Source: Orlajensenia leifsoniae
Lineage (GTDB): Bacteria > Actinomycetota > Actinomycetes > Actinomycetales > Microbacteriaceae
Direction of reading: 5' to 3'
Assembly: GCF_004570845.1 (NCBI RefSeq)
Contig: NZ_SPQZ01000001.1
Span: 124,001 to 188,000, forward strand
Length of the DNA stretch: 64,000 bases
The position numbers and the translations under genes were made by a program. The notes beneath the pieces were generated by a model that was not told where the DNA came from, did no database searches, and was given only the letters and a program-made list of their open reading frames with translations. Below, in pieces: positions 1 through 64,000 of this stretch. Numbering within the stretch: the first letter of the stretch is position 1; every line of letters starts with the position of its first letter.

Positions 1-1
1 C

Positions 2-1504
2 GGTATCGTCACAGTCGTCTCGTTCGTCGCGTGCGTTCTGACCACGACCGACTCCCAGTCGCTGGCCTTCTTCTCGCCGCACACCCGCGCGTGGGAGTTC
101 GGCGTCGGTGCTCTGATCGCGGGCGGCGCCGCCCTGCTCACCCGAGTTCCGGCCGTGGTCGCTCGAGCGTTCAGCTGGGTGGGCCTCGCGGCCATCCTGC
201 TCGCTGCGCTCATCTACACACCGGACCTCGCCTACCCCGGCGTCGCCGCAGTGCTGCCCGTCCTCGGGGCGGCCCTCGTGATCGGCTTCGGCGGCGCCAC
301 CCGCGGCGCCGGAGCCACAGGGGACGCCGGAGCCGGCGGGGCCGCCTCACTGCTCGCGCGCCGCCCGGTGCAGTTCGTCGGCGCCATCTCCTACTCGCTC
401 TACCTCGTGCACTGGCCGATCCTCGTGCTCGTCCACGAGCACCACGGGCTGGGCGAACCACTTCCGCTGACCGTCGGCCTCGCCCTCGTCGTGGTGTCGG
501 TGCCCGTGGCGTGGCTGCTGAACAGGTTCGTCGAGACGCCGTTCCGTACCGGCCGGAGCAGCCCACGCACGGTTCTGGTCGTCGCGCTCGCCGTCATCGT
601 GGCAGTGGTCACCTGTCTGTCGGTCGGGGGCGCGGCCGCCGCTCGACTGCCCCTCACCTCGGACCGCGTCGAGCAGGAGACCCCCGTCAGCGAGCTCCCG
701 ACGGGCACGGCCTTCGTCCCGGCCAACGTGGTTCCGACGCTCGCGGCCGCCGTCGATGACACCGGCGTCATCTACACCGACGGATGCCAGCAGAACAAGA
801 GCCGAGCGGCCGTGGTCACCTGTTCCTTCGGCGCTGTCGAGTCCTCGCGCACGATCGCGCTGTTCGGCGACTCCCACGCCGGCCGCTGGTTCCCCGCATT
901 GGACCGTGCGGCCGCTGCCTTGGACTACAGGCTCGACACCTACACGAAGTCGGGATGCCGGTCGGAGGACACCGTCACCGCCTGGACCTCCACGGACAAC
1001 CCCTCCTGCTCGCTCTGGCGCGACGACGCCATCGCACGGTTGACGGCGGATCCCCCAGACGTGATCGTGCTGGCCAACCATCTCGGACCGCAGCCCGGCA
1101 GGAACGCGGCCGTGATGCGGGACGACTGGACGACCGGGCTCTCAGCAGTCCTCGACCGCCTGCCGGCCTCCAGCCTCGTGGTGATGCTGGCCGACTCTCC
1201 CGAGTTCCCGAGTTCCCCCGTGGTGTGCCTCTCCTCTCATCTGGACGACGCCGACGGATGCTCCGCCCCACGCTCGACGGCACTCAACCCCGCCATCCGC
1301 GATGCCCAGCGCGCTGCGGCGGCTCAGCACGACGCCGTGGTCATCGACCTGACCGACTACCTCTGCAACGACTCCACCTGCCCCGCCGTCATCGGCCAGA
1401 CCCTGGTCTACTCCGACGAGCACCACCTCACCGCGACGTTCTCCCGAATCCTGGCTCCAGCGCTCGCTCAGCGACTCGCGCCCTACCTCGACGGCATCCG
1501 ATGA
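2..1504 (+). CDS. Acyltransferase-3 family membrane O-acyltransferase with C-terminal SGNH domain (5' end outside window)
   Basis: The reading frame is already open at base 2, so the start lies upstream; about 500 residues are visible. The first part is hydrophobic and carries acyltransferase-3 signatures: FFSPHTRAWEFGVGALI, then SYSLYLVHWPILV, and FVETPFR closing the membrane domain. A further membrane segment follows. The C-terminal half is an SGNH hydrolase-like domain with block I GDSHAGRW and a terminal DEHHLT (Asp/His of the triad). Proteins of this OafA/YrhL type move acyl groups across the membrane and attach them to cell-surface sugars. The acceptor cannot be read from the sequence. 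The gene ends 55-67 bp before the next small gene. Confidence 0.9.
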   Translation, partial: GIVTVVSFVACVLTTTDSQSLAFFSPHTRAWEFGVGALIAGGAALLTRVPAVVARAFSWVGLAAILLAALIYTPDLAYPGVAAVLPVLGAALVIGFGGATRGAGATGDAGAGGAASLLARRPVQFVGAISYSLYLVHWPILVLVHEHHGLGEPLPLTVGLALVVVSVPVAWLLNRFVETPFRTGRSSPRTVLVVALAVIVAVVTCLSVGGAAAARLPLTSDRVEQETPVSELPTGTAFVPANVVPTLAAAVDDTGVIYTDGCQQNKSRAAVVTCSFGAVESSRTIALFGDSHAGRWFPALDRAAAALDYRLDTYTKSGCRSEDTVTAWTSTDNPSCSLWRDDAIARLTADPPDVIVLANHLGPQPGRNAAVMRDDWTTGLSAVLDRLPASSLVVMLADSPEFPSSPVVCLSSHLDDADGCSAPRSTALNPAIRDAQRAAAAQHDAVVIDLTDYLCNDSTCPAVIGQTLVYSDEHHLTATFSRILAPALAQRLAPYLDGIR

Positions 1505-1571
1505 CCGCACCGCCTCCGCGTTCACCCGATGTTCGCTTGAATGTCGCCGGGGCGGAGCGTTGACTGCCGTC

Positions 1572-1790
1572 ATGGGCAGAAACGACGACGACGGCTACGA
1601 GGAGATGCTCCGCATCGAGGACCCGTACCGAGGGCAGAACTACGAGACGGAAGAGGGTGTGGCGCCGGAGGCGTTCAACGGCGACGACGCCGCGCGGCTG
1701 GCGGAGACCGAGTACGGCGCCCTCGGCGGCGGTTCCGTGGAGGAATTCGGGGCGAAGCACCGCGACGAGCCTCGGCACAAGCGGAGCTGA
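1572..1790 (+). CDS. Small acidic hydrophilic protein, unknown function
   Basis: This is a 72-residue frame rich in Asp, Glu and Gly, with no membrane segment or recognised motif. The ATG at 1572 was chosen. An in-frame TTG at 1560 would add four residues, but it sits only about 2 bases from the GGGGCGGAG element at 1548-1556, which in turn is far (about 15 bases) from the ATG, so the start is uncertain. It lies alone between the acyltransferase and a small helical-domain gene on the same strand. Codon use looks coding (GC-rich third positions). No function is proposed. Confidence 0.55.
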   Translation: MGRNDDDGYEEMLRIEDPYRGQNYETEEGVAPEAFNGDDAARLAETEYGALGGGSVEEFGAKHRDEPRHKRS

Positions 1791-1867
1791 TCCGTTCCGC
1801 TCCGAGTTCACCGTCACGTTCCTCGAGCGACCTTGCGTCGCCGAGAATGTTGCTGGACACTCGAAAT

Positions 1868-2080
1868 ATGAAGACCCCGAATGAAGACGAGGCCGTTGCG
1901 GAGATCGTGTCCCGCCTGACGACCCGATTCCCGGATGCTCCCCGCGCCGACGTCGAGGCGGTGGTCGACAGTGAGCATCACGCCTACGACGGTCGTCCCG
2001 TGCGCGCCTACGTGCCGGTCCTCGTCGAGCGGGGCGCCAAGCAGAAGCTGCGCGCCCAGTCCTCGCAAGAGGTCGCGTAG
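1868..2080 (+). CDS. Three-helix bundle dimerization domain protein
   Basis: This 70-residue protein has the pattern ..IVSRLTTRFPDAPRADVEAVV..PVRAYVPVLVERGAKQKL. That matches the small actinobacterial three-helix-bundle dimerization domain, also found fused at the N-terminus of some arsenate reductase and protein phosphatase-like proteins. Here the domain stands alone. The VPVLVE motif near residues 50-55 is the most diagnostic part. The start ATG at 1868 gives the full domain. The phosphopantetheinyl transferase gene begins 10 bases after its stop, so co-transcription is possible but a functional link is not shown. The role is probably protein-protein interaction; partner unknown. Confidence 0.65.
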   Translation: MKTPNEDEAVAEIVSRLTTRFPDAPRADVEAVVDSEHHAYDGRPVRAYVPVLVERGAKQKLRAQSSQEVA

Positions 2081-2089
2081 GGCGCACCG

Positions 2090-2839
2090 ATGAGCAGCGC
2101 CATCGTGCGCTGGGAGGCGTCGACACCGAGCGACGAGCGGCGACACCGCATCCTCGATGTCCTCAGTGCGCCGGAGCGCGCCCGCTGGGAGTCGGAGCCG
2201 AGCGATGAGCGGCGCGACCGATTCCTCGTCGGGCGGATGCTGCTCAGAGAGCTGAGCGCCGACCTCCTCGGCCTTCCGCTCGAGGCCATCACGGTGCAGG
2301 CGGAGTGCCCGAGCTGCGGCGGGCCGCACGGGATCCCCAGGATCAGCGCGGCCGGCGCGATGAACGAGCATGGCGCGCCCGCCCCGCACACCGGCCTCTC
2401 GCACACCACCGACCTCGTCGTCGCCGTGATCCTTCCGGCCACGGCAGGGTCCGCCGTCGGGATCGACGTGGAGGCGATCGCCGGCTCCCGCGAACGGTTG
2501 AGAGCGATCGACGAGCTCGTGCCGGTCCAGCCGGGATCCCGAGCCCGGGGTGGCAGAACGGCCAGCGCCACCCTCCGCCGTTGGACCCGCGTCGAGGCCG
2601 TGCTGAAGGCCGATGGGCGGGGCCTGCTCGCCGACCCCCGAGCCGTCACGGTGCAGCGCGCGGCCGGTCGACTCACGGCATCCGTCGCCGGAAGCGAGAC
2701 CGGCTACACCGTGCTCGACCGGAGCATCGGCTCGGGCCTCCGCAGGCGCGCCGTCGTGAGCGTCGCCATCGCCGACGCCGTCAGCGCGCCGAGGCCGCCG
2801 GCAGCGCCGGAAGCGCGGGCTCGTACAGCCACGCCGTGA
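2090..2839 (+). CDS. 4'-phosphopantetheinyl transferase (Sfp-type)
   Basis: This 249-residue protein transfers the phosphopantetheine arm of CoA to a serine of carrier domains. Visible signatures are LSH near residue 103, the magnesium-binding GIDVE at 124-128, and W165-TRVEAVLKAD with the conserved W, E169 and K173. Length is typical of Sfp-type enzymes. It faces the Pls-like synthetase locus, whose carrier domain (DLGGGSLSAAQ) needs exactly this modification, so it is the obvious activating enzyme. Its last 59 bases overlap, tail to tail, the 3' end of the M1 peptidase gene on the other strand. The segment around residues 88-100 and 147-158 is longer and looser than usual. Confidence 0.85.
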   Translation: MSSAIVRWEASTPSDERRHRILDVLSAPERARWESEPSDERRDRFLVGRMLLRELSADLLGLPLEAITVQAECPSCGGPHGIPRISAAGAMNEHGAPAPHTGLSHTTDLVVAVILPATAGSAVGIDVEAIAGSRERLRAIDELVPVQPGSRARGGRTASATLRRWTRVEAVLKADGRGLLADPRAVTVQRAAGRLTASVAGSETGYTVLDRSIGSGLRRRAVVSVAIADAVSAPRPPAAPEARARTATP

Positions 2840-4112
2840 ACAGAGCGCCCAGCGCCAGACCCGTCTGGGCCTCGGCGAGCGCCACGAACTCCGCCGTCGA
2901 CGCCGTGTCGTGGCGCTTGAGGGTGGTCCAGGCGCGCAGCACTCCGAAGAACGCCGCGTCGCCCACGACCAGGCGCAGAGCATGCAGGGTGAGCGCCCCG
3001 CGCTTGTAGACGCGGTCGTCGAACATGTGCGCCGCTCCGGGATCGCCGACGATGAGGTCGGTCGGCAGGTGCGAGAGCTCCACCCGGTACTGGCGGGCGA
3101 GGGCGTCGGCACTCACCGAGCCCGAAGCCTCCGACCAGATCCACTCGGCGTAGCAGGCGAACCCCTCGTTGAGCCAGATGTCCTTCCACGCCGCGAGCCC
3201 CACGCTGTTGCCGAACCACTGGTGGGCGAGCTCATGGGCGACCAGGCGCTCCGATCCCCCGCGCCCGTCGGCGTGGTTCGACCCGAACACCGCGAGACCC
3301 TGGGCCTCCAGCGGGATCTCCAGCACGTCGGCCGTCACCACGACGCCGTAGGACTCCATCGGGTACGGCCCGAACGCCTGCTCGAAGACCGAGACCATGC
3401 GGGGAACGTCGGCGAAGTCGGCGAGCACGGCCCGCTCGATCGCCGGCGGGAAGTAGAGCGTGCCCGCGGTGCTCCCGAGGCCCAGGTCGGTTGCCGCGTA
3501 CCGCCCGATCTGCACGGTCGCGAGGTAGGTGGCCGTCGGTTCCGGCTGCTCGTAGGTCCACTGGCCGCGTCCGGCCACCACACGGAAGTCGGTGAGCCTC
3601 CCGTTGCAGACCACCCGATAGGCGGCCTCCGTCTCGAAACGGATGCGGTAGCTCGCCTTGTCAGACGGGTGGTCATTGCACGGGAACCACGTCGGGGCAC
3701 CCGAGGGCTGCGAGGCCACGAGGAGTCCGTCTTCGAGCTCCTCCCAGCCGAGGGTCCCCCACCGGGTTCGGCGGGGCCGCGGGGCGCCGGCGTACTCCAC
3801 GGTGACGACGAACGACTCCCCATCGACGAGCGGCAGCACCGGGGTCACCCGGAGCTTGGTGGCGGTCTGCCGGAAATCCACCCGGTGTCCGCCGATGCTC
3901 ACGCGCGACGCCCGGAGCCCCACGAGGTCGAGGCTGAAGCGGCTGAGCTGCTGGGTGGCGACGGCCGAGATGGCTGCGGTCGCCGTGAGCCGGTTCGTGC
4001 TGATGCGGTACTTCAGGTCGAGGTCGTAGCCGAGCGTCCTGTATCCGCCGTTGCCGCTGGCAGGCAGGTAGGAATCACCGGCGCTCTCGGCACCGACTCC
4101 GCCGGCAGCCAT
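2781..4112 (-). CDS. M1 family zinc metallopeptidase (aminopeptidase N-like)
   Basis: The ATG at 4112 overlaps the stop of the synthetase gene by one base (TGATG), so the two are probably translated together; this start gives 443 residues. The zinc site is complete: H293-E294-LA-H297 with the third ligand E316 in NEGF, the HExxH-x18-E gluzincin pattern. The region before it (LEIPLEAQGLAVFG) occupies the place of the substrate-binding GAMEN motif. The protein is shorter than classical PepN because it lacks the large C-terminal helical domain. No signal peptide is evident. It may trim or degrade the product of the upstream synthetase; epsilon-poly-lysine producers are known to carry a zinc aminopeptidase that degrades their polymer. 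Confidence 0.85.
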   Translation of the reverse strand: MAAGGVGAESAGDSYLPASGNGGYRTLGYDLDLKYRISTNRLTATAAISAVATQQLSRFSLDLVGLRASRVSIGGHRVDFRQTATKLRVTPVLPLVDGESFVVTVEYAGAPRPRRTRWGTLGWEELEDGLLVASQPSGAPTWFPCNDHPSDKASYRIRFETEAAYRVVCNGRLTDFRVVAGRGQWTYEQPEPTATYLATVQIGRYAATDLGLGSTAGTLYFPPAIERAVLADFADVPRMVSVFEQAFGPYPMESYGVVVTADVLEIPLEAQGLAVFGSNHADGRGGSERLVAHELAHQWFGNSVGLAAWKDIWLNEGFACYAEWIWSEASGSVSADALARQYRVELSHLPTDLIVGDPGAAHMFDDRVYKRGALTLHALRLVVGDAAFFGVLRAWTTLKRHDTASTAEFVALAEAQTGLALGALFTAWLYEPALPALPAASAR

Positions 4113-7100
4113 CACCGCACCCGCACGTGATAGTCCGCAGTCGAGACGACGCGCCACGGTCCGATCGGGTTGCCGCTCCATCGGCTGCCGACGGGTACCT
4201 CCTCGCCGCGCATCACGAGCGAGGCGGGGCCGACGGTGGCGTGCGCGCCGATGCGGGCGGCGGGGAGGATGACGCTGTGCGGCCCGAGGGTCGCTCCGGC
4301 GTCGAGTGAGACGACATCCATGCTCATGATTCGATCATGGAACAGGTGGGTCTGCACGACGCAGCCGCGATTCACGGTCGATCCGTCGCCGAGGCGCACG
4401 AGGTCGGCCTCGGGCAGCCAGTAGCTGTCGCACCAGACGCCACGGCCGATCGATGCGCCGAGGGTGCGCAGCCACACGGCGAGCGCCGGCGTTCCTGCGG
4501 CCGACTGTGCGAACCAGGGTGCCGCGACCATCTCGACGAAGGTGTCCGAGACCTCCGTACGCCAGACGAAGCTCGACCAGAGCGGATGCTCCCCCACCCT
4601 GATGCGGCCGACGAACACCCACTTCGCGATGGTGGTGACGGATGCCGCGACTCCCCCGGCGACCAGCATCACGACGCCGCTCAGCAGCACGGTGACGATG
4701 GGGCCCGTCGACTCGACCAGCACGGCGAGCGCGAAGAACACCCCGAGCCCGATGCCGCAGGTGACGAAGACGGGCAGGATGCGGCAGAGCTCCCAGAGGG
4801 TGCGGGCGAGCCGCAGGCCGGGCGTCGGGTTGTAGGTGCGCGTCTCGTCGCCGGCCACGTTCGCGCGGCGCAGGCGCACGGGTGGCGAGCCCAGCCACGA
4901 CGACCCGGCCTTCGACTTCGCGGGCGCCACCGAGAGCACGGCCACGAGCGAGTCCTTCGCCACCCTGTGCCCCGGGGCCGCCATGCCGGAGTTGCCGAGG
5001 AACGCGCGCTTGCCGATGCGCGCGGGTCCGACGACCATCCAGCCGTCCTGCAGCTCATAGGACGCCACCATCGTGTCATCGGCGAGGAAGGCGTGGTCGT
5101 CGATCGTGGTCATCGACGGGATCAACAGCACGGTCGAGGCCTCGACTCCTCGGCCCACCTTGGCTCCCAGCATCCGGAGCCAGACGGGGGTGAACAGGCT
5201 GGAGTAGAGCGGGAAGAGCAGCGTGCGGGAGGCGTCGAGCAGGCGCTCGGTGCTCCAGGCCTGCCACCCGATGCGGCTGCGCACGGGGTGGCGCCCCTCG
5301 TTCAGACCGATGGCGAGCAGTCGCACCAGGACGACGACCAGCCCGGCGAAGACGACGCCGGTCACCAGGGTCGCCGGCACGAGCCAGGCTGCGGCGGCGA
5401 GCGCGGCCTCACCCAGGTCGTCGGCGCCGCGCATCCCGGCGGCGATGACGACGCCACCGGCACCGAAGGCGATGATCGGCAGGAGCGAGAGCACGAGCGA
5501 GGCCGCGGCGTAGGCCCACAGCCAGCGGGTGCGGCGTGCGGGCTCCGGGCGGTCGCGTCGCGCCGGGGCAGGTCCGACGCGCTCGGCGGGTGAGCCGGCC
5601 CAGCGCTGGCCCGACGGCACGCGCCCGAACACCGCCGATCCCGGTGCGATCTCGGCGTACTTGCCGATGCGGGCGCCCGGAAGCAGCGTGCTGCGAGCGC
5701 CGATGGTGCTGTGGGCGCCGATGCGCATGCGGCCGATGCGCACCACGTCGCCGTCGATCCAGTAGCCGGCGAGGTCGACCTCGGGTTCGACGGCGGCGCC
5801 CTCCCCGATCGTGAGCATGCCTGTGACCGGCGGCATGGTGTGCAGGTCGACGTTGGGGCCGATCTTCGCACCCAGGGCGCGGGCGTAGTAGCTGACCCAG
5901 GGCGCTCCGGCGAGGCCGACGGCGCCGATCTGGTGGGCGATCTGGTCGGCGAGCCACATGCGCATGTGCACGGAGCCGCCGCGGGCGTAGTCTCCGGGCT
6001 CGACGCCGGAGAGCAGCATCCGGGCTCCGACCACCGCGATCGCCATGCGCCCGAACGGGGTGACGAAGACGAGGATGCCGAGGACGAGCATCCACAGCGG
6101 CACGACGGGCAGGAAGGCGAAGTCGTCGCTGATCCAGGCCAGGATCTGCGCGGCCGACAGCAGGAAGATCAGCCAGCGCACCCCGCGCAGGATGAACAAC
6201 GGAATGCCGACCAGGGTCTGCAGCCACTGCGTCGAGCGCGGAGTGGGAGCCGATTCGCGGAAGGTCGCGGCTCCCTCGTCGGTCTGGGCGCGCACCCGCG
6301 TGTCGAGCTCTGCGGCCATGGCGCCGAGGCGCGGGTAGTCGTAGATGTCGGCGACCGTGAACTCCGGATCGCGCTCACGGATGCGGGTCACGAGCTGGGC
6401 CGCGGACAGCGACCCTCCGCCCAGGTCGAAGAAGCTGGCATCGGGTCCGGATGCCGGCACGCCCAGCACGGCCAGCCAGTGCTGTGCGAGCCACTGGGTC
6501 GTGGAGTCGCCGTCGGCGTCTGCCGCGCCCTCCGTGGTCAGCGGCCACGGCAGCGCCGCCTTGTCGACCTTGCCCGAGGTGCGCGTCGGCAGCTCGTCGA
6601 CGATCGCGAGGAGCGGCACGATGGCGGCGGGCAGTTCTTCGGCGAGGCGCGCACGGGCGGCACCCTGGTCGAAGGAGGTCCTGTCGGCGACGGCGATGTA
6701 GCCCACGAGCACCTGGTTGCCTGCATCGGTGCGGCGGACGGCGACGGCGGCACCGGTGACGCCCGGGAGCGCCTGCACGGCGGCCTCCACCTCGCCGAGT
6801 TCGATACGGCGGCCGCCCACCTTCACCTGATCGTCGGCTCGGCCCTGGAAGACGAGGCCGGCGCGGTCGAACTGAACGAGGTCGCCGCTGCGGTAGGCGC
6901 GGTCCCAGCCGAGGCTCGGCAGCGGAGCGTATTTCTCGGCGTCCTTCGCCGGATCGAGGTAGCGGGCGAGCCCGACTCCCCCGATGATGAGCTCGCCCAC
7001 CTCGCCGTCGGCGACGGGGTTGCCGGCGGCGTCGACCACGGCGAGCGCCCACCCGTCGAGGGGCAGGCCGATGCGCACGGGAACGGATCCGTCGAGCAGG

Positions 7101-8110
7101 GCGGCGCACGCCACCACGGTCGCCTCGGTCGGGCCGTAGGTGTTCCAGACCTCGCGCTCGGCGGAGGCGAGGCGCTCGGCGAGCTCCGGCGGGCAGGCCT
7201 CGCCGCCGAAGATGAGCAGACGCACGTTCTCGAGGGACTCGACCGGCCAGAGGGCGGCGAGGGTCGGCACCGTCGACACGACGGTGATGCCGTGCGTGAC
7301 GAGCCACGGTCCGAGGTCCATGCCCGAGCGCACGAGCGAGCGCGGTGCCGGGACGAGGCAGGCTCCGTATCGCCAGGCGAGCCACATCTCCTCGCACGAG
7401 GCGTCGAAGGCGACGGAGAGTCCGGCGAGCACCCTGTCTCCGGGCCCGAGCGGGGCGCCCTGGAGGAACAGCCTCGCCTCCGCGTCGACGAAGGCCGCCG
7501 CCGAGCGGTGGGTGACCGCCACGCCCTTCGGTGTGCCCGTCGACCCCGAGGTGAAGATGATCCACGCATCGTCGTCGACGGTCGGAGACGTGAGGATGGG
7601 CGTGGCGTGGGTGCTCGGGTGGGCGGTGGCGCCGTCGAAGAGCGGGACGGCCGGGACGGCATCCGTCGCCGCATCCGGCGCATCGGGAGTCGCATCGAGA
7701 GTCGCCTCGAGTCGCTCAGAGGCGATGAAGCCTCCGCGCCCGGAGATGACCCCCACCACCTTCGCCTCGCCGAAGACGAGGTCAGCGCGTTCCTGGGGAT
7801 CGTCGGCGTCGACGGGAACGTAGGCGGCGCCGGCGGCGATGACGCTGAGGATGGCGATGTAGAGCTCACGCGCGCCGGACTCCATGCGGATGCCGACCCT
7901 GTCGCCGCGGCGCACGCCCGCCTCGTGCAGGCGGGCGGCCGACTGCACCACGGCGGCCATGAGCTGCCTGTAGCTCAGCGCGCCGACGGCGTCCTCGATG
8001 GCCGAGGAGTCCGGATGCTCAGCCGTCGTCTCGCGCAGGACGTCGAGGAGAGTGCGCGGCGCAGGCGCGTCGGCGGCGCGATCGAGGACTCCGGCGAGGG
8101 GTGCGGTCAC
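4112..8110 (-). CDS. Pls/PosA-type non-ribosomal peptide synthetase-like protein (A-T-membrane-three tandem domains)
   Basis: This 1332-residue protein starts at a GTG with a good GGAGTGAG site. Residues 20-515 are an adenylation domain with FTSGSTGTPKG at 186-196, NTYGPTEA, YRSGDL and PTRTSGK with K514. Residues 540-605 are a carrier domain with the attachment serine in DLGGGSLSAAQ near 567. The rest alternates membrane segments (about 640-690, 865-930, 1105-1160) with three hexapeptide-like domains (about 745-835, 985-1075, 1220-1315). This is the layout of epsilon-poly-lysine synthetase, where such domains link amino acids without condensation modules. Aligning to GrsA, the pocket residues read D236 A237 E240 S279 I300 G302 T324 V332 V333 K514, close to codes for lysine. 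The substrate is inferred. No thioesterase is present. Confidence 0.9.
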   Translation of the reverse strand: MTAPLAGVLDRAADAPAPRTLLDVLRETTAEHPDSSAIEDAVGALSYRQLMAAVVQSAARLHEAGVRRGDRVGIRMESGARELYIAILSVIAAGAAYVPVDADDPQERADLVFGEAKVVGVISGRGGFIASERLEATLDATPDAPDAATDAVPAVPLFDGATAHPSTHATPILTSPTVDDDAWIIFTSGSTGTPKGVAVTHRSAAAFVDAEARLFLQGAPLGPGDRVLAGLSVAFDASCEEMWLAWRYGACLVPAPRSLVRSGMDLGPWLVTHGITVVSTVPTLAALWPVESLENVRLLIFGGEACPPELAERLASAEREVWNTYGPTEATVVACAALLDGSVPVRIGLPLDGWALAVVDAAGNPVADGEVGELIIGGVGLARYLDPAKDAEKYAPLPSLGWDRAYRSGDLVQFDRAGLVFQGRADDQVKVGGRRIELGEVEAAVQALPGVTGAAVAVRRTDAGNQVLVGYIAVADRTSFDQGAARARLAEELPAAIVPLLAIVDELPTRTSGKVDKAALPWPLTTEGAADADGDSTTQWLAQHWLAVLGVPASGPDASFFDLGGGSLSAAQLVTRIRERDPEFTVADIYDYPRLGAMAAELDTRVRAQTDEGAATFRESAPTPRSTQWLQTLVGIPLFILRGVRWLIFLLSAAQILAWISDDFAFLPVVPLWMLVLGILVFVTPFGRMAIAVVGARMLLSGVEPGDYARGGSVHMRMWLADQIAHQIGAVGLAGAPWVSYYARALGAKIGPNVDLHTMPPVTGMLTIGEGAAVEPEVDLAGYWIDGDVVRIGRMRIGAHSTIGARSTLLPGARIGKYAEIAPGSAVFGRVPSGQRWAGSPAERVGPAPARRDRPEPARRTRWLWAYAAASLVLSLLPIIAFGAGGVVIAAGMRGADDLGEAALAAAAWLVPATLVTGVVFAGLVVVLVRLLAIGLNEGRHPVRSRIGWQAWSTERLLDASRTLLFPLYSSLFTPVWLRMLGAKVGRGVEASTVLLIPSMTTIDDHAFLADDTMVASYELQDGWMVVGPARIGKRAFLGNSGMAAPGHRVAKDSLVAVLSVAPAKSKAGSSWLGSPPVRLRRANVAGDETRTYNPTPGLRLARTLWELCRILPVFVTCGIGLGVFFALAVLVESTGPIVTVLLSGVVMLVAGGVAASVTTIAKWVFVGRIRVGEHPLWSSFVWRTEVSDTFVEMVAAPWFAQSAAGTPALAVWLRTLGASIGRGVWCDSYWLPEADLVRLGDGSTVNRGCVVQTHLFHDRIMSMDVVSLDAGATLGPHSVILPAARIGAHATVGPASLVMRGEEVPVGSRWSGNPIGPWRVVSTADYHVRVR

Positions 8111-8121
8111 TGTCTCACTCC

Positions 8122-8157
8122 AACTCGCATCGAATCACGGGCGCGCGCCCGCGAGTT
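8122..8157 (-). promoter_or_regulatory. Inverted repeats in the 5' leader of the Pls-like gene
   Basis: Arms AACTCGC (8122-8128) and GCGAGTT (8151-8157) enclose the perfect palindrome CGGGCGCGCGCCCG (8138-8151). In the mRNA this would form a stable structure just upstream of the GGAGTGAG ribosome site. It could be the end of the preceding transcript, a repressor site, or a translation-control hairpin; the sequence alone does not decide. Confidence 0.35.
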
Positions 8158-8193
8158 CAGCGCGGCTACCCACGGGCGATCGTATGTCCGGCG

Positions 8194-8769
8194 TCAGTCC
8201 GCGAGGGAAGCGATGAGTTGCGCCTTGGTGAACTTCCCGTAACCGGTGAGGCCCTTCTCGCGGGCTCGTCCGCGCAGCTGGACGACGGTGAGTGCGCTGA
8301 GGTCGCCGCGCTCGGCGGCCTCGTCGGTGAGGGCGCTGGCGCGGGTCTTCGTGGGAGTGTTCACCTCGGCCGGGGCCGGCTCGGCGACGGCCGGCACGAT
8401 CACGACGTCGTCTTCGCTCGGCACCGAGACCTTCGCGGGCTTCGTCGCCCTCGTGGGGGCCGCCTTCGCCGGTGCGGGCTTCGACGGTGCATTGGTCGAC
8501 GGCGCAGCCTTCGCGGGCACAGGCTTCTTCACGGTGGCGGGCGCTGCCGTCGCGGACGCGGCCTTCTTCGCGCGGGCATCCTTCTTCGCGCGCTTCGCGG
8601 CGTCCTTCTCGATCTTCGCAGCGAGGAGCTTCAGCTCCGCCTCGACCTTGGCCGCCCGCCGCTTGGCCTTCGCACCAGCCTTCCTGGCCGTGCGCTTGGC
8701 CTCGGCGACGGCGTCCTTCGCCTTGTCCAGCGCCTTCTTCGCGGCCTTCTCGAGCTTGTTCTTCGCCAT
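8194..8769 (-). CDS. Lys/Ala-rich histone H1-like protein with C-terminal SAP/Rho-N-like domain
   Basis: This 191-residue protein has about 130 residues dominated by Lys, Ala and Pro, including AKKALDKAKDAVAEAKRT and several KPAPAKAAP-like repeats. It ends with a compact domain, LSALTVVQLRGRAREKGL...KAQLIASLAD, resembling SAP / Rho N-terminal helix-loop-helix DNA-binding domains. The composition is like bacterial histone H1 homologues and nucleoid proteins. The ATG at 8769 begins the basic region; an in-frame start at 8850 would add 27 unrelated residues and is less likely. It lies directly upstream of the synthetase gene on the same strand, but a link between the two is not evident. Likely role: nonspecific DNA or RNA binding. 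Confidence 0.7.
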   Translation of the reverse strand: MAKNKLEKAAKKALDKAKDAVAEAKRTARKAGAKAKRRAAKVEAELKLLAAKIEKDAAKRAKKDARAKKAASATAAPATVKKPVPAKAAPSTNAPSKPAPAKAAPTRATKPAKVSVPSEDDVVIVPAVAEPAPAEVNTPTKTRASALTDEAAERGDLSALTVVQLRGRAREKGLTGYGKFTKAQLIASLAD

Positions 8770-8984
8770 TCGATCAATCCCATCGTCAGTGGTGCAATTG
8801 GCGACCCAGTCTGTCACTCCGAGGTGAACGACGCCGAAGCGCGCCGACATCGGACGCCCCAGTGTGAACTCACGTTGCGCGCCTCCCCGCCTGAGGCACG
8901 CTCATCTGCCACGCTCGGTGCTGCCACACGCACCGCGTGGGGGTGCTTCACCTGCCTTGACCCTTCACCTCTGGAGACCAGCCG

Positions 8985-9452
8985 ATGACCACAGTTCCTC
9001 CCGCACCCGCGGCTCCCCTCGACGCTCCCCTCTACGGAGCCTCCTTCGGTCAGGCCATCTCGCGGTTCTGGTCGAAGTACGCCACCTTCTCGGGCCGCGC
9101 CAGCCGCAGCGAGTTCTGGTGGTCGTATCTCTTCCTCGTCATCGTCAGCACCGTGCTGTACATCCTCCTGCTCGTCGGCATCACGAGCGGTGGCGTCACG
9201 ACTGACGCCACGACCGGTGCCGCCGTGCTCAACCCCTCGCCCTTCGGGATCATCATGACGATCGTCTACGTCGTCTGGGGTCTGGCCGTCCTCGTTCCGA
9301 CGCTCGCGATCAGCTGGCGCCGCCTGCACGACACGAACCGCTCGGGCGGCTTCTGGTTCCTCGGCCTCATCCCGCTGGTCGGCGGCATCATCGTGCTGGT
9401 GTTCTTCATCCTCGAGTCCGACCCGGCCGGCGCTCGGTTCGACCGGCGCTAG
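8985..9452 (+). CDS. DUF805 family membrane protein
   Basis: This 155-residue protein has the DUF805 hallmarks SFGQAISRFWSKYATFSGRA, then SEFWW before the first membrane helix, and the WRRLHDTNRSG motif after the third helix. Four hydrophobic segments are visible (about 43-65, 82-107, 123-140). Function of the family is unknown; members are small inner-membrane proteins. The start ATG at 8985 is preceded by TGGAGA. A strong hairpin terminator follows at 9484. It is transcribed away from the histone-like gene; the 215 bp between the two holds no further gene I can see. Confidence 0.88.
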   Translation: MTTVPPAPAAPLDAPLYGASFGQAISRFWSKYATFSGRASRSEFWWSYLFLVIVSTVLYILLLVGITSGGVTTDATTGAAVLNPSPFGIIMTIVYVVWGLAVLVPTLAISWRRLHDTNRSGGFWFLGLIPLVGGIIVLVFFILESDPAGARFDRR

Positions 9453-9483
9453 TCTCGGCGGCCGCCCTGCGGCATCCGTCGTC

Positions 9484-9515
9484 CGAAGCCCCCGATCTCG
9501 TGATCGGGGGCTTCG
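9484..9515 (+). terminator. Rho-independent-type hairpin after the DUF805 gene
   Basis: A perfect 14-bp stem, CGAAGCCCCCGATC (9484-9497) with GATCGGGGGCTTCG (9502-9515), closes a 4-base TCGT loop. It is followed by GTCGTT, not a long T run, as is usual in GC-rich actinobacteria. It sits 31 bases after the stop codon. Confidence 0.75.
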
Positions 9516-9567
9516 TCGTTCCCGCGCAGTGGCCACACCGCACTCCGCGCGCGGTTAGCCTGAACGG

Positions 9568-9735
9568 GTGGAGTACGTCATCGAATTCGACACCATGCCG
9601 CAGCTGGTCGGCACCTTCCATTCGGAGGCAGAAGCTGAAGACGCCGCCGAACGGATCGCCGCGCACCGCGGCGTCTCGTCGTGGCGGGTGCGCCAGGTCT
9701 TCAACGGTGCGATGGCTCTGGCCGAACTGCGCTGA
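9568..9735 (+). CDS. Small hypothetical protein (55 aa)
   Basis: A GTG start at 9568 gives MEYVIEFDTMPQLVGTF... ending ..MALAELR. The pattern of beta-like start, acidic helix (EAEAEDAAERIAAHRG) and second beta pair (SSWRVRQVF) looks like a real folded small domain rather than a random frame. It is followed after 5 bases by another tiny gene on the same strand. No family was recognised. Confidence 0.5.
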   Translation: MEYVIEFDTMPQLVGTFHSEAEAEDAAERIAAHRGVSSWRVRQVFNGAMALAELR

Positions 9736-9740
9736 GTCGC

Positions 9741-9908
9741 ATGGAGATCGACGACGGCGACGATCCGCGGTTCGTGAGCCCCGAGCCCTGCCCGCAGTGC
9801 GGTGACGCCATGAACGGCGGCGTGATCGGCGGCGACGACATCGGCATGCTGATCTCGCTGCGCTGCCTCGGCTGCGGCTACACCGCGCTGGTCGATCCCT
9901 TCGTGTGA
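9741..9908 (+). CDS. Small zinc-ribbon protein (55 aa)
   Basis: This frame has two CxxC pairs, CPQC near residue 17 and CLGC near residue 42, separated by a hydrophobic strand (GMLISLRC). That is the pattern of a zinc ribbon. The start ATG at 9741 lies 5 bases after the stop of the preceding 55-residue frame, so the two are likely one small operon. Zinc ribbons of this size often bind nucleic acid or act as partners of larger proteins; no specific role can be given. Confidence 0.6.
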   Translation: MEIDDGDDPRFVSPEPCPQCGDAMNGGVIGGDDIGMLISLRCLGCGYTALVDPFV

Positions 9909-10007
9909 TCTCGGCTCGCTGAGGCCCGGACGACGTCTGCGGCCGACGCGCGACTCGGTCCGCTTCGGCGGCGACTTCGTCGCTGCCTCTGCGCTCGGAA
10001 GCCCGAC

Positions 10008-10040
10008 GGGCTGCGGCGTCATGGACGATCGCCGCAGCCC
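10008..10040. terminator. Convergent hairpin terminator
   Basis: Perfect 11-bp arms GGGCTGCGGCG (10008-10018) and CGCCGCAGCCC (10030-10040) flank an 11-base loop. It lies between a rightward small gene (ends 9908) and the leftward GH127 operon (ends 10046), so it can serve both. The remaining 100 bases of this gap show nothing else. Confidence 0.65.
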
Positions 10041-10045
10041 GAGTC

Positions 10046-12019
10046 TCATCGCGCGTGGTGCACAGGCAGCCAGACGCGCATCGTCGACGGACCCCGTTGG
10101 GCCCAGCGGTGGTACGGCACGAGGTTCACGGTGATGGGGGCCGCGGCCGGAGCAGCGGCATCCGTCGACGAATACGGCCAGCCCCCATCGGTCGCCCCCG
10201 ACGTCTCAGCCGACGCCGAGCGGAGGACGACGGCGACGCCCGACTCGCCGTCGGCGGGCTGCGTCGCCCTGTCGACCTGCAGCCCGCTGAACGCGTCGCC
10301 GCCCGCCGGAAGGTCGGTCGACTCGAGGCAGTAGACGATCGGGCCACGCTCCACGGCGACGGTGTCGCGGATCGCGTCGATGCGCGGGTCGGGCACGGTG
10401 AAGTGCGCCGCCATCGGGAGGCTGAGCTCGAGCACATCGCCGGCGCTGAACGCCCGCCGCACCGAGACGTAGCCCGGCGCCGCCTCGAGCGACTCGACCG
10501 AGCCGTCGATGCCCCGCAGAGTCAGACCCGCGGATGCCGCCCACGCGGGCACGCGCAGCGCGATGGTGACCGGCTCGGGGACGTCGTCGACCACCGTCAC
10601 GGTGATCGTGCCGTCGTCGGGGTAGAGCGTCGCGATGTCGATGGCGATGTCGCGCCCCCCGGCGATATGCGTGCGGATCGACGCCGGCGCGTACTGGTGC
10701 AGCTGCAGGCCGTCGTCATCCGTCGTGGCGAGGTACCCGGCGAGGCTCGCGAAGGTGCGGGCGACATTCGGCGGACAGCACGAGACCTCGAACCACGGTG
10801 CACGCAGCGACGACGACGCCCGAGGCGACATGACGTCGGGCGATGCCGGCTCCCCCGGCCGCCGCTGGTGCAGCGTGTTCGCGTAGAAGAACGCCGTGCC
10901 CTCCTCCGATGGCGAGGTCGCCACGACGTTGAACAGCGTGCGCTCGATGAGGTCGGCGTAGCGGGCGTCGGCGGCTCCGGCACCCTCGACCAGCAGCAGG
11001 CGCCAGCTGAACATGATCGACGCGATGCCAGCGCAGGTCTCGGAGTACGCGCGGTCCGGCGGCAGCTCCCAGTCGTCGCCGAAGGCCTCGTCCTGGTGGT
11101 GCGATCCCTGGCCGCCGGTGACGTAGGTGCGACGCGCGATGGTCCGATCCCATTGACGCCGGAGCGCGTCGAGCAACGCGCGGTCACCGCTCTCGACGGC
11201 GACATCGGCAGCACCGGCCGCGAGGTAGTTGGCGCGCACGGCGTGCCCGGTGAGGGCGTCGGCGTCGCGCACGGGAACGTGGTCCTGGAAGTACGACCGC
11301 CCCCACTCGATGTCGGCGAGGGTGCCGTGGCCGCGCCGGTCGACGAACAGCGCCGCCTGCGCGAGGTAGCGAGGCTCCCCTGTGAGCCGGCCGAGCTCGG
11401 CCAGCCCGACCTCGACTTCAGCGTGCCCGCACACCGACTGGATGCCGCTCTCGCCGAACACCGAGCAGACCAGGTCGGCCGCGCGCGTCGCGACAGCCAG
11501 CAGACCGTCGTCGGCGCCCGGCCGGGTGCGCTCTCGCGCCACGGCGGCCTGGAAGAGATGGCCCAGGCAGTACAGCTCGTGACCCCACTCGAGGTCGGAC
11601 CAGCGTGCACCCTGACCGGGACGACCGAAGTTCGTGTTCAGGTAGCCGTCGGACTCCTGCGCCGCCGCGACACGGTCGACCACGGCGCGGAAGCGGGCTT
11701 CGAGAGCGGCATCCGTTCCCCGTCGACCGATCTCCCAGGCCACGGCCTCGAGGTACTTGTAGACCTCGGAGTCGGAGAACTCGCGGCCACGGCGGCCTGC
11801 GGGCAGGGCTCCGGATGCCGCCAGGTCGAAGTTGCCGAGCCAGCCGTCCTTCTCCAGCCAGTGCTCGATGTGGGGCAGCGTTGCCGCCCCGTTGACGCGT
11901 TGGCGTTCGGCCCAGAATCCGTCGGTGATGTGCACCTCGTCGACTCCCAGAGGGCGCAGTGCTCCTGTGGACGGGACGACGGGGGCCGCGATGATGCGTG
12001 TGGTGGTGGTCATGGTCAT
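10046..12019 (-). CDS. Glycoside hydrolase family 127 (beta-L-arabinofuranosidase type)
   Basis: This 657-residue enzyme should remove terminal beta-L-arabinofuranose from plant arabinan or extensin-type oligosaccharides. Family signatures include VHITDGFWAERQ near the N-terminus, YLNTNF, and the zinc/cysteine site: E327 and C329 in YSETCAG plus C414-C415 in SCCPPN. In the family, a cysteine of the CC pair is the nucleophile, held by zinc. The start at 12019 is chosen because its ATGA overlaps the stop of the permease gene and is preceded by AAGGG. A second ATG lies two codons later. No signal peptide is seen, so it acts on imported oligosaccharides. It is the last gene of an ABC operon (13933-15225 upstream). 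Confidence 0.92.
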   Translation of the reverse strand: MTMTTTTRIIAAPVVPSTGALRPLGVDEVHITDGFWAERQRVNGAATLPHIEHWLEKDGWLGNFDLAASGALPAGRRGREFSDSEVYKYLEAVAWEIGRRGTDAALEARFRAVVDRVAAAQESDGYLNTNFGRPGQGARWSDLEWGHELYCLGHLFQAAVARERTRPGADDGLLAVATRAADLVCSVFGESGIQSVCGHAEVEVGLAELGRLTGEPRYLAQAALFVDRRGHGTLADIEWGRSYFQDHVPVRDADALTGHAVRANYLAAGAADVAVESGDRALLDALRRQWDRTIARRTYVTGGQGSHHQDEAFGDDWELPPDRAYSETCAGIASIMFSWRLLLVEGAGAADARYADLIERTLFNVVATSPSEEGTAFFYANTLHQRRPGEPASPDVMSPRASSSLRAPWFEVSCCPPNVARTFASLAGYLATTDDDGLQLHQYAPASIRTHIAGGRDIAIDIATLYPDDGTITVTVVDDVPEPVTIALRVPAWAASAGLTLRGIDGSVESLEAAPGYVSVRRAFSAGDVLELSLPMAAHFTVPDPRIDAIRDTVAVERGPIVYCLESTDLPAGGDAFSGLQVDRATQPADGESGVAVVLRSASAETSGATDGGWPYSSTDAAAPAAAPITVNLVPYHRWAQRGPSTMRVWLPVHHAR

Positions 12020-12921
12020 CCCTTGAAGGCGCCGGACATGAATCCGCGCACGTAGTGGCGTTGCAGTATGAGGAAGAGCAGGATGCACGGCAGTGCGAGC
12101 ACGACGACGCCGGCCTCGGTGGCGCCGTAGTCGACGACGCCCTGCACCTGCCCGCGCAGGTTGGAGATGGCCAACGGCAGGGTCATGCGAGCCGAGTCGT
12201 TGATGAGGATGAGCGGGGCCATGAAGTCGTTCCAGGCCGCGAGGAAGGCGAACAGGCCCACGGTGATGAGACCGGGCTTCACGGCCGGAACGAGCACGCG
12301 CCAGAGCACGGTCCAGGAGGTGCATCCGTCGACCATCGCCGCCTCATCGAGCTCGCGCGGGATGGACTCGAACGAGATGCGCATCATGAAGGTGGAGAAC
12401 GGCAGCTGGAACATGGTGAGCACCAGCGCCACTCCCACCAGCGAGTTGGAGAGCCCCACCATGTTCAGCAGCACGTAGAGCGGGATGAGGAGAGTGGCGT
12501 AGGGCACCATGAGGATCGCGATGGTCGCGAGGAAGAGCGTGTTCTTGCCCCGGAACTCGAAGCGCGCGAACGCGTACCCGCCGAGCAGCGAGATGACCAG
12601 CGTGAGCACGACCGTGAGCAGCGAGACGAACACCGAGTTGAGGATGTACTGCCCGATGCCGTCCTGGTAGTTGGCGAGGGTGATGTAGTTGCCGAGGCCC
12701 CAGCCGTCGGTCTGGTTGGTGCCGGCCAGCGGGGCCACGGAGGACACCGCCGTCCAGACCAGCGGGTAGAGGAAGATGATGGCGATCGCGCCGGTGAAGA
12801 CCCAGAATGGCATCTGCAGCGCGATGCCGGCGACAGAGTAGCGACGGCGGTGCGGCCGGGGAGCGACGGAGGCGATCGACGACGTCTCGGTGCGGGGCGG
12901 TCGGGCGAGGGTGTTGGTCAT
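12016..12921 (-). CDS. Sugar ABC transporter permease (MalG type)
   Basis: This 301-residue inner-membrane protein has six hydrophobic segments and the cytoplasmic EAA loop EAAMVDGCTSWTVLWRVLVP, which docks the ATPase. A Pro- and Arg-rich N-terminal tail precedes the first helix. It begins 3 bases after the upstream permease stop and overlaps the GH127 start by 4 bases, so the genes are translationally coupled. No ATPase gene is in the operon; as in many actinobacteria, a shared MsiK-type ATPase elsewhere probably drives it. Confidence 0.92.
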   Translation of the reverse strand: MTNTLARPPRTETSSIASVAPRPHRRRYSVAGIALQMPFWVFTGAIAIIFLYPLVWTAVSSVAPLAGTNQTDGWGLGNYITLANYQDGIGQYILNSVFVSLLTVVLTLVISLLGGYAFARFEFRGKNTLFLATIAILMVPYATLLIPLYVLLNMVGLSNSLVGVALVLTMFQLPFSTFMMRISFESIPRELDEAAMVDGCTSWTVLWRVLVPAVKPGLITVGLFAFLAAWNDFMAPLILINDSARMTLPLAISNLRGQVQGVVDYGATEAGVVVLALPCILLFLILQRHYVRGFMSGAFKG

Positions 12922-12924
12922 GGC

Positions 12925-13848
12925 TCAGTCCTCCACTTTCCGGCTGAAGCCGCGGATCTGCACGATGTTGATCACGACGAGGGCCGCGAGCACGATGACC
13001 GACAGGGCGCCGGCCACTCCCAGGTCGTTCTGGCCCTGGAAGGCCACGCTGTAGATCAGCTGCACGACGGTGATCGTGCTGTTGTCCGGCCCGCCCTTGG
13101 TGAGGATGTAGAACTGCTCGAAGGCGAGCAGCGAACCGGTGACGCAGAGCACCGTCGTCAGGGCGAGCGTGGGCTTCAGCAGCGGGATCGTCACGTGACG
13201 GAAGGTCTGCCAGCGCGAGGAGCCGTCGATGCGGGCCGCCTCGTACACCTCGTCGGGAATGCCCTGCAGTCCGACGAGCATGAGCAGCATGTAGAAGCCC
13301 GCGTAGCGCCAGACGATGAGGAAGAGCGTCGACCAGAGGGCGGCATCCGGGGTTCCGAGGAAGGTGAATCCCCAGGCCTGCGTGAGCTCGGCGAACGGCC
13401 CGGCGATGGGCGAGTAGAGCACGTAGAAGAGGAGCGAGGCGGATGCGAGTCCGAGGGCGCTCGGGATGAGGAACGACGCCCGCAGGAAGCCCTTCCACCG
13501 GCTCGATTCCTGCACCAGCAGGGCGAGGCCGAGGCCGAGACCGATCAGCAGGATGGTCGCGAGCACCGTGTACTTCAGGGTGAACAGCACCGAGTCGAGG
13601 AAGAACCTGTTGCTGATGGCGCTCGCGTAGTTCTCGGGGAAGTTCCAGCCCTGGTCGCCGCCGAGCAGCGGCCAGTCGGAAGCCGACATCTTGAAGACCA
13701 GCAGCAGCGGCAGGATGAACAGGAAGAGCACGAACAGGGCCGTCGGCAGGGCGTAGAGCCATCCGATCCCTGCCCGGCCGGACGTGCGCCGGCGCCGCCG
13801 GGGCGGGGGTGTCATCTCGGCCGGGATGAGAGGAGCTGTGACGCTCAT
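12925..13848 (-). CDS. Sugar ABC transporter permease (MalF type)
   Basis: This 307-residue protein has six membrane segments and the EAA loop EAARIDGSSRWQTFRHVTIP. The ATG at 13848 has an AAAGG site at good spacing; an in-frame start at 13875 would add nine residues with no better site. It pairs with the MalG-type permease that follows. Together with the lipoprotein encoded upstream they form an importer for arabinose-containing oligosaccharides, judging by the GH127 gene in the same operon. Confidence 0.92.
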   Translation of the reverse strand: MSVTAPLIPAEMTPPPRRRRRTSGRAGIGWLYALPTALFVLFLFILPLLLVFKMSASDWPLLGGDQGWNFPENYASAISNRFFLDSVLFTLKYTVLATILLIGLGLGLALLVQESSRWKGFLRASFLIPSALGLASASLLFYVLYSPIAGPFAELTQAWGFTFLGTPDAALWSTLFLIVWRYAGFYMLLMLVGLQGIPDEVYEAARIDGSSRWQTFRHVTIPLLKPTLALTTVLCVTGSLLAFEQFYILTKGGPDNSTITVVQLIYSVAFQGQNDLGVAGALSVIVLAALVVINIVQIRGFSRKVED

Positions 13849-13888
13849 GGTGGTGCCTTTCGATGCTGTCGTCACGGGCGGGTGGGGG

Positions 13889-13921
13889 CTGCGCCGGCCG
13901 ACGCTCGGTCAGCCGGCGCAG
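13889..13921 (-). other. Intercistronic hairpin between binding-protein and permease genes
   Basis: Arms CTGCGCCGGC (13889-13898) and GCCGGCGCAG (13912-13921) form a perfect 10-bp outer stem. It lies 12 bases after the binding-protein stop and before the first permease. Such a hairpin can slow decay of, or partly terminate, the transcript so that binding protein exceeds permease. Confidence 0.6.
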
Positions 13922-13932
13922 TCATCCGTCTG

Positions 13933-15225
13933 CTACTGCGAGAGCACGTCGGTGATCGCGTCGTTGTCCGCGTCGACCGTGTCGGTGCCCTCGAGCACGG
14001 CGTTCCGCACGAGGGTCAGCCAGGGGCTGGTGGGCGAGTTGAACGCCTCCTGGAAGTTGAGCGACACCGGGGTGTCACCCTCGCCGGCGACCTCGTTGAT
14101 GGTGATGAGGCGCGGGTCCTTCTCGGAGTACTCGTTGGTGGCGAGGTCGGAGCGCGAGACCACGTCGTTGTCCTTCGCGAGAACGCCGACCTGGGCCTCC
14201 TCCGACATCATCCAGTTGAGGAAGTTCCACGCCTGGGCGGCCTTCTTGGAGTCCTTCGAGACACCGATGCCGTCACCGCCGACGAAGGTGGATCCGCCGC
14301 CCTTCGGGCTCGGGATGCCGGAGACGCCGACGTCGAAGGGAGTCGACGACAGCAGCGTGGCCGGGTAGGGCATGAGTCCGACCTTGCCCTCGGTGAAGCC
14401 GGCGGTCCAGGTGGGTCCTGCCTCGTCCTTCGACGACGGCAGTACGGCGCCGGACTTCCACAGGTCGGCCCAGGTGCTGTAGATCTCCTTCGCGGTGTCG
14501 CTCGCGAGCAGCGACTCGGTGCCCTCCTCGTTCATGACCTGCTCGTCGGCGGCCCACACGCTCGGGAACCACGTGAAGACGAGGCATCCGCCGCAGTTCA
14601 GGCCTGTCGCCGTGCCGTAGGTGTCGGGCTTGTTCAGGCCTTGGATGGCCTTGGCCCACTCGGCGAACTCGGCGAGATCGGCCGGACCCGCCTCGGCGTC
14701 GAGGCCGGCCTCGGTGGCGAGGGCCTTGTTCCAGAACAGCATCGACAGGTCGAGCACGAACGGAAGCACGTGCTCCTTGCCGTCTGCGGTTCCGGCCGCG
14801 AGGTGACCCTTGTTGATGGAGTCCTTGAAGTCGAGGCCGTCGATGTTGGCGGTGAGGTCCTGGAACAGGCCCTGCTTCACCCAGTTGGGAACGTAGACGA
14901 TGTCAGCGGCGAACAGGTCGGGCAGGCTGTTGGAGCCGGCAGCCGCGCCCACCTTGGCGACGTAGTCGTCGTTGGGCACGACGGTGAGCTTCACCTGGTT
15001 CTCGTGGCTGGCGTTGTAGGCGTCGACGAGCAGGTTGGCCTGCTTCTCGAGAGGGGCGCGGGTCCACAGGGTGAGCGATGTGCCGTCGTCGACGCCCTCG
15101 GGTCCGGCGCTCGCGGCGGAGGTGCCCGGATCGGAGCTGGAGCAGGCGGCGAGGCCGGCCAGCAGGACGCCGGCGGTGACCAGGGCACCGACCCTGCGCA
15201 TCCGTCGGTTCATGGTGCGTGTCAT
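13933..15225 (-). CDS. Sugar ABC transporter substrate-binding lipoprotein
   Basis: This 430-residue protein begins with a basic stretch and hydrophobic segment ending in the lipobox LAAC (residues 25-28), so it is exported and anchored by lipid at the outer face of the membrane. The rest has the family 1 extracellular-binding fold seen in MalE-like proteins (SLTLWTRAP.., FLNWMMSEEAQVG near the C-terminus). The start at 15225 has a GAAGGAG site. It is the first gene of the GH127 operon and is divergent from a LacI regulator, so its ligand is most likely an L-arabinose oligosaccharide. Confidence 0.92.
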   Translation of the reverse strand: MTRTMNRRMRRVGALVTAGVLLAGLAACSSSDPGTSAASAGPEGVDDGTSLTLWTRAPLEKQANLLVDAYNASHENQVKLTVVPNDDYVAKVGAAAGSNSLPDLFAADIVYVPNWVKQGLFQDLTANIDGLDFKDSINKGHLAAGTADGKEHVLPFVLDLSMLFWNKALATEAGLDAEAGPADLAEFAEWAKAIQGLNKPDTYGTATGLNCGGCLVFTWFPSVWAADEQVMNEEGTESLLASDTAKEIYSTWADLWKSGAVLPSSKDEAGPTWTAGFTEGKVGLMPYPATLLSSTPFDVGVSGIPSPKGGGSTFVGGDGIGVSKDSKKAAQAWNFLNWMMSEEAQVGVLAKDNDVVSRSDLATNEYSEKDPRLITINEVAGEGDTPVSLNFQEAFNSPTSPWLTLVRNAVLEGTDTVDADNDAITDVLSQ

Positions 15226-15301
15226 GGAAGTACTCCTTCGAACTCGTCATTGAGTGGGCCGGGTGGGGCCCGGTGCTGTGCGGCAGGAACTACCGAAACA
15301 T

Positions 15302-15317
15302 CCGAAATGCTTTTCGG
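15302..15317. promoter_or_regulatory. Palindromic operator candidate for the LacI regulator
   Basis: The sequence CCGAAATGCTTTTCGG has perfect 6-base arms CCGAAA/TTTCGG around 4 bases. It lies just downstream of the -10 box of the leftward promoter, over the expected transcription start. Another CCGAAA occurs 9 bases to the left at 15293. A LacI-family gene begins 76 bases away, so this is its likely site. Confidence 0.55.
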
Positions 15318-15318
15318 T

Positions 15319-15348
15319 ACGGTATCGCGGGGCAATCCGGCCCGTCAA
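15319..15348 (-). promoter_or_regulatory. Promoter of the GH127/ABC operon
   Basis: On the minus strand TTGACG (15348-15343) and TACCGT (15324-15319) are separated by 18 bases, a good sigma-70-type match. The operator-like palindrome at 15302-15317 follows at once, as expected for repression at the start site. Confidence 0.5.
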
Positions 15349-15392
15349 GTGCGACATCCTGTAACGTTTACGACACGCGAGGGGAGCTGGGC

Positions 15393-16445
15393 ATGGCAGA
15401 GCGGGAAGCGGGCGGGTCGACCGGACGCGCGGCGACCCTGAGCGATGTCGCGAAGCTCGCCGGTGTCTCCATCGCCACGGCGTCGAAGGCCATCAACGGC
15501 CGTGACCAGGTCGCTCCAGCCACCCGCCAGCGCGTGATGGCGGCAGCCGAGCAGATCTCCTTCACCCCCAACGAACTCGCCCGCGGCCTCATCAACGGGC
15601 GCACCGGCACGGTGGGACTCCTCACCAGCGACCTCGAGGGTCGCTTCGTCATCCCCATCCTCATGGGCGCGGAAGACGCCTTCGGAGCCGGGCAGGTGAA
15701 CGTGTTCCTCTGCGATGCGCGAGGCGACGCCATCCGGGAGCAGCACCACCTCAAGGCCCTGCTCACGCGCCGGGTCGACGGCATCATCGTCGTCGGACGC
15801 CAGACCGACCCGCGCCCCTCGCTCGGCCACGACATCCCGGTTCCCGTGGTCTACGCCTACGCGCCGTCGGACGACCCGACGGACATCTCCATCACTCCGG
15901 ACAACCGCGCTGGCGGCCGTCTCGCCGTGGAGCATCTGCTCTCCTGTGGTCGGCGCCGCATCGCCCTCATCTCGGGCGACCCGGCATTCGCTGCAGCCCA
16001 GGACCGCGCGGTCGGTGTGAGGGAGGCGTTGACGGATGCCGGCCTCGAGCTCGTCGGATCGCCGATGTACTCCGACTGGTCGGAGCACTGGGGCCGCGAC
16101 GCATCGGCCATGCTGCTGCGCCAGTACCCCGATGTCGACGGCATCGTCTGCGGATCGGACCAGATCGCCCGAGGAGCCCTCGACACCCTTCGCGACCTCG
16201 GCCGCGATGTGCCGGGCGACGTCGCCGTGATCGGCTACGACAACTGGGAGATCCTCGCGACCAACTCGCGCCCGGGACTCACCACCATCGACGCGAACCT
16301 GCAGCAGCTGGGACGGGTCGCGGCGACGCGGATCTTCGACGCACTCGACGGGGCCGGCGGGGCTGGCAGCACCGAGGTCACCGGCGGAACCGAGCACCTT
16401 CCCGTGCGCCTCGTCATCCGCGGATCGACGATCCCCCGCCGCTGA
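15393..16445 (+). CDS. LacI-family transcriptional regulator of the GH127 operon
   Basis: This 350-residue protein has an N-terminal LacI helix-turn-helix (ATLSDVAKLAGVSIATASKA, about residues 15-34) and a hinge helix, followed by a periplasmic-binding-protein-like effector domain ending in AVIGYDNWEI and GLTTIDANLQQLG. It should repress the divergent sugar operon until the inducing sugar binds. The ATG at 15393 is preceded by GGGGAGCTGG. A near-palindrome GTAACGTTTAC at 15361-15371 lies in its own leader and may be a self-regulatory site. The gene ends at a short hairpin repeat shared with the next, convergent gene. Confidence 0.92.
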   Translation: MAEREAGGSTGRAATLSDVAKLAGVSIATASKAINGRDQVAPATRQRVMAAAEQISFTPNELARGLINGRTGTVGLLTSDLEGRFVIPILMGAEDAFGAGQVNVFLCDARGDAIREQHHLKALLTRRVDGIIVVGRQTDPRPSLGHDIPVPVVYAYAPSDDPTDISITPDNRAGGRLAVEHLLSCGRRRIALISGDPAFAAAQDRAVGVREALTDAGLELVGSPMYSDWSEHWGRDASAMLLRQYPDVDGIVCGSDQIARGALDTLRDLGRDVPGDVAVIGYDNWEILATNSRPGLTTIDANLQQLGRVAATRIFDALDGAGGAGSTEVTGGTEHLPVRLVIRGSTIPRR

Positions 16446-16449
16446 GAGG

Positions 16450-16491
16450 GCGCTTCCGCCGCGGACTGCGTCCGGGCCTCAGCGACCGCGC
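16450..16491. repeat. Dispersed 42-nt hairpin repeat, copy A
   Basis: This is one of three related 42-nt elements (others at 59821-59862 and 61338-61379). The core here is GCCGCGGACTGCGTCCGGGC, able to form a CGGAC/GTCCG stem with a 3-base loop. It lies between convergent genes and includes the stop codon of the Dabb gene, so it may double as a terminator. Confidence 0.65.
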
Positions 16492-16784
16492 GAGAACGGA
16501 ACGAGGTCCAGCTCCTGGAAGTCGGCCACCTCGGGCACCCAGCGCGTCTCGACGAACTGCACGTGAGCGGGATGCCCGTTGTACGCGGCATAGGCAGCGG
16601 CATCCGGGAACTCCATCGAGAACTGGAAGTCGTGGCTGCTCTTCTCGCTGACCTGACGCGAGATGCGGAAGTTCTCGACACCCGGAATGGCGGGGAGGAT
16701 GGCGGCGGCATCCGTGAGGAAGGCACGCTCCTCCGTCGAATCGCTCGGATGCCGCAGGACGAAGCTGACTGTGTGCTGGATCAC
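16479..16784 (-). CDS. Dabb (stress-responsive alpha/beta barrel) family protein
   Basis: This 101-residue protein has the Dabb layout: an opening strand IQHTVSFVLRH, a helix, the GVENFRISRQVSEKSSHDF segment and the C-terminal AYNGHPAHVQFVETRWVPEV with conserved His residues. Family members form dimeric ferredoxin-like barrels; roles are varied and mostly unknown. Its stop codon lies inside the hairpin repeat at 16450-16491. It is divergent from a GNAT gene. Confidence 0.85.
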   Translation of the reverse strand: MIQHTVSFVLRHPSDSTEERAFLTDAAAILPAIPGVENFRISRQVSEKSSHDFQFSMEFPDAAAYAAYNGHPAHVQFVETRWVPEVADFQELDLVPFSRGR

Positions 16785-16831
16785 CGCTCCACCGTAGCGC
16801 TGACGGCGGAGCAGTCGTAGAGTTCCGCGAC

Positions 16832-17416
16832 ATGGACGACCACGAGATCAGGCCGCTGACCGCGGAGACCTGGGACGCCTTCGCCGATCTGGCCGAGCGT
16901 CACAACGGGGTGTGGGGCGGGTGCTGGTGCACCTGGTTCCATCCGGCGTGCGAGGAGAAGGGCCAGACGGCCGAGGGCAACCGCGCCTACAAGGAACGAC
17001 TGGTGCGGGAGGGCCGGGCGCACGCGGCGCTGGTCTTCGACGGTGACACCGCCATCGCCTGGGCCGAATACGGCACCCCAGCCGAACTGCCGGTCATCCA
17101 TCATCAGAAGCAGTACCTGGCCACCCTCGACAGCCTGCCCGACTACAGGATCACCTGTCTCTTCGTCGACAAGAACCACCGTCGCGACGGCGTCGCCGAA
17201 CTCGCCGTGCGTGGAGCCGTCGCGTTGATCGGTGAAGCGGGTGGCGGCATCGTCGAGGGCTACCCCCACGACGTTCCGCCGGGAAAGAAGGTGTCGGCGT
17301 CCTTCCTCTACAACGCCACCCGCACTCTGTACGAACGAGTGGGCTTCACCTTCGTGCGGCCCAAAGGCCAGGGCAACACGGTGATGCGCATGGAGGTGGC
17401 GGATTCACGCAGGTAG
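16832..17416 (+). CDS. GNAT-family N-acetyltransferase
   Basis: This 194-residue protein starts IRPLTAETWDAFADLAER, a typical GNAT first strand and helix. It then has GGCWCTWFHP, and the acetyl-CoA strand ITCLFVDKNHRRDGVAELA followed by a helix; this is the motif A region, with an RRDGVA loop in place of a canonical Q/RxxGxG/A. The C-terminal TRTLYERVGFTFVRP is a classical GNAT ending. Substrate unknown. It is the first of three rightward genes of ordinary housekeeping type that are spaced 35-45 bases apart and may be one transcript. Confidence 0.85.
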   Translation: MDDHEIRPLTAETWDAFADLAERHNGVWGGCWCTWFHPACEEKGQTAEGNRAYKERLVREGRAHAALVFDGDTAIAWAEYGTPAELPVIHHQKQYLATLDSLPDYRITCLFVDKNHRRDGVAELAVRGAVALIGEAGGGIVEGYPHDVPPGKKVSASFLYNATRTLYERVGFTFVRPKGQGNTVMRMEVADSRR

Positions 17417-17451
17417 CCCGCACGTCGGTAGGGCGCGCTAGCGTCGTAGCC

Positions 17452-18024
17452 ATGGTGAGCTTTGCCGACAAGCCGATCCTCGACGTCACGATCGAGGAGT
17501 GGGAGGCGTACCTCTCGGGAACGCCCGACGACGGCGGCGTGCGGTTGAAGCTCCGCAAGAAGAACTCGTCGGCTCCGGGCATCACCTGGTCGGAGGCCCT
17601 CGACGTCGCCCTCTGCTACGGCTGGATCGACGGTCAGGCCGGCCGCTTCGACGAGGACTACACGTTGCAGGCGTTCACTCCGCGCCGCAAGAACAGCCCG
17701 TGGTCGCAGATCAACCGCGAGCACGTGGCCCGCCTGATCGAGGAGGGACGGATGCGGCCCGGCGGCCACGCCGAGGTCGAACGTGCCCAGGCCGACGGCC
17801 GCTGGGATGCCGCCTACCGGCAGAAGGACGCCGTGGCCCCGCCCGACCTCCAGATCGCGCTCGACAACAGTCCCGACGCCGCGGCGTTCTTCGACACCCT
17901 CACCAAGATCGACCGCTTCAGGGTCTACTTCCGCATCGGCAACATCAAGACTCCGGCCGTGCGTGCGGCGCGCATCCGCGATGTCATCGAGAAGGCCGAA
18001 CGGGGCGAACAGCACTATCGCTGA
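17452..18024 (+). CDS. YdeI/OmpD-associated (bacteriocin-protection type) family protein
   Basis: This 190-residue protein matches the YdeI family: WEAYLSG near the start, RLKLRKKNSSAPGITWSEALDVALCYGWIDGQ, the FTPRRKNSPWSQINREHVARL segment, and the C-terminal YFRIGNIKTPAVRAARI. The family takes its name from a protein linked to bacteriocin tolerance, but its biochemical function is not settled. It is cytosolic, with no signal peptide. The start ATG at 17452 is 35 bases after the GNAT gene. Confidence 0.85.
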   Translation: MVSFADKPILDVTIEEWEAYLSGTPDDGGVRLKLRKKNSSAPGITWSEALDVALCYGWIDGQAGRFDEDYTLQAFTPRRKNSPWSQINREHVARLIEEGRMRPGGHAEVERAQADGRWDAAYRQKDAVAPPDLQIALDNSPDAAAFFDTLTKIDRFRVYFRIGNIKTPAVRAARIRDVIEKAERGEQHYR

Positions 18025-18069
18025 CGGGCGAGGCGGAGGAGACTCGACAGGCAACCCTAGAGGCGCACC

Positions 18070-19035
18070 ATGACCACCATCGGAACCTGGAATCTCGAGA
18101 ATCTGTTCTCCCCGGGCAGTCCGTTCGGTCCCACGGATGCGACCACGTTCGCGCGCAAGATCTCCCTGCTCGCGTCGACGATCGCCGCAGCAGACCTCGA
18201 CGTGCTGGCCGTCGAGGAGGTCGGTGATCCCGCGGCGTTCGACGCCCTCATCGATGCCCTCGGCGACGGCTGGACCGGTGTGCTGTCGACGCATTTCGAC
18301 GTCGACCACGCCATCAGGGTGGGGTTCCTGTCGCGACTGACGATCGAGGAGACGACGGAGCACACCGCCATCCCGGCCGCCCTGCAGTCGACGCCGACGT
18401 CGGACGACGGCACTCCGCTCACGACCATGGGCCGGGGTGCTCTGAGGATCCGGGTGACCGTGGGCGGGCATCCGCTCGACCTCCTCGTCGGTCATCTGAA
18501 GAGCAAGCTGCTCTCGTTCCCGGGCCGGGTGCCCGGAACGACGTCGTTCTCGCCGCGGGACGAGGCCCAGCGCGCGCGGTTCGCCGCCTACGCGCTGAAC
18601 CGCCGCGCGGCCGAGGCCGTGGCCATGCGCGGAGTCGCGGACGACCTGCTCGACGGCGAGGGCGCCACTCGGTTGCTGGCCGTGCTCGGAGATCTCAACG
18701 ACGAGGTGCGCGCGGCGACAACGCAGATGCTGCAGGGTCCTCCCGGGTCCGAGATCGGCACGCGCGGCGAGAAGTCACCCGACAAGGGCGACGCGTGGCG
18801 CCTGCTCAATCTCGCGCCCCTCATTCCCGAGGAGCGGCGTTTCTCCCGAATCTTCGAGGGCCGCGCCGAACTCATCGACCACATCTTCGTCTCCACGGCG
18901 CTGCGGGCTCATGTCACCGATGTCGACACGGTGACCGGCGCGACGGCACTTCCGTCGATCACGCCGGATGCCGCTGCCCGCAAGGAGGCGCCGGTCTCCG
19001 ACCACGCGATGGTGGTGGCGACGCTCGACCTGTGA
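18070..19035 (+). CDS. Endonuclease/exonuclease/phosphatase (EEP) family protein
   Basis: This 321-residue protein has the EEP fold motifs in order: GTWNLENLF with the metal-site Asn (residues 5-13), DVLAVEEV with the catalytic Glu (about 45-52), VGHLKSK, LGDLNDE with Asp/Asn, and the terminal SDHAMV with the catalytic His. EEP enzymes cleave phosphodiester bonds in DNA, RNA, lipids or inositol phosphates; the substrate cannot be chosen here. No signal peptide is visible. It ends 3 bases before the convergent HNH gene. Confidence 0.87.
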   Translation: MTTIGTWNLENLFSPGSPFGPTDATTFARKISLLASTIAAADLDVLAVEEVGDPAAFDALIDALGDGWTGVLSTHFDVDHAIRVGFLSRLTIEETTEHTAIPAALQSTPTSDDGTPLTTMGRGALRIRVTVGGHPLDLLVGHLKSKLLSFPGRVPGTTSFSPRDEAQRARFAAYALNRRAAEAVAMRGVADDLLDGEGATRLLAVLGDLNDEVRAATTQMLQGPPGSEIGTRGEKSPDKGDAWRLLNLAPLIPEERRFSRIFEGRAELIDHIFVSTALRAHVTDVDTVTGATALPSITPDAAARKEAPVSDHAMVVATLDL

Positions 19036-19038
19036 TTC

Positions 19039-20499
19039 TCACTGCCGGTTGCGCATCCGGTGTCGGAGCGCCTCGGCCTGCCTCACCCGGGATCGTCGCG
19101 CCGGTCGCCACTCGGGCGGTCCGAGCTCGGGTGGGGGCATGATCTGCGGGCTGCCATCGACCATGCGCACCCGCCAGCCGCCGCGGGTCTCGATGGTGCG
19201 GTGGTGGAACCAGCAGAGCAACACCCCGTTGTCGACGTGGGTGCGTTGTTCGACAGCCCACGGGACGACGTGGTGGGCTTCGGTCTCGACGGCGGGGCGA
19301 CCGCAGATGACGCAGCCGCCGTCGCGGGCGTCCATCGCCCGACGTCGCGTCCGGTTGAAGCACCGTTCCGTGGTGCCCAGGGCGAGAACCTTCCCATTCG
19401 CGGCGAGATCGACCTGTTGGATGCCGTTCGCACAGCACAACTGCCGCACCGCGACCATGGGGATGGGAATCTCGAGTCCGTCGACGTGACCGACCCCGTG
19501 CCCCGACTCGTGATCGGCAGCGTGGACCGTGACGAGCATCGTCGGCGATGCCCCGCCCAGCGTGGGCAGCTCCCCCGACCTGCCTGCGATGTCGAACACC
19601 GTCGCCAGGGCGTCGTGCTGACGTTGACTGCGCGTGCGGGGGTCTGTGAGCTGCACCGCATTCAACCCGTCCTGCTGCGCCTGCAGTTCGAGAGCAGCGC
19701 GATCCCCCTCGGCCATGAACTTCTCCGACTGGCGCGGGTTGGTCATCGACGTGAACACGGCCTGCATGGCACCGGCGACTTCGGGAACGAGGAGGCCTCC
19801 GCACGGGATCAGGCCGTCGCGGGCGGGCTTGAACCAGAACCCGCGCGACGCGAAGTCCTTCTCGGTCGGCTCGGCACCGTCGGGATTCAGGTACGCCGCC
19901 CACGTGCCAGCCTGGATCTCGGTGATCGACGGCGGCACCGGCGGCTCCGCCGCGGCCCCGGGCTCGACCGGTTCGCCGATCGCCGCGCAGACGAGTTCAT
20001 GCTCCGCGGGTACGAACCTCGAGTAGGTGTCGGTCGGGGCGCCGCGCTTCGCCTGACTGAGGATGCGGGTGATGGTGCGCGCCGAGTCGATGCCCAACCG
20101 TCCACACGCCAGCCCCGCCCGGACGGCGTCGAACTCCGCCGGCAGCAGCTCACCGGTCAGGGCGGTGTGCTGCCGGGTCTGGGCCCCCAGTCGCAGCCGT
20201 GCCCGAGCAGTGGGCAGGTCCACCCGGGTGACGTGCTCCAGCAACTCCGCCGGGGTGGGGAACCCCATCCGCTTCGCCAACGACTCCGACCCCAGGATCG
20301 GACGGGACCGGTCGGCGACCTCACCGGCGGTGAGGACACGCACCGCGTCGGCGGCGCGGCCGGAGTCTTCGGACACGGCGGCGACGAGCAGCAGATCCTG
20401 ATCCGACAGGCCGCCCATCACCCCGACGGCAGCGGCTTCGGCGAGCAGCGCACGGTTCGCCGCCACTGCCTCCCGCATCCGCTGTCCGAGCGATTCCAT
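19039..20499 (-). CDS. DUF222 / HNH endonuclease domain protein (13E12-type), copy 1
   Basis: This 486-residue protein has an N-terminal helical DUF222 region (about 20-330) and a C-terminal HNH motif: CVICGRP...AHHVVPW...NGVLLCWFHHRTIE. This matches the actinobacterial 13E12 repeat family, present in many copies in Microbacteriaceae genomes. The HNH zinc cysteines and the catalytic His are intact. Biological role is unclear; proposals range from selfish nuclease to phage- or plasmid-linked enzyme. A second member lies at 59972-61219 and is only distantly similar. Confidence 0.9.
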   Translation of the reverse strand: MESLGQRMREAVAANRALLAEAAAVGVMGGLSDQDLLLVAAVSEDSGRAADAVRVLTAGEVADRSRPILGSESLAKRMGFPTPAELLEHVTRVDLPTARARLRLGAQTRQHTALTGELLPAEFDAVRAGLACGRLGIDSARTITRILSQAKRGAPTDTYSRFVPAEHELVCAAIGEPVEPGAAAEPPVPPSITEIQAGTWAAYLNPDGAEPTEKDFASRGFWFKPARDGLIPCGGLLVPEVAGAMQAVFTSMTNPRQSEKFMAEGDRAALELQAQQDGLNAVQLTDPRTRSQRQHDALATVFDIAGRSGELPTLGGASPTMLVTVHAADHESGHGVGHVDGLEIPIPMVAVRQLCCANGIQQVDLAANGKVLALGTTERCFNRTRRRAMDARDGGCVICGRPAVETEAHHVVPWAVEQRTHVDNGVLLCWFHHRTIETRGGWRVRMVDGSPQIMPPPELGPPEWRPARRSRVRQAEALRHRMRNRQ

Positions 20500-20567
20500 A
20501 CCCTCACGCTACGGGCACCCACCGACACTCGAGTCCCTGAATCCATCGTTTGATCAGGAAGTTTCTG

Positions 20568-20582
20568 TCCACAGGGTGTGGA
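20568..20582. repeat. Short inverted repeat resembling a DnaA box pair
   Basis: TCCACA (20568-20573) and TGTGGA (20577-20582) flank GGG. The left arm with upstream bases reads CTGTCCACA, one base from the actinobacterial DnaA box TTGTCCACA. It lies just upstream of the DUF222-HNH gene start. A single imperfect pair does not make an origin. Confidence 0.35.
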
Positions 20583-20631
20583 TTCCGACGAACGAGCGCA
20601 GCCCTGGGGAGGAGCGCCGAGCTGGGTGGAT

Positions 20632-20705
20632 CTCGATACACCTGCTCGCTGCGCTCGCGGGCTACTCGATCAGCGGAGGGGGTCGGCGAGCGAGCGGAAC
20701 GAGCC
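20632..20705. repeat. Interspersed Microbacteriaceae-type intergenic repeat
   Basis: The stretch contains CTCGATACACCTGCTCGC, TGCGCTCGCGGGC and TACTCGATCAGCGG in order. I recognise this arrangement (a TCGATAC / CTACTCGA-bounded hairpin with CGCTGCGCTCGC core) as a short repeat common between genes in Microbacteriaceae. It fills most of the gap between the HNH gene and the TetR-like gene, which otherwise holds nothing visible. Confidence 0.5.
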
Positions 20706-21956
20706 TCAGCGCGCCAGCAGTGCCGCCACGTGCGCCTCGAGCTGATCGCCGACGTCGACGCCGTCGGGGTCGTAGAGCCACTGCAGCTGCAAGCCGTCCC
20801 ACAGCGCGACCAGCCAGGACGCCTCGAACCACGGGTCGACGTCAGGCCCGAGGTCGAGCCGACTGATGATCCCGGCGAAACGGTCGATCGCCATCGCGAA
20901 ACGCTGTTCGAAGTAGGCATGAGCGGGATGCGACGGCGCCGCGGCCTCGGCCGAGAGCACGGCATAGAGCTCGATGAGGCCCGGCTCGGATGCGGCGTCG
21001 TGGCGCGCACCATCGGGGAGGGAGAGCATCGTGCCGCGCGGATCGGTCTGCGGGTCGAAGACCGTGCGCTCGCCGATCGTGGAGTCGCGGCGCTCGATCA
21101 CCGCTGCGAGCAGCTCCTCCTTGCTGGAGAAGTGGTGCAGCAGCGTCGACTTGCCGATGCCGACCTGCTCGGCGATCTCGCGCAGGCTCGCGGCATAGAA
21201 GCCGCGACTGGCGAAGACGGCGGAGGCTTCGACGATGATCTGCTCCCGGCGCTTGCGGCCCGGAGCGTAGCCGACGTCGTTCGTCCACGGCGCGAAGTCC
21301 AGCGTCGGTTCCGCATTCGAGGAGTCGACGCCCGAGTTCCCGGCGGCGGCCGTCGCCATCCCCTGCAGCTGACGCAGGTGGGTCTCGAGCATCGCCGGCA
21401 CATCGATGCGATCCGGAAGATAGAGCGATATGAGCTGCAGCCCGTCCCAGGCCGCAGCGAGGCGGATCGCCTCGCCGACGGCATCCGTCTCCGCGGAGAG
21501 CTCGCCATCGGCGATGGCCTGCGCGAAGAACTGCCCCGAGAGACCGCGCAGGCGCCGGTGCCGATCTCGGAATCGAACGTGCGCCGGGTGAGCGGCGCTG
21601 GTGGCCTCGCCGGCGAGCGTCGCGAACAACGGGATGTAGCCGGGGCGCAGGGCGTTCTGGCGGGCGATCTCGACGAAGACGTCGACCCCCATCACCCGCT
21701 CGCCGATGCGGTCCTCGTTGGCCTGCTCCAAATCGCCGACGATCACATCGAGGATCTCGTCCTTCGAGGAGAAGTGCTTGAGGACTCCCGGATGCGACAG
21801 CCCGGCCTGCGCGGCGATGTCGCGGAGGGACACCGCACCGAAGCCGCGCTCGACGAACAGGGTGGCAGCTGACTCGAGGATGGCCGCGCGCGTGCGGGCG
21901 GCGCTGGCGGCCCGCGCATTCGCGGCGCCGGCGGCGGCGATGAACACCACGCCCAT
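20706..21956 (-). CDS. Tandem TetR-family regulator (two complete TetR units in one chain)
   Basis: This 416-residue protein is two TetR repressors fused head to tail. Unit 1 has the helix-turn-helix SLRDIAAQAGLSHPGVLKHF; unit 2, about 200 residues later, has SLREIAEQVGIGKSTLLHHF. The two ligand-binding parts are also related: SAAHPAHVRF versus PSHPAHAYF, and WDGLQLISLYLPDRIDV versus WDGLQLQWLYDPDGVDV. A normal TetR protein is 190-220 residues and works as a dimer. The start at 21956 is chosen because a GGGGGA site lies 4-5 bases upstream; the ATG at 21986 abuts its GGGAGG with no spacing. It is divergent from an MFS/GH3 operon, and three 22-bp-phased operator-like repeats lie between. Confidence 0.9.
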   Translation of the reverse strand: MGVVFIAAAGAANARAASAARTRAAILESAATLFVERGFGAVSLRDIAAQAGLSHPGVLKHFSSKDEILDVIVGDLEQANEDRIGERVMGVDVFVEIARQNALRPGYIPLFATLAGEATSAAHPAHVRFRDRHRRLRGLSGQFFAQAIADGELSAETDAVGEAIRLAAAWDGLQLISLYLPDRIDVPAMLETHLRQLQGMATAAAGNSGVDSSNAEPTLDFAPWTNDVGYAPGRKRREQIIVEASAVFASRGFYAASLREIAEQVGIGKSTLLHHFSSKEELLAAVIERRDSTIGERTVFDPQTDPRGTMLSLPDGARHDAASEPGLIELYAVLSAEAAAPSHPAHAYFEQRFAMAIDRFAGIISRLDLGPDVDPWFEASWLVALWDGLQLQWLYDPDGVDVGDQLEAHVAALLAR

Positions 21957-22000
21957 GAGTCCCCCATCAGTCCGGTCGAGAGCCATCCTCCCACAGCACG

Positions 22001-22061
22001 GTTACCGCTCGGACGGCATCCGATTACCACGCGGTCTTTATTGAGTTACCACACGGTCTAT
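22001..22061. promoter_or_regulatory. Three direct operator-like repeats at 22-bp spacing
   Basis: Units start at 22001 (GTTACCGCTCGGAC), 22023 (ATTACCACGCGGTCT) and 22045 (GTTACCACACGGTCT). The last two agree at 13 of 15 positions; the first is weaker. Each strong unit contains ACC-N4-GGT, a small inverted repeat of the kind TetR proteins bind. Spacing is exactly two helical turns. The rightmost unit overlaps a possible -35 TTACCA (22046-22051) with TATGCT (22069-22074) 17 bases on. Confidence 0.6.
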
Positions 22062-22119
22062 TTTCATGTATGCTCATCCGCGAGCCGATGGCGGCTCAGG
22101 TTCATTCGAAAGGAACCCC

Positions 22120-23442
22120 ATGACAGAGTCGTCAATGGCTGGCGCAGCGACCTCGCTGGGCGCGCAGTCCGATCTCCTCCTGGCCGAATCGGCCACGGCG
22201 GGCAAGCAGAGCGGACGGGCCCCCCGCGGCTTCCTCCCCGGTCTCGCTCTCTCGAACTTCGGCGTCTACCTCGCCCTGCTCACCCCGGTGATGGTCTCGA
22301 TGGCCTTCAAGGTGCAGCACATCACCGCCTCGCCCGAGGAGGCGACCGCCCAGCTCGGCATCATCATGGGCGTCGGCGCCCTGTTCGCCCTCATCTGCAA
22401 CCCTCTCGTCGGCCGCCTCTCCGACCGCACGGCATCGCGGTTCGGCATGCGTCGCCCGTGGATGCTCGGCGGCGTGCTCGTCGCCCTCGGCGCCTTCACG
22501 CTCATCGGCGTCGCGACCAGCACCTGGATCGTGCTCATCGGCTGGTGCATCGTGCAGGCTGCGCTCAACGGCGTGCTCGCCGCGACAACCGCCACCGTGC
22601 CCGATCAGGTTCCTGTCTCGGGTCGTGGCAAGGTGTCGGGCATCGTCGGCCTGACCACCCCGCTCGGCATCCTCGGCGGCAGCTTCCTGGTGAACTTCCT
22701 CGCCGACGACGTCAGCCGATTCGTCGTTCCCGGCCTGATCGCCGTGATCGCCGTGGTCGTGTTCGTCGTCGTGCTGAAGGACCGCGTGCTCACCGAGAAG
22801 CCGGCCGAGCGCTACGGCGTGAGGGAGTTCTTCGGATCCTTCGTCTTCAACCCGCGCAAGCACCCCGACTTCGGCTGGACGTGGCTCACCAAGTTCCTCG
22901 TCATGTTCGGCTACGCCGGCATCGCCACCTTCCTGCCGTTCTACCTCGTGGAGCAGTTCAAGCTCAGCGAGCAGGATGCGATCGGCACCATCCTCATGGC
23001 CAACCTCGCCTCGATGGCCGCGATGGCGATCTCGGGCCCCATCGGCGGCATCCTCTCCGACCGGATCGGCAAGCGCCGCCCGTTCGTGGCCGTCGCCGGC
23101 GGAGTCATGGTCATCGGTCTGGTCGTGCTGGCGTTCGCACCGAGCATCGGGGTCGTCCTCCTCGCCCAGGCGATCATCGGCTTCGGCGCCGGCTCGTTCA
23201 TGTCGGTCGACATGGCTCTCGCCACGGAGGTCCTTCCCAACGCGGCGGACTCCGCCAAGGACCTCGGCGTGCTCAACATCGCCAACGCACTCCCCCAGTC
23301 CATCGCCCCGGCCATCGCCCCGATGATCATCGCCTTCGGCGCCACCACGGCGCTCGGCGGCTACACCGTCTACTACCTCTTCGGCGCGCTCGTCGCCCTC
23401 GCCGGCGCCGTGCTCGTCTATCGCATCAAGGGAGTGAAGTAA
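22120..23442 (+). CDS. MFS transporter (GPH/sugar-type)
   Basis: This 440-residue membrane protein has about 12 hydrophobic segments. The loop between helices 2 and 3 reads NPLVGRLSDRTASRFGMRRPW, the signature of the MFS superfamily with the MRRPW ending common in glycoside (GPH-like) and sugar transporters. A repeat of the motif, GPIGGILSDRIGKRRPF, appears in the second half. The ATG at 22120 has an AAAGGA site. The GH3 gene follows after 4 bases, so the pair probably imports a glycoside and cleaves it inside. Confidence 0.9.
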   Translation: MTESSMAGAATSLGAQSDLLLAESATAGKQSGRAPRGFLPGLALSNFGVYLALLTPVMVSMAFKVQHITASPEEATAQLGIIMGVGALFALICNPLVGRLSDRTASRFGMRRPWMLGGVLVALGAFTLIGVATSTWIVLIGWCIVQAALNGVLAATTATVPDQVPVSGRGKVSGIVGLTTPLGILGGSFLVNFLADDVSRFVVPGLIAVIAVVVFVVVLKDRVLTEKPAERYGVREFFGSFVFNPRKHPDFGWTWLTKFLVMFGYAGIATFLPFYLVEQFKLSEQDAIGTILMANLASMAAMAISGPIGGILSDRIGKRRPFVAVAGGVMVIGLVVLAFAPSIGVVLLAQAIIGFGAGSFMSVDMALATEVLPNAADSAKDLGVLNIANALPQSIAPAIAPMIIAFGATTALGGYTVYYLFGALVALAGAVLVYRIKGVK

Positions 23443-23446
23443 CACC

Positions 23447-25300
23447 ATGACCGACATCATCGATTCCAGCGTGACGGATGCCGCAGCATCCGGAACCGCA
23501 GCAGACACCGTCGATCCCACCTACCGGAACGCGGCGCTGCCCGTCGACGAGCGCGTGGAGAACCTGCTCGGCCAGATGAGCCTGGAGGAGAAGGCGGGCC
23601 TGTTCTTCCAGACCATGATCGCCATGAGCCAGGACGGCGAGCTCGCCGCGGCCGACCCCACCTTCGGACTCGAGTCCAACGAGGCGATGGTCATCGGCAA
23701 GGGCATGACGCACTTCAACGTGCTCGGCTCGGCGCCGTCGGGCGAGCTCATGGCGGCCTGGCACAACAAGGTGCAGGAACTGGCGGCGACGACCCGTCTC
23801 GGCATCCCCGTCACCATCTCCACCGACCCCAGGCACTCGTTCAGCGACAACCCGCTCGCCGGCATGCTGTCCGGCCCGTTCTCGAGCTGGCCCGAGACCG
23901 TCGGTCTCGCCGCCATCCGCGACGAGGCTCTCGTCGAGCGGTTCGCCGACGTCGCGCGCCAGGAGTACACGGCCGTCGGCATCCGGGTGGCGCTGCATCC
24001 GCAGGTCGACCTCGCCACCGAACCGCGCTGGGGCCGCCAGGTCGCCACCTTCGGCGAGGACCCCGAGCTCACGAGCGTCCTCGGAGCGGCCTACATCCGC
24101 GGCTTCCAGGGCTCGGAGCTGGGTGCGGCATCCGTCGCCACCATGACCAAGCACTTCCCCGGCGGCGGCCCGCAGATGGACGGCGAGGACGCCCACTTCC
24201 CGCACGGCCGCGAGCAGGTCTACCCCGGCGGCCAGTTCGAACTGCACCTCAAGCCGTTCGAGGCCGCATTCGAGGCCGGAACCAGCCAGATCATGCCCTA
24301 CTACGGCATGCCCGTCGGCACCGAGTACGAAGAGGTCGGCTTCGGCTTCAACAAGAGCGTGATCACCGGCCTGCTTCGCGAGCGCTACGGCTTCGACGGC
24401 ATCGTCTGCACCGACTGGGGGCTCATCTCCGACTCCGAGATCTTCGGCCAGCCGTTCCCGGCGCGCGCCTGGGGCGTCGAGCACCTCACCCCGCGCGAGC
24501 GCATGGTGAAGGTCATCGAGGCCGGTGTCGACCAGTTCGGCGGCGAGGCGATCCCCGAACTGCTCATCGAGCTCGTCGAGTCGGGCGAGATCAGCGAGGC
24601 CCGCCTCGATGAGTCGGCCCGTCGACTCCTCCGCGAGAAGTTCGTGCTCGGACTCTTCGACGCCCCGCTCGTCGACGTGGCTGCGGCGGGCATCGTCGTC
24701 GGGTCAGAGGAGTTCCGTGCCGCCGGCGAGGCGGCCCAGCGCGCCTCGATCACGGTGCTGACCAACACCGAGATCACGAATCCGGTGACGGATGCCGCCA
24801 CTCCGACACTGCCGATCGCGACCGGGCTGAAGCTCTATGTCGAGGGCATCGACGTCGCCGTCGCAGCCGAGTACGGCACCGTCGTCGCCACCCCCGCCGA
24901 TGCCGACGTCGCGATCATCCGCACGCACGCTCCGTTCGAGGTGCGCAGCACGGTGTTCGAGAACTTCTTCCACCAGGGCTCGCTCGACTTCACAGCCGAG
25001 GCCGTCGCGCACCTGCGCGAGGTCGCGGCATCCGTGCCCACCATCGTCGACGTGCACCTCGACCGCCCGGCGATCCTCACGCCGATCGTCGCCTCACCCG
25101 GTGCTCCGGCCGCGGTCGTCGCGAACTACGGAGCGAACGCCCGTGCTCTGCTCGATGTGCTCACCGGCGCCGCGGAGGCGAAGGGCAGGCTGCCCTTCGA
25201 CCTGCCGTCGAGCATGGCCGCCGTCGAGGCCAGCCGCGAGGACGTGCCGTTCGACACGAAGGACCCGCTGTTCCGCTTCGGGCACGGGCTGAGCATCTGA
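23447..25300 (+). CDS. Glycoside hydrolase family 3 (beta-glucosidase/beta-xylosidase type)
   Basis: This 617-residue enzyme has the GH3 N-terminal barrel with KHFPGGGPQ (about 235-243) and the nucleophile Asp323 in FDGIVCTDWG, followed by a C-terminal alpha/beta domain. It lacks the long C-terminal fibronectin-like domain of many GH3 members. No signal peptide is seen, so the enzyme is cytosolic and acts on sugars taken in by the adjacent MFS protein. The exact sugar (glucoside, xyloside or similar) is not readable. Regulation is likely by the divergent double TetR protein. Confidence 0.92.
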   Translation: MTDIIDSSVTDAAASGTAADTVDPTYRNAALPVDERVENLLGQMSLEEKAGLFFQTMIAMSQDGELAAADPTFGLESNEAMVIGKGMTHFNVLGSAPSGELMAAWHNKVQELAATTRLGIPVTISTDPRHSFSDNPLAGMLSGPFSSWPETVGLAAIRDEALVERFADVARQEYTAVGIRVALHPQVDLATEPRWGRQVATFGEDPELTSVLGAAYIRGFQGSELGAASVATMTKHFPGGGPQMDGEDAHFPHGREQVYPGGQFELHLKPFEAAFEAGTSQIMPYYGMPVGTEYEEVGFGFNKSVITGLLRERYGFDGIVCTDWGLISDSEIFGQPFPARAWGVEHLTPRERMVKVIEAGVDQFGGEAIPELLIELVESGEISEARLDESARRLLREKFVLGLFDAPLVDVAAAGIVVGSEEFRAAGEAAQRASITVLTNTEITNPVTDAATPTLPIATGLKLYVEGIDVAVAAEYGTVVATPADADVAIIRTHAPFEVRSTVFENFFHQGSLDFTAEAVAHLREVAASVPTIVDVHLDRPAILTPIVASPGAPAAVVANYGANARALLDVLTGAAEAKGRLPFDLPSSMAAVEASREDVPFDTKDPLFRFGHGLSI

Positions 25301-25359
25301 CGCGTTGAGGCGCTGAGGGTCCCACGGGCTCTGGCGACCCGCTACCGCGACTGATCCGG

Positions 25360-27771
<2,412 letters not shown>

Positions 27772-27865
27772 TTCCGACCCCTCCCAGCGACATCCACGCG
27801 TCGTCGTTCCAACCGAGCAGGATCCGAGAAGCGCCACACGAAGGCGCCCACTTAGCGTGGTCGAC

Positions 27866-28516
27866 ATGAACACCACCACAGCACTCACCACCATCGACAC
27901 CGTCGCCCTCGACGTTCCCGACGTCACCTCCGCCGAGCAGTTCTACACCGCTGCCTTCGGCGTCCTCCCCCAGCTGAGGCTTCGCCAGATGACGGATGCG
28001 GCAGGCCCGTCCAGCGGATTCCGCGGCTACACCCTCTCGCTCATCGTCTCCCAGCCCTCGACCGTCGGCAGCCTCGTCGACTCGGCCGTCGCTGCCGGCG
28101 CGACCCTGGTCAAGCTCGTGCAGAAGTCCCTGTGGGGACACGGCGGAGTCGTGCAGGCACCGGACGGCGCCATCTGGCAGGTCGCGACATCGTCGAAGAA
28201 GGACACCGGCCCGGCCACGCGCCAGATCGACGAGGTCGTGCTCCTGCTCGCCGCCGATGACGTGAAGGCCAGCAAGCGCTTCTACGTCGACCGCGGCCTG
28301 GCGGTCGGGAAGAGCTTCGGCGCCTACACCGAGTTCGACATTCCATCGAGCCCGGTCAAGCTGGGGCTCTACAGCCGCAAGGCCCTCGCCAAGGCCGCCG
28401 GAGTCCCGCCGGAGGGCAGCGGATCGCACCGCATCGCGATCGGAGGCGGCGGAATCACCGGAGACGCCGGATTCACCGACCCCGACGGCTTCGAGTGGGT
28501 GTCGAGCGCGGCCTGA
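27866..28516 (+). CDS. VOC-family (glyoxalase/bleomycin-resistance-like) protein
   Basis: This 216-residue protein carries two VOC half-modules: VALDVPDVTSAEQFYTAAFG at the start and VLLLAADDVKASKRFYVDRG near residue 130. It ends with DPDGFEWV, the usual terminal strand. Similar proteins are annotated as glyoxalases without known substrate. The ATG at 27866 was chosen over a GTG three codons upstream; neither has a strong ribosome site. It is 94 bases after the MmyB-like regulator. Confidence 0.85.
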   Translation: MNTTTALTTIDTVALDVPDVTSAEQFYTAAFGVLPQLRLRQMTDAAGPSSGFRGYTLSLIVSQPSTVGSLVDSAVAAGATLVKLVQKSLWGHGGVVQAPDGAIWQVATSSKKDTGPATRQIDEVVLLLAADDVKASKRFYVDRGLAVGKSFGAYTEFDIPSSPVKLGLYSRKALAKAAGVPPEGSGSHRIAIGGGGITGDAGFTDPDGFEWVSSAA

Positions 28517-28543
28517 CCGGCCGCATCCGCCCGGTCGCCCCGA

Positions 28544-29335
28544 TCACTCGGCCTGATTCGCGAGCCTGCGCGACACCCTGTGGGCCTCGAGCAGCAGTGC
28601 CCGCCCGAGCTCCTTCTGGCGGGCGGGCTTGAACCGGCTCTCGATCCCGGTGAGCGTGAGCGCCCACATCGGGCGGTTGGCGCGGTCGAAGATCGCCGCC
28701 GCCATGCCCCAGCTGCCCTCGACGATGCGGCCCGGGTTCACGACATAGCCGACCTCCCGCGCCGCGGCGATGGTCTTGCGGATGCCGGCCAGGGTCTGGT
28801 TCACGCCGTGCCGGTTGCCGCTCAGGTCGAGCCGGGCGAGGTGCTCCTCCTGCTCCGCCTCGTCGAGGTGGGCGAGGATCGCCAGCCCGGCCGAGCCGAT
28901 CCCCAGCGGGAACCGGGTGCCCTCGGCCAGCACGAAGGAGCGGATGGGGAAGCTCCCCTCCTCTCGCAGCAGGCAGATCGTCTCGTTGCGCCGACGCATC
29001 GAGAGGAACGCCGACTCCCCCGTCGACGCGGCCAGGCGCACGAGCGACGGATGCGCGATCTCCTCGATCGGGAACCGGCTCGCCGCTGCCGAGCCCATCA
29101 CGTACATCTCGGCCCCGAGAAACCAGCGGCCGCTGCTCTCGTCCTGGTCGAGCAGTCCCTCGGCCGCGAGGGAGTTGAGCAGGCGGTGCACCGTGGGCTT
29201 GGTGAGGCCGGTTCTCGCGACGAGGTCGTTCAGTCGCACGCCATCACCTCGGGCGCTCGTGACCTCGCGCAGCAGGTGGCCGACGCGCTGCACCACCTGG
29301 GTCCCCGCGGGAGGCTGCGGCATCCGTCGTTCCAT
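28544..29335 (-). CDS. IclR-family transcriptional regulator
   Basis: This 263-residue protein has an N-terminal winged helix (RLNDLVARTGLTKPTVHRLL, about 34-53) and the C-terminal IclR effector domain (SFPIRSFVLAEGTRFPLGIGSAGLA..), including the conserved SWGMAAAIFD. IclR proteins control degradation of aromatic and small organic acids. It is divergent from a two-gene CoA-transferase operon, matching the role of PcaR/PcaU-like regulators, so it probably senses a beta-ketoadipate-like or ketoacid signal. Confidence 0.92.
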   Translation of the reverse strand: MERRMPQPPAGTQVVQRVGHLLREVTSARGDGVRLNDLVARTGLTKPTVHRLLNSLAAEGLLDQDESSGRWFLGAEMYVMGSAAASRFPIEEIAHPSLVRLAASTGESAFLSMRRRNETICLLREEGSFPIRSFVLAEGTRFPLGIGSAGLAILAHLDEAEQEEHLARLDLSGNRHGVNQTLAGIRKTIAAAREVGYVVNPGRIVEGSWGMAAAIFDRANRPMWALTLTGIESRFKPARQKELGRALLLEAHRVSRRLANQAE

Positions 29336-29359
29336 ATCGTGAAACTTCCTGTCTGAGAT

Positions 29360-29408
29360 TCCACATGCTAGTCCACATGTTGATCGACTCCGGATGCCGT
29401 CCTAGGGT
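29360..29408 (+). promoter_or_regulatory. Promoter of the CoA-transferase operon with upstream direct repeats
   Basis: TTGATC (29380-29385) and TAGGGT (29403-29408) are 17 bases apart. Immediately upstream, TCCACATG occurs twice, at 29360 and 29372, spaced 12 bases. Direct repeats next to the -35 box would suit the divergent IclR regulator acting on this promoter. The -10 match is moderate. Confidence 0.4.
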
Positions 29409-29455
29409 CGGCATGACGGCGTCCGCGGGGCGCCACTCGATGGAGAGGGAGCAAC

Positions 29456-30190
29456 GTGACGAAACTGGCCACGGACACCGCAGCGCTGATCAGCGGTCTG
29501 GTCACCGACGGCATGACCATCGCCGTCGGAGGATTCGGTCTCAGCGGCGTGCCGTTCGACCTCATCGACGCCGTGCGCGACTCGGGGGCGAAGGACCTCG
29601 TGATCGTGTCGAACAACATGGGCGTCGACGGCCGGGGCCTCGGCGTGCTCCTCGAGAACAACCAGGTCGCGAAGGTCGTCGGCTCCTACGTCGGCGAGAA
29701 CAGGTTGTTCGCCAGCCAGTACCTCGACGGCCGCCTCGAGGTCGAGTTCGTGCCGCAGGGCACCCTCGCCGAGCGACTGCGCGCCGGCGGGGCCGGCATC
29801 CCCGCGTTCTACACGAAGACGGGCGTGGGCACCCAGGTGGCCGAGGGGAAGCCGCTGGCCGACTTCGACGGCGAGACCTACCTGCTCGAGCGCGCCATCA
29901 CGGCCGACATCGCCCTCGTGCGTGCTCACCTCGCCGACACCGAGGGGAACCTCGTCTACCGCTACACGGCGCGCAACTTCAACCCGCCGGTCGCGACGGC
30001 CGGCCGGGTGACCATCGCCGAGGCCGAGCGCATCGTCGAGGCCGGCGAGATCGATCCGAACGTCATCGTGACGCCCGGCATCTTCGTGCAGCACCTCGTG
30101 CAGGCGAGCGAGCGCGAGAAGCCGATCGAGCAGCGCACCGTGCGCCCGCCGCGATCCGTGAACCCCGCGAGCCCCGAGGAGGGCAACTGA
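29456..30190 (+). CDS. 3-oxoacid/3-oxoadipate CoA-transferase subunit A
   Basis: This 244-residue subunit has [19 protein letters not shown] near the N-terminus (the CoA-binding GGF motif) and the conserved [17 protein letters not shown] and [13 protein letters not shown] segments. With subunit B it moves CoA from succinyl-CoA to a 3-oxo acid such as acetoacetate or 3-oxoadipate. It starts with GTG behind a GAGAGGGAG site. Subunit B follows after one base. The IclR regulator next door and the lack of nearby ring-cleavage genes leave both substrates open. Confidence 0.9.
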
Positions 30191-30191
30191 C

Positions 30192-30830
30192 ATGCCATGG
30201 ACCCGCGACCAGATGGCGGCCATCGCCGCCGGTGAACTGCACGACGGCGACTACGTGAACCTCGGGATCGGCATCCCGACCCTCGTGGCGAACAACGTTC
30301 CCGACGGGCTCTCGATCACGCTGCAGAGCGAGAATGGCCTGCTCGGCATGGGCCCGTTCCCGTTCGAGGGCGAGGAGGACGCCGACCTCATCAATGCCGG
30401 CAAGCAGACGGTGACGGTGCTTCCGGGCAGCAGCATCTTCGACTCGGCGGACTCGTTCGCGATGATCCGCGGCGGACACGTCGACGTGGCCTTCCTCGGC
30501 GCCATGCAGGTGTCGGGCTCCGGTGACCTCGCCAACTGGTCGATTCCGGGCAAGCTCGTGAAGGGCATGGGCGGCGCGATGGACCTCGTGGCCGGCACCA
30601 GGCGCGTGGTCGTTCTCACCGAGCACGTGGCGAAGGACGGCGCGCCGAAGATCGTCGAGGAGTGCACGCTGCCGCTCACCGGCCTGCGGGTCGTGCAGCG
30701 CATCATCACCGATCTCGCCGACTTCGATGTGACGGACGACGGCCTGGTGCTCACGCAGTTGGCTCCGGATGTCTCCCTCGAGCAGGTGCGCGAGGCGACC
30801 GGGGCCGCGTTCACCAGCGCTCTTCGCTGA
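30192..30830 (+). CDS. 3-oxoacid/3-oxoadipate CoA-transferase subunit B
   Basis: This 212-residue partner subunit carries the catalytic glutamate E47 in [10 protein letters not shown], which forms the thioester-linked CoA intermediate, and the [16 protein letters not shown] and [13 protein letters not shown] segments typical of ScoB/PcaJ. It begins 1 base after subunit A, so the two are co-translated. A perfect 18-bp inverted repeat follows the stop by 30 bases. Confidence 0.9.
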
Positions 30831-30860
30831 GCTTCAGCGCGCGAACGGCATGCAAGCGCA

Positions 30861-30926
30861 CGTTTACAGGATGAGCGCGAGGATGCCCCTCCCCCAGAGC
30901 GTGAACGGGCGCTCATCCTGTAAACG
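30861..30926. repeat. Perfect 18-bp inverted repeat between convergent genes
   Basis: CGTTTACAGGATGAGCGC (30861-30878) is repeated in reverse complement at 30909-30926, with 30 bases between. It lies between the CoA-transferase stop (30830) and the epoxide hydrolase stop (30942). It could act as a two-way terminator, but the long spacer and the less GC-rich arms (GTTTACAGGAT) are unusual, so a small repetitive element is also possible. Confidence 0.65.
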
Positions 30927-30941
30927 CGAGGGTGGAGAACG

Positions 30942-32114
30942 CTACAGCTGCGTCCGGAACGGCCGGAAGAAGTCCCGCAGCTCCTGCGCGTAGAGCTCGG
31001 GCTCCTCGAAGGCCGCGAAGTGGCCGCCGCGCGCCGGCTCGGTGGCGCTCACCAGGTTCGTGGAGCGCTCGAGCCAGTCGCTGGGCGCCCGCACGATGTC
31101 CGCCGGGAAGATCGAGAAGCCCGACGGCACCTCCACCCGCCGCGCCAGCTGCTCCGACGGCAGCTGCGAGTTCGCGTTGTACATGCGCATCGACGAGCCG
31201 ATCGTGCCGGTCAGCCAGTAGATCGTGACGTTCGTGAGGATCTCGTCCTTCGTGAAGCTCTGCTCGATGTCGCCGCCGCAGTCGCTCCACGAGCGCAGCT
31301 TCTCGACGATCCAGGCCAGCAGGCCCACGGGCGAGTCGGTCAGCCCGAACGCCGCGGTCTGCGGCTTGGTGCGGTGCATCGCTCCGTAGGCACCCTCGGT
31401 CGCATTCCACTGCGCAGCGTCGGCGACCAGGGCCCGCTCGTCGGGTGAGAGCTGCGACAGGTCGGCTCCGGGCGCCGGGATCCCGGCATCAGTTCGATGC
31501 ACGGCGACGACCCTCTCAGGGTGATCCAGGGCGAGGTAGCGGCTCACGTGGCTGCCGATGTCGCCGCCGGCCGCGAAGAACCTCTCGTGCCCGAGCGCCG
31601 TCATCAGCTCGGACCACAGGCCCGCGACGGCTCGGGAGTCGAGGGCGGGCGACGGATGCTCCGAGTAGCCGTAGCCGGGCATGTCGGGAACGACCACCTC
31701 GAAGGCGTCGGCGGGGTCGGCACCGTGGGCACCGGGATCGGTGAGCAGCGGGATGACCTTCGAGAACCGCCAGAACGAGTCGGGCCAGCCGTGAGTGAGG
31801 ATCAGCGGAATCGCAACACCGGATGCCGCCGCCGACGACGGCGCCGCCGGAGCGTGCACGAGGTGGATGCCCAGTCCGCCCACCCGCGCCCTGTAGCGGG
31901 GCAGCCTCGCCAGCGCGATCTCCTGCGTCGTCCAGTCGAAGCCGTCGGCCCAGTAGGCGGCGAGCTCGCGCAGGTAGTCGAGGTCGGCACCGAGGCTCCA
32001 GCCGGCTTCCTCCGGGGCATCGGGCCATCGCGTCGCCAGCAGCCGGGCTCGCAGATCGTCGAGGGCGGCAGGGTCGGCGTGGGGGCTGAACGGCTCGAGT
32101 GCGGCATCCGACAT
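30942..32114 (-). CDS. Epoxide hydrolase family protein (EHN domain plus alpha/beta hydrolase)
   Basis: This 390-residue protein opens with the epoxide hydrolase N-terminal domain (DLRARLLATRWPDAPEEAGW..). The alpha/beta-hydrolase core follows, with the oxyanion motif HGWPDSFWRF near 108, the nucleophile D185 in GGDIGSH, and the terminal His in GGHFAAFEEP. It would open epoxides to diols in the cytosol; no signal peptide is present. The ATG at 32114 gives the full N-terminal domain; an in-frame ATG 123 bases upstream adds an Arg/Pro-rich tail that does not look coding. The physiological substrate is unknown. Confidence 0.9.
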   Translation of the reverse strand: MSDAALEPFSPHADPAALDDLRARLLATRWPDAPEEAGWSLGADLDYLRELAAYWADGFDWTTQEIALARLPRYRARVGGLGIHLVHAPAAPSSAAASGVAIPLILTHGWPDSFWRFSKVIPLLTDPGAHGADPADAFEVVVPDMPGYGYSEHPSPALDSRAVAGLWSELMTALGHERFFAAGGDIGSHVSRYLALDHPERVVAVHRTDAGIPAPGADLSQLSPDERALVADAAQWNATEGAYGAMHRTKPQTAAFGLTDSPVGLLAWIVEKLRSWSDCGGDIEQSFTKDEILTNVTIYWLTGTIGSSMRMYNANSQLPSEQLARRVEVPSGFSIFPADIVRAPSDWLERSTNLVSATEPARGGHFAAFEEPELYAQELRDFFRPFRTQL

Positions 32115-32173
32115 GCCCACCAGCCTAGGCACGGTATGCCCGGATCGGGCGGGCGCACGGCAGGATGGGGTCG

Positions 32174-32896
32174 ATGGACGAAGCGAACCAGGAGCAGCAC
32201 ACCACGCCGCAGCCGGCGCGGATACCCCCACGCGCACGGGCGCATCGCATCGCCGCGGGCATGGAAGACCGCCACCCGACGTGGTTGGTGGAACACGCCC
32301 TCGCCGCGGGCTGGATCTGGGCGGCGTTCTGGGTGGCCCTGCTGTTCGTGGCAGACCACTTCGACCTGCACGCGGTCATCTGGGTGGTGCTCGTCGTCAT
32401 CGCCGTGCTGCCGAGCTTCGCTGCGACCATCGTGGTGCTGAGCCAGACGCCACGCTCTCACCTCGAGCGCCCCGAGTCCGTGCTCGCGCACTTCTTCGGA
32501 CGCTTCGCGGGCTACACCTTCGCCTTTCTCGCTTGGACGATCTCGGTCGTCCTGAGTGCCACCATCGCCGCCCAGCTGCAGAACGCGGGCAAGGACAACG
32601 AGACCGCGACCCTCGGGATCGGCGCCGGTTGGGTGCTGGCAGCGGTTCCCGTCGTCGTGCTCTTCCTCTGGCTCGTGCTGACGTTCCGCTACGCCTGGTA
32701 CCTCTCGCGCCTGCGCGGCTGGCGCGCCCACCCGAAGCGCACCCGGCTGCCGAAGGGCTTCCTCGAAGGCATGCCGCGCACGCACGCCCTCGTCGTCGGT
32801 CTCGCGCATCCGGGCCTGCTCGCCGTCACCGGAAGCCTGGCCGTGCTGCTCGCCGCCGGCCTCTGGGTCGACGACGTGACGATCCACATCATCTAG
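32174..32896 (+). CDS. Multi-pass membrane protein, unknown function
   Basis: This 240-residue protein has about five hydrophobic segments (near 46-60, 66-88, 108-130, 148-172, 206-228). A basic segment (YLSRLRGWRAHPKRTRLPKG) lies between the fourth and fifth. No family was recognised. An ATG at 32165, three codons upstream, is also possible; the GGATGGGG stretch favours 32174. It is divergent from the epoxide hydrolase. Confidence 0.6.
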   Translation: MDEANQEQHTTPQPARIPPRARAHRIAAGMEDRHPTWLVEHALAAGWIWAAFWVALLFVADHFDLHAVIWVVLVVIAVLPSFAATIVVLSQTPRSHLERPESVLAHFFGRFAGYTFAFLAWTISVVLSATIAAQLQNAGKDNETATLGIGAGWVLAAVPVVVLFLWLVLTFRYAWYLSRLRGWRAHPKRTRLPKGFLEGMPRTHALVVGLAHPGLLAVTGSLAVLLAAGLWVDDVTIHII

Positions 32897-32900
32897 CACC

Positions 32901-32967
32901 AGGGGGCGCAGGCCGGTCGCAACAGCCGCCGTCGCCGCCGCAGCCGCATCAGCCGCAGCCGCCCCCT
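32901..32967. terminator. Possible convergent terminator with GCC-rich spacer
   Basis: AGGGGGCG (32901-32908) and CGCCCCCT (32960-32967) are complementary over 8 bases and enclose a GCC-rich stretch. The right arm includes the stop codon of the kinase gene. The long spacer makes it a weak call. Confidence 0.3.
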
Positions 32968-33661
32968 AGAGGATCTCGCCGGTCACCCCGGAGATCACCA
33001 GCTCGGCCCGCTCGCGCGAGCGCTCGATGAGCAAGGCGTTGGCCCCGTCGACGTCGCGCGCCCAGGCCGTCGCGGCCTCGGGCGTGCGCCCATGCCGGGT
33101 GTGCCGATCGATCAGGCGGCGCTCGCGCTCGTCCACCGGAGTCGAGCAGAACCAGGCGGCGTCGAGTCGGTCCCGGATGCCGGACCACGGCGCGGCATCC
33201 GACAGCAGGTAGTTGCCCTCGATGACGACGATCGTCGCCGAGTCGTCGACGGCTATCTCGCCGGCGACCCCCTCGTCGACCTTGCGCTTGAAGCTCGGCG
33301 CGTAGATCGTGTGGCCGCTCTCGGAGCGCAGCCGGTCGAGGAGGGCCACGAAACCCCATCCGTCGAAGGTCTCGATGGCACCCTTCCGATCGTGGATGCC
33401 GAGTCTGTCGAGCGTGGAATTGGCCAGGTGGTAGCCGTCCATCGGGAGGTGCACGGCGGGGCCGATGGCTCCAGCCTCGCCGTTGATCCGGCCCACGATG
33501 GTCGTCGCCAGCGTCGTCTTGCCGCTGCCGGGGCTGCCGGTTATGCCGATGAGAACGCGCCGACCGGCGGCATCCGTCAGCGAATGGATGCGGGCGACCA
33601 GGGCATCGACGGCCTCGGTCGAGAGCGGCGGCCGTTCCGCGCGTTCTGGCTTAGGAGACAC
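32966..33661 (-). CDS. P-loop nucleoside/sugar kinase-like protein (FrcK/uridine kinase fold)
   Basis: This 231-residue protein has the Walker A loop GSPGSGKT at residues 42-49, LPMDGYHLANSTLDRLG, and VVIEGNYLLSDA, a pattern seen in uridine/pantothenate kinase-like proteins, including the putative fructose-transport kinase FrcK. Its first codons overlap the stop of the epimerase gene by 11 bases, so it is the last gene of the sugar-ABC operon. It likely phosphorylates a sugar or related molecule brought in by that importer. The substrate is inferred from context. Confidence 0.85.
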   Translation of the reverse strand: MSPKPERAERPPLSTEAVDALVARIHSLTDAAGRRVLIGITGSPGSGKTTLATTIVGRINGEAGAIGPAVHLPMDGYHLANSTLDRLGIHDRKGAIETFDGWGFVALLDRLRSESGHTIYAPSFKRKVDEGVAGEIAVDDSATIVVIEGNYLLSDAAPWSGIRDRLDAAWFCSTPVDERERRLIDRHTRHGRTPEAATAWARDVDGANALLIERSRERAELVISGVTGEIL

Positions 33662-34520
33662 GGTTGCTCTCGAGTCGGTTGCTCAGGAAGGTGTGGGCGT
33701 GACGCGCGAGCGCGGGGCCGTCGTCCCAGAGGTTACGCCAGATCGCCAGGTCGTTCGAGAGCGTCGGCGAGACGACGGCCGAGGAGAACGACTCGAAGGT
33801 GATGGGACCGGCGTACCCGATGTCCTCCAGCGCGTGGAAGAACGACGTGAAGTCGAGGTGGCCGCTGCCGAGGTAGCCGCGGTGGTTCTCGCCGATGTGC
33901 ACATAGCCGAGGCGGTCGCCGACGAGCTTGACGGGTCGTGAGAAGTCATCCTCCTCGATGTTCATGTGGTAGCTGTCGAGGTGGATCACCACGTTGTCGG
34001 CACCGATGTCGTCGGCGAGGCGCAGGGCGTCCGCCGCGGTGTTGATCACGTTGGTCTCGTAGCGGTTGCACACCTCGAGGCCCAGCGTCATGTTCTTCTG
34101 CGCGGCCTCGACTGCGAGGTCCTTGAGCGTCGAGACGACGTTCGCCCGGCCCGCCGAGGAGAGCGGGTGCCCGTACTTGCCGAGAGCGCTGTAGAGCGCC
34201 CCGGTGAAGTGAGTGCCGCCGAGGTCGTGCGTGATCTGCAACGAATCGTGCAGGAGCGCAGCGCCCTTCGCGACCACGGCGGAGTCGTCGCTCGAGACGT
34301 CGGCCTCGAAGGCGAGGCCGCGCGAGCAGACGATGCCGAGGCCGGCAGCCTCGAGTTCGGCACGGGCGGCCGCCACGTCGAGGGCCGGAGAATCGTGCAG
34401 CGACAGCTCGAGGATGTCGTAGCCGGCCTTCTTGGTCTCGGCGATGATCGAGGTCATCTCGGCGGGGGTGGTTCCACCCGCGAAGACGAGGGCGTGGACT
34501 CCGAGCTTGTTGGTCGGCAT
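33651..34520 (-). CDS. Sugar epimerase/isomerase (D-tagatose/D-psicose 3-epimerase-like), copy 1
   Basis: This 289-residue TIM-barrel protein shows the four metal ligands of ketose 3-epimerases in their usual setting: Glu in LGLEVCNRYE, Asp in VIHLDSYHMN, His in VHIGENHRG, and Glu in ITFESFSS. The enzyme would interconvert ketohexoses or ketopentoses at C3 using a divalent metal. The ATG at 34520 has an AGGAA site. It is a paralogue of the next gene upstream, and both sit inside a ribose/fructose-type ABC operon. Confidence 0.87.
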   Translation of the reverse strand: MPTNKLGVHALVFAGGTTPAEMTSIIAETKKAGYDILELSLHDSPALDVAAARAELEAAGLGIVCSRGLAFEADVSSDDSAVVAKGAALLHDSLQITHDLGGTHFTGALYSALGKYGHPLSSAGRANVVSTLKDLAVEAAQKNMTLGLEVCNRYETNVINTAADALRLADDIGADNVVIHLDSYHMNIEEDDFSRPVKLVGDRLGYVHIGENHRGYLGSGHLDFTSFFHALEDIGYAGPITFESFSSAVVSPTLSNDLAIWRNLWDDGPALARHAHTFLSNRLESNRVS

Positions 34521-34561
34521 GGTGTTCCTGTTCTGGTGGTGGTGCGGGTCTGGTGGTCGGT

Positions 34562-35446
34562 TCAGGCGGCGAGCGAGACGGCGACGGATGCCGCAGCCAG
34601 CTCGGTGCGCAGGAAGGTGTTGGACTCGTGGGCGAGCTCGGTGGGGTCGCTCCACATCGGGCGCCAGAGCCCGATGTCGACGGACTGCTCAGTCGTGAGC
34701 ACGGCGCTGGAGAAGGTCTCCACCGTGATCGCCCCGCCATAGCCGGAGGCCACGAGGGCTCTGGCCAGCCGCGGCCAGTCGATGGCCCCGGTGCCGAGGC
34801 GGCCGCGATGGCTCTCGCTGGCGTGGATGTAGCCGAGGCGATCCCCCGCGACGGCGACGGCCGTCGAGACGTCGATCTCCTCCACGTGGGCGTGGAAGGT
34901 GTCGAGGTGCACGACCGCGTTGTCGACGCCGAGGTCCTCGAGGAAGCGCACGGTCTGCGCCGCCGTGTTGAGCAGGTTCGACTCGTAGCGGTTGACGTAC
35001 TCGATGCCGAGGGTGATCCCGTCGCGAGCCGCCAGGGCGGCGATCCGCCGCAGTACACCGAGCGCGTTCTCACGATCGGCTGCGGCGAACGGATGCCCGT
35101 AGCGGCCCATCGCCGAGTAGACGACGCCCCCGACGAACGGGGCACCGATCTCCGCTGCGAAGGCCACCGCCTCGGACAGTCGGTGTTCACCGCGGGCGGA
35201 GCGGGCGGCATCCGTCGAGTTGATGTCGTCGTCGAAGCCGAGGGCGAGCGAGACGACGGAGTCGATGCCGTGCCTGTCGAGCAGGCGACGGGTGTCGAGG
35301 GAGTCGAGCGCGGCACGATCGATGGCCGGAATCTCGATGAGGTCGTAGCCGGCCTCGGAGGCTCCACGGATGGCGCGCTCCGCGGCATCCGGTGACCAGT
35401 CGAAGCCCCACACCCCGGCGTGGATTCCGATGCGGTTGGCGGTCAC
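34562..35446 (-). CDS. Sugar epimerase/isomerase (D-tagatose/D-psicose 3-epimerase-like), copy 2
   Basis: This 294-residue protein is the paralogue of the previous one, with the same ligand pattern: LGIEYVNRYE, VVHLDTFHAH, IHASESHRG and ITVETFSS. A GTG start at 35446, 5 bases after the ABC ATPase stop, begins VTANRIGIHAGVWGF, the normal first strand of this family. Two adjacent related epimerases suggest either consecutive steps on a rare ketose or a heteromeric enzyme. The best ribosome-site candidate (AAGGCGG) is rather far from the start. Confidence 0.85.
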   Translation of the reverse strand: MTANRIGIHAGVWGFDWSPDAAERAIRGASEAGYDLIEIPAIDRAALDSLDTRRLLDRHGIDSVVSLALGFDDDINSTDAARSARGEHRLSEAVAFAAEIGAPFVGGVVYSAMGRYGHPFAAADRENALGVLRRIAALAARDGITLGIEYVNRYESNLLNTAAQTVRFLEDLGVDNAVVHLDTFHAHVEEIDVSTAVAVAGDRLGYIHASESHRGRLGTGAIDWPRLARALVASGYGGAITVETFSSAVLTTEQSVDIGLWRPMWSDPTELAHESNTFLRTELAAASVAVSLAA

Positions 35447-35451
35447 TGTGA

Positions 35452-36219
35452 TCAGGCCGCCTTGGCGCCGGTGATGAGGGCGACGAGCTCGTCGCCGCTG
35501 GTCTCGGACGACCGACGCTCGGCCACGGCGAGGCCGCCGCGCATGACCCACACGTGGTCGGAGAGGCGCAGCACCTGGTCGAAGTTGTGGCTGATGAGCA
35601 GCACGGCGACGCCCTGGTCCTGCAGCTTGCGGATGATCGACTCGACGCGGGCCGTCTCCTGCACACCGAGCGCAGCTGTCGGCTCGTCCATGATGACGAT
35701 CGAGCTGCCCCAGCCGGCGGCGCGGGCGATGGCGACGGCCTGGCGCTGACCACCCGAGAGGCGCCGCACGCGGCTGGTCACCGGAGGCACGTTCACGGCG
35801 AGGTCCGAGAGCAGACTCTCGGCGGTGGAGCGCATGGCCTTGCGATCGAGCATCTGGAACGGGCCGAAGCCCTTGGTCTTCTCGCGGCCGATGAAGAAGT
35901 TCTGCCACACGGTGAGCTCCTCGACGAGGGCGAGGTTCTGCTGAACGGTCTCGATGCCGTGCTCGCGGGCTGCGAGCGGAGTTCCGAACTCGACCACCTT
36001 CCCGTCGAGGGTGATGGTGCCGGAGTCGGGTCGGTGGATGCCGGAGAGGCAGCGCACGAGGGTCGACTTTCCTGCACCGTTGTCGCCGATGAGTGCGGTG
36101 ACCTCGCCGCGGCGCATGGTGATCGATGCGCCGCGGAGGGCGTGCACGCCACCGAACGACTTGGTGATGTTCTGGGCCGAGAGGATGACGTCGGTGTCGA
36201 CGGATGCTGTGGTGTTCAT
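35452..36219 (-). CDS. Sugar ABC transporter ATP-binding protein (FrcA type)
   Basis: This 255-residue ATPase has Walker A GDNGAGKST (about 43-51), the signature LSGGQRQAVAIARA, Walker B SIVIMDEPTAALG and the switch His in LLISHNFDQ. It is a single-domain ATPase, like FrcA, unlike the double-domain RbsA. It overlaps the permease gene by 4 bases. It powers import of the sugar bound by the lipoprotein at 37297-38349. Confidence 0.93.
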   Translation of the reverse strand: MNTTASVDTDVILSAQNITKSFGGVHALRGASITMRRGEVTALIGDNGAGKSTLVRCLSGIHRPDSGTITLDGKVVEFGTPLAAREHGIETVQQNLALVEELTVWQNFFIGREKTKGFGPFQMLDRKAMRSTAESLLSDLAVNVPPVTSRVRRLSGGQRQAVAIARAAGWGSSIVIMDEPTAALGVQETARVESIIRKLQDQGVAVLLISHNFDQVLRLSDHVWVMRGGLAVAERRSSETSGDELVALITGAKAA

Positions 36220-37211
36220 TTCTTCTGGAACCTCGTGAGAAGGGCCGCGAGGACTACGACGAGTCCGACGGCGAGCGGCTGGTAGAACTGCGAGACACCG
36301 AGCAGGGTGAGCCCGTTGGTGAGGGCGGTGAGCAGCAGCGCACCGAGGATCGGGCCGACGATCTTCGCCCGGCCGCCCGTGAGGCTGACACCGCCCAGCA
36401 CGACGGCGGCGATGGAGTTCAGCAGGTAGCTGGTGTTGATGGCCGGCTCGGCCGCGCCGATGCGGGCGACCAGCAGCAGCGAGGCGAGGCCGGCGAGCAG
36501 CGCCGCGATCAGGTAGACCGCCATGCGCACGCGGGAGGCGTTGACGCCGTTGGCGACCGCCGCCTCCTCGCTTCCACCGACGGCCTGCACGTGCAGGCCG
36601 AAGCGGGTGCGGAACATGACGAACCAGCCGACGACACCGACGAGGAGAGCGATGATGAACGGATACCCGACGATCCAGACGGACCCCGTGGTGAGGCGGA
36701 GCAGGTCGGGGCTGGTGATCGAGACCGGCTTGCCGCTCGTCACGATGAGGGCGAGACCCGTGGCGACCGAGAGGGTTCCGAGCGTCGCTATGAAGTCCGT
36801 CACCTTGCCCTTCGCGATCAACAGACCGTTGATCAGGCCGATGACTCCGGCCGAGAGGATGGCGATGATCGCCGAGATCCAGAACCCGAAGCCGGCCTGC
36901 CAGGCGATGCCGAAGCCGACGGCGCCGAGGGTCATGGTGGCCGAGATGGAGAGGTCGATGCCTCCGGTGGTGATGACGAAGGACTGGGCGACCGCGAGGA
37001 TCACGAGGATGGCGGCGGCCACGAGCATGGCCCGGATGTTGCCGATGCTGAGGAAGGTGGGGCTCAGGATGGCGAACACGATCACGAGGGCGATGAGCCC
37101 GATCGGTGCGGCGTTCTCAGCCCAGAAGCTCAGGCTCTTGGCTTCTCGGAGTAGGGGGCGGATGCCCTTCTCAGGGACCGCGATGTTCGTGGTCTGAAGT
37201 GGGAGGTTCAC
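36216..37211 (-). CDS. Sugar ABC transporter permease (RbsC/FrcC type)
   Basis: This 331-residue membrane protein has the RbsC-family motifs SFVITTGGIDLSISA and GINGLL-like VIGLINGLLIAKGKVTDFIATLGT, with about nine to ten hydrophobic segments. GGVSLTGGRAKIVGPILGA near the C-terminus is also typical. It is coupled to the ATPase gene by a 4-base overlap and separated from the binding-protein gene by a strong hairpin. Confidence 0.93.
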   Translation of the reverse strand: MNLPLQTTNIAVPEKGIRPLLREAKSLSFWAENAAPIGLIALVIVFAILSPTFLSIGNIRAMLVAAAILVILAVAQSFVITTGGIDLSISATMTLGAVGFGIAWQAGFGFWISAIIAILSAGVIGLINGLLIAKGKVTDFIATLGTLSVATGLALIVTSGKPVSITSPDLLRLTTGSVWIVGYPFIIALLVGVVGWFVMFRTRFGLHVQAVGGSEEAAVANGVNASRVRMAVYLIAALLAGLASLLLVARIGAAEPAINTSYLLNSIAAVVLGGVSLTGGRAKIVGPILGALLLTALTNGLTLLGVSQFYQPLAVGLVVVLAALLTRFQKK

Positions 37212-37259
37212 GAGTGTCTCTGTCTCTCTCGGCGGTGGCGGGGTGTGGGGAGGATGGAA

Positions 37260-37292
37260 CCGGGCCCCGGCGGTGCTTCAGCCGGGGCCCGG
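37260..37292 (-). other. Intercistronic hairpin after the binding-protein gene
   Basis: A perfect 12-bp stem, CCGGGCCCCGGC (37260-37271) with GCCGGGGCCCGG (37281-37292), and a 9-base loop lies 4 bases after the binding-protein stop and ahead of the permease. It matches the position of hairpins in the other two ABC operons in the window. Confidence 0.65.
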
Positions 37293-37296
37293 GGTC

Positions 37297-38349
37297 CTAC
37301 TTCGAACCCAGGAGGTCCGCGAGCGGGTTGTCGAACTCCTCGAACGGCTGCGGGAAGGCGTCGATGGCCTCCTGCGCGACATCCGCCGTGACGAGGGCCG
37401 TGGGCGACTCGACCGTGGCGGGGAGTTCCTCGCCTGCCGCGACGACCTCACAGGCCTGCACTCCGAGGGAGCCGATCGCGTAGGGGTACTGGGCGACGGT
37501 GGCGCTGAGGCCTCCGTCGGCGACGGACTGCAGGGCGTCCTTGTTGCCGTCGACGCTCACGACCACGATCTCGCCCGTGAGTCCGGCGTTCTCGACGGCC
37601 TTCACGATGCCGAGTCCCATGTCGTCGTTCGCGGCGAAGAACGCCTTGACGTCGGGGTGGGCCGCGATGATGTCGGTGGCCTTGGTGAGGGCGACGTCGC
37701 GCTTCCAGTCGGCCGCCTCCTCCTGCACGATCTCGACCTTGTCACCGGCAGCGGCCGTGAAGCCGTCGATGCGGGCGGCGCTGGTCACGTCGCCGGCGAC
37801 GCCGCCGATGACGGCGACCTCGGCTCCGGCATCCACGTTGCTGGTGATGAAGTCGCCAGCCTTGCCGCCCGCGGCCTTGTTGTCGGTGCCGATGTAGGTG
37901 GCGATGTCGATGCCGGCTGCCTCGGCCGCATCGGCGTCGATGGGATTGTCGATGTTTACGATCGTCGTACCGGCCGCAGCGACCGGCGCGAGCGCCTGCA
38001 CGAGGTTCGTGCCGCTGATCGGGTTGACCACGAAGCATCCGTAGTCCTGACCGGCGAGGGTGGTGAGCTTGTCGGCCTGGCCCGTGGTGTCGCCGATGTC
38101 GGCGGCGGCCTGGACCGTGACGTCGACGCCGTCCTCCTTGGCCGTCGTCTTGATGCCGTCCTCCATGGCCTGGAAGAACGGGTTGTCGAGGCCCTTGATG
38201 ACGGCCGCGACCTTCGTGGACCCGGAACCCGAGCTGGAACCGCCCGACGAGTCGGAGCCGGATGAACACCCGGCGAGTGCGAGTGCGATGGCGACGACGG
38301 GCACCGCGACGAACACCGCACGAGTCTTGGAAGCTTCTTTGCTGAACAT
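37297..38349 (-). CDS. Sugar ABC transporter substrate-binding lipoprotein (RbsB/FrcB type)
   Basis: This 350-residue protein starts with a signal segment and the lipobox LAGC (about residues 25-28), then a Ser/Gly linker. The type-I periplasmic fold follows: VAAVIKGLDNPFFQAMEDGIK and QADKLTTLAGQDYGCFVVNPISGT, ending at FDNPLADLLG. The ATG at 38349 has an AAGGATCG site. It binds a monosaccharide outside the cell; given the epimerases and kinase downstream, a ketose or similar is likely. Confidence 0.93.
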   Translation of the reverse strand: MFSKEASKTRAVFVAVPVVAIALALAGCSSGSDSSGGSSSGSGSTKVAAVIKGLDNPFFQAMEDGIKTTAKEDGVDVTVQAAADIGDTTGQADKLTTLAGQDYGCFVVNPISGTNLVQALAPVAAAGTTIVNIDNPIDADAAEAAGIDIATYIGTDNKAAGGKAGDFITSNVDAGAEVAVIGGVAGDVTSAARIDGFTAAAGDKVEIVQEEAADWKRDVALTKATDIIAAHPDVKAFFAANDDMGLGIVKAVENAGLTGEIVVVSVDGNKDALQSVADGGLSATVAQYPYAIGSLGVQACEVVAAGEELPATVESPTALVTADVAQEAIDAFPQPFEEFDNPLADLLGSK

Positions 38350-38397
38350 GTCGATCCTTGGTGGGGGTTTGGGGCACCACTGCGTGCCGTCCATTTG

Positions 38398-38434
38398 AAA
38401 CTACACACCCTTTTGGTTTTCGTCAATACAAAAG
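38398..38434 (-). promoter_or_regulatory. Promoter of the sugar-ABC/epimerase operon with overlapping operator
   Basis: On the minus strand TTGACG (38426-38421) and TAGTTT (38403-38398) are 17 bases apart. The inverted pair CTTTTG (38410-38415) / CAAAAG (38429-38434) spans the -35 box and spacer. A bound ROK repressor here would block polymerase. The surrounding 60 bases are AT-rich compared with the rest of the window. Confidence 0.5.
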
Positions 38435-38520
38435 TATCCACGCTTTCGTGCTTTCATATCGCTAAGATGATGTCACCGTCAGACGACGGACAGCCAGGAC
38501 GGCTCAGAGAGGGACGACGG

Positions 38521-39699
38521 ATGCGATCGATCGACGGAGGCTCGCACGCCAGCGATGTGCTCGCCCTGTTCCGTGAGCACGGTGAGCTCAGCCGCACCGA
38601 CGTCATCGAGCTGTCGGGGCTGTCCCGCTCCACCGTGAACCAGCGTCTCGCTTCGTTGAGCGCCGCCGGACTCCTCGCCGACGTCGGAGGCGGAGAGTCG
38701 ACGGGCGGCCGGCCGTCGAGCCGCTTCGCCTTCCAGGCCTCCCGCGCCGTCATCCTCACGGCCGACATCGGCGCCTCGGGCTTCGTCGTCGCCGCCTGCG
38801 ATCTGAACGGCGTCCCCCTCGTCCACGCCGAGAGGGTGATCAACGTCTGGGAGGGTCCGGATGCCGTTCTCTCGGCTGTCGACGAGGCCTTCGGCGGCCT
38901 CGGACACGACTTCGACGTGTGGGGCATCGCCATCGGCGTTCCCGGCCCGGTCGAGTTCGCCGCCCGTCGGGTGGTCAACCCGCCGATCATGACGGGATGG
39001 GACCGCTTCGACATCGCGGCCTGGTTCGCCGGCAGGTACGCGGCTCCGGTCAGCGTGGAGAACGACGCCAACGCCCGCGCCGTCGCCGAGGCGAGGCTCC
39101 ACCACGTCGACAACATCATCAGCCTGAAGCTCGGCACGGGTATCGGCGCCGGCCTGGTCTTCAACGGGCAGATCATCCGAGGCGACAAGGGCGCCGCCGG
39201 CGACATCGGTCACACGCAGGCGACGATGTCGGATGCGGAGCCGAGGGAGTGCCGCTGCGGCAACCTGGACTGCGTCGAGGCGTACGCCGGCGGCTGGGCG
39301 ATCCAGCGGGAGCTCGAGAAGGTCGGCATCCACACGAACACCACGAACGACATCGTCGCCCTCGTCGCCTCGGGCGACATGGAGGCGATGCGCCGCGTCC
39401 GTGCCGCCGGACGCATCATCGGAGACGCCATCGCCGATCTCGTCAGCATCCTGAACCCCCGCACGATCACCCTCTCGGGCCAGCTCGCCGACTGCGACGA
39501 GGTGCTGATGTCCGGCATCCGCGAGCGGGTCTACCAGCACACGGTGCCGCTCGCCACGGGAAGCCTGCAGATCACGAAGTCGACGCTCGGTGAGCTGGCC
39601 GGCGTGACCGGGCTTGCTCTCATCGCGATCGACGCCCTGTTCGAACCGGAGTCGGTCGACGCCATCCTCGAGGCGCCTCCTGCGCTGCGCGGAGCCTGA
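38521..39699 (+). CDS. ROK-family transcriptional regulator
   Basis: This 392-residue protein has an N-terminal winged helix (LSRTDVIELSGLSRSTVNQRL, about 23-43) and a C-terminal ROK domain with ADIGASGF, LGTGIGAGLVFNG and the zinc motif CRCGNLDCVEAY. As in NagC/Mlc-like repressors, the ROK domain senses a sugar or sugar phosphate. The ATG at 38521 is preceded by GAGAGGGAC. In-frame ATGs at 38467 and 38470 are also possible and would add 17-18 residues. It is divergent from the sugar-ABC operon, which it most likely represses. Confidence 0.9.
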   Translation: MRSIDGGSHASDVLALFREHGELSRTDVIELSGLSRSTVNQRLASLSAAGLLADVGGGESTGGRPSSRFAFQASRAVILTADIGASGFVVAACDLNGVPLVHAERVINVWEGPDAVLSAVDEAFGGLGHDFDVWGIAIGVPGPVEFAARRVVNPPIMTGWDRFDIAAWFAGRYAAPVSVENDANARAVAEARLHHVDNIISLKLGTGIGAGLVFNGQIIRGDKGAAGDIGHTQATMSDAEPRECRCGNLDCVEAYAGGWAIQRELEKVGIHTNTTNDIVALVASGDMEAMRRVRAAGRIIGDAIADLVSILNPRTITLSGQLADCDEVLMSGIRERVYQHTVPLATGSLQITKSTLGELAGVTGLALIAIDALFEPESVDAILEAPPALRGA

Positions 39700-39809
39700 C
39701 TCTCCTGTGCACCGCAGCTGAGGGATTGTCAAGCCCGAAGCGGAGACTGCCGTCCGGACGTACGTTTGCCCCACCTCGCGACGACGCGGGATCACCTGAG
39801 GGGACGTCC

Positions 39810-40766
39810 ATGTACTTCCATGCACAGCGTTACATCAACGAGATCGCAGCGGATGAGCCGGATCCGGCAGCAGCCAATGCCCTGCAGGAGGGGCTCGGTG
39901 GCCAGTTCGGCGAGATGCGCACGATGATGCAGTACCTCTTCCAGAGCATCAACTTCCGCGGGGCGGCCGCGAAGCCCTACCGCGACCTGATCCAGGGCAT
40001 CGGCACCGAGGAGATCAGTCACGTCGAGCTCATCGGCACCACGATCTCGCGCCTGCTCGACGGCTCGCCCCGCTACACGGGCAAGCTCACGGACCCGCTC
40101 GACACTCCTGGTGCCGGTGGCGCCACTCCGCTCAAGATCGCGCTGGATGAGAGCAACATCCACCACTACCTCGTGGGCGCCCAGGGCGCGCTGCCGGTCG
40201 ATGCCGTCGGCAACCCGTGGAGCGGCAGCTACGTCTACAACTCCGGCAACCTGCCCCTCGACCTGCTGTACAACCTCATGCTCGAGTCGACCGGACGCCT
40301 GCAGAAGTGCCGCATCTACGAGATGACCGACAACAAGACGGCACGATCCACCGTCGCCTACCTGATCGTGCGCGACCAGGCGCACGAGAACGCCTACGCC
40401 AAGGCACTCGAGTCCCTCGGCGTCGACTGGAACAAGCTGCTGCCGATCCCCAAGACGAACGCCGAGCAGTTCCCCGAGGTGAAGGAACTCCTCGACCTCG
40501 GCCTGCAGTCCAAGCAGTACAGCTTCGACCTGGAGGGCAAGTCCGAGGCCGGGCGCATCTTCCAGGGCATGTCGCCCTCGAAGGACGGCACGGACCTGGA
40601 TGCCACGGAGCAGGCACCGGAGGGCGTTCCGTCCACGATCTCGCCCGAGCGGCTCGAGGAGTTCTCCCCCGGTCTCGACGCCGACCTCATGGAACTCATC
40701 CAGGCGACGGCCGAGATGGAGCTCGCCGACGTCGAGGCGATGTTCGGACCCGTGGCGAAGAAGTAG
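39810..40766 (+). CDS. Manganese catalase
   Basis: This 318-residue protein breaks hydrogen peroxide into water and oxygen with a dimanganese centre. Candidate metal ligands are visible: E35 (GQFGEMRTMMQY), the Glu and H71 pair in GIGTEEISHVEL, and a later His in RDQAHENAYAK. The length is typical of non-haem catalases. The ATG at 39810 lies 9 bases after a GAGGGGAC site; an upstream in-frame start would add a basic tail and is not favoured. The C-terminus is acidic. The protein is cytosolic and stands alone between the ROK regulator and a convergent kinase gene. Confidence 0.92.
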   Translation: MYFHAQRYINEIAADEPDPAAANALQEGLGGQFGEMRTMMQYLFQSINFRGAAAKPYRDLIQGIGTEEISHVELIGTTISRLLDGSPRYTGKLTDPLDTPGAGGATPLKIALDESNIHHYLVGAQGALPVDAVGNPWSGSYVYNSGNLPLDLLYNLMLESTGRLQKCRIYEMTDNKTARSTVAYLIVRDQAHENAYAKALESLGVDWNKLLPIPKTNAEQFPEVKELLDLGLQSKQYSFDLEGKSEAGRIFQGMSPSKDGTDLDATEQAPEGVPSTISPERLEEFSPGLDADLMELIQATAEMELADVEAMFGPVAKK

Positions 40767-40791
40767 CGCTCTCCAGCGCGCATGTGGCAGA

Positions 40792-40829
40792 CGGATGCCG
40801 CCCCGGGCTCAGGCCTCGGGCGGCATCCG
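40792..40829. terminator. Convergent hairpin terminator
   Basis: A perfect 12-bp stem, CGGATGCCGCCC (40792-40803) with GGGCGGCATCCG (40818-40829), lies between the catalase gene and the diacylglycerol kinase-like gene. Its right arm is inside the last codons of the kinase gene, so the terminator overlaps coding sequence. Confidence 0.65.
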
Positions 40830-41819
40830 CACGATCAGGCTCGACGGGTCGATCCAGGTCTTGAACGAGCGCGCCTCGCCGAAGGAGTCGCCGTCGAGCT
40901 GGATCTGCTCGGCTCGACTGAGCGACACGACGAGCTCCTTCCCCTTGAGGTAGTTGAGCGCGCGCACCTCCTTGGTGAGTCCCATCAGCCGGCGACCGGC
41001 TGTCGTGCGGCGCAGGACGCCGTTCTCCCAGAAGATCTTCGTCATGATCTGGATCCAGCCGAAGAAGCCCTCGGGGCGCAGCACGACGATGTCGAACTCG
41101 CCGTCGTCGACGGCGGCATCCGGCAGCAGCAGGATGTTGGCCGGAAGCGAGCCGCAGTTGCCGACCATGATGGTGTGGGCGCGCAGCGTCTTGTTGCCCC
41201 GGCCGTCGAGGTTGTAGCGCAGGCGCAACTGGTTCTTGTCGCGGAGTGCGAGGCCGATCGCCTTGACGTAGGCCAGCCAGCCCGCCTTCGCCTTAAGGTC
41301 GTCGTCGGTGTTGGCGAGCATCTTGGCGTCGAGCCCGAGCCCGGCCATCACGAGATAGGCGTGGCGACGGGTCTTGCCGTCGTCGCCGCGGATGTCGATC
41401 ACCGCCATGTCGATCGGGCGGTCGGCGCCGGTGAGCGCCGTGCGGAGCGAGTTCTCGGCGTCGTCGAGGGTCAGATCGAGGTTGCGGGCCAGCAGGTTGC
41501 CGGTGCCCGACGGAAGCAGGGCGAGCGGAACGCCCGACCCTCGCAGGGCCTCGGCCACGACGCGCACGGTTCCGTCGCCGCCGGCGGCGATCACCACGTC
41601 GGCGCCGGCCTTCAGCGCCTCGGCGGCCTGTCCGGCGCCGGGGTCCTCCTCCGTCGTCTCGAGCCAGAGCGTCTCAGCCCAACCCGTCTCGGTCTCGAGC
41701 GCCGTCAACGCCGGGCGCAGGGCGTCGGCGTCGAGCTTGACCGGGTTGTAGATCAGCACAGCCCGGCGGGTCGAGGTGGAATCCGAGCTGGTCTCGGGCG
41801 GAACGGCGACGTCGGTCAT
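40809..41819 (-). CDS. Diacylglycerol/lipid kinase (DagK/YegS family)
   Basis: This 336-residue protein has RRAVLIYNPVKLDAD near the N-terminus, the nucleotide-binding AAGGDGTVRVVAEAL (about 97-111) and LLPSGTGNLLARNL, which define the lipid kinase family. It uses ATP to phosphorylate diacylglycerol or a related lipid at the membrane. It ends under the convergent hairpin with the catalase gene. It is followed (upstream on the minus strand) by an acyl-CoA ligase, so both may serve lipid metabolism, though the 75-base gap does not prove one operon. Confidence 0.92.
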   Translation of the reverse strand: MTDVAVPPETSSDSTSTRRAVLIYNPVKLDADALRPALTALETETGWAETLWLETTEEDPGAGQAAEALKAGADVVIAAGGDGTVRVVAEALRGSGVPLALLPSGTGNLLARNLDLTLDDAENSLRTALTGADRPIDMAVIDIRGDDGKTRRHAYLVMAGLGLDAKMLANTDDDLKAKAGWLAYVKAIGLALRDKNQLRLRYNLDGRGNKTLRAHTIMVGNCGSLPANILLLPDAAVDDGEFDIVVLRPEGFFGWIQIMTKIFWENGVLRRTTAGRRLMGLTKEVRALNYLKGKELVVSLSRAEQIQLDGDSFGEARSFKTWIDPSSLIVRMPPEA

Positions 41820-41894
41820 CCGCTCACCGTACGGGATCGGCGCCTCACCCGTTGGGGGCTTGCGCGACGGCGGGTGGCGGCCCTCGGCGCAGCG

Positions 41895-43619
41895 CTACGC
41901 GCTGCGACCGGCGATCAGCGACTCCCGGACCTTCTTGCGCAGCACTTTGCCGATGAGCGAGGTCGGCAGTGCGTCGAGCTGAACCACCCTCTTCGGCACC
42001 TTGTACGCGGTCAGGCGGGTGCGGCAGTAGTCGCGAAGCGCGCCGCCGTCGAAGCTGGTGCCGGCGCGCATGACCACAGCAGCCGTCACGTCCTCTCCGC
42101 CGGAGGCTCGCGGAAGGCCGACCACGGCTGCAGACATGACGTCGGGGTGGCTCAGCAGCACCTCCTCCACCTCCGACGGGCTCACGTTGAAGCCGCCGGT
42201 GATGATGATCTCCTTCACCCGGTCGATGACCGTCACGAAGCCGTCCGCCGACACCGTCACGATGTCGCCGGTGCGCAGCCATCCGCCCTCGAGCAGAGCC
42301 GCTCTCGTGTCCTCGGGCCGCCGCCAGTAGCCCTGGAAGACCTGCGGCCCGCGCAGCAGAAGCTCTCCGGGCTCCCCCGCCGCGCGATCCTCGGTCGGGG
42401 CATCGGGGTCGACCACGCGGATGTCGGTGCTCGGGAATGGCACCCCGACCGTGCCAGGCCGACGCGATGGGCCGATCGGATTGCCGACGGCCACCGGCGA
42501 CGTCTCCGTCATGCCGTAGCCCTCGACGAGCAGACCCCCGGTCGCCTCCTCCCACCGTGTGACGGTGGAGACGGGCAGGCTCATCGCGCCCGATATGGCG
42601 AACCGGATGCTCGACAGGTCGACGCCCTTCCGGCTCGTCGCCCGGGCCAGCGCGTCGTAGATCGGCGGCACCGCGGGCAGGAAGGTCGGCGGTGACTTCT
42701 TCATGGCGCTGAGAACCAGGTCGAGGTCGAACTTGGGGAACAGCACCAGCTTCGCGCCGATGCTCATGGCGAACGTCAGGCAGAGCGTCATGCCGTAGGC
42801 GTGGAAGAGAGGCAGGACGCCGTAGAAGGTCTCATCGCCCTCGGCGAGACCGGGAACCCAGGCTCGGCCCTGGGCTGCGTTCGCCCGAAGGTTGCGATGC
42901 GTGAGGATGGCACCCTTCGGGGTGCCGGTCGTGCCGCTTGTGTACTGCAGCAGGGCCGTGTCGTCGATGGTCGGGCGGATGACGCGCCTCGACAGCCTGT
43001 GACCGCCGACGAGGCGATCCCAGGTGAACACCCGGCGTGCCTTCGGAGTGCTGGTCATCGCAGCGCGCGACTCCCGCGCCTTCCTGATCGGCAGGGAGAG
43101 GGCGAGGCGCTTTCCGAAGGGAAGGGCATCCGTCATGTCGACGGACACGATGTGCGCGAGCTTCACGTCGCTCGGCATGTCGGTGACGAGGTCGTAGACC
43201 TTGTCCCAGACGATCGCGACGCTCGCCCCGTGGTCCTCGAACTGGTGTCTCAGCTCGCGGGCCGTGTAGAGCGGGTTGTGCTCGATGACGATGGCTCCGA
43301 GGCGCAGCGCCGCGTAGAACGCGACGACGTGCTGCGGGCAGTTCGGCAGCACGAGGGCCACCCGATCGCCGGGGCCGACGCCGAGCCTGCGGAGCCCCTC
43401 GGCCGCGCGCGAGACCTGCTCCCCCAGCTCGCGGTACGTCGTCTGGGCGCCGAAGAACTCGAGTGCGACCTTCGATCCGAACCTCGCGACGGAGGCATCG
43501 AGCATGTCGACCAGCGTCTCGGTCGGCTCGTCGATGTCGGCCGGCACGCCTTCGGCGTAGGAGGCCAGCCAGGGCCTGTCACGGAACAGCTGGGACGGAT
43601 CGTTCGAGTCCTGAGGCAC
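41895..43619 (-). CDS. Long-chain fatty-acid-CoA ligase (FadD-like)
   Basis: This 574-residue enzyme activates fatty acids with ATP and CoA. Key motifs are LLQYTSGTTGTPKGAILTHR (the AMP-binding P-loop), GYGMTETSPV, WLRTGDI and the C-terminal VIDRVKEIIITGGFNV and GKVLRKKVRE with the catalytic Lys. Length and motifs fit long- or medium-chain ligases. It starts with GTG at 43619; the GAGGG upstream is very close, so the start is probable but not certain. No membrane segment is obvious. Confidence 0.92.
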   Translation of the reverse strand: MPQDSNDPSQLFRDRPWLASYAEGVPADIDEPTETLVDMLDASVARFGSKVALEFFGAQTTYRELGEQVSRAAEGLRRLGVGPGDRVALVLPNCPQHVVAFYAALRLGAIVIEHNPLYTARELRHQFEDHGASVAIVWDKVYDLVTDMPSDVKLAHIVSVDMTDALPFGKRLALSLPIRKARESRAAMTSTPKARRVFTWDRLVGGHRLSRRVIRPTIDDTALLQYTSGTTGTPKGAILTHRNLRANAAQGRAWVPGLAEGDETFYGVLPLFHAYGMTLCLTFAMSIGAKLVLFPKFDLDLVLSAMKKSPPTFLPAVPPIYDALARATSRKGVDLSSIRFAISGAMSLPVSTVTRWEEATGGLLVEGYGMTETSPVAVGNPIGPSRRPGTVGVPFPSTDIRVVDPDAPTEDRAAGEPGELLLRGPQVFQGYWRRPEDTRAALLEGGWLRTGDIVTVSADGFVTVIDRVKEIIITGGFNVSPSEVEEVLLSHPDVMSAAVVGLPRASGGEDVTAAVVMRAGTSFDGGALRDYCRTRLTAYKVPKRVVQLDALPTSLIGKVLRKKVRESLIAGRSA

Positions 43620-43663
43620 CCCTCAAGCCTAGGTCGCGAGGTATGCCGTGCGGGTGATGCGCC

Positions 43664-44704
43664 TCAGTCGTAGTCCTCGATGCGCCACTCGTCGTGCCAG
43701 TCGATGATCACCTCGTCGCCGTCGAATCGGAGAGGCAGCCAGACGTAGTCCGCGATCGATGTGTCGGGGTCGGGAAGCGGAACAGCACCCCACTCGCTGT
43801 GATCGTGGTCGGGACTGAACACCCTCTCGAAGAGGGCTGGGATGTCGGGGAGGTCGGCGGGCGGGTCCACCACCCACCGGTCGCCCAGCGCGATGTAGAG
43901 GTCCCGCTTCAGCGGATGCTTGAAGATCGACGACAGCTGCGATCGGTAAGAGGTGTGGGACTCATCGCCGGGGTGCGGGTCTCCGATGACGGTCCAGGGG
44001 CCGTGATGACTGTCGGCCACGGCGGACTCGGATTGGTTGGGGAAATAGCCCGTCGTTCCCGACGTGATCAGGTAATGCCGACGGTTCCGCCTGAAGTAGG
44101 CCGGCGCCTCCCGCACGAACGGGGGCTGCGGGTGCGGGAAATGCGTCGAATAGTACCCGGTGACGTCCGTGTAGTCGTCGGTCAGGTCGGCGCAGATCAT
44201 CTCGCTGTGCACGCGCTCGAAGTAGTAGTAAGCCTTCCCGTCCGAAGGGTCGACGACGAGATCGAAGTCACCGGCGTTCATGCCGAGTGGCCGGAGTCCG
44301 CTGCGCACGAGTTCGTAAGGTCCCAGGATGTCGTCCGCGGTGAAGACGCTCGACATCTGCTCGCCGTTGCGCTGCATCACCTTCACCCAGCACACGTACT
44401 TGCCCGTGCGGGCGTTGTGGATGATGTGCGGCCGGTCGGCGAACTGCGCAGGGTGCATCGGATGCTGGGGATCATCGACGACGGGCGGGATGATCAGACC
44501 GCGGTCCTCCCAGTTGTAGAGATCGGTGGAGGCGTAGCAGCGCACACCCCAGTGCCAGATCCCGTTTCCGGGTGCGGTCCTCTCCTTGTTCTCGCCGTAC
44601 CAGTAGAAGACTCCGTCGACGAAGAGGATCGATCCGCCGTGCGCCTGGATCCGCCCCCCCGCTGTGTCGAACCATGGCTGGCCGGGTCGGATGGACTGCT
44701 GCAT
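43664..44704 (-). CDS. Family 43-type glycosyl hydrolase (exo-beta-1,3-galactanase-like, GH43_24 type)
   Basis: This 346-residue protein shows the start seen in exo-beta-1,3-galactanases of GH43: IQAHGGSILFVDGVFYWYGE, followed by CYASTDLYNWEDRG and NAGDFDLVVDPSDGKAYYYF. It has no signal peptide or carbohydrate-binding domain. The ATG at 44704 has a CGAGGAA site. It is the last gene of the GH78/ABC operon. With the rhamnosidase it would degrade side chains or backbone fragments of arabinogalactan. Family placement is by motif, and the exact bond cut is inferred. Confidence 0.8.
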   Translation of the reverse strand: MQQSIRPGQPWFDTAGGRIQAHGGSILFVDGVFYWYGENKERTAPGNGIWHWGVRCYASTDLYNWEDRGLIIPPVVDDPQHPMHPAQFADRPHIIHNARTGKYVCWVKVMQRNGEQMSSVFTADDILGPYELVRSGLRPLGMNAGDFDLVVDPSDGKAYYYFERVHSEMICADLTDDYTDVTGYYSTHFPHPQPPFVREAPAYFRRNRRHYLITSGTTGYFPNQSESAVADSHHGPWTVIGDPHPGDESHTSYRSQLSSIFKHPLKRDLYIALGDRWVVDPPADLPDIPALFERVFSPDHDHSEWGAVPLPDPDTSIADYVWLPLRFDGDEVIIDWHDEWRIEDYD

Positions 44705-44766
44705 TGCTGTTCCTCGTCTGGTGGTGGTGGAGCCGTGGGTGCGGGCGCGCTCGCGCTCCGTGGTGT

Positions 44767-47409
44767 CTACCACCGGCGGTAGGGCGGCTTGGGGGCGTCC
44801 TGCGACGCCGGACGGAAGGTGGAGGTGAACGAGTGCCGGCCTGGGCCGACCCTGTGCTCGCCCCCGCCGCCGGGAAGTACGACGGTCGCGGTGGCGCTCG
44901 GAGGCACCTCGACGTCGAGGAAGAACGACTCCCCGTCACGTCGCCAGGCCGACGACGCCAGGCCCAGTGGCGTGCGGTGGCTCGCCGAGGCGTGTGTGAG
45001 CGCGCCACCCGGCTGAGGTGCGATGCGCAGCGACGCGAAGCCGGGCTCAGCCGAATCGAGACCGGCGACGACGCGGTGCATGAAGTCCGCGACGGCGCCG
45101 AGCGCGTAGTGGTTGAACGAGGTCATGTCACCGGGGTTCACCGAACCGTCGGGCAGCATGCTGTCCCAGCGCTCCCAGATCGTGGTCGCACCCATCGACA
45201 CCGGGTAGAGCCAGGAGGGCAGCTCCTCCTGCAGGAGCAGGTGGTAGGCGGCGTCGATCCCTCCGGCCCGCACGAGCGCGTCGCAGATGATCGGAGTCCC
45301 GACGAATCCGGTGCTGATGTGGAAGTCACCGGCGGCGACGAGGTGCAGCAGCCGGTCGCCGGCGTGGGCCACCTGCTCCTCGGTCGCGAACAACTCGAAC
45401 ACGAGGGCGACGGCGATCGCCGTGACCGTGTCGCTGACGATCCGGCCGCTCGGTGCGATGTACTCCCGTTGGAACGCTGTCGTCGCCCGCTCCGCGACGG
45501 CGCCGTAGTGAGCGGCATCCGTCTCCCTGCCGAGAATGGCTGCAGTCTCGGCGAGGATGCGCGCCGTGCGCACGTGATAGGCGGTCGCCACGAGGTACTT
45601 GTCGGTCTGGGAGGCGCCGGGGCTGTCCGGCGGTGCCGCGGGGTCGAGCCAGTCGCCGAGCTGGAAGCCCGTGTTCCACAGGCCCGTGTGGCCGGTCAGG
45701 TCGTCGACGAGGTCGACCCACGCCTTCATGCTGTCGTACTGATCGACGAGCACCCGGGTGTCGCCGTCGTGCCGGTACATCTCCCACGGCACGATGACGG
45801 CGGCGTCTCCCCACGCCGCGGTCGGGTGGTTCGGGAATCCGCATTCGATCCAGGGAACGAAGTTGGGCACGTGACCCTGATCGGCCTGCTCGTGGGCGAC
45901 GTCGCGAAGCCAGCCGCTGAGCGTGCCGTGGGCTCCGAACAGTCGCAGGGCCGTGGGAGTGAACACCTGGATGTCACCGGTCCAGCCGAGTCGTTCGTCT
46001 CGCTGCGGGCAGTCGGTCGGCAGGTCGACGAAGTTGTCGCGCATGCTCCACACGACGTTCTCGTGCAGGCGATTGAGTCCGGGATGCGAGCTCTCGAACC
46101 AACCTGTGCGCTCCATGTCGGTGTGCACGACCAACGCCTCGACGTCGACGGTGTCGATGCCGCCCGGCCAGTTCTCGAGCTCGGCGTAGCGGAAGCCGTG
46201 CAGCGTGAAACGCGGCGTCCACTCCTCGACGCCGTCGCCGGCGAAGGTGTAGCTGTCGACTGAGATCGCGGAGCGCAGGGGGCGAACGCCGAGTGCCCCG
46301 TTCTCGATCACCTCGGCGTGATGCAACGTCAGGGTGTGGCCGGCGTCGGCGGAGGCCCGGATGCGCAGCTTCCCGGCGATGTTCTGTCCGAAGTCGAGAC
46401 GGATGCGGGAGCCGGCGATGGCCTCGACGCTGATCGGGCGCAACACCTCGGTGACCTTGATCGGGGGGCCGGTCGGCGCCTCGATCGCGGCGTCGAAGTC
46501 GTCGAAGGGGAGGACGACGGGTCGCTGCCAGTGCTGGGCGTCGAAGCCGGTGTCGCTCCAACCGGACGGGAGCAGCCTGGCGTCGTACGCCTCACCCTCG
46601 TAGAGGCCGGCGCTGGTGATGGGCGCCTTGCTCCACCGCCAGGAGTCGGTGAGGGGAACATCCAGACGAGAGCCGTCAGTGAGGGTGATCTCCACCTGCA
46701 GCAGCACGGACGCGTCGCGCCCGTACACGTCCCACAGGCCGCCCTCGAAACCGATGCGTCCGCGGTACCAGCCATCGGCAAGCCAGACGCCGATGACGTT
46801 GCGTCCGGCGCGGATCGCCTCGGTCACGTCGAAGGTCTGGGAGCGGAGCCGGTGGCTGTAGCTCGTCCAACCGGGCGAGAGCAGCTCCTCCGACACTGGT
46901 GCACCGTTCAGTTCAACCTCGTAGACGCCATGGGCGGTGGAGTAGATGCGGGCCCGACGGATGCGGGCAGGATCCACGCTGTCCCAGTCGGCGCGCAGCA
47001 GGTAGCCCGGTCGCAGCTCCCCCTGGGGTTCCGCCGGAGATGGCGAGACGAACGGCACGTGCCAGTCCGTGCGCTCGAGCAGACCGGCCTCGATGCGGTA
47101 CGGCGCACTCCAGACGGAGTCGACCCCGTCGCCCACGACTCGAAGCCGGAGGCTCACCGCCTCGCGCGAGGTCAGCGGGGCGAACGGCCACTCGATCAGG
47201 CGACGACCGCCGCCGTGCTCGAGGTGCAGGTCGACGGTGCCGTCCTCCCGAGTGAGCTCGAAGGCGACCGAGCCGACCGGGCTCGCCGAAGCGGTCGCCC
47301 ACGAGACCCGGGGTCGACTCTCGCCGATGCCGATCGACGAGCCTCCGCGGCGATTCTCGAGCCAGACGTCGTCGATGGTGGTGAGGGTGAGGTGATCGGT
47401 GATCGTCAT
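44767..47409 (-). CDS. Alpha-L-rhamnosidase (GH78)
   Basis: This 880-residue enzyme has the GH78 layout: an N-terminal beta domain (WLENRRGG.., SWATASASPVGSVAFEL), the Bac_rhamnosid_N region (VYEVELNGAPVSEELLSPGW, VWLADGWYRGRIG), and an (alpha/alpha)6 catalytic domain with DCPQRDERLGWTGD at 466-479. E472 there is the general acid. LDFGQNIAGKL at 338-348 is also typical. It removes terminal L-rhamnose. There is no signal peptide, so it acts on imported oligosaccharides. It begins 4 bases after the permease stop and is followed 62 bases on by the GH43 gene. Confidence 0.94.
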   Translation of the reverse strand: MTITDHLTLTTIDDVWLENRRGGSSIGIGESRPRVSWATASASPVGSVAFELTREDGTVDLHLEHGGGRRLIEWPFAPLTSREAVSLRLRVVGDGVDSVWSAPYRIEAGLLERTDWHVPFVSPSPAEPQGELRPGYLLRADWDSVDPARIRRARIYSTAHGVYEVELNGAPVSEELLSPGWTSYSHRLRSQTFDVTEAIRAGRNVIGVWLADGWYRGRIGFEGGLWDVYGRDASVLLQVEITLTDGSRLDVPLTDSWRWSKAPITSAGLYEGEAYDARLLPSGWSDTGFDAQHWQRPVVLPFDDFDAAIEAPTGPPIKVTEVLRPISVEAIAGSRIRLDFGQNIAGKLRIRASADAGHTLTLHHAEVIENGALGVRPLRSAISVDSYTFAGDGVEEWTPRFTLHGFRYAELENWPGGIDTVDVEALVVHTDMERTGWFESSHPGLNRLHENVVWSMRDNFVDLPTDCPQRDERLGWTGDIQVFTPTALRLFGAHGTLSGWLRDVAHEQADQGHVPNFVPWIECGFPNHPTAAWGDAAVIVPWEMYRHDGDTRVLVDQYDSMKAWVDLVDDLTGHTGLWNTGFQLGDWLDPAAPPDSPGASQTDKYLVATAYHVRTARILAETAAILGRETDAAHYGAVAERATTAFQREYIAPSGRIVSDTVTAIAVALVFELFATEEQVAHAGDRLLHLVAAGDFHISTGFVGTPIICDALVRAGGIDAAYHLLLQEELPSWLYPVSMGATTIWERWDSMLPDGSVNPGDMTSFNHYALGAVADFMHRVVAGLDSAEPGFASLRIAPQPGGALTHASASHRTPLGLASSAWRRDGESFFLDVEVPPSATATVVLPGGGGEHRVGPGRHSFTSTFRPASQDAPKPPYRRW

Positions 47410-47413
47410 TCGT

Positions 47414-48325
47414 CTATCCCTTGACCGATCCGGCTGTGAGGCCCTTCATGACTTGCTGATTGAGGAACAGGTAGAGCAGGAGCGTCCCGAGGACGTTGAC
47501 CGCGATGGCCGCGAACGTCGGGCCGTACTGCACCGCCCCGTACTGGCCGGTGAAGTTGAGCAGACCGACCTGGATCGTGCGCAGGGCGTCGCTGTTCGTG
47601 AAGGTCAAGGCGATCAGCAGGTCGTTCCAGAGGAAGAAGAACTGCACGAGGCCGACGGTGAAGATCGCGTTGCGCACCAACGGCAATCCGACGGCCCAGA
47701 ACGACCGCAGGATGCTGGCGCCGTCGAGCGTCGACGCCTCGAAGATCTCACGCGGAACCGACCGGAAGAACGTCGCCATCATGAACACCGTCAAGGGCAG
47801 GCCCGTGGCGACGTAGGTGAGGATGAGCGGCCAGTAGGTCCCGGTCAGACCCGTGCGGAAGTAGATGGTGAAGAGCGGGAGCAGGATCATCTGGGTCGGC
47901 ACCATGATGCCGGCGAGGAACAGCAGGAGGACTGTGCCGCGGCCCTTCCAGACCATCACCTCGAGGGCGAAGCCGGCCGCGACGCCGAACAGCAGGATGA
48001 GTGCGAGGGACGGGAAGACGACGATGATGCTGTTGACGATGTAGTGGCCGAATCCGCTGTCGAACACCTCGACGTAGTTGTCGAGCGACCAGGTCTTCGG
48101 CAGCGCCCAGAACGGGTCGTTGAGGAACTCGCTCTGGGTCTTGAACGAGCCGAGGAACATCCAGAGCATCGGGTAGATCTCGACGATCAGGAGCACGGCG
48201 ATGAGGATGCGGATCGGGAGCCTGGCGAAGAAGCGGCGTGGAGTGCTTCGGCGGCTGCGCGGGACACCGCCGCTCGTCAGCCCCCTCGGGTGGACGCTGG
48301 CGATGGCCGTGGTCTGCGTGGTCAT
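47414..48325 (-). CDS. Sugar ABC transporter permease (MalG type)
   Basis: This 303-residue membrane protein has six hydrophobic segments and the EAA loop EASTLDGASILRSFWAVGLP. It starts 4 bases after the MalF-type permease stop and is followed at once by the GH78 gene, so the operon is tightly packed. As in the GH127 operon, no ATPase gene is present, so a shared MsiK-type ATPase is likely. Confidence 0.93.
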   Translation of the reverse strand: MTTQTTAIASVHPRGLTSGGVPRSRRSTPRRFFARLPIRILIAVLLIVEIYPMLWMFLGSFKTQSEFLNDPFWALPKTWSLDNYVEVFDSGFGHYIVNSIIVVFPSLALILLFGVAAGFALEVMVWKGRGTVLLLFLAGIMVPTQMILLPLFTIYFRTGLTGTYWPLILTYVATGLPLTVFMMATFFRSVPREIFEASTLDGASILRSFWAVGLPLVRNAIFTVGLVQFFFLWNDLLIALTFTNSDALRTIQVGLLNFTGQYGAVQYGPTFAAIAVNVLGTLLLYLFLNQQVMKGLTAGSVKG

Positions 48326-48329
48326 GGTC

Positions 48330-49214
48330 TCAGCCCTTCGTGATGTCGCGGCGCGTGGACCGGAAGATGAACACGGTGAACAGCAGGCAGAGGATCGTGA
48401 GCATCAGCGCGATCGTGCTGCCGTAGCCGTACTCGCCGTAGGTGAACGAGGTCTGGAACATGTAGAGCGTCAACGGGGTCGTCGCGTTGCCCGGGCCGCC
48501 GTTGGTGAGGGCGATGATCGTGTCGAAGACCTTGAGGGTGCCGTTGATGCTGAAGATGAGCGAGGACAGCAGCACGGGGAGGGAGAGCGGCAGCACGATC
48601 GTGCGCACCAGCTTCCATCCTCCAGCGCCGTCGAGGCGGGCGGACTCGAGCATCTCCTCGGGGATGTCGAGCAGGCCTGCGTACAGCAGAACCGCGTAGA
48701 AGCCCATCGACCGCCACAGGTCCATCAGGATGATGATCCAGAACGAGGCATCCGGCGTTCCGAACCAGTCGACCGACGGGATGCCGAACACGTTGAGCAG
48801 GGAGTTGACCGGCCCCGTCGTCGGCGCCGCCTCGAAGAGGCGCTGGAACAGGAGCGCCACGGCGACGGTGGGCAGCACGACCGGGAAGAACACGATCGTG
48901 CGGATCGTCGACGACGCCTTCTTCAGCCAGAAGACGTACAGCAGTGACAGGCCGAATCCCGTGCCGACCTGCAGGATGGTGAGGACCAGGGCGTAACGGA
49001 TCGTGAACCAGATCGCGCTCCAGGCGGCCGGGTCCTGGAAGAACTTGGTGAAGTTCCCGAGCCCGTTGAACGTGAAGCCCACGATGGGGTTGCCGTCGAA
49101 GACCGTGTAGCCGAGCGACCAGAGGATCGGCACGAGCATGACCAGCGAGTAGACCAGCAGCGCCGGCCCCAGCAGTACGAAGATGGCGCGCTTGTCGCCG
49201 AGGACTCTATCCAT
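48330..49214 (-). CDS. Sugar ABC transporter permease (MalF type)
   Basis: This 294-residue protein has six membrane segments and the EAA-like loop ESARLDGAGGWKLVRTIVLP. It pairs with the MalG-type permease. It is preceded by an 88-base gap carrying a perfect 16-bp hairpin after the binding-protein gene. Substrate inferred from GH78 and GH43: a rhamnose-containing oligosaccharide. Confidence 0.93.
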   Translation of the reverse strand: MDRVLGDKRAIFVLLGPALLVYSLVMLVPILWSLGYTVFDGNPIVGFTFNGLGNFTKFFQDPAAWSAIWFTIRYALVLTILQVGTGFGLSLLYVFWLKKASSTIRTIVFFPVVLPTVAVALLFQRLFEAAPTTGPVNSLLNVFGIPSVDWFGTPDASFWIIILMDLWRSMGFYAVLLYAGLLDIPEEMLESARLDGAGGWKLVRTIVLPLSLPVLLSSLIFSINGTLKVFDTIIALTNGGPGNATTPLTLYMFQTSFTYGEYGYGSTIALMLTILCLLFTVFIFRSTRRDITKG

Positions 49215-49253
49215 GGTTCTTTCAATCTTTCGGCCGCGTCAGCAGCAGGCGAT

Positions 49254-49289
49254 GAATGCAGGGGCGCAGCGCACTGCGCCCCTGCATTC
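49254..49289 (-). other. Intercistronic 16-bp hairpin after the binding-protein gene
   Basis: The arms GAATGCAGGGGCGCAG (49254-49269) and CTGCGCCCCTGCATTC (49274-49289) are perfect complements with a 4-base loop. It lies 13 bases after the binding-protein stop and 40 before the permease start. No T run follows, so RNA protection or partial termination are both possible. Confidence 0.7.
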
Positions 49290-49302
49290 GGGTGGTGAGG
49301 AA

Positions 49303-50619
49303 TCAGCCCTCGTCGTTCGCCGCCTGCACGAGCTTCATGAAGTCAGCACCGCTCAGTGTGCCGTTCGCGAGGCCTCCGCCGTTGGTCTGGCTGACGCTGG
49401 TGCCCTTCGAGGTGAACAGCGCCTCGAACCAGAGGATGCTCGACGGAGCATCCTGGATGACCTGCTGCACGGTCTGCGTCGTCTCGGGGAGGTCGGTGGG
49501 CGGGGTGTCGAGTGCGAAGCCGGACACCACGCCGCTCTCCTTGAGGACCGCGTCGCCGTAGTTGGACGCGATGCACTTGAGCCAGGCGGCCTGGCTGTCG
49601 CCGAAGCCCTTCTTGGCGAGCATCACCGGGATGCCGACGTTCGCCGGAACCTGGTCGATGCTGCCGGCACCGCCGTCGACGGCCGGGAAGGGCGCGAAGC
49701 CGACGTTGTCGACGCCGATGGTGTTCTGCGTCTCGTCGTTGAAGTTGGCGAGCGCCCAGCTGCCCATGTAGAAGAAGGCCGCCTTACCGGTGAGGAACTC
49801 GTTCATCGCCGCGTTGTAGTCGACCGATCCGACGGCTTCGCCGAAGTAGCCGGCCTTGCCGAGCTCTGCGACCGCGTCAGCGGCCTTGACGTACTCGTCG
49901 TCAGTGAGCTTGGCCGTGCCGTCGGCGACGTCCTTGAGTGCGTCGGGGCCGAGGTCGCGGGCGATGTAGTCGCCGACGAGGCGGGTGACCGGCCATCCGT
50001 CCTTGCCTGCTGCGGCGAAGGGCTGGACGCCGGCTCCCTGCAGGGTGTCCGCGGCCGCGACGAGGTCGTCCCAGGTGGCCGGCGCTTCGAGGCCGTTGTC
50101 GGCGAGGAGCTGCTTGTTGTACCAGAAGCCCTCGATGTTGAGCTCGGTCGGCAGGGCGTACAGGCTGTCCTCGCCGTACAGAGCCTTGATCGTCGAGTCC
50201 GCGGCGGGCAGGATCTTGTCGGCGACACCGAGCTTCTCGAGCTCGGCCGAGAGGTCGACGACCTGACCGGCATCGATGAACTGCTTCATCAGCGACGGCG
50301 TGCCCGCGGCCATCGACATGTTCGACAGGGCGTCCTGGCCGGCGAGGAGCTGGAGCTTCTGGTCCCACTGTGTTCCGGCGACGGAGTCCGAGGTGAGCGG
50401 TGCCGCCTTCTCCTCGGCCGCGCACTGATCCTTGCCCAGTGCCTCGAGCGTGCTGATGATGGTGGTGTTCTCGGTCTGGCCGAGGTAGGTGAACTTCCCG
50501 CTGTCCGCGCTTCCTCCGCCACTGGCGGGTCCGCACGCGGTGAGCAGCATGGCTCCCGCTCCGACGACGGCCACGAGGGGCGCGAGACGCCGCAGTCGTG
50601 ATTTCGGTGCTGTGGTCAC
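49303..50619 (-). CDS. Sugar ABC transporter substrate-binding lipoprotein
   Basis: This 438-residue protein has a signal segment ending in the lipobox LTAC (about residues 25-28) and then a MalE/UgpB-type binding fold (KFTYLGQTENTTIISTLEAL.., YALPTELNIEGFWYNKQLL, AFFYMGSWALANF). It starts with GTG at 50619 behind a strong AAGGAGG site. It is the first gene of the GH78/GH43 operon, which places its ligand among rhamnose-bearing oligosaccharides. Confidence 0.93.
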   Translation of the reverse strand: MTTAPKSRLRRLAPLVAVVGAGAMLLTACGPASGGGSADSGKFTYLGQTENTTIISTLEALGKDQCAAEEKAAPLTSDSVAGTQWDQKLQLLAGQDALSNMSMAAGTPSLMKQFIDAGQVVDLSAELEKLGVADKILPAADSTIKALYGEDSLYALPTELNIEGFWYNKQLLADNGLEAPATWDDLVAAADTLQGAGVQPFAAAGKDGWPVTRLVGDYIARDLGPDALKDVADGTAKLTDDEYVKAADAVAELGKAGYFGEAVGSVDYNAAMNEFLTGKAAFFYMGSWALANFNDETQNTIGVDNVGFAPFPAVDGGAGSIDQVPANVGIPVMLAKKGFGDSQAAWLKCIASNYGDAVLKESGVVSGFALDTPPTDLPETTQTVQQVIQDAPSSILWFEALFTSKGTSVSQTNGGGLANGTLSGADFMKLVQAANDEG

Positions 50620-50650
50620 AATTCCTCCTTGAAATGCGAAGCCTCACAAT

Positions 50651-50662
50651 TGAAGCGTTTCA
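50651..50662. promoter_or_regulatory. LacI operator O1
   Basis: TGAAGCGTTTCA is a near-perfect palindrome of the TGAAACGTTTCA type with central CG, the usual LacI-family site. It lies just downstream of the leftward promoter, over the start of the ABC/GH78 transcript. Confidence 0.65.
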
Positions 50663-50669
50663 TTCGGAA

Positions 50670-50697
50670 AATATACGCGTTTTCTGGCTTCTGTCAA
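50670..50697 (-). promoter_or_regulatory. Strong promoter of the GH78/ABC operon
   Basis: On the minus strand TTGACA (50697-50692) and TATATT (50675-50670) are 16 bases apart, the best sigma-70-type match in the window. It is flanked by the two LacI operators. Confidence 0.65.
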
Positions 50698-50703
50698 GCC
50701 AAA

Positions 50704-50727
50704 TAGGATATGTTTTGGAGCGCTTCA
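50704..50727 (+). promoter_or_regulatory. -10 box of the lacI-type gene and LacI operator O2
   Basis: TAGGAT (50704-50709) is the likely -10 box of the rightward regulator gene; a weak TTTCTG (50681-50686) is the matching -35. TGGAGCGCTTCA (50716-50727) falls on the expected start and resembles O1. It lies 65 bases from O1, so the regulator may control itself and join both sites by a DNA loop. Confidence 0.5.
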
Positions 50728-50783
50728 TTCTGAGAGCATGAGCGGATATCGCGCAACACGGCGCGCAGCAAGGGGAACATCCA

Positions 50784-51836
50784 GTGGCACAGGGGCGACG
50801 GGAAGCCGGCAAGTCGGCCCCGAGCATGTCCGATGTCGCCCGTCACGCCGGGGTCGCCCTGGGCACGGTGTCGAACACGATGAACAATCCCGACAAGGTG
50901 AGCGAGGCGACGCGCCGCAAGGTGCAGGCCGCGATCGCCGAACTCGGCTTCATCCGCAACGACGCAGCGCGGTCGCTGGCCACGGGAACCAGCAGCACGA
51001 TCGGGATCGTGCTGGCCGACCTCAGCAACTCCTTCTTCGTTGACATCGCCCGAGGAGCGGATGCCACAGCCCGACAGCACGGCATGAACCTGATCATCGC
51101 CAACTCTGACGTGGATCTGGCGAAGCAGTCGATGAACATCAGCCTGTTCGAGGAGTCCCGCGTCGCCGGCGTGCTGCTTGCGCCACTCGACACCGCCTAC
51201 GTGCGGGGCAGCGCCACACTGCTGCGCAGCACTCCCCTCGTGCTCGTGAACTTCGCAGCGGAGTCCGGTCACTATGCCGGAGTCGTCGCCGACGAGGAGC
51301 ACGGCGGCTACGAGGCGGCGCAGCATCTCATCGGGCTCGGCCGCACCCGACTCGCCTTCCTCGGCGGGCCGCTCCTGCTCACCGCCGTCGCCCAGCGCCT
51401 CGAGGGCGCGCGCGCAGCAGTGGCCGCGAATCCGGGAGTGACACTGGAACACATCGAGACGCGCGGCCTCAACATCCCCCATGGCAGGCACGCCGGTCAG
51501 GACATCCTCGCTCGCGGCGCCGGCACCTTCGACGGCCTGGTGGCGGCATCCGACCTCCTGGCCGTCGGTGCGATCCAGATCCTCGACGGGAAGCCAGGCT
51601 TCGACGTACCGACCGACCTCGCTGTCGTCGGCTACGACAACAACCACTTCGCGTCCGAGAGCGCGATCCCGGTCTCGACGATCAGCCAGCACGGTGAGGA
51701 GATGGGACGAGTTGCGGCGCAGCTGCTCATGAACGAGATACAGGGCGGACCGACGACGATCAAGCAGACCGTGGTCATCAAGCCCGATCTCATTCCCCGG
51801 CGCAGCTCACTCGGAGATGCCTGGCGACGGGATTAG
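50784..51836 (+). CDS. LacI-family transcriptional regulator of the GH78 operon
   Basis: This 350-residue protein has the LacI helix-turn-helix SMSDVARHAGVALGTVSNTM (about 14-33) and a periplasmic-binding-like effector domain (GIVLADLSNSFFVDIARGAD.., AVVGYDNNHFASES, PISTISQ-like PVSTISQHGEEMG). The GTG start at 50784 is preceded by AAGGGGAA. It is divergent from the binding-protein gene with two operator-like palindromes between, so it most likely represses the arabinogalactan/rhamnose operon in the absence of inducer. Confidence 0.93.
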   Translation: MAQGRREAGKSAPSMSDVARHAGVALGTVSNTMNNPDKVSEATRRKVQAAIAELGFIRNDAARSLATGTSSTIGIVLADLSNSFFVDIARGADATARQHGMNLIIANSDVDLAKQSMNISLFEESRVAGVLLAPLDTAYVRGSATLLRSTPLVLVNFAAESGHYAGVVADEEHGGYEAAQHLIGLGRTRLAFLGGPLLLTAVAQRLEGARAAVAANPGVTLEHIETRGLNIPHGRHAGQDILARGAGTFDGLVAASDLLAVGAIQILDGKPGFDVPTDLAVVGYDNNHFASESAIPVSTISQHGEEMGRVAAQLLMNEIQGGPTTIKQTVVIKPDLIPRRSSLGDAWRRD

Positions 51837-51860
51837 TCGCCGTCTGCACGCCCGAGGCGC

Positions 51861-52082
51861 CTAGCCGCCTCTGTGCAGAATTCCGAGAGCGATCGGAGGG
51901 ATATCCCATTCGGGGTCCCGCACGCGGCGCTCCGCACGCTCCGCGTCCCGTTCCAGCCGCCGGTCGGTTCGGCGCGACCGACGCCCGCCGCGCGCGGCAC
52001 GACGTCGCTCTCGCAGGATCGCCATCCGCGTCCTCGTTCGCGGTCGCTCGTCCTCTGCACTCGTGTCAGCTGCATCCGTCAT
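51861..52082 (-). CDS. Small Arg-rich hypothetical protein
   Basis: This 73-residue frame begins MTDAADTSAEDERPRTR and has an Arg-rich middle (RERRRAARGGRRSRRTD), then ends PEWDIPPIALGILHRGG. An AAGGG lies about 9 bases before the ATG. The ending with DIPPIALGIL looks like a conserved tail rather than random sequence, but no family is recognised. Composition is biased, so the call is moderate. Confidence 0.5.
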   Translation of the reverse strand: MTDAADTSAEDERPRTRTRMAILRERRRAARGGRRSRRTDRRLERDAERAERRVRDPEWDIPPIALGILHRGG

Positions 52083-52142
52083 GACCCGAATCCCTTCGTA
52101 ACACCACCGAACTGGTTCGATGGGGTCCTTCCACCGTGAACC

Positions 52143-52172
52143 TTGAATTCACACCTGTCAAGTAATTATGCT
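52143..52172 (+). promoter_or_regulatory. Promoter suggesting a leaderless transcript for the CGNR gene
   Basis: TTGAAT (52143-52148) and TATGCT (52167-52172) are 18 bases apart. The expected start, about 7 bases after the -10 box, falls on the A of the ATG at 52179. No ribosome-binding sequence precedes that ATG. Leaderless mRNAs are common in actinobacteria. Confidence 0.5.
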
Positions 52173-52178
52173 GGTGTT

Positions 52179-52790
52179 ATGGGCGATCAGACAGATCTCG
52201 CGTTCCAGAAGGAAGACCAGGTCATCCCGCCTGCTCTCCGCCTCATCCGGGACTTCGTCAACACCGTGGAGTTCCAGGAGGATGACGAGCGGCTGACCAG
52301 CCCCGACGACCTGCGCGACTGGCTCGACGGCCGACACCTCCTCGATCCGGGCGCCGTCGCCACCGGCGACGACCTCGACTTCGCCATCACGCTGCGCGAG
52401 GGGCTGCGCGGTGTGCTCGAGCTGCACGCCGGCCACGATGCCGACCCTGCAGCGATCCGCCGCCTCAACGATGCCCTCGCGGACCTGCCGGTGCGCATCT
52501 CCTTCCGCGTGGACGAGCCCGGAGCGACGGAGGCCTTCGGCTTGGTTCCGGCCGGCGGAGATGCGGTCAGACGCGCTCTCGCCTCGATGCTCGATGCCGT
52601 GCGCCAGTCGACCGAGGACGGCACCTGGCCGAGACTGAAGGCGTGCGCCCGCCAGTCGTGCCGGTGGGCGTATTACGATCACTCCCGCAACCGATCCAGC
52701 CGGTGGTGCACCATGGCCGGCTGCGGCAACATCGTGAAGATGAAGAAGGCCTATGCGGCCAGGACAGGCCAGTCGAAGGCCGCGCAGTGA
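52179..52790 (+). CDS. CGNR zinc-finger (ABATE-domain) regulator
   Basis: This 203-residue protein has an N-terminal ABATE-like stress-sensing region (RLIRDFVNTVEFQED..) and a C-terminal CGNR zinc finger: C-x4-C in CARQSCRWAYYDHSRNRSS and then WCTMAGCGN..K.. with the CGN triplet. It is a putative stress-linked transcription factor. The ATG at 52179 is preferred. An in-frame TTG at 52143 would fall inside the likely -35 box. Target genes unknown; the small Arg-rich gene divergent from it is one candidate. Confidence 0.87.
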   Translation: MGDQTDLAFQKEDQVIPPALRLIRDFVNTVEFQEDDERLTSPDDLRDWLDGRHLLDPGAVATGDDLDFAITLREGLRGVLELHAGHDADPAAIRRLNDALADLPVRISFRVDEPGATEAFGLVPAGGDAVRRALASMLDAVRQSTEDGTWPRLKACARQSCRWAYYDHSRNRSSRWCTMAGCGNIVKMKKAYAARTGQSKAAQ

Positions 52791-52824
52791 GCAACGTGCG
52801 GATCTGAGGATCTCGTGGGAGCCC

Positions 52825-52853
52825 TTACGCTGGACCCGCTCCGAGCGTAGATT
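52825..52853 (+). promoter_or_regulatory. Possible promoter of the leader-peptide/PspA operon
   Basis: TTACGC (52825-52830) and TAGATT (52848-52853) are 17 bases apart, about 60 bases before the leader peptide start. Both boxes are only partial matches to consensus. The 124-base gap otherwise holds nothing visible. Confidence 0.3.
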
Positions 52854-52914
52854 GCGTTATATCGCGTTTGCGTTCGGACACCCGAGCCACGCGTCGGTGA
52901 CCGAGGGGGCATCC

Positions 52915-52971
52915 ATGGACTCGACTCGTACGACTGACTCGACTCGCACGACGGCAGGGCAGGCGCGCTGA
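52915..52971 (+). CDS. Leader peptide upstream of the PspA operon (18 aa)
   Basis: A short frame encodes MDSTRTTDSTRTTAGQAR. It has a strong GAGGGGGC site 5 bases before its ATG, better than that of the following gene. Its TGA shares one base with the ATG of the next gene (TGATG at 52969-52973), so ribosomes finishing it can restart on that gene. It contains a perfect DSTRTT duplication. Not recognised elsewhere; it may be a translational-coupling leader rather than a functional peptide. Confidence 0.5.
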   Translation: MDSTRTTDSTRTTAGQAR

Positions 52972-53603
52972 TGGACGTGCTGATGTCGGTGCTCCTCTCG
53001 CTCGCGCTCATCGTGACGGCATCCGTCACCACCATCGTTCTGGTGGTGCGGGCGGTCTACCGTCGCATCCGCCGCAGCCGGGCTCTGAACGGAGCAGTAC
53101 TGAAGGGCCGAGCCAGCCTCAGTTGGGGACCGCAGCGCAAGGTGCTCGCGCTGCAGCTGCAGCTCAACGACGCGCTCGACAGCGGACGCGCGGCCATCGA
53201 CCTCGCAGTGCGCACCAACGGGCGTCGCGGCGAGCTGCCGCGCATCTTCCGCCGTATCGAGGCCGAGGGGGTCGCCCTGCAGGCGCAGCTGCGCCTGATG
53301 GAGACCGAGACAGACGCCGCGGCCCTGGCGGACGAGCTTCCGGCGGCGGGCCTCCGTGTCGAGCAGGTCTCCGAGATGATCCGTCGACTGCGGGCATCCG
53401 TCGCCGCCGGTCTCGGCGACCCGACCGGCGAGTCGCTCGCTGCCCTCCGCGACGAGGTCGACCGGGAGGTCGCAGCCCTGCACGCCGGGGTCGAGGAACT
53501 CCGCAATCTCAACGCCGTCGACGGTCGCTTCACCGCGCCCTCGGCCGCTCCTCTCCGCACGTCACCCACCGATCGCCTCCAGAACAAGGGAGTCCAGTCA
53601 TGA
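52971..53603 (+). CDS. Single-pass membrane protein with helical cytoplasmic tail, PspA partner
   Basis: This 210-residue protein has one N-terminal membrane segment (about 5-28: LMSVLLSLALIVTASVTT) followed by a basic turn YRRIRRSR and then long amphipathic helices rich in Leu, Glu and Arg (coiled-coil-like, about 60-190). It overlaps the PspA gene by 4 bases. The pairing of a membrane-anchored helical protein with a PspA/IM30 protein is common in actinobacteria. A role as a membrane dock or regulator is inferred. No family name is assigned. Confidence 0.7.
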   Translation: MDVLMSVLLSLALIVTASVTTIVLVVRAVYRRIRRSRALNGAVLKGRASLSWGPQRKVLALQLQLNDALDSGRAAIDLAVRTNGRRGELPRIFRRIEAEGVALQAQLRLMETETDAAALADELPAAGLRVEQVSEMIRRLRASVAAGLGDPTGESLAALRDEVDREVAALHAGVEELRNLNAVDGRFTAPSAAPLRTSPTDRLQNKGVQS

Positions 53604-54382
53604 GCACTGACAGCAACAGCAACACCGCCCGGATGCGCACGATCTTCCGCACCAAGACCTCCAAGGCGCTCGATCGCATGGAGGACCCGCGCGACGCCCT
53701 CGATGACAGCTACGAGCAGCAGGTGAAGCTGCTGCACCAGGTGCGGCAGGCCGTGGCCGAGGTCGCCACCGCGAAGAAGCGCATCGAGCTGCAGGGTGAG
53801 GAGATGGGGTCGCGCTACCAGCGACTCGGCGACCAGGCTCGCGAGGCGATGGAGCACGGCCGCGAGGACCTGGCACGCGCCGCCCTCGAACGGCGCGCCG
53901 CCCTCGAGGGGCAGGTGTCGAAGCTGCAAGAGCAGCACAGCTCGCTGCAGAAGCAGACGTCTCAACTGCAGGAACGCGAGCGTCGCCTCGCCGAGCAGAT
54001 CGCCGCCTTCCGCATCGAGAAGGAGACGATGAAGGCCACGTACAGCGCCTCTGCCGCCCAGGTGCGCGCGAACGAGGCCGTGGCCGGCATCGGCGCGAAC
54101 ATGAACGACGTCGGCGTCAGCCTCGACCGGGCTCGCGACCGCGTCGCCCAGATGCAGGCGCGCGCGCAGGCCACGGACGAGCTCCTCTCGAGCGGCGCGC
54201 TGAAAGACCTGACGGCGGCACCGGATGCCGACATCGAGCGTCAGCTGGCCGAGCTCGCGTCGCGCTCCGACATCGAGCGCCAGCTCAAGGCCATGAAGGG
54301 CGACGGTGCCGACGGCATCCGCGGGTCGAAGAAGGATGACTCGACGGACGGCTGGCTCAGCATCGGGCAGGCGCCGCAGTAG
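53600..54382 (+). CDS. PspA/IM30 family phage-shock protein
   Basis: This 260-residue protein is almost all alpha-helical coiled coil. It opens RMRTIFRTKTSKALDRMEDP and has the PspA pattern EDPRDALDDSYEQQVKLLHQ, followed by QVSKLQEQHSSLQKQTSQL and the VGVSLDRARDRVAQMQARAQ segment. PspA/IM30 proteins bind the inner face of damaged membranes and preserve them under stress. The ATG at 53600 overlaps the upstream stop (ATGA) with AAGGGAG before it. A short hairpin follows the stop, facing the convergent sufU gene. Confidence 0.9.
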   Translation: MSTDSNSNTARMRTIFRTKTSKALDRMEDPRDALDDSYEQQVKLLHQVRQAVAEVATAKKRIELQGEEMGSRYQRLGDQAREAMEHGREDLARAALERRAALEGQVSKLQEQHSSLQKQTSQLQERERRLAEQIAAFRIEKETMKATYSASAAQVRANEAVAGIGANMNDVGVSLDRARDRVAQMQARAQATDELLSSGALKDLTAAPDADIERQLAELASRSDIERQLKAMKGDGADGIRGSKKDDSTDGWLSIGQAPQ

Positions 54383-54407
54383 GGCGAGCGCCCGGCGCCG
54401 GGTCGCC
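54383..54407. terminator. Short convergent hairpin
   Basis: GGCGA/TCGCC and CCCGG/CCGGG arms pair across 54383-54407 with a 3-base bulge. It sits exactly between the PspA stop and the sufU stop. The loop is very short, so the structure is plausible rather than certain. Confidence 0.4.
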
Positions 54408-54845
54408 TCACTTCAGCTTCGCCAGCGCATCCTCTGCGGCGACCCAGCCGAGCATGGCGCACTTCACGCGTGCGACGAACTTCGAGGCGCCGCTCAGGAC
54501 CGCGGCGTCGCCGAGCAGGTCCTCGTCGGGCTCGATGGTGCCGCGCGAGCGCATCATGGTGCGGAAGGAGTCGATGCGCGGCTGCAGCTCGGACACCGGC
54601 AGGCCGTCGAAGAGCTGGGCGAGAAGCGATGCCGACGATTGCGAGATGGCGCATCCGTGACCTTCCCAGGTCACCGACGTGAGCGTGCCGTCGTCGGCGA
54701 CGTTCAACTGGAGCGTGATCTCATCGCCGCAGGTGGGGTTGAGCTGGTGGGATTCGGCCGACGGATGCTCCACGAGGCCGTAGCCGTGGGGCCGCTTGGC
54801 GTGATCGAGAATGAGCTCCTGGTAGAGCCCGGCGAGGTCGCTCAT
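54408..54845 (-). CDS. sufU: Iron-sulfur cluster assembly sulfurtransferase SufU
   Basis: This 145-residue protein has the SufU zinc/sulfur site: C39 and D41 in NPTCGDE, C65 in GHGCAISQSSAS, and C129 in VKCAMLGW. It accepts sulfur from SufS and passes it to iron-sulfur scaffolds. The GHGCAI insert distinguishes SufU from IscU. Its start overlaps the sufS stop by 4 bases (ATGA), so the two subunits are co-translated. Confidence 0.93.
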   Translation of the reverse strand: MSDLAGLYQELILDHAKRPHGYGLVEHPSAESHQLNPTCGDEITLQLNVADDGTLTSVTWEGHGCAISQSSASLLAQLFDGLPVSELQPRIDSFRTMMRSRGTIEPDEDLLGDAAVLSGASKFVARVKCAMLGWVAAEDALAKLK

Positions 54846-56152
54846 CGTGGGCCTCCGAAGAATGCGATGCCGTCGGCGACGCCCGCGAGGAAGGCGTCGA
54901 CGTCATCGGGGGTGGAATACAGGTAGGTGCTCGCCCGCGTCGACGAGGTGACGCCGAGGCGCCGGTGCAGCGGCTGGGCGCAGTGGTGGCCGACTCGCAC
55001 CGCGATGCCGCGGCTGTCGAGGAACTGACCGAGATCGTGGGAGTGGATGCCGGGCACGTCGATGCTGGCCAGGCCCACGCGCTCGACTCCGGCAACGGGC
55101 CCGAGGATGCGCACGCCGTCGATGGCCGCCAGGCCATCGGTGAGGCGCCGGCCGAGCAGCGTCTCATGCGCGGCGACGCGGTCCATACCGATCGCGTCGA
55201 GGTAGCGCACGGCGGCAGCGAGCGCGATCGCCTGCGAGACGCGCTGGGTTCCGGCCTCGAAACGCAGCGGGGCGGTCAGGTACTCCGCCTTCTCCATCGT
55301 GACCGTCGTGATCATCGAGCCGCCGGTGAGGAACGGGGGCAGCGCGTCGAGCAGGTCGCGTCGGCCGTAGAGCACGCCGATGCCCGTCGGCGCGAGCATC
55401 TTGTGACCGGAGAACACGGCGAAGTCCACGTCGAGCGCACGCACGTCGAGCGGCAGGTGCGGTGCCGACTGGCAGGCGTCGAGCACCACGAGTGCGCCGA
55501 CGGCACGGGCGCGCGCGACGAGCAGCTCGACCGGGCTCACAGTGCCCAGCACGTTCGAGACGTGCGTGAACGCCACGACTCTCGTGCGCTCGCCGATCAG
55601 GTCGTCGAGCTCGTCGAGGCGCAGCGATCCGTCGTCGTCGACCGGGATGAAGCGCAGGGTCGCACCGGTGCGGGCCGCCAGCTCCTGCCACGGGATGAGG
55701 TTGGCGTGGTGTTCGAGCTCTGTCACCAGGATCTCGTCGCCGGCGCCGATCCTGAAGCGCTCGGCCGCCGCTCCCCCGCGGCCGAGGCTCGCGTTCGAGA
55801 TCGCGTAGGCGATGAGGTTGATGCCCTCTGTCGCGTTCGACGTCCAGACGATCTCCTCGGCGGATGCGCCGACGAAAGCGGCGATGCTCTCGCGGGCCTC
55901 CTCGAAGTCCTCGGTGGCGAGCGCCGCGAGGGTGTGGGCGCCACGGTGCACTGCCGAGTTGCGGTTCTCGTAGTAGTCGCGCTCGGCGTCGAGAACGGAT
56001 CGGGGCTTCTGCGAGGTCGCGCCGGAGTCGAGATAGACCAGCGGATGCCCGTTCACCTGTTGCGCGAGGGCAGGGAAGTCGCTCCGCAGGGCGGCGACCT
56101 CGGCTGGGCTGAGCGGTTCTGCGGTGGTCGTGCTGGTGATGCTGGAGGGCAT
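54842..56152 (-). CDS. sufS: Cysteine desulfurase SufS
   Basis: This 436-residue PLP enzyme removes sulfur from cysteine. The PLP lysine K251 is in FSGHKMLAPTGIGVLYG, and the catalytic cysteine C391 is in RVGHHCAQP. LDSGATSQKP and TELEHHANLIPW are also diagnostic of the SufS/CsdA class. The start at 56152 begins just before the conserved N-terminal helix; an upstream in-frame ATG would add about 47 unrelated residues. Together with sufU it makes a two-gene sulfur-mobilising unit separate from any complete suf operon in this window. Confidence 0.94.
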   Translation of the reverse strand: MPSSITSTTTAEPLSPAEVAALRSDFPALAQQVNGHPLVYLDSGATSQKPRSVLDAERDYYENRNSAVHRGAHTLAALATEDFEEARESIAAFVGASAEEIVWTSNATEGINLIAYAISNASLGRGGAAAERFRIGAGDEILVTELEHHANLIPWQELAARTGATLRFIPVDDDGSLRLDELDDLIGERTRVVAFTHVSNVLGTVSPVELLVARARAVGALVVLDACQSAPHLPLDVRALDVDFAVFSGHKMLAPTGIGVLYGRRDLLDALPPFLTGGSMITTVTMEKAEYLTAPLRFEAGTQRVSQAIALAAAVRYLDAIGMDRVAAHETLLGRRLTDGLAAIDGVRILGPVAGVERVGLASIDVPGIHSHDLGQFLDSRGIAVRVGHHCAQPLHRRLGVTSSTRASTYLYSTPDDVDAFLAGVADGIAFFGGPR

Positions 56153-56234
56153 GGGGTGGGTGGGAGCTTCCTGTTGGGTGCCCCTCAAGCTTAAGACGCC
56201 CGGCGGCCGGATCTGCTGGCTGCGTCGACTGCCC

Positions 56235-56272
56235 GCATCGGCTGTCTGCATCGGCTGTCTGCATCCGTTGTC
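56235..56272. repeat. Three tandem 13-bp repeats
   Basis: GCATCGGCTGTCT occurs at 56235 and 56248 and a degenerate copy, GCATCCGTTGTC, at 56261. They lie in the gap between sufS and the lipoprotein gene. Meaning unknown; slippage-prone sequence is the simple explanation. Confidence 0.4.
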
Positions 56273-56302
56273 GACTCCGTCCGGGAGTGCCATGCTGAAC
56301 CG

Positions 56303-56692
56303 ATGCGGATCTCCCGAAGGCTCGGAATCGTCGCCATCGTCGGGGCGGCGGTGTTGCTGACCTCCTGCGCTGCACCGGCATCACCGGTGATCGCGCCGGT
56401 GACGAAGGACGTCGGCGACCTTGCGGGGTCGACGGTCGAGCTCATCGTGGGGCAGACGTTGAACATCACGACAGGTGACCTGGCGGTCGACAGCTACTCC
56501 GCCGAGATCGCCGATCCGTCGATCGCCGAGTTCGTGGAGGGACGAGATGATGGGAGCGCGACCTACAACCCAGGCGTGAAGGCTGTGGCTGTCGGGTCGA
56601 CGGGCGTCGTCCTCTCGAACACGGATGGCGGCATAGAAGACGTCATGTTCACCGTCACCGTCACGGCCAGCCAAGAAGGCAGTGCATCATGA
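56303..56692 (+). CDS. Small lipoprotein with beta-rich domain
   Basis: This 129-residue protein starts with a basic stretch and hydrophobic segment, ending in the lipobox LTSC (about residues 19-22), so it is exported and lipid-anchored. The mature part is rich in Val, Thr and Gly (VELIVGQTLNITTGD.., ADPSIAEFVEG..NPGVKAVAVGSTGVVL), like a single bacterial Ig-like beta-sandwich. Specific function unknown. Its stop overlaps the HAD phosphatase start by 4 bases, although one product is extracellular and the other cytosolic. Confidence 0.75.
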   Translation: MRISRRLGIVAIVGAAVLLTSCAAPASPVIAPVTKDVGDLAGSTVELIVGQTLNITTGDLAVDSYSAEIADPSIAEFVEGRDDGSATYNPGVKAVAVGSTGVVLSNTDGGIEDVMFTVTVTASQEGSAS

Positions 56693-57354
56693 CCCAGCAG
56701 CGAATCGCGGTCCTCTTCGACATCGACGGCACCCTCGTCGACTCGAACTACCTCCACGTCGAGGCGTGGCAGCACGCCCTCCGCGACATGGGGGTCGATG
56801 TCGACGCCTGGCGCATCCACCGCTCGATCGGCCAGGACGGCGATCAGCTGCTCGCGTCGCTCGTCGGCGAGCGGGACGATGACTGGACATCGCGGGCGAC
56901 CGAGCTCAACTCGACCTACTACACGGAGCTCGCGCCCCGGCTCCGCGCCTTCAACGGGGCGCGACGGCTCCTGCACGCCCTCTCCGAGCGAGGAGTGGTC
57001 GTCGTACTCGCGACCTCGGCTCCCCAGGATGAGCTCGACCTCCTGTTGCCCGTGATCGACGCAGACGACGCCATCTCCGCCACCACGAACGCCGACGACG
57101 TCGACACCGCCAAGCCCGAACCCGACATCGTGCGCGTCGCCCTGTCGCGGGCCGGCGTCGACGCCGATCACGCCATCTTCGTCGGAGACTCGGTGTGGGA
57201 CATGAAGGCGGCAGTGAGGGCCGGCGTCACGCCGTACGGGGTGCTCTCGGGTGGAATCTCCGCCGATCTACTGACGGATGCCGGAGCCCTGGGAGTCTTC
57301 GACGACCCGGCCGACCTGCTCGATCGTCTCGGCGAGATCGCACTGCTCGGCTGA
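56689..57354 (+). CDS. HAD-superfamily phosphatase
   Basis: This 221-residue protein has the HAD nucleophile pair D11 and D13 in LFDIDGTLVDSN, then motif II (LATSAPQDE), the motif III Lys and the motif IV Asp in FVGDSVWDM. The inserted helical cap (VEAWQHALRDMGVD..) is of the beta-phosphoglucomutase/PGP type. It is soluble and likely acts on a phosphorylated sugar or metabolite. It is coupled by a 4-base overlap to the lipoprotein gene. Confidence 0.88.
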   Translation: MTQQRIAVLFDIDGTLVDSNYLHVEAWQHALRDMGVDVDAWRIHRSIGQDGDQLLASLVGERDDDWTSRATELNSTYYTELAPRLRAFNGARRLLHALSERGVVVVLATSAPQDELDLLLPVIDADDAISATTNADDVDTAKPEPDIVRVALSRAGVDADHAIFVGDSVWDMKAAVRAGVTPYGVLSGGISADLLTDAGALGVFDDPADLLDRLGEIALLG

Positions 57355-57417
57355 CACAGGCCGCGGACCGCGGGCACCCCGGGCGCACCGGCGCCCCGCA
57401 TTGTGGACCTCTCCGTC

Positions 57418-57444
57418 GCGATCGGCAAGCACCTTGCCGATCGC
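57418..57444. other. Perfect 12-bp hairpin upstream of the F420-type oxidoreductase
   Basis: GCGATCGGCAAG (57418-57429) and CTTGCCGATCGC (57433-57444) form a perfect stem with a CAC loop. It lies 64 bases after the HAD stop and 24 before the next ATG. It may end the HAD transcript or control the next gene; both uses fit. Confidence 0.55.
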
Positions 57445-57467
57445 TGCGGGCTGCGTAGCGTCGAAGC

Positions 57468-58424
57468 ATGAAGATCGGATACAAGCTCGTCGCCGAAGCC
57501 TTCGGCCCTCAGGAACTCGTGCGACAGGCGGTGCGCGCCGAACAGGCGGGCTTCGACTTCGTCGAGATGAGCGACCACTTCCATCCGTGGGTGGAGGCCC
57601 AGGGGCACTCCCCCTTCGTCTGGAACGTGCTCAGCGCCATCGCCGCGAAGACCACGACTCTCGAGTTGGCCACCGGCGTCACCTGCCCGAGCGTGCGCTA
57701 CCACCCGGCGATCATCGCCCAGGCCGCGGCCACGCTCGCCCTCCTCTCGGACGGCCGTTTCACCCTGGGCGTCGGGTCGGGCGAGCGACTCAACGAGCAC
57801 ATCGTGGGTCGCGGTTTTCCCGGGGTTCACGAGCGCCACGCCATGTTCGACGAGGCTCTCGACATCATCCGCCTCCTCTGGAAGGGCGGCTACCAGAACT
57901 ACGACGGCACGTACCTCAAGCTCGAGGACGCCCGCATCTTCGACCTGCCCGATGTGTTGCCGACCCTGGCCGTGGCCGTGAGCGGTCCGGACTCGATCGC
58001 CCTCGCCGCCGAGCACGGAGATGGACTGTTCGCCGTCGAGCCGAAGAGCGACCTCGTCTCGGGATACCGTGACGCTGGCGGCACCGGACCTCTCTATTGC
58101 GAGGCACCTCTCGCGTGGGCGACGACCGAGGAGGCCGCCGTGAAGGCGGCCCACACGACGAACGCGTGGTCGGTCGCCGGCTGGAAGGTGCTGGCCGAGC
58201 TGCCGAATCCGGTCAACTTCGAGGCGGCCGCCGTAACGGTGCGCGAGGACGACATCCGCGAGCAGTTCGCGTGCGGCCCCGACGTCGAGCGGCACCTCGA
58301 GGTCATCGGACAGTTCACCGACGCCGGCTTCGACCACGTCGCGCTGATGAACACCGGCCCGGACGCCGACGGATTCTTCGACTTCTTCGAGAAGGAACTG
58401 CGCCCTCGACTCGTCACAGGCTGA
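57468..58424 (+). CDS. F420-dependent LLM-class oxidoreductase (TIGR03557 type)
   Basis: This 318-residue protein is a luciferase-like TIM-barrel enzyme with FDFVEMSDHFHPWVEAQGHSPF near residue 25, LATGVTCPSVRYHPAIIAQA and GVGSGERLNEHIVG, which define the TIGR03557 F420-dependent group related to F420-dependent glucose-6-phosphate dehydrogenase. It should use cofactor F420 to oxidise or reduce an unknown substrate. No F420 biosynthesis gene is in the window. The ATG at 57468 is preceded by the hairpin at 57418. Confidence 0.87.
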   Translation: MKIGYKLVAEAFGPQELVRQAVRAEQAGFDFVEMSDHFHPWVEAQGHSPFVWNVLSAIAAKTTTLELATGVTCPSVRYHPAIIAQAAATLALLSDGRFTLGVGSGERLNEHIVGRGFPGVHERHAMFDEALDIIRLLWKGGYQNYDGTYLKLEDARIFDLPDVLPTLAVAVSGPDSIALAAEHGDGLFAVEPKSDLVSGYRDAGGTGPLYCEAPLAWATTEEAAVKAAHTTNAWSVAGWKVLAELPNPVNFEAAAVTVREDDIREQFACGPDVERHLEVIGQFTDAGFDHVALMNTGPDADGFFDFFEKELRPRLVTG

Positions 58425-58436
58425 GACGAGGCATCC

Positions 58437-59165
58437 GTGGTCATCCACATCGGAACGTCGGGGTGGAGCTACGACCACTGGGAGAGCGTGCTGTACGCGC
58501 CGGGCCTTCCGCCGCGGGAACGATTGTCGAGCTACGTCGCGCAGTTCTCGACGGTGGAACTCAACGCGAGCTTCTACCGCTGGCCGCAGCCCGCGGCCTT
58601 TCGGAGCTGGAGGCAGCGTCTGCCCGACGGCTTCCTGCTGTCGGTGAAGGCGCCGCGTGGCCTCACCCATGCCAAGAAGCTCTACGCGCCCGAGGAGTGG
58701 ATCGGTCGCATCACGGCGGGTTGGCACGAGCTCGGCGACAAGCGCGCCGTGCTGTTGGTGCAACTGCCACCGGGGATGCAACGCGACGACGGTCGTCTCT
58801 CGTTCTTCCTCGAGCAGATGCCACCGTGGGTGCGGGTCGCGGTCGAGTTCCGGCATCCGTCGTGGAACTGCGATGAGGTCTTCCGGATGCTGGAAACCCA
58901 CGATGCCGCTTACGTGGTCATGAGCGGGGCGGGTCTGCCATGCATCCTGCGGGCCACCGCGTCGATCGTCTACGTGCGCATGCACGGACCCGACCACGAC
59001 CACCTCTACGGAGGCTCGTACTCCGACGCCGACCTCGGGTGGTGGGCGGGGCGGTTGCGGGAGTGGGACGACCAGGGCCGGGATGTCTTCGTCTACTTCA
59101 ACAATGACGGAGGCGGCAACGCCGTACGCAATGCCACGACGCTGAGGCGCTTCGTCGGCGTGTGA
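58437..59165 (+). CDS. DUF72 family protein
   Basis: This 242-residue TIM-barrel protein carries the DUF72 marks: IHIGTSGWSYDHWESVLY at the N-terminus, FSTVELNASFYRWP, FLLSVKAPRGLTHAKKL, and AVEFRHPSW with conserved Glu/Arg/His. The C-terminal VYVRMHGPD and VFVYFNND segments are also typical. Function in the family is unknown. It starts with GTG, 12 bases after the previous stop, with GAGG ahead, so it may be co-transcribed with the oxidoreductase gene. Confidence 0.9.
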   Translation: MVIHIGTSGWSYDHWESVLYAPGLPPRERLSSYVAQFSTVELNASFYRWPQPAAFRSWRQRLPDGFLLSVKAPRGLTHAKKLYAPEEWIGRITAGWHELGDKRAVLLVQLPPGMQRDDGRLSFFLEQMPPWVRVAVEFRHPSWNCDEVFRMLETHDAAYVVMSGAGLPCILRATASIVYVRMHGPDHDHLYGGSYSDADLGWWAGRLREWDDQGRDVFVYFNNDGGGNAVRNATTLRRFVGV

Positions 59166-59254
59166 TGTCAAGGCCCGCACGGTCGTCTGGTCAACTCGGC
59201 TACGCTCGGGCGACGAGACGTGAGCATTCGACAGCCGACCAGGACGGAGGACGC

Positions 59255-59773
59255 GTGGCCGACCCCATCACCACCGACGCCGATCCCAGTGACGGCCGCG
59301 ACGAGACCGCGACCGAGCGCTCGGACCGGAACTGGAACGAGCTGCTGCAGGAGTTCCGTGTTCTCCAGACCGGAACGCAGATCCTCGCGGGCTTCCTGCT
59401 CACCTTGCCCTTCCAGGCGCGTTTCGACGAGCTGAGTGCGTTCGACGTCGGCATCTACTTGGCGTTGGTGATCGGTGCGGTCCTCCTGACGCTGCTCGCG
59501 CTCACCCCGGTGAGTCTCCATCGCCTGCTCTTCCGCCGGCACGCGAAGCCGGTGCTGGTGAGCGCTGGCAGCCGCATCCTGATCGCCTGTCTCGCCGCGA
59601 GCTCCTTGCTGTTCGCCGGGATCGTGCTGTTCCTGTTCGACTTCCTCCTGCCGTCACCAGCTGGATGGATCGCCGGAGGTGCCGTGATCGTCGTCGCGCT
59701 CGGCCTCTGGGTGGTGCTGCCGTTGGTGCTGCGGCGTCATGGCGCCGTCGACAGTCCGGCCGACGCCGCGTAA
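59255..59773 (+). CDS. DUF6328 family membrane protein
   Basis: This 172-residue protein has the DUF6328 opening WNELLQEFRVLQTGTQILAG, followed by four hydrophobic segments (about 45-60, 70-92, 112-134, 141-163). A GTG start at 59255 has a GGAGG site 4 bases upstream, better than the upstream in-frame ATG, which would add a tail before the acidic N-terminus. Function unknown. It is followed by a 198-base gap with one copy of the 42-nt hairpin repeat. Confidence 0.88.
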   Translation: MADPITTDADPSDGRDETATERSDRNWNELLQEFRVLQTGTQILAGFLLTLPFQARFDELSAFDVGIYLALVIGAVLLTLLALTPVSLHRLLFRRHAKPVLVSAGSRILIACLAASSLLFAGIVLFLFDFLLPSPAGWIAGGAVIVVALGLWVVLPLVLRRHGAVDSPADAA

Positions 59774-59820
59774 TTGGCGCGCTCCCTGGGAGCTGTGCGA
59801 CTGAGCGGCCGACGGCGGGT

Positions 59821-59862
59821 GCGTTTCGGCCGCGGACTTCGTCCGGGCGTCAACGAGCGGGG
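59821..59862. repeat. Dispersed 42-nt hairpin repeat, copy B
   Basis: The core is GCCGCGGACTTCGTCCGGGC with a CGGAC/GTCCG stem around TTC. It lies between convergent genes. The rest of the 59774-59971 gap (e.g. GCTCGCTGACGGCTTGCTCGC) contains further GCTCGCT-type runs, but I see no gene there. Confidence 0.65.
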
Positions 59863-59971
59863 TGGTGGGCGCGCTCGTTGCAGACCTCGCTCACGGCCTG
59901 CTCGCTGACGGCTTGCTCGCTGAGGACCGCGCGGAGCGCGCGTTCGAAGCGTCGGTGGATGGGGCTGGCGG

Positions 59972-61219
59972 CTAGAAGGGTGCGACCTGGGTGGTGAATT
60001 CATAGCCGGTCGGGGTGGTGATGCGCACCGTGCCGTCGGGTTGGCGGTGGTAGCGGATGCGGCTGAGATTCTTGCGTCTGTTGCCGGTGTCGCAGAGGGG
60101 GTAGAGGTTGTCGCTGTTGGTGGCGCCGTGGTCTCTGGCCCATTCCTCGAGGTGGTCGAGGTCGGTGTCGTCGACGGGTCGGGTGCAGGTGGGGTCGATG
60201 CAGTCCTCGAACCGGATCGCGACCCAGTCGCGTTGCGCTGTCGTGGGTCGGTATCTGGTGCGGTCGTAGACGAGTTTCTCGCCGTTGATCGGGTCGGTGA
60301 GCACGCGCCGGAATGCCGGTGCCTGGGTGAGGAGGCGGGCGGCGCTGGCGCGGTCGATGGGTCCGTAGCCGCGCAGTTCGATGGGTTCGGTGCCCTCGCC
60401 GAGCAGGGTGAGGGCTGGGATCAGCAGGATGGGGCCGACCTGCGCGGCGGTGGGGGTGTCGTCGCCGGCGAGCCAGCCGGCGGCGAGGTCGGCGCGGATC
60501 TGGTTCCGGGTTCTCCAGTCGGGATCGGTGCGGGTGGTGGTCTTCTGGACGGCGCGGGCGGTTCCGGTGAGGCGGGCGATGATGCGGATGGCGTCGGGGG
60601 CGGCGACGAGGAGGTGGATCCACGCCATACCGTCCTCGACCGGTTCCAGACTGACCCGGCGAGTAGTGAAGGCGCGGGCGTGCAGGGTCTCCGCGGGTTC
60701 CGGGTAGAGGGTGCCCTTCAGGTGGCGGGCGCGTCGTCGGAAGGCTGCCACTGTGAGGGTGCTGGCCGCGTCGGCGAGCTGCTCATCGAAGGATGACACC
60801 CCGGTGGGATCGTCCCACCCGATGAGGAGGTCCAGGGCGGTGTTCACGTGCCCGAGGGTCGTGGTCCCGGCGGTGAATGCGGCGTGCAGCTGCGGCATCC
60901 GGTCTTCGAGGGTCTGGGCGCGGTGCGCGAGGTGACGCACCTGCCCGGAGGTCATCCGTAACCGGAGGCCGGCGTCGTAGGCGGCGACGTCTTCGGCGAG
61001 GGCGATCGCGTCGGGTTGCCCGGTGCCGGCGGTGCGGAGGTAGAGGTGCGGGTTCGCTCGAGCCAACCGCAGCAGTTCCGCCAACGCCGTCCACAGGCGG
61101 GCCTGCGCCCGGGTCTCGTCGGCACGCGCCTGGGTGGCCTCGTCGAGCCGGTCCAGGATCAGGTCGAGCCCGGTCGCAACCGTGGTGCCGGGCGGACGTG
61201 TGGGGGTGGATGTGGCCAT
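59972..61219 (-). CDS. DUF222 / HNH endonuclease domain protein (13E12-type), copy 2
   Basis: This 415-residue protein has the helical DUF222 region (LARANPHLYLRTAGTGQPDA.., GWDDPTGVSSFDEQLADAAS) and a C-terminal HNH motif: CIDPTCTRPVDDTDLDHLEE...NSDNLYPLC. The ATG at 61219 is preferred because GGAG lies 6-9 bases before it. It differs strongly from the copy at 19039-20499, showing two lineages of the family in one chromosome. A -10-like TAGAAT sits at 61271-61266 upstream. Confidence 0.9.
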   Translation of the reverse strand: MATSTPTRPPGTTVATGLDLILDRLDEATQARADETRAQARLWTALAELLRLARANPHLYLRTAGTGQPDAIALAEDVAAYDAGLRLRMTSGQVRHLAHRAQTLEDRMPQLHAAFTAGTTTLGHVNTALDLLIGWDDPTGVSSFDEQLADAASTLTVAAFRRRARHLKGTLYPEPAETLHARAFTTRRVSLEPVEDGMAWIHLLVAAPDAIRIIARLTGTARAVQKTTTRTDPDWRTRNQIRADLAAGWLAGDDTPTAAQVGPILLIPALTLLGEGTEPIELRGYGPIDRASAARLLTQAPAFRRVLTDPINGEKLVYDRTRYRPTTAQRDWVAIRFEDCIDPTCTRPVDDTDLDHLEEWARDHGATNSDNLYPLCDTGNRRKNLSRIRYHRQPDGTVRITTPTGYEFTTQVAPF

Positions 61220-61337
61220 CCGGTACTCCATCGAAGGTCACGGCACGGGTGCTTGAGAGCGCCCTATTCTAGCACAAAGTGACGATTGTTCAGTGGTTGT
61301 GTACAGGCAGATTCGATGGTGTGTACGTCAAGGTAGC

Positions 61338-61379
61338 GCGTTTCAGCCGCGGGCTTCGCCCGGGCCTCACCGAGCGGGG
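61338..61379. repeat. Dispersed 42-nt hairpin repeat, copy C
   Basis: The core is GCCGCGGGCTTCGCCCGGGC. Its stem is CGGGC/GCCCG, while copies A and B have CGGAC/GTCCG; both sides changed together. It lies in the 228-bp gap between the HNH gene and the DLH-like gene. Confidence 0.65.
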
Positions 61380-61447
61380 ACTGACAGAGGGGCGCAGTAG
61401 CATCCGATACGAAGCAGCAGGTCTCTCTCGAACGAAAGCGAGCACTC

Positions 61448-62047
61448 ATGGCCGACGTCGTCCTCTTCCATCACGCCCAGGGCCTGACCGCAGGCGTCGC
61501 AGCCTTCGCGGAACAGCTGACGGCCGCGGGGCACACTGTCACCGCGCCCGACCTCTACTCCGGCCATACCTTCGAGACTCTCGACGAGGGCATGGCGTTC
61601 GCCCGCGAGATCGGATTCGAGAAGCTCCTCGATGACGGAGTCGCCGCGGTCGAGACGCTCGGCGACGGCGACGGCCGGGGCAGGCGGGTCTATGTGGGCT
61701 TCTCGCTGGGCGTCCTTCCCGCCCAGAAGCTGGCGCAGACCGATCCGAAGGCGCGCGGTGCACTGCTCCTGCACTCGTTCGCGCCGGTCTCGGAGTTCGG
61801 CGAGGCGTGGCCCGAGCAGGTGCCCGTGCAGGTGCATGCCATGGACGCCGACACCCTCTTCGTCGATGACGGCGATCTGGATGCCGCCCGCGACCTGCTG
61901 GCCACAACGCCGAACGCGGAGCTGTTCCTGTACCCGGGCGACACGCATCTCTTCGTGGACTCGTCGTTACCCGACTACGACGAGCAGGCGGCAGCGCTTC
62001 TCACCGGCCGCGTCCTCGCCTTCCTCGCCGAGGTCGACCAACGTTAG
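61448..62047 (+). CDS. Dienelactone-hydrolase-family protein
   Basis: This 199-residue alpha/beta hydrolase starts DVVLFHHAQGLTAGVAAFAE, has TVTAPDLYSG and the nucleophile elbow GFSLGV (S86, where classical dienelactone hydrolase has Cys), and ends with TPNAELFLYPGDTHLF carrying the catalytic His. It is a soluble hydrolase of unknown substrate. The Ser in place of Cys suggests esterase-like activity rather than true dienelactone hydrolysis. It stands alone between the hairpin repeat C and a small acidic gene. Confidence 0.88.
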   Translation: MADVVLFHHAQGLTAGVAAFAEQLTAAGHTVTAPDLYSGHTFETLDEGMAFAREIGFEKLLDDGVAAVETLGDGDGRGRRVYVGFSLGVLPAQKLAQTDPKARGALLLHSFAPVSEFGEAWPEQVPVQVHAMDADTLFVDDGDLDAARDLLATTPNAELFLYPGDTHLFVDSSLPDYDEQAAALLTGRVLAFLAEVDQR

Positions 62048-62141
62048 GCCGGTGGCAGAGCGCCAGTAAACCGGCACAATCCTCCTTCTGCGCGCCTGTC
62101 AACCCCTGACGCACGCGAGCCGGCAGGAGTTCACTGGCTGC

Positions 62142-62327
62142 ATGACGGATTCGACAACGGCAGATGGAGCGCAGGTCGACACCGGAGCGCACACCGAGCA
62201 TCCCCTCCTCGCGGAGCACGAACCGAACGAGGCCCTCGCCATGGGGCGACGGATGTCGGAACCGGCGGCAGCCGAAGACGACCGCGTCGCCGACACCTCC
62301 CCGGCCGAGCATGACGGCGAGCCCTGA
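62142..62327 (+). CDS. Small acidic hydrophilic protein (61 aa)
   Basis: A 61-residue frame rich in Ala, Glu, Asp and Thr, with no membrane segment (MTDSTTADGAQVDTGAHTEH..EPAAAEDDRVADTSPAEH). It looks intrinsically disordered. An AGGAG lies 9 bases before the ATG. No family is recognised. Codon usage is consistent with the genome. Confidence 0.5.
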   Translation: MTDSTTADGAQVDTGAHTEHPLLAEHEPNEALAMGRRMSEPAAAEDDRVADTSPAEHDGEP

Positions 62328-62351
62328 TCGCTTCTAGACCCCTCCCCGAGC

Positions 62352-63410
62352 TCAGTCGCGCTCCGCGTTACTGCTCTCGCGAATGCGGCGACCCTCCTCG
62401 ACGTCCTCCTTCTCCTTCGCAGCGGCCTTGTCGCTCTTGGCCGTGTCGCGCGGAGGCAGCTTGATGTCCTCCTCGGCCTCGATTCCGGCCTGCAGCTGAC
62501 GCCCGCGTTCGAGTTCGGCATCCAGTTCCGCACCGAAGAGCAGGGCCAGATTCGCGATCCAGAGCCAGAGCAGGAAGACGATGATGCCGGCGAACGAGCC
62601 GTAGGTGCGGTCGTAGTTCGAGAAGTTGGCGACGTACAGTCCGAAGCCGACGGATGCGATGACGAGGAGCACGAGCGCGACCGCCGCCCCGATGCTCATC
62701 CACCGGAACTTCGGCTGCTTCGCGTTCGGGGTGGCGTAGTAGAGCACCGCGATGATCAGGATCACGGCCAGGGCGAGGATCGGCCACTTCACGATGGACC
62801 AGGTCAGCTTGAGAGCGGCGCCCAAGCCGAGCGCATCGCCGACGGCGTCGAGCACAGGGCCCGACAGCACGAGCACCACCGCCATGATCAGGATGAGCAC
62901 GATGGCGACGATCGTGACGAGCAGCTGCATCGGGCGGAGCCTCCAGAACGGCCGCCCTTCCTCGATCTCGTAGATGCGATTCATCGCCCTGCTGAAGGCG
63001 CCGACGTAACCGGATGCCGACCAGATGGCCAGCACGATACCGGTGACGAGGGCGAATCCCGCGGCCGGCGACGAGGCGAACTGCTCGAGAGGCTCACGGA
63101 TGACGTCCACGGTCGATCCCGGCGCGATCTGGGAGACGATGCCGAGAAGCTCGTCGATCGCCTTCTGTCCCTGACCGAAGACGCCGAGCAACGAGGTGAG
63201 CGCGAGCAGTGCAGGGAAGATGGACAGCACCGCGTAGTAGGTGAGGGACGCCGCGATGTCGAAGCACTGGTCGGAGGTGAACTCCCGAAGCGTCTTCTTC
63301 AGGACGTAGCCCCACGAGCGCTTCGTCACCTCGGTGGGCGAATCGGGCTTGCGCTCGTCGTCGGGCGCAGGCGCCGTAGCAGCCTTCTCACTGGCACGTT
63401 CTGGGGACAT
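62352..63410 (-). CDS. YihY/BrkB-family membrane protein
   Basis: This 352-residue protein matches the YihY/BrkB family: CFDIAASLTYYAVLSIFPAL at the first membrane segment, GFALVTGIVLAIWSASGYVG and ANFSNYDRTYGSFAGIIVFL, with about six hydrophobic segments between charged ends. The C-terminal tail is long, Lys/Glu-rich and likely disordered. BrkB-like proteins were once thought to be nucleases but are membrane proteins of unclear role. The ATG at 63410 was preferred over a GTG four codons upstream. Confidence 0.9.
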   Translation of the reverse strand: MSPERASEKAATAPAPDDERKPDSPTEVTKRSWGYVLKKTLREFTSDQCFDIAASLTYYAVLSIFPALLALTSLLGVFGQGQKAIDELLGIVSQIAPGSTVDVIREPLEQFASSPAAGFALVTGIVLAIWSASGYVGAFSRAMNRIYEIEEGRPFWRLRPMQLLVTIVAIVLILIMAVVLVLSGPVLDAVGDALGLGAALKLTWSIVKWPILALAVILIIAVLYYATPNAKQPKFRWMSIGAAVALVLLVIASVGFGLYVANFSNYDRTYGSFAGIIVFLLWLWIANLALLFGAELDAELERGRQLQAGIEAEEDIKLPPRDTAKSDKAAAKEKEDVEEGRRIRESSNAERD

Positions 63411-63487
63411 GGGGATTCTCACTTCTCTCGGAACGACGTCGAGCGTCGGACCCCGATGGGGCGCCGACGCTCGACGAAGGGTGTTCG

Positions 63488-64000
63488 TTAGTTCGAGCTC
63501 GCGCTCTGGACGTTGTCGCGGGACTCAGCGGCCTGGTCCTTGACGTCGTCGACAGCCGACGTCGCCTCGGCCTTGACGTTGTCGACGGCATCCGTCGCCG
63601 ACTCCTTCACGGCTGCGGCGGCGTTCTGGGCAGGCTCCTTGAGGTCGCCGGCGACGGTCGACGCCACATCCTTGACCTCGTCGACGAGGGGCTGGGCGGC
63701 GTCGGTCAGCGTCGTGGTGAGCTGCTTCTCCTTCTCGCTCGGCGGGATCAGCGACGAGAGCAGCCATCCGGCGCCGAAGGCGATGAGGCCGACGGCGAGC
63801 GGATTGCCCTTCGCCTTCGCGACAGCGCTCTGTGCGGCACCGGCGACGTTGTCGCCCACGCTGCTCGCGTCGTCGTGCACGTCGGAGGCGACGCCCATGA
63901 CGCGGTCTCGCACGGAGCGCACGGCATCCTTGGCCTTGTCGGCCTGGCGCTGGGCGATCTTCGACGGATCGACCTTGTCGGCGAGCGCGTCGACATCACT
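63488..64000 (-). CDS. DUF3618-family protein, 5' end outside window
   Basis: The frame is open up to base 64000, so the start is beyond the window; about 170 residues are visible. The first visible part, SDVDALADKVDPSKIAQRQ, is the DUF3618 core (pattern VDALADKVDP..), continuing AKDAVRSVRDRVMGVASDV. Then come a hydrophobic segment (LAVGLIAFGAGWLLSSLIPP) and an Ala/Asp/Val-rich repeated tail (VKDVASTVAGDLKEPAQNAA..). These proteins are membrane-associated and often sit next to holin-like or BrkB genes, as here. Function unknown. Confidence 0.85.
   Translation of the reverse strand, partial: SDVDALADKVDPSKIAQRQADKAKDAVRSVRDRVMGVASDVHDDASSVGDNVAGAAQSAVAKAKGNPLAVGLIAFGAGWLLSSLIPPSEKEKQLTTTLTDAAQPLVDEVKDVASTVAGDLKEPAQNAAAAVKESATDAVDNVKAEATSAVDDVKDQAAESRDNVQSASSN

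Follow-up and report, generated by a model that had tools for sequence, protein, structure and literature searches.

A locus in the genome of Orlajensenia leifsoniae (assembly GCF_004570845.1, contig NZ_SPQZ01000001.1, positions 124,001–188,000 of the forward strand; the window, 64,000 nt in full) is, with a probability of about 0.93, an epsilon-poly-L-lysine (epsilon-PL) operon of the pls-pldII type, faced by a gene for a probably activating 4'-phosphopantetheinyl transferase (PPTase); its chemistry is assigned by analogy with Streptomyces and Corynebacterium (Table 1). Gene content, domain order, pocket identity, gene overlap, phylogeny, and co-occurrence of the PPTase with pls were all seen in the analysis. 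The initial annotation had described the domain order of an epsilon-poly-lysine synthetase, a zinc peptidase coupled to it, and a PPTase facing it. All three descriptions were borne out, the first by TIGR02353, TIGR01733, and PF00550 in order, the second by PF01433, a HELAH motif, and a TGATG junction, and the third by a PF01648 match on the opposite strand.

Table 1. Features of the putative epsilon-PL locus, with positions in the window.
Feature	Position	Strand	Basis
pls, predicted epsilon-poly-L-lysine synthetase, 1332 aa, A-T-terminal membrane domain	4112..8110	(-)	TIGR02353, TIGR01733, PF00550, tree
Adenylation domain, aa 8-525, pocket DAESIGTVVK	6536..8089	(-)	7wew_A 621.5 bits, code identity
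Thiolation (carrier) domain, aa 539-601	6308..6496	(-)	PF00550 51.6 bits
Putative polymerising terminal domain, aa 630-1316: hydrophobic helices and three beta-helix regions	4163..6223	(-)	TIGR02353, model
Candidate catalytic motif H1255-x3-D1259, third beta-helix region	4334..4348	(-)	conservation
pldII-type M1 zinc peptidase (by analogy), 443 aa from the ATG in TGATG	2781..4112	(-)	PF01433/PF17900, 6a8z_A, junction
Sfp-type 4'-phosphopantetheinyl transferase (PPTase), convergent	2090..2839	(+)	PF01648, co-occurrence with pls

The synthetase gene starts with GTG, and its product matched the Pls/PosA family model TIGR02353 with 722.3 bits (cut-off 423.1); the E-values (6e-217 for the terminal domain) rule out chance. 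The adenylation (A) domain scored 339.6 bits with TIGR01733 (cut-off 317.4) and shared 316 of 478 aligned residues (66% identity) with the A domain whose structure was solved from epsilon-poly-L-lysine synthase (7wew). In carrier domains, a serine is the attachment point of phosphopantetheine; hence Ser567 of the GGGS motif, invariant in 42 of 42 rows, is the expected site in Pls. With Pfam at E ≤ 0.001, only AMP-binding, PP-binding, and hexapeptide models were matched, giving an A-T-terminal membrane architecture without C or TE domains. No full-length synthetase structure was present among the PDB entries listed (20 of 327, 10 of 1,141, and 60 of 169 matches).

Lysine is the monomer predicted from the substrate pocket. 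Residues D236, A237, E240, S279, I300, G302, T324, V332, V333, and K514, extracted from the aligned A domain, gave exactly the code that the initial annotation had read by eye. There it was likened to the lysine code of bacitracin synthetase (DAESIGSVCK); it is in fact identical to the Pls code, and the code comparison that had been suggested returned the same ten residues for 7wew and annotated Streptomyces pls. The extraction was validated on PosA, for which it returned the published DMEHNGTVSK. DAESIGTVVK was read in 115 of 115 rows (the window protein, 7wew_A, and 113 locus rows, L001 being the window itself) and in two of four further Streptomycetaceae loci, while L139 and L140 gave no readable pocket; in 80 of the loci this identity is partly selected, because one of the six search patterns spans pocket residue E240. 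The code predicts activation of lysine, not polymer formation.

The family also contains same-fold synthetases of cationic homopolymers that use ornithine, diaminobutyrate (DAB), or diaminopropionate (DAP), and PosA prefers ornithine even though its own code came closest to a lysine code (PMC10522769). That the window enzyme is one of these is very improbable. Position 2 of its pocket is Ala, as in Lys enzymes, instead of Met (PosA) or Phe (PDAP and PDAB enzymes), and all ten residues match Pls. Its identity was 52.2% to the annotated Streptomyces Pls (1288 aligned residues) and 58.5% to that of Kitasatospora, vs. 31.4% to PosA and 34.0% to a DAB-type enzyme. The same extraction on L136, where the neighbours are annotated as diaminobutyrate transaminase and aspartate kinase, gave DFECLSAVTK (Phe-2); neither a transaminase nor an aspartate kinase was found among the nine window ORFs scanned, direct neighbours included. 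Ornithine, DAB, and DAP were rejected as monomers on pocket, identity, and tree. Of the earlier "poly-lysine or relative", lysine stands as the predicted monomer, and the second half was narrowed away by code and tree.

Members of the Pls family were detected in 116 of 299 Microbacteriaceae genomes (41 of 85 genera). For locus comparisons, 80 loci were the best 80 of 593 found with six peptide patterns of the window protein, and the other 32 were taken on terminal-domain score alone; some loci belong to both sets (the tree shows L061 and L130 as identical, and L049 comes from G072). One further comparison used 35 of the 80 pattern-found loci and the window, with L056 left out. The tree comprised 42 rows (30 of the 113 loci, the window, and 11 others, cut to the last 1400–1450 residues). 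In this phylogeny, of the kind suggested earlier, the window protein clustered with Streptomyces pls and with Kitasatospora in a Pls group of 38 rows (SH-aLRT 100), apart from PosA and the DAB-type enzymes; the tree was made by a quick method with no bootstrap, and PosA and L136 have long branches in it. The rows for Streptomyces and Kitasatospora come from annotated records, not from enzymes confirmed by experiment.

An AlphaFold model of residues 615–1332 (pLDDT 82.9, pTM 0.86) had three rounds of helices and beta-helix strands. By Pfam, a single stretch of hexapeptide repeats exceeded the threshold (PF00132, residues 796–827). Foldseek gave low whole-chain TM-scores, and VIA-align then served as a second look: the second and third beta-helix regions matched hexapeptide acyltransferases (best Z 12.6 and 8.5; PglD, Z 12.6 with 102 residues aligned at 3.4 Å), and the first region gave no match by itself. 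Every part of the A-T-membrane-three-hexapeptide protein of 1332 residues described previously is there, the three regions resting on the model and the fold match covering the second and third. Across 42 rows, PosA and three DFEC-type enzymes among them, H1255 was the only His of the terminal domain that never varied; we infer from this conservation that H1255 and D1259 probably sit in its active centre.

The peptidase matched PF01433 with 85.1 bits and also PF17900, contains a NEGFA motif besides HELAH, scored 210.7 bits against 6a8z_A, and was 43.8% identical to the peptidase downstream of annotated Streptomyces pls. In all 113 loci (the window and 112 others), pls is followed by an M1 peptidase gene; none was found in the flank of the Pls-like gene in two Streptomycetaceae stretches (L139 and L140). 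The start of the longest ORF (4181) was set aside for the ATG at 4112, which overlaps the pls stop by one base. The latter is likelier because of this overlap and the recurrence of 1- or 4-base overlaps in 82 of 113 loci, a count that took the start nearest the junction and so favours short gaps. In S. albulus, the pldII and pls genes share 4 nt (PMC4361855), and PldII degrades epsilon-PL (PMC8117764; PMC9223678); by analogy, the window peptidase is of the pldII type and would degrade epsilon-PL. A lysine-rich ORF (8194–8850) and an SGNH protein (155–1504) were left out of the operon because, among the 80 pattern-found stretches informative for these flanks (the other 33 end short of them), the former matched just once and weakly (L051, E 3e-9), and the latter not at all at E ≤ 1e-8.

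The PPTase (PF01648, 34.0 bits, cut-off 25) has 249 residues, about twice the size of AcpS, and its gene overlaps the tail of the peptidase gene by 59 bases, as calculated from the coordinates. D126, W165, E169, and K173 were invariant in 20 aligned rows; we take these D and W..E..K residues to be the motifs of Sfp-type PPTases. The genome holds two PF01648 genes, the second being a 120-aa frame of AcpS size. Across the 299 Microbacteriaceae genomes, the PPTase was detected in 114 of 116 with Pls and 16 of 183 without it (Fisher p 7e-62, treating genomes as independent, which related genomes are not), and it lay convergent beside pls in 93 of the 116. Since it occurs in those 16 genomes and is missing in two with Pls, the two genes are not strictly tied. 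We infer that the PPTase probably acts on Pls, i.e., switches the synthetase on. A general NRPS activator that adjoins pls by chance is a rather unlikely alternative, although 9 of the 16 genomes with PPTase and without Pls hold another A domain at E ≤ 1e-70 (7 over the family cut-off; 20 of the 167 genomes with neither served for comparison). Likewise, no PPTase was found in the fetched stretches of 34 of 34 Mycobacteriales loci, a few of which end soon after the peptidase, nor in those of Streptomyces (L134) and Kitasatospora (L135), and 13 of the 116 genomes with Pls had no match within 8 kb of pls. Adjacency and co-occurrence across Microbacteriaceae argue for activation of Pls instead. 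Two features of this genome point the same way: no A domain except that of Pls exceeds the TIGR01733 cut-off, and the carrier-domain model matches just twice, in Pls and in an ACP-sized frame.

In the proposed working of the locus, the PPTase would load phosphopantetheine onto Ser567, and the A domain would adenylate L-lysine and attach it there by a thioester bond. The isopeptide bond would then be made by the membrane terminal domain, which forms a three-fold beta-helix platform, is related to hexapeptide acyltransferases, and probably has H1255/D1259 in its active centre; the acceptor would be either a free lysine or the growing chain, which is held non-covalently. An iterative mechanism with free lysine as primer is described in a review (PMC9205021). 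The finished chain would be released outside the cell, and the translationally coupled M1 peptidase would break the polymer down, either in its turnover or to protect the producing cell. For the chemistry, the excretion, and the activity of the peptidase, this scheme relies on the Streptomyces and Corynebacterium work.

By simple measures, the N-terminus of the window peptidase is without the twin-arginine pair and following hydrophobic stretch seen in two Streptomyces peptidases (L134 and L138); among the 113 peptidases from the window and related loci, one has it. An earlier hydropathy test (19-residue windows >1.6; 6 of 113 positive) was dropped because the Streptomyces N-termini reach only 1.35 and 1.16 and would be missed. 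Showing no export signal by these measures, unlike the surface PldII described for S. albulus, the window peptidase may differ in role. The product could then be internal or surface-bound and turned over by a cytosolic peptidase, as a lysine store or with an acid or surface-charge function, rather than a secreted antibiotic. PMC9606270 describes these polymers as being of unclear biological significance, and native C. variabile gave no detectable epsilon-PL in culture though its gene worked in S. coelicolor (PMC8117764), so the window locus may be silent too. We nevertheless consider an internal polymer unlikely: the polymer is excreted when made by Streptomyces Pls or, in S. coelicolor, by the C. 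variabile enzyme, and the peptidases of Kitasatospora and Embleya are likewise without the stretch, which is thus often missing and whose loss does not have to signal a different function. It is more speculative still that Microbacteriaceae and Micrococcaceae carry a self-contained cassette of synthetase, coupled cytosolic peptidase, and own PPTase, with a polymer that is produced and recycled at the cell membrane and serves a conserved physiological role, vs. the secreted antimicrobial of Streptomyces. Release of epsilon-PL outside the cell remains our preferred reading.

Epsilon-poly-lysine is a natural, commercial preservative, and these data support the idea that it can be made by a large proportion of the coryneform bacteria that grow easily. 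The PPTase is a likely helper, and heterologous expression of pls may need a matched PPTase. The purpose of the polymer and the isopeptide-forming residues can be approached directly through the pls-PPTase co-occurrence, the lack of a clear export signal in the peptidase, and the one invariant His.

Among known systems, the poly-DAB-type synthetases (Streptomyces sp. NBC_01527, L136; L127 and L129) belong to the same family as the window Pls. Their identity to it was 27.7–34.0%, their codes were DFECLSAVTK or DFECLSVVTK, the annotated transaminase gene of L136 adjoins its synthetase gene, and, unlike the window, none of the three stretches had an M1 peptidase match. L127 and L129 are second synthetases of genomes G072 and G134. 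PosA, the delta-poly-L-ornithine synthetase of Acinetobacter baumannii, shares family, domain order, and H1255, D1259, D1011, and E1234 with the window Pls and differs in code and in forming a single-gene operon (PMC10522769). The Streptomyces pls-pldII system (S. albulus type) has the same architecture, pocket code, and overlapping M1 peptidase gene; the two Streptomyces peptidases named above carry an RR-containing N-terminus, which the window peptidase lacks, and the PPTase that adjoins the window pls was not found in the Streptomyces stretch examined. The available parts of PMC8949500 and PMC4361855 report no pls-linked PPTase. The nearest precedent in a coryneform actinobacterium is the pls and peptidase operon of C. 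variabile, with the same predicted substrate; it is in a different genus, and the available part of PMC8117764 mentions no PPTase neighbour. Since that operon has been verified to make epsilon-PL and Pls homologues in Microbacterium, Arthrobacter, and Brevibacterium are listed in the same source (Jiang et al., 2021; PMC8117764), the window locus is a fresh instance of an operon type already known in coryneform actinobacteria, whose link to an activating PPTase may be new.

The epsilon-poly-L-lysine synthetase (Pls)-like locus in the window consists of a synthetase gene, an M1 peptidase gene and a convergent phosphopantetheinyl transferase (PPTase) gene. The initial annotation had read it as Pls type, and this was correct according to the family score, the Pls-identical pocket and the tree.

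Features of the locus, of other genes in the window and of the L127 locus of a relative
Feature	Position	Strand	Details
Synthetase ORF	8110-4112	-	1332 residues
A domain of synthetase	aa 46-456		TIGR01733 (NCBIfam)
PP-binding domain of synthetase	aa 539-601		Pfam
Pls/PosA terminal domain	aa 630-1316		TIGR02353 'Pls/PosA family non-ribosomal peptide synthetase' (NCBIfam), 722.3 bits, cut-off 423.1
Hexapeptide stretch of synthetase	aa 796-827		Pfam; one such stretch
M1 peptidase	4112-2781	-	PF01433, PF17900; same strand as synthetase, downstream
PPTase	2090-2839	+	PF01648; opposed to synthetase and peptidase
Lysine-/alanine-rich protein	8194-8850	-	immediately upstream of pls, same strand
GH127 beta-L-arabinofuranosidase and transporter parts	10046-15225	-	
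AMP-binding enzyme	41895-43619	-	574 aa
Alpha-L-rhamnosidase	44767-47409		
L127 locus	4157-5617, 5680-9921		PPTase 2315-3016

In a phmmer search of the PDB, the A domain scored best against 7wew_A, the corresponding domain of epsilon-poly-L-lysine synthase (621.5 bits; 316 identities over 478 aligned residues). The ten pocket positions (D236, A237, E240, S279, I300, G302, T324, V332, V333, and K514) form the code DAESIGTVVK, exactly as previously read by eye. Every one of the 115 rows compared shares it: those of the window protein and 7wew_A plus 113 from loci, among which L001 is the window itself; the named-locus rows were partly preselected by a search pattern spanning E240. As controls, the same extraction yielded DAESIGTVVK from a Streptomyces gene annotated as pls, DFECLSAVTK from a Streptomyces synthetase with annotated diaminobutyrate transaminase and aspartate kinase neighbours, and DMEHNGTVSK from PosA, the code printed for it in PMC10522769. 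That source links the residue at pocket position 2 to chain length: Ala goes with Lys, Met with Orn, and Phe with DAP/DAB.

In the phylogenetic comparison also proposed in the initial annotation, the window protein grouped with Streptomyces and Kitasatospora Pls in a 38-row group (SH-aLRT 100); PosA and the DFEC-type enzymes, divergent family members of predicted DAB type (L136, L127, L129), fell outside. The 42-row tree was built by a quick method with a midpoint root, PosA and L136 being long branches. Inside Microbacteriaceae, the window protein clustered with L008, from the same genus, and with L039, from Agromyces tardus. Of 299 Microbacteriaceae genomes, 116, spread over 41 of 85 genera, had a match above cut-off to the terminal-domain family, including 3/3 of the window's genus, its own genome counted. 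Genomes G072 and G134 each carried a second, divergent Pls/PosA-family synthetase with the pocket DFECLSVVTK (L127, L129); G187 likewise had two synthetase matches. In L127, the second synthetase was preceded by an ORF resembling diaminobutyrate transaminase by eye, with a PPTase close by; this is probably a poly-diaminobutyrate-type locus in a genome also carrying an epsilon-PL locus.

The AlphaFold model of residues 615–1332 (36-row alignment) had a mean pLDDT of 82.9 and a pTM of 0.86. By VIA-align, model residues 350–466 matched PglD (Z 12.6, 3.4 Å, 102 aligned) and residues 553–709 matched hexapeptide acetyltransferases, e.g., 3nz2_C (Z 8.5, 3.3 Å, 138 aligned). A three-fold beta-helix platform was proposed earlier for PosA (PMC10522769). 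Few charged or polar residues of the terminal domain were kept across the 42 rows, which include PosA and three DFEC-type enzymes: R979, D1011, R1035, N1040, E1186, R1215, E1234, Q1253, H1255, and D1259. Since a histidine base is common among hexapeptide acyltransferases and H1255 is the sole histidine kept, H1255 and D1259 are candidate catalytic residues. Mutations in the three tandem domains were reportedly studied by Kito et al. in 2013, and that work may bear on this pair.

PF01648 matched twice in the window genome (3.78 Mb, 16 contigs), in the locus PPTase and in an AcpS-sized frame of 120 aa; PF00550 also matched twice, in the carrier domain of Pls and in an ACP-sized frame of 127 aa. 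The only A domain above the TIGR01733 cut-off was that of Pls; nine more matches were below. The PPTase profile (20 rows) matched 130 of 299 Microbacteriaceae genomes at E≤1e-8: 114/116 Pls-positive vs. 16/183 Pls-negative ones. The two Pls-positive genomes without a match were G218 (82% complete) and G247. Another A domain (E≤1e-70) was found in 9 of the 16 PPTase-only genomes vs. none of the 20 compared, out of 167, with neither gene. The PPTase lay within 8 kb of pls, on either side, in 103/116 Pls-positive genomes, and was convergent and within 6 kb downstream in 93/116 (median distance to the terminal-domain match, 1440 bases). Eight genomes (G006, G036, G088, G110, G150, G245, G259, G297) instead have it upstream and co-oriented with pls, the PPTase match starting ~4.5–4.8 kb ahead of the distal end of the terminal-domain match; in L130 (G006), the PPTase frame immediately precedes pls. 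Among the named loci (best 80 of 593), with families assigned from record titles, 40 stretches contained the PPTase: Microbacteriaceae 27/31, Micrococcaceae 11/12, Intrasporangiaceae 1/1, a Propionibacteriaceae MAG 1/1, Kribbella 0/1, and Mycobacteriales 0/34, some stretches being short. PosA was treated with Sfp prior to assay. Within a limited literature search, no published report of a pls-linked PPTase was found.

At the TGATG junction, the A of the peptidase ATG (4112) is also that of the synthetase stop codon. An M1 peptidase gene followed pls in all 113 loci (the window and 112 others, L001 omitted as a duplicate). Measured to the nearest peptidase start, the two genes overlap by 1 base in 36 loci and by 4 bases in 46; they lie ≤25 bases apart in 20, 26–100 in 6, and >100 in 5. 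This arrangement is that of the pls-pldII operon of S. albulus, where the overlap is 4 nt (PMC4361855) and the PldII-type peptidase degrades epsilon-PL (PMC8117764; PMC9223678). Unlike the Streptomyces peptidases of L134 and L138, the window copy has no N-terminal arginine pair followed by a hydrophobic stretch; the Kitasatospora (L135) and Embleya (L141) copies likewise lack it. Such a pair and stretch form the layout of a twin-arginine signal. A rule catching both Streptomyces copies, based on simple measures rather than a signal-peptide predictor, selected 1/113 peptidases of the window and relatives (L037). Two other Streptomycetaceae stretches (L139 and L140) showed no M1 gene in their flanks.

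Elsewhere in the window, the lysine-/alanine-rich protein, histone H1-like by eye, matched Rho_N weakly at its C-terminus (21.4 bits, under the cut-off of 24.9) and had one weak match across the 80 named stretches (best 80 of 593). The GH127 enzyme adjoining parts of a binding-protein-dependent transporter and the alpha-L-rhamnosidase make encoded plant-polysaccharide use seem likely. The AMP-binding enzyme scored below the NRPS A-domain cut-off.

In a review (PMC9205021), the Pls reaction passes through adenylation and thiolation to an iterative condensation that takes place on free lysine and the free, non-covalently held chain. Jiang et al. (PMC8117764) verified the C. variabile enzyme once moved to S. 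coelicolor, report no product seen in native C. variabile and C. glutamicum, and list Pls homologues in Microbacterium, Arthrobacter, and others. With that enzyme verified and those homologues listed, the window locus therefore belongs to an already known kind of pls system, to which the PPTase link, the peptidase N-terminus, and the invariant histidine are additions.
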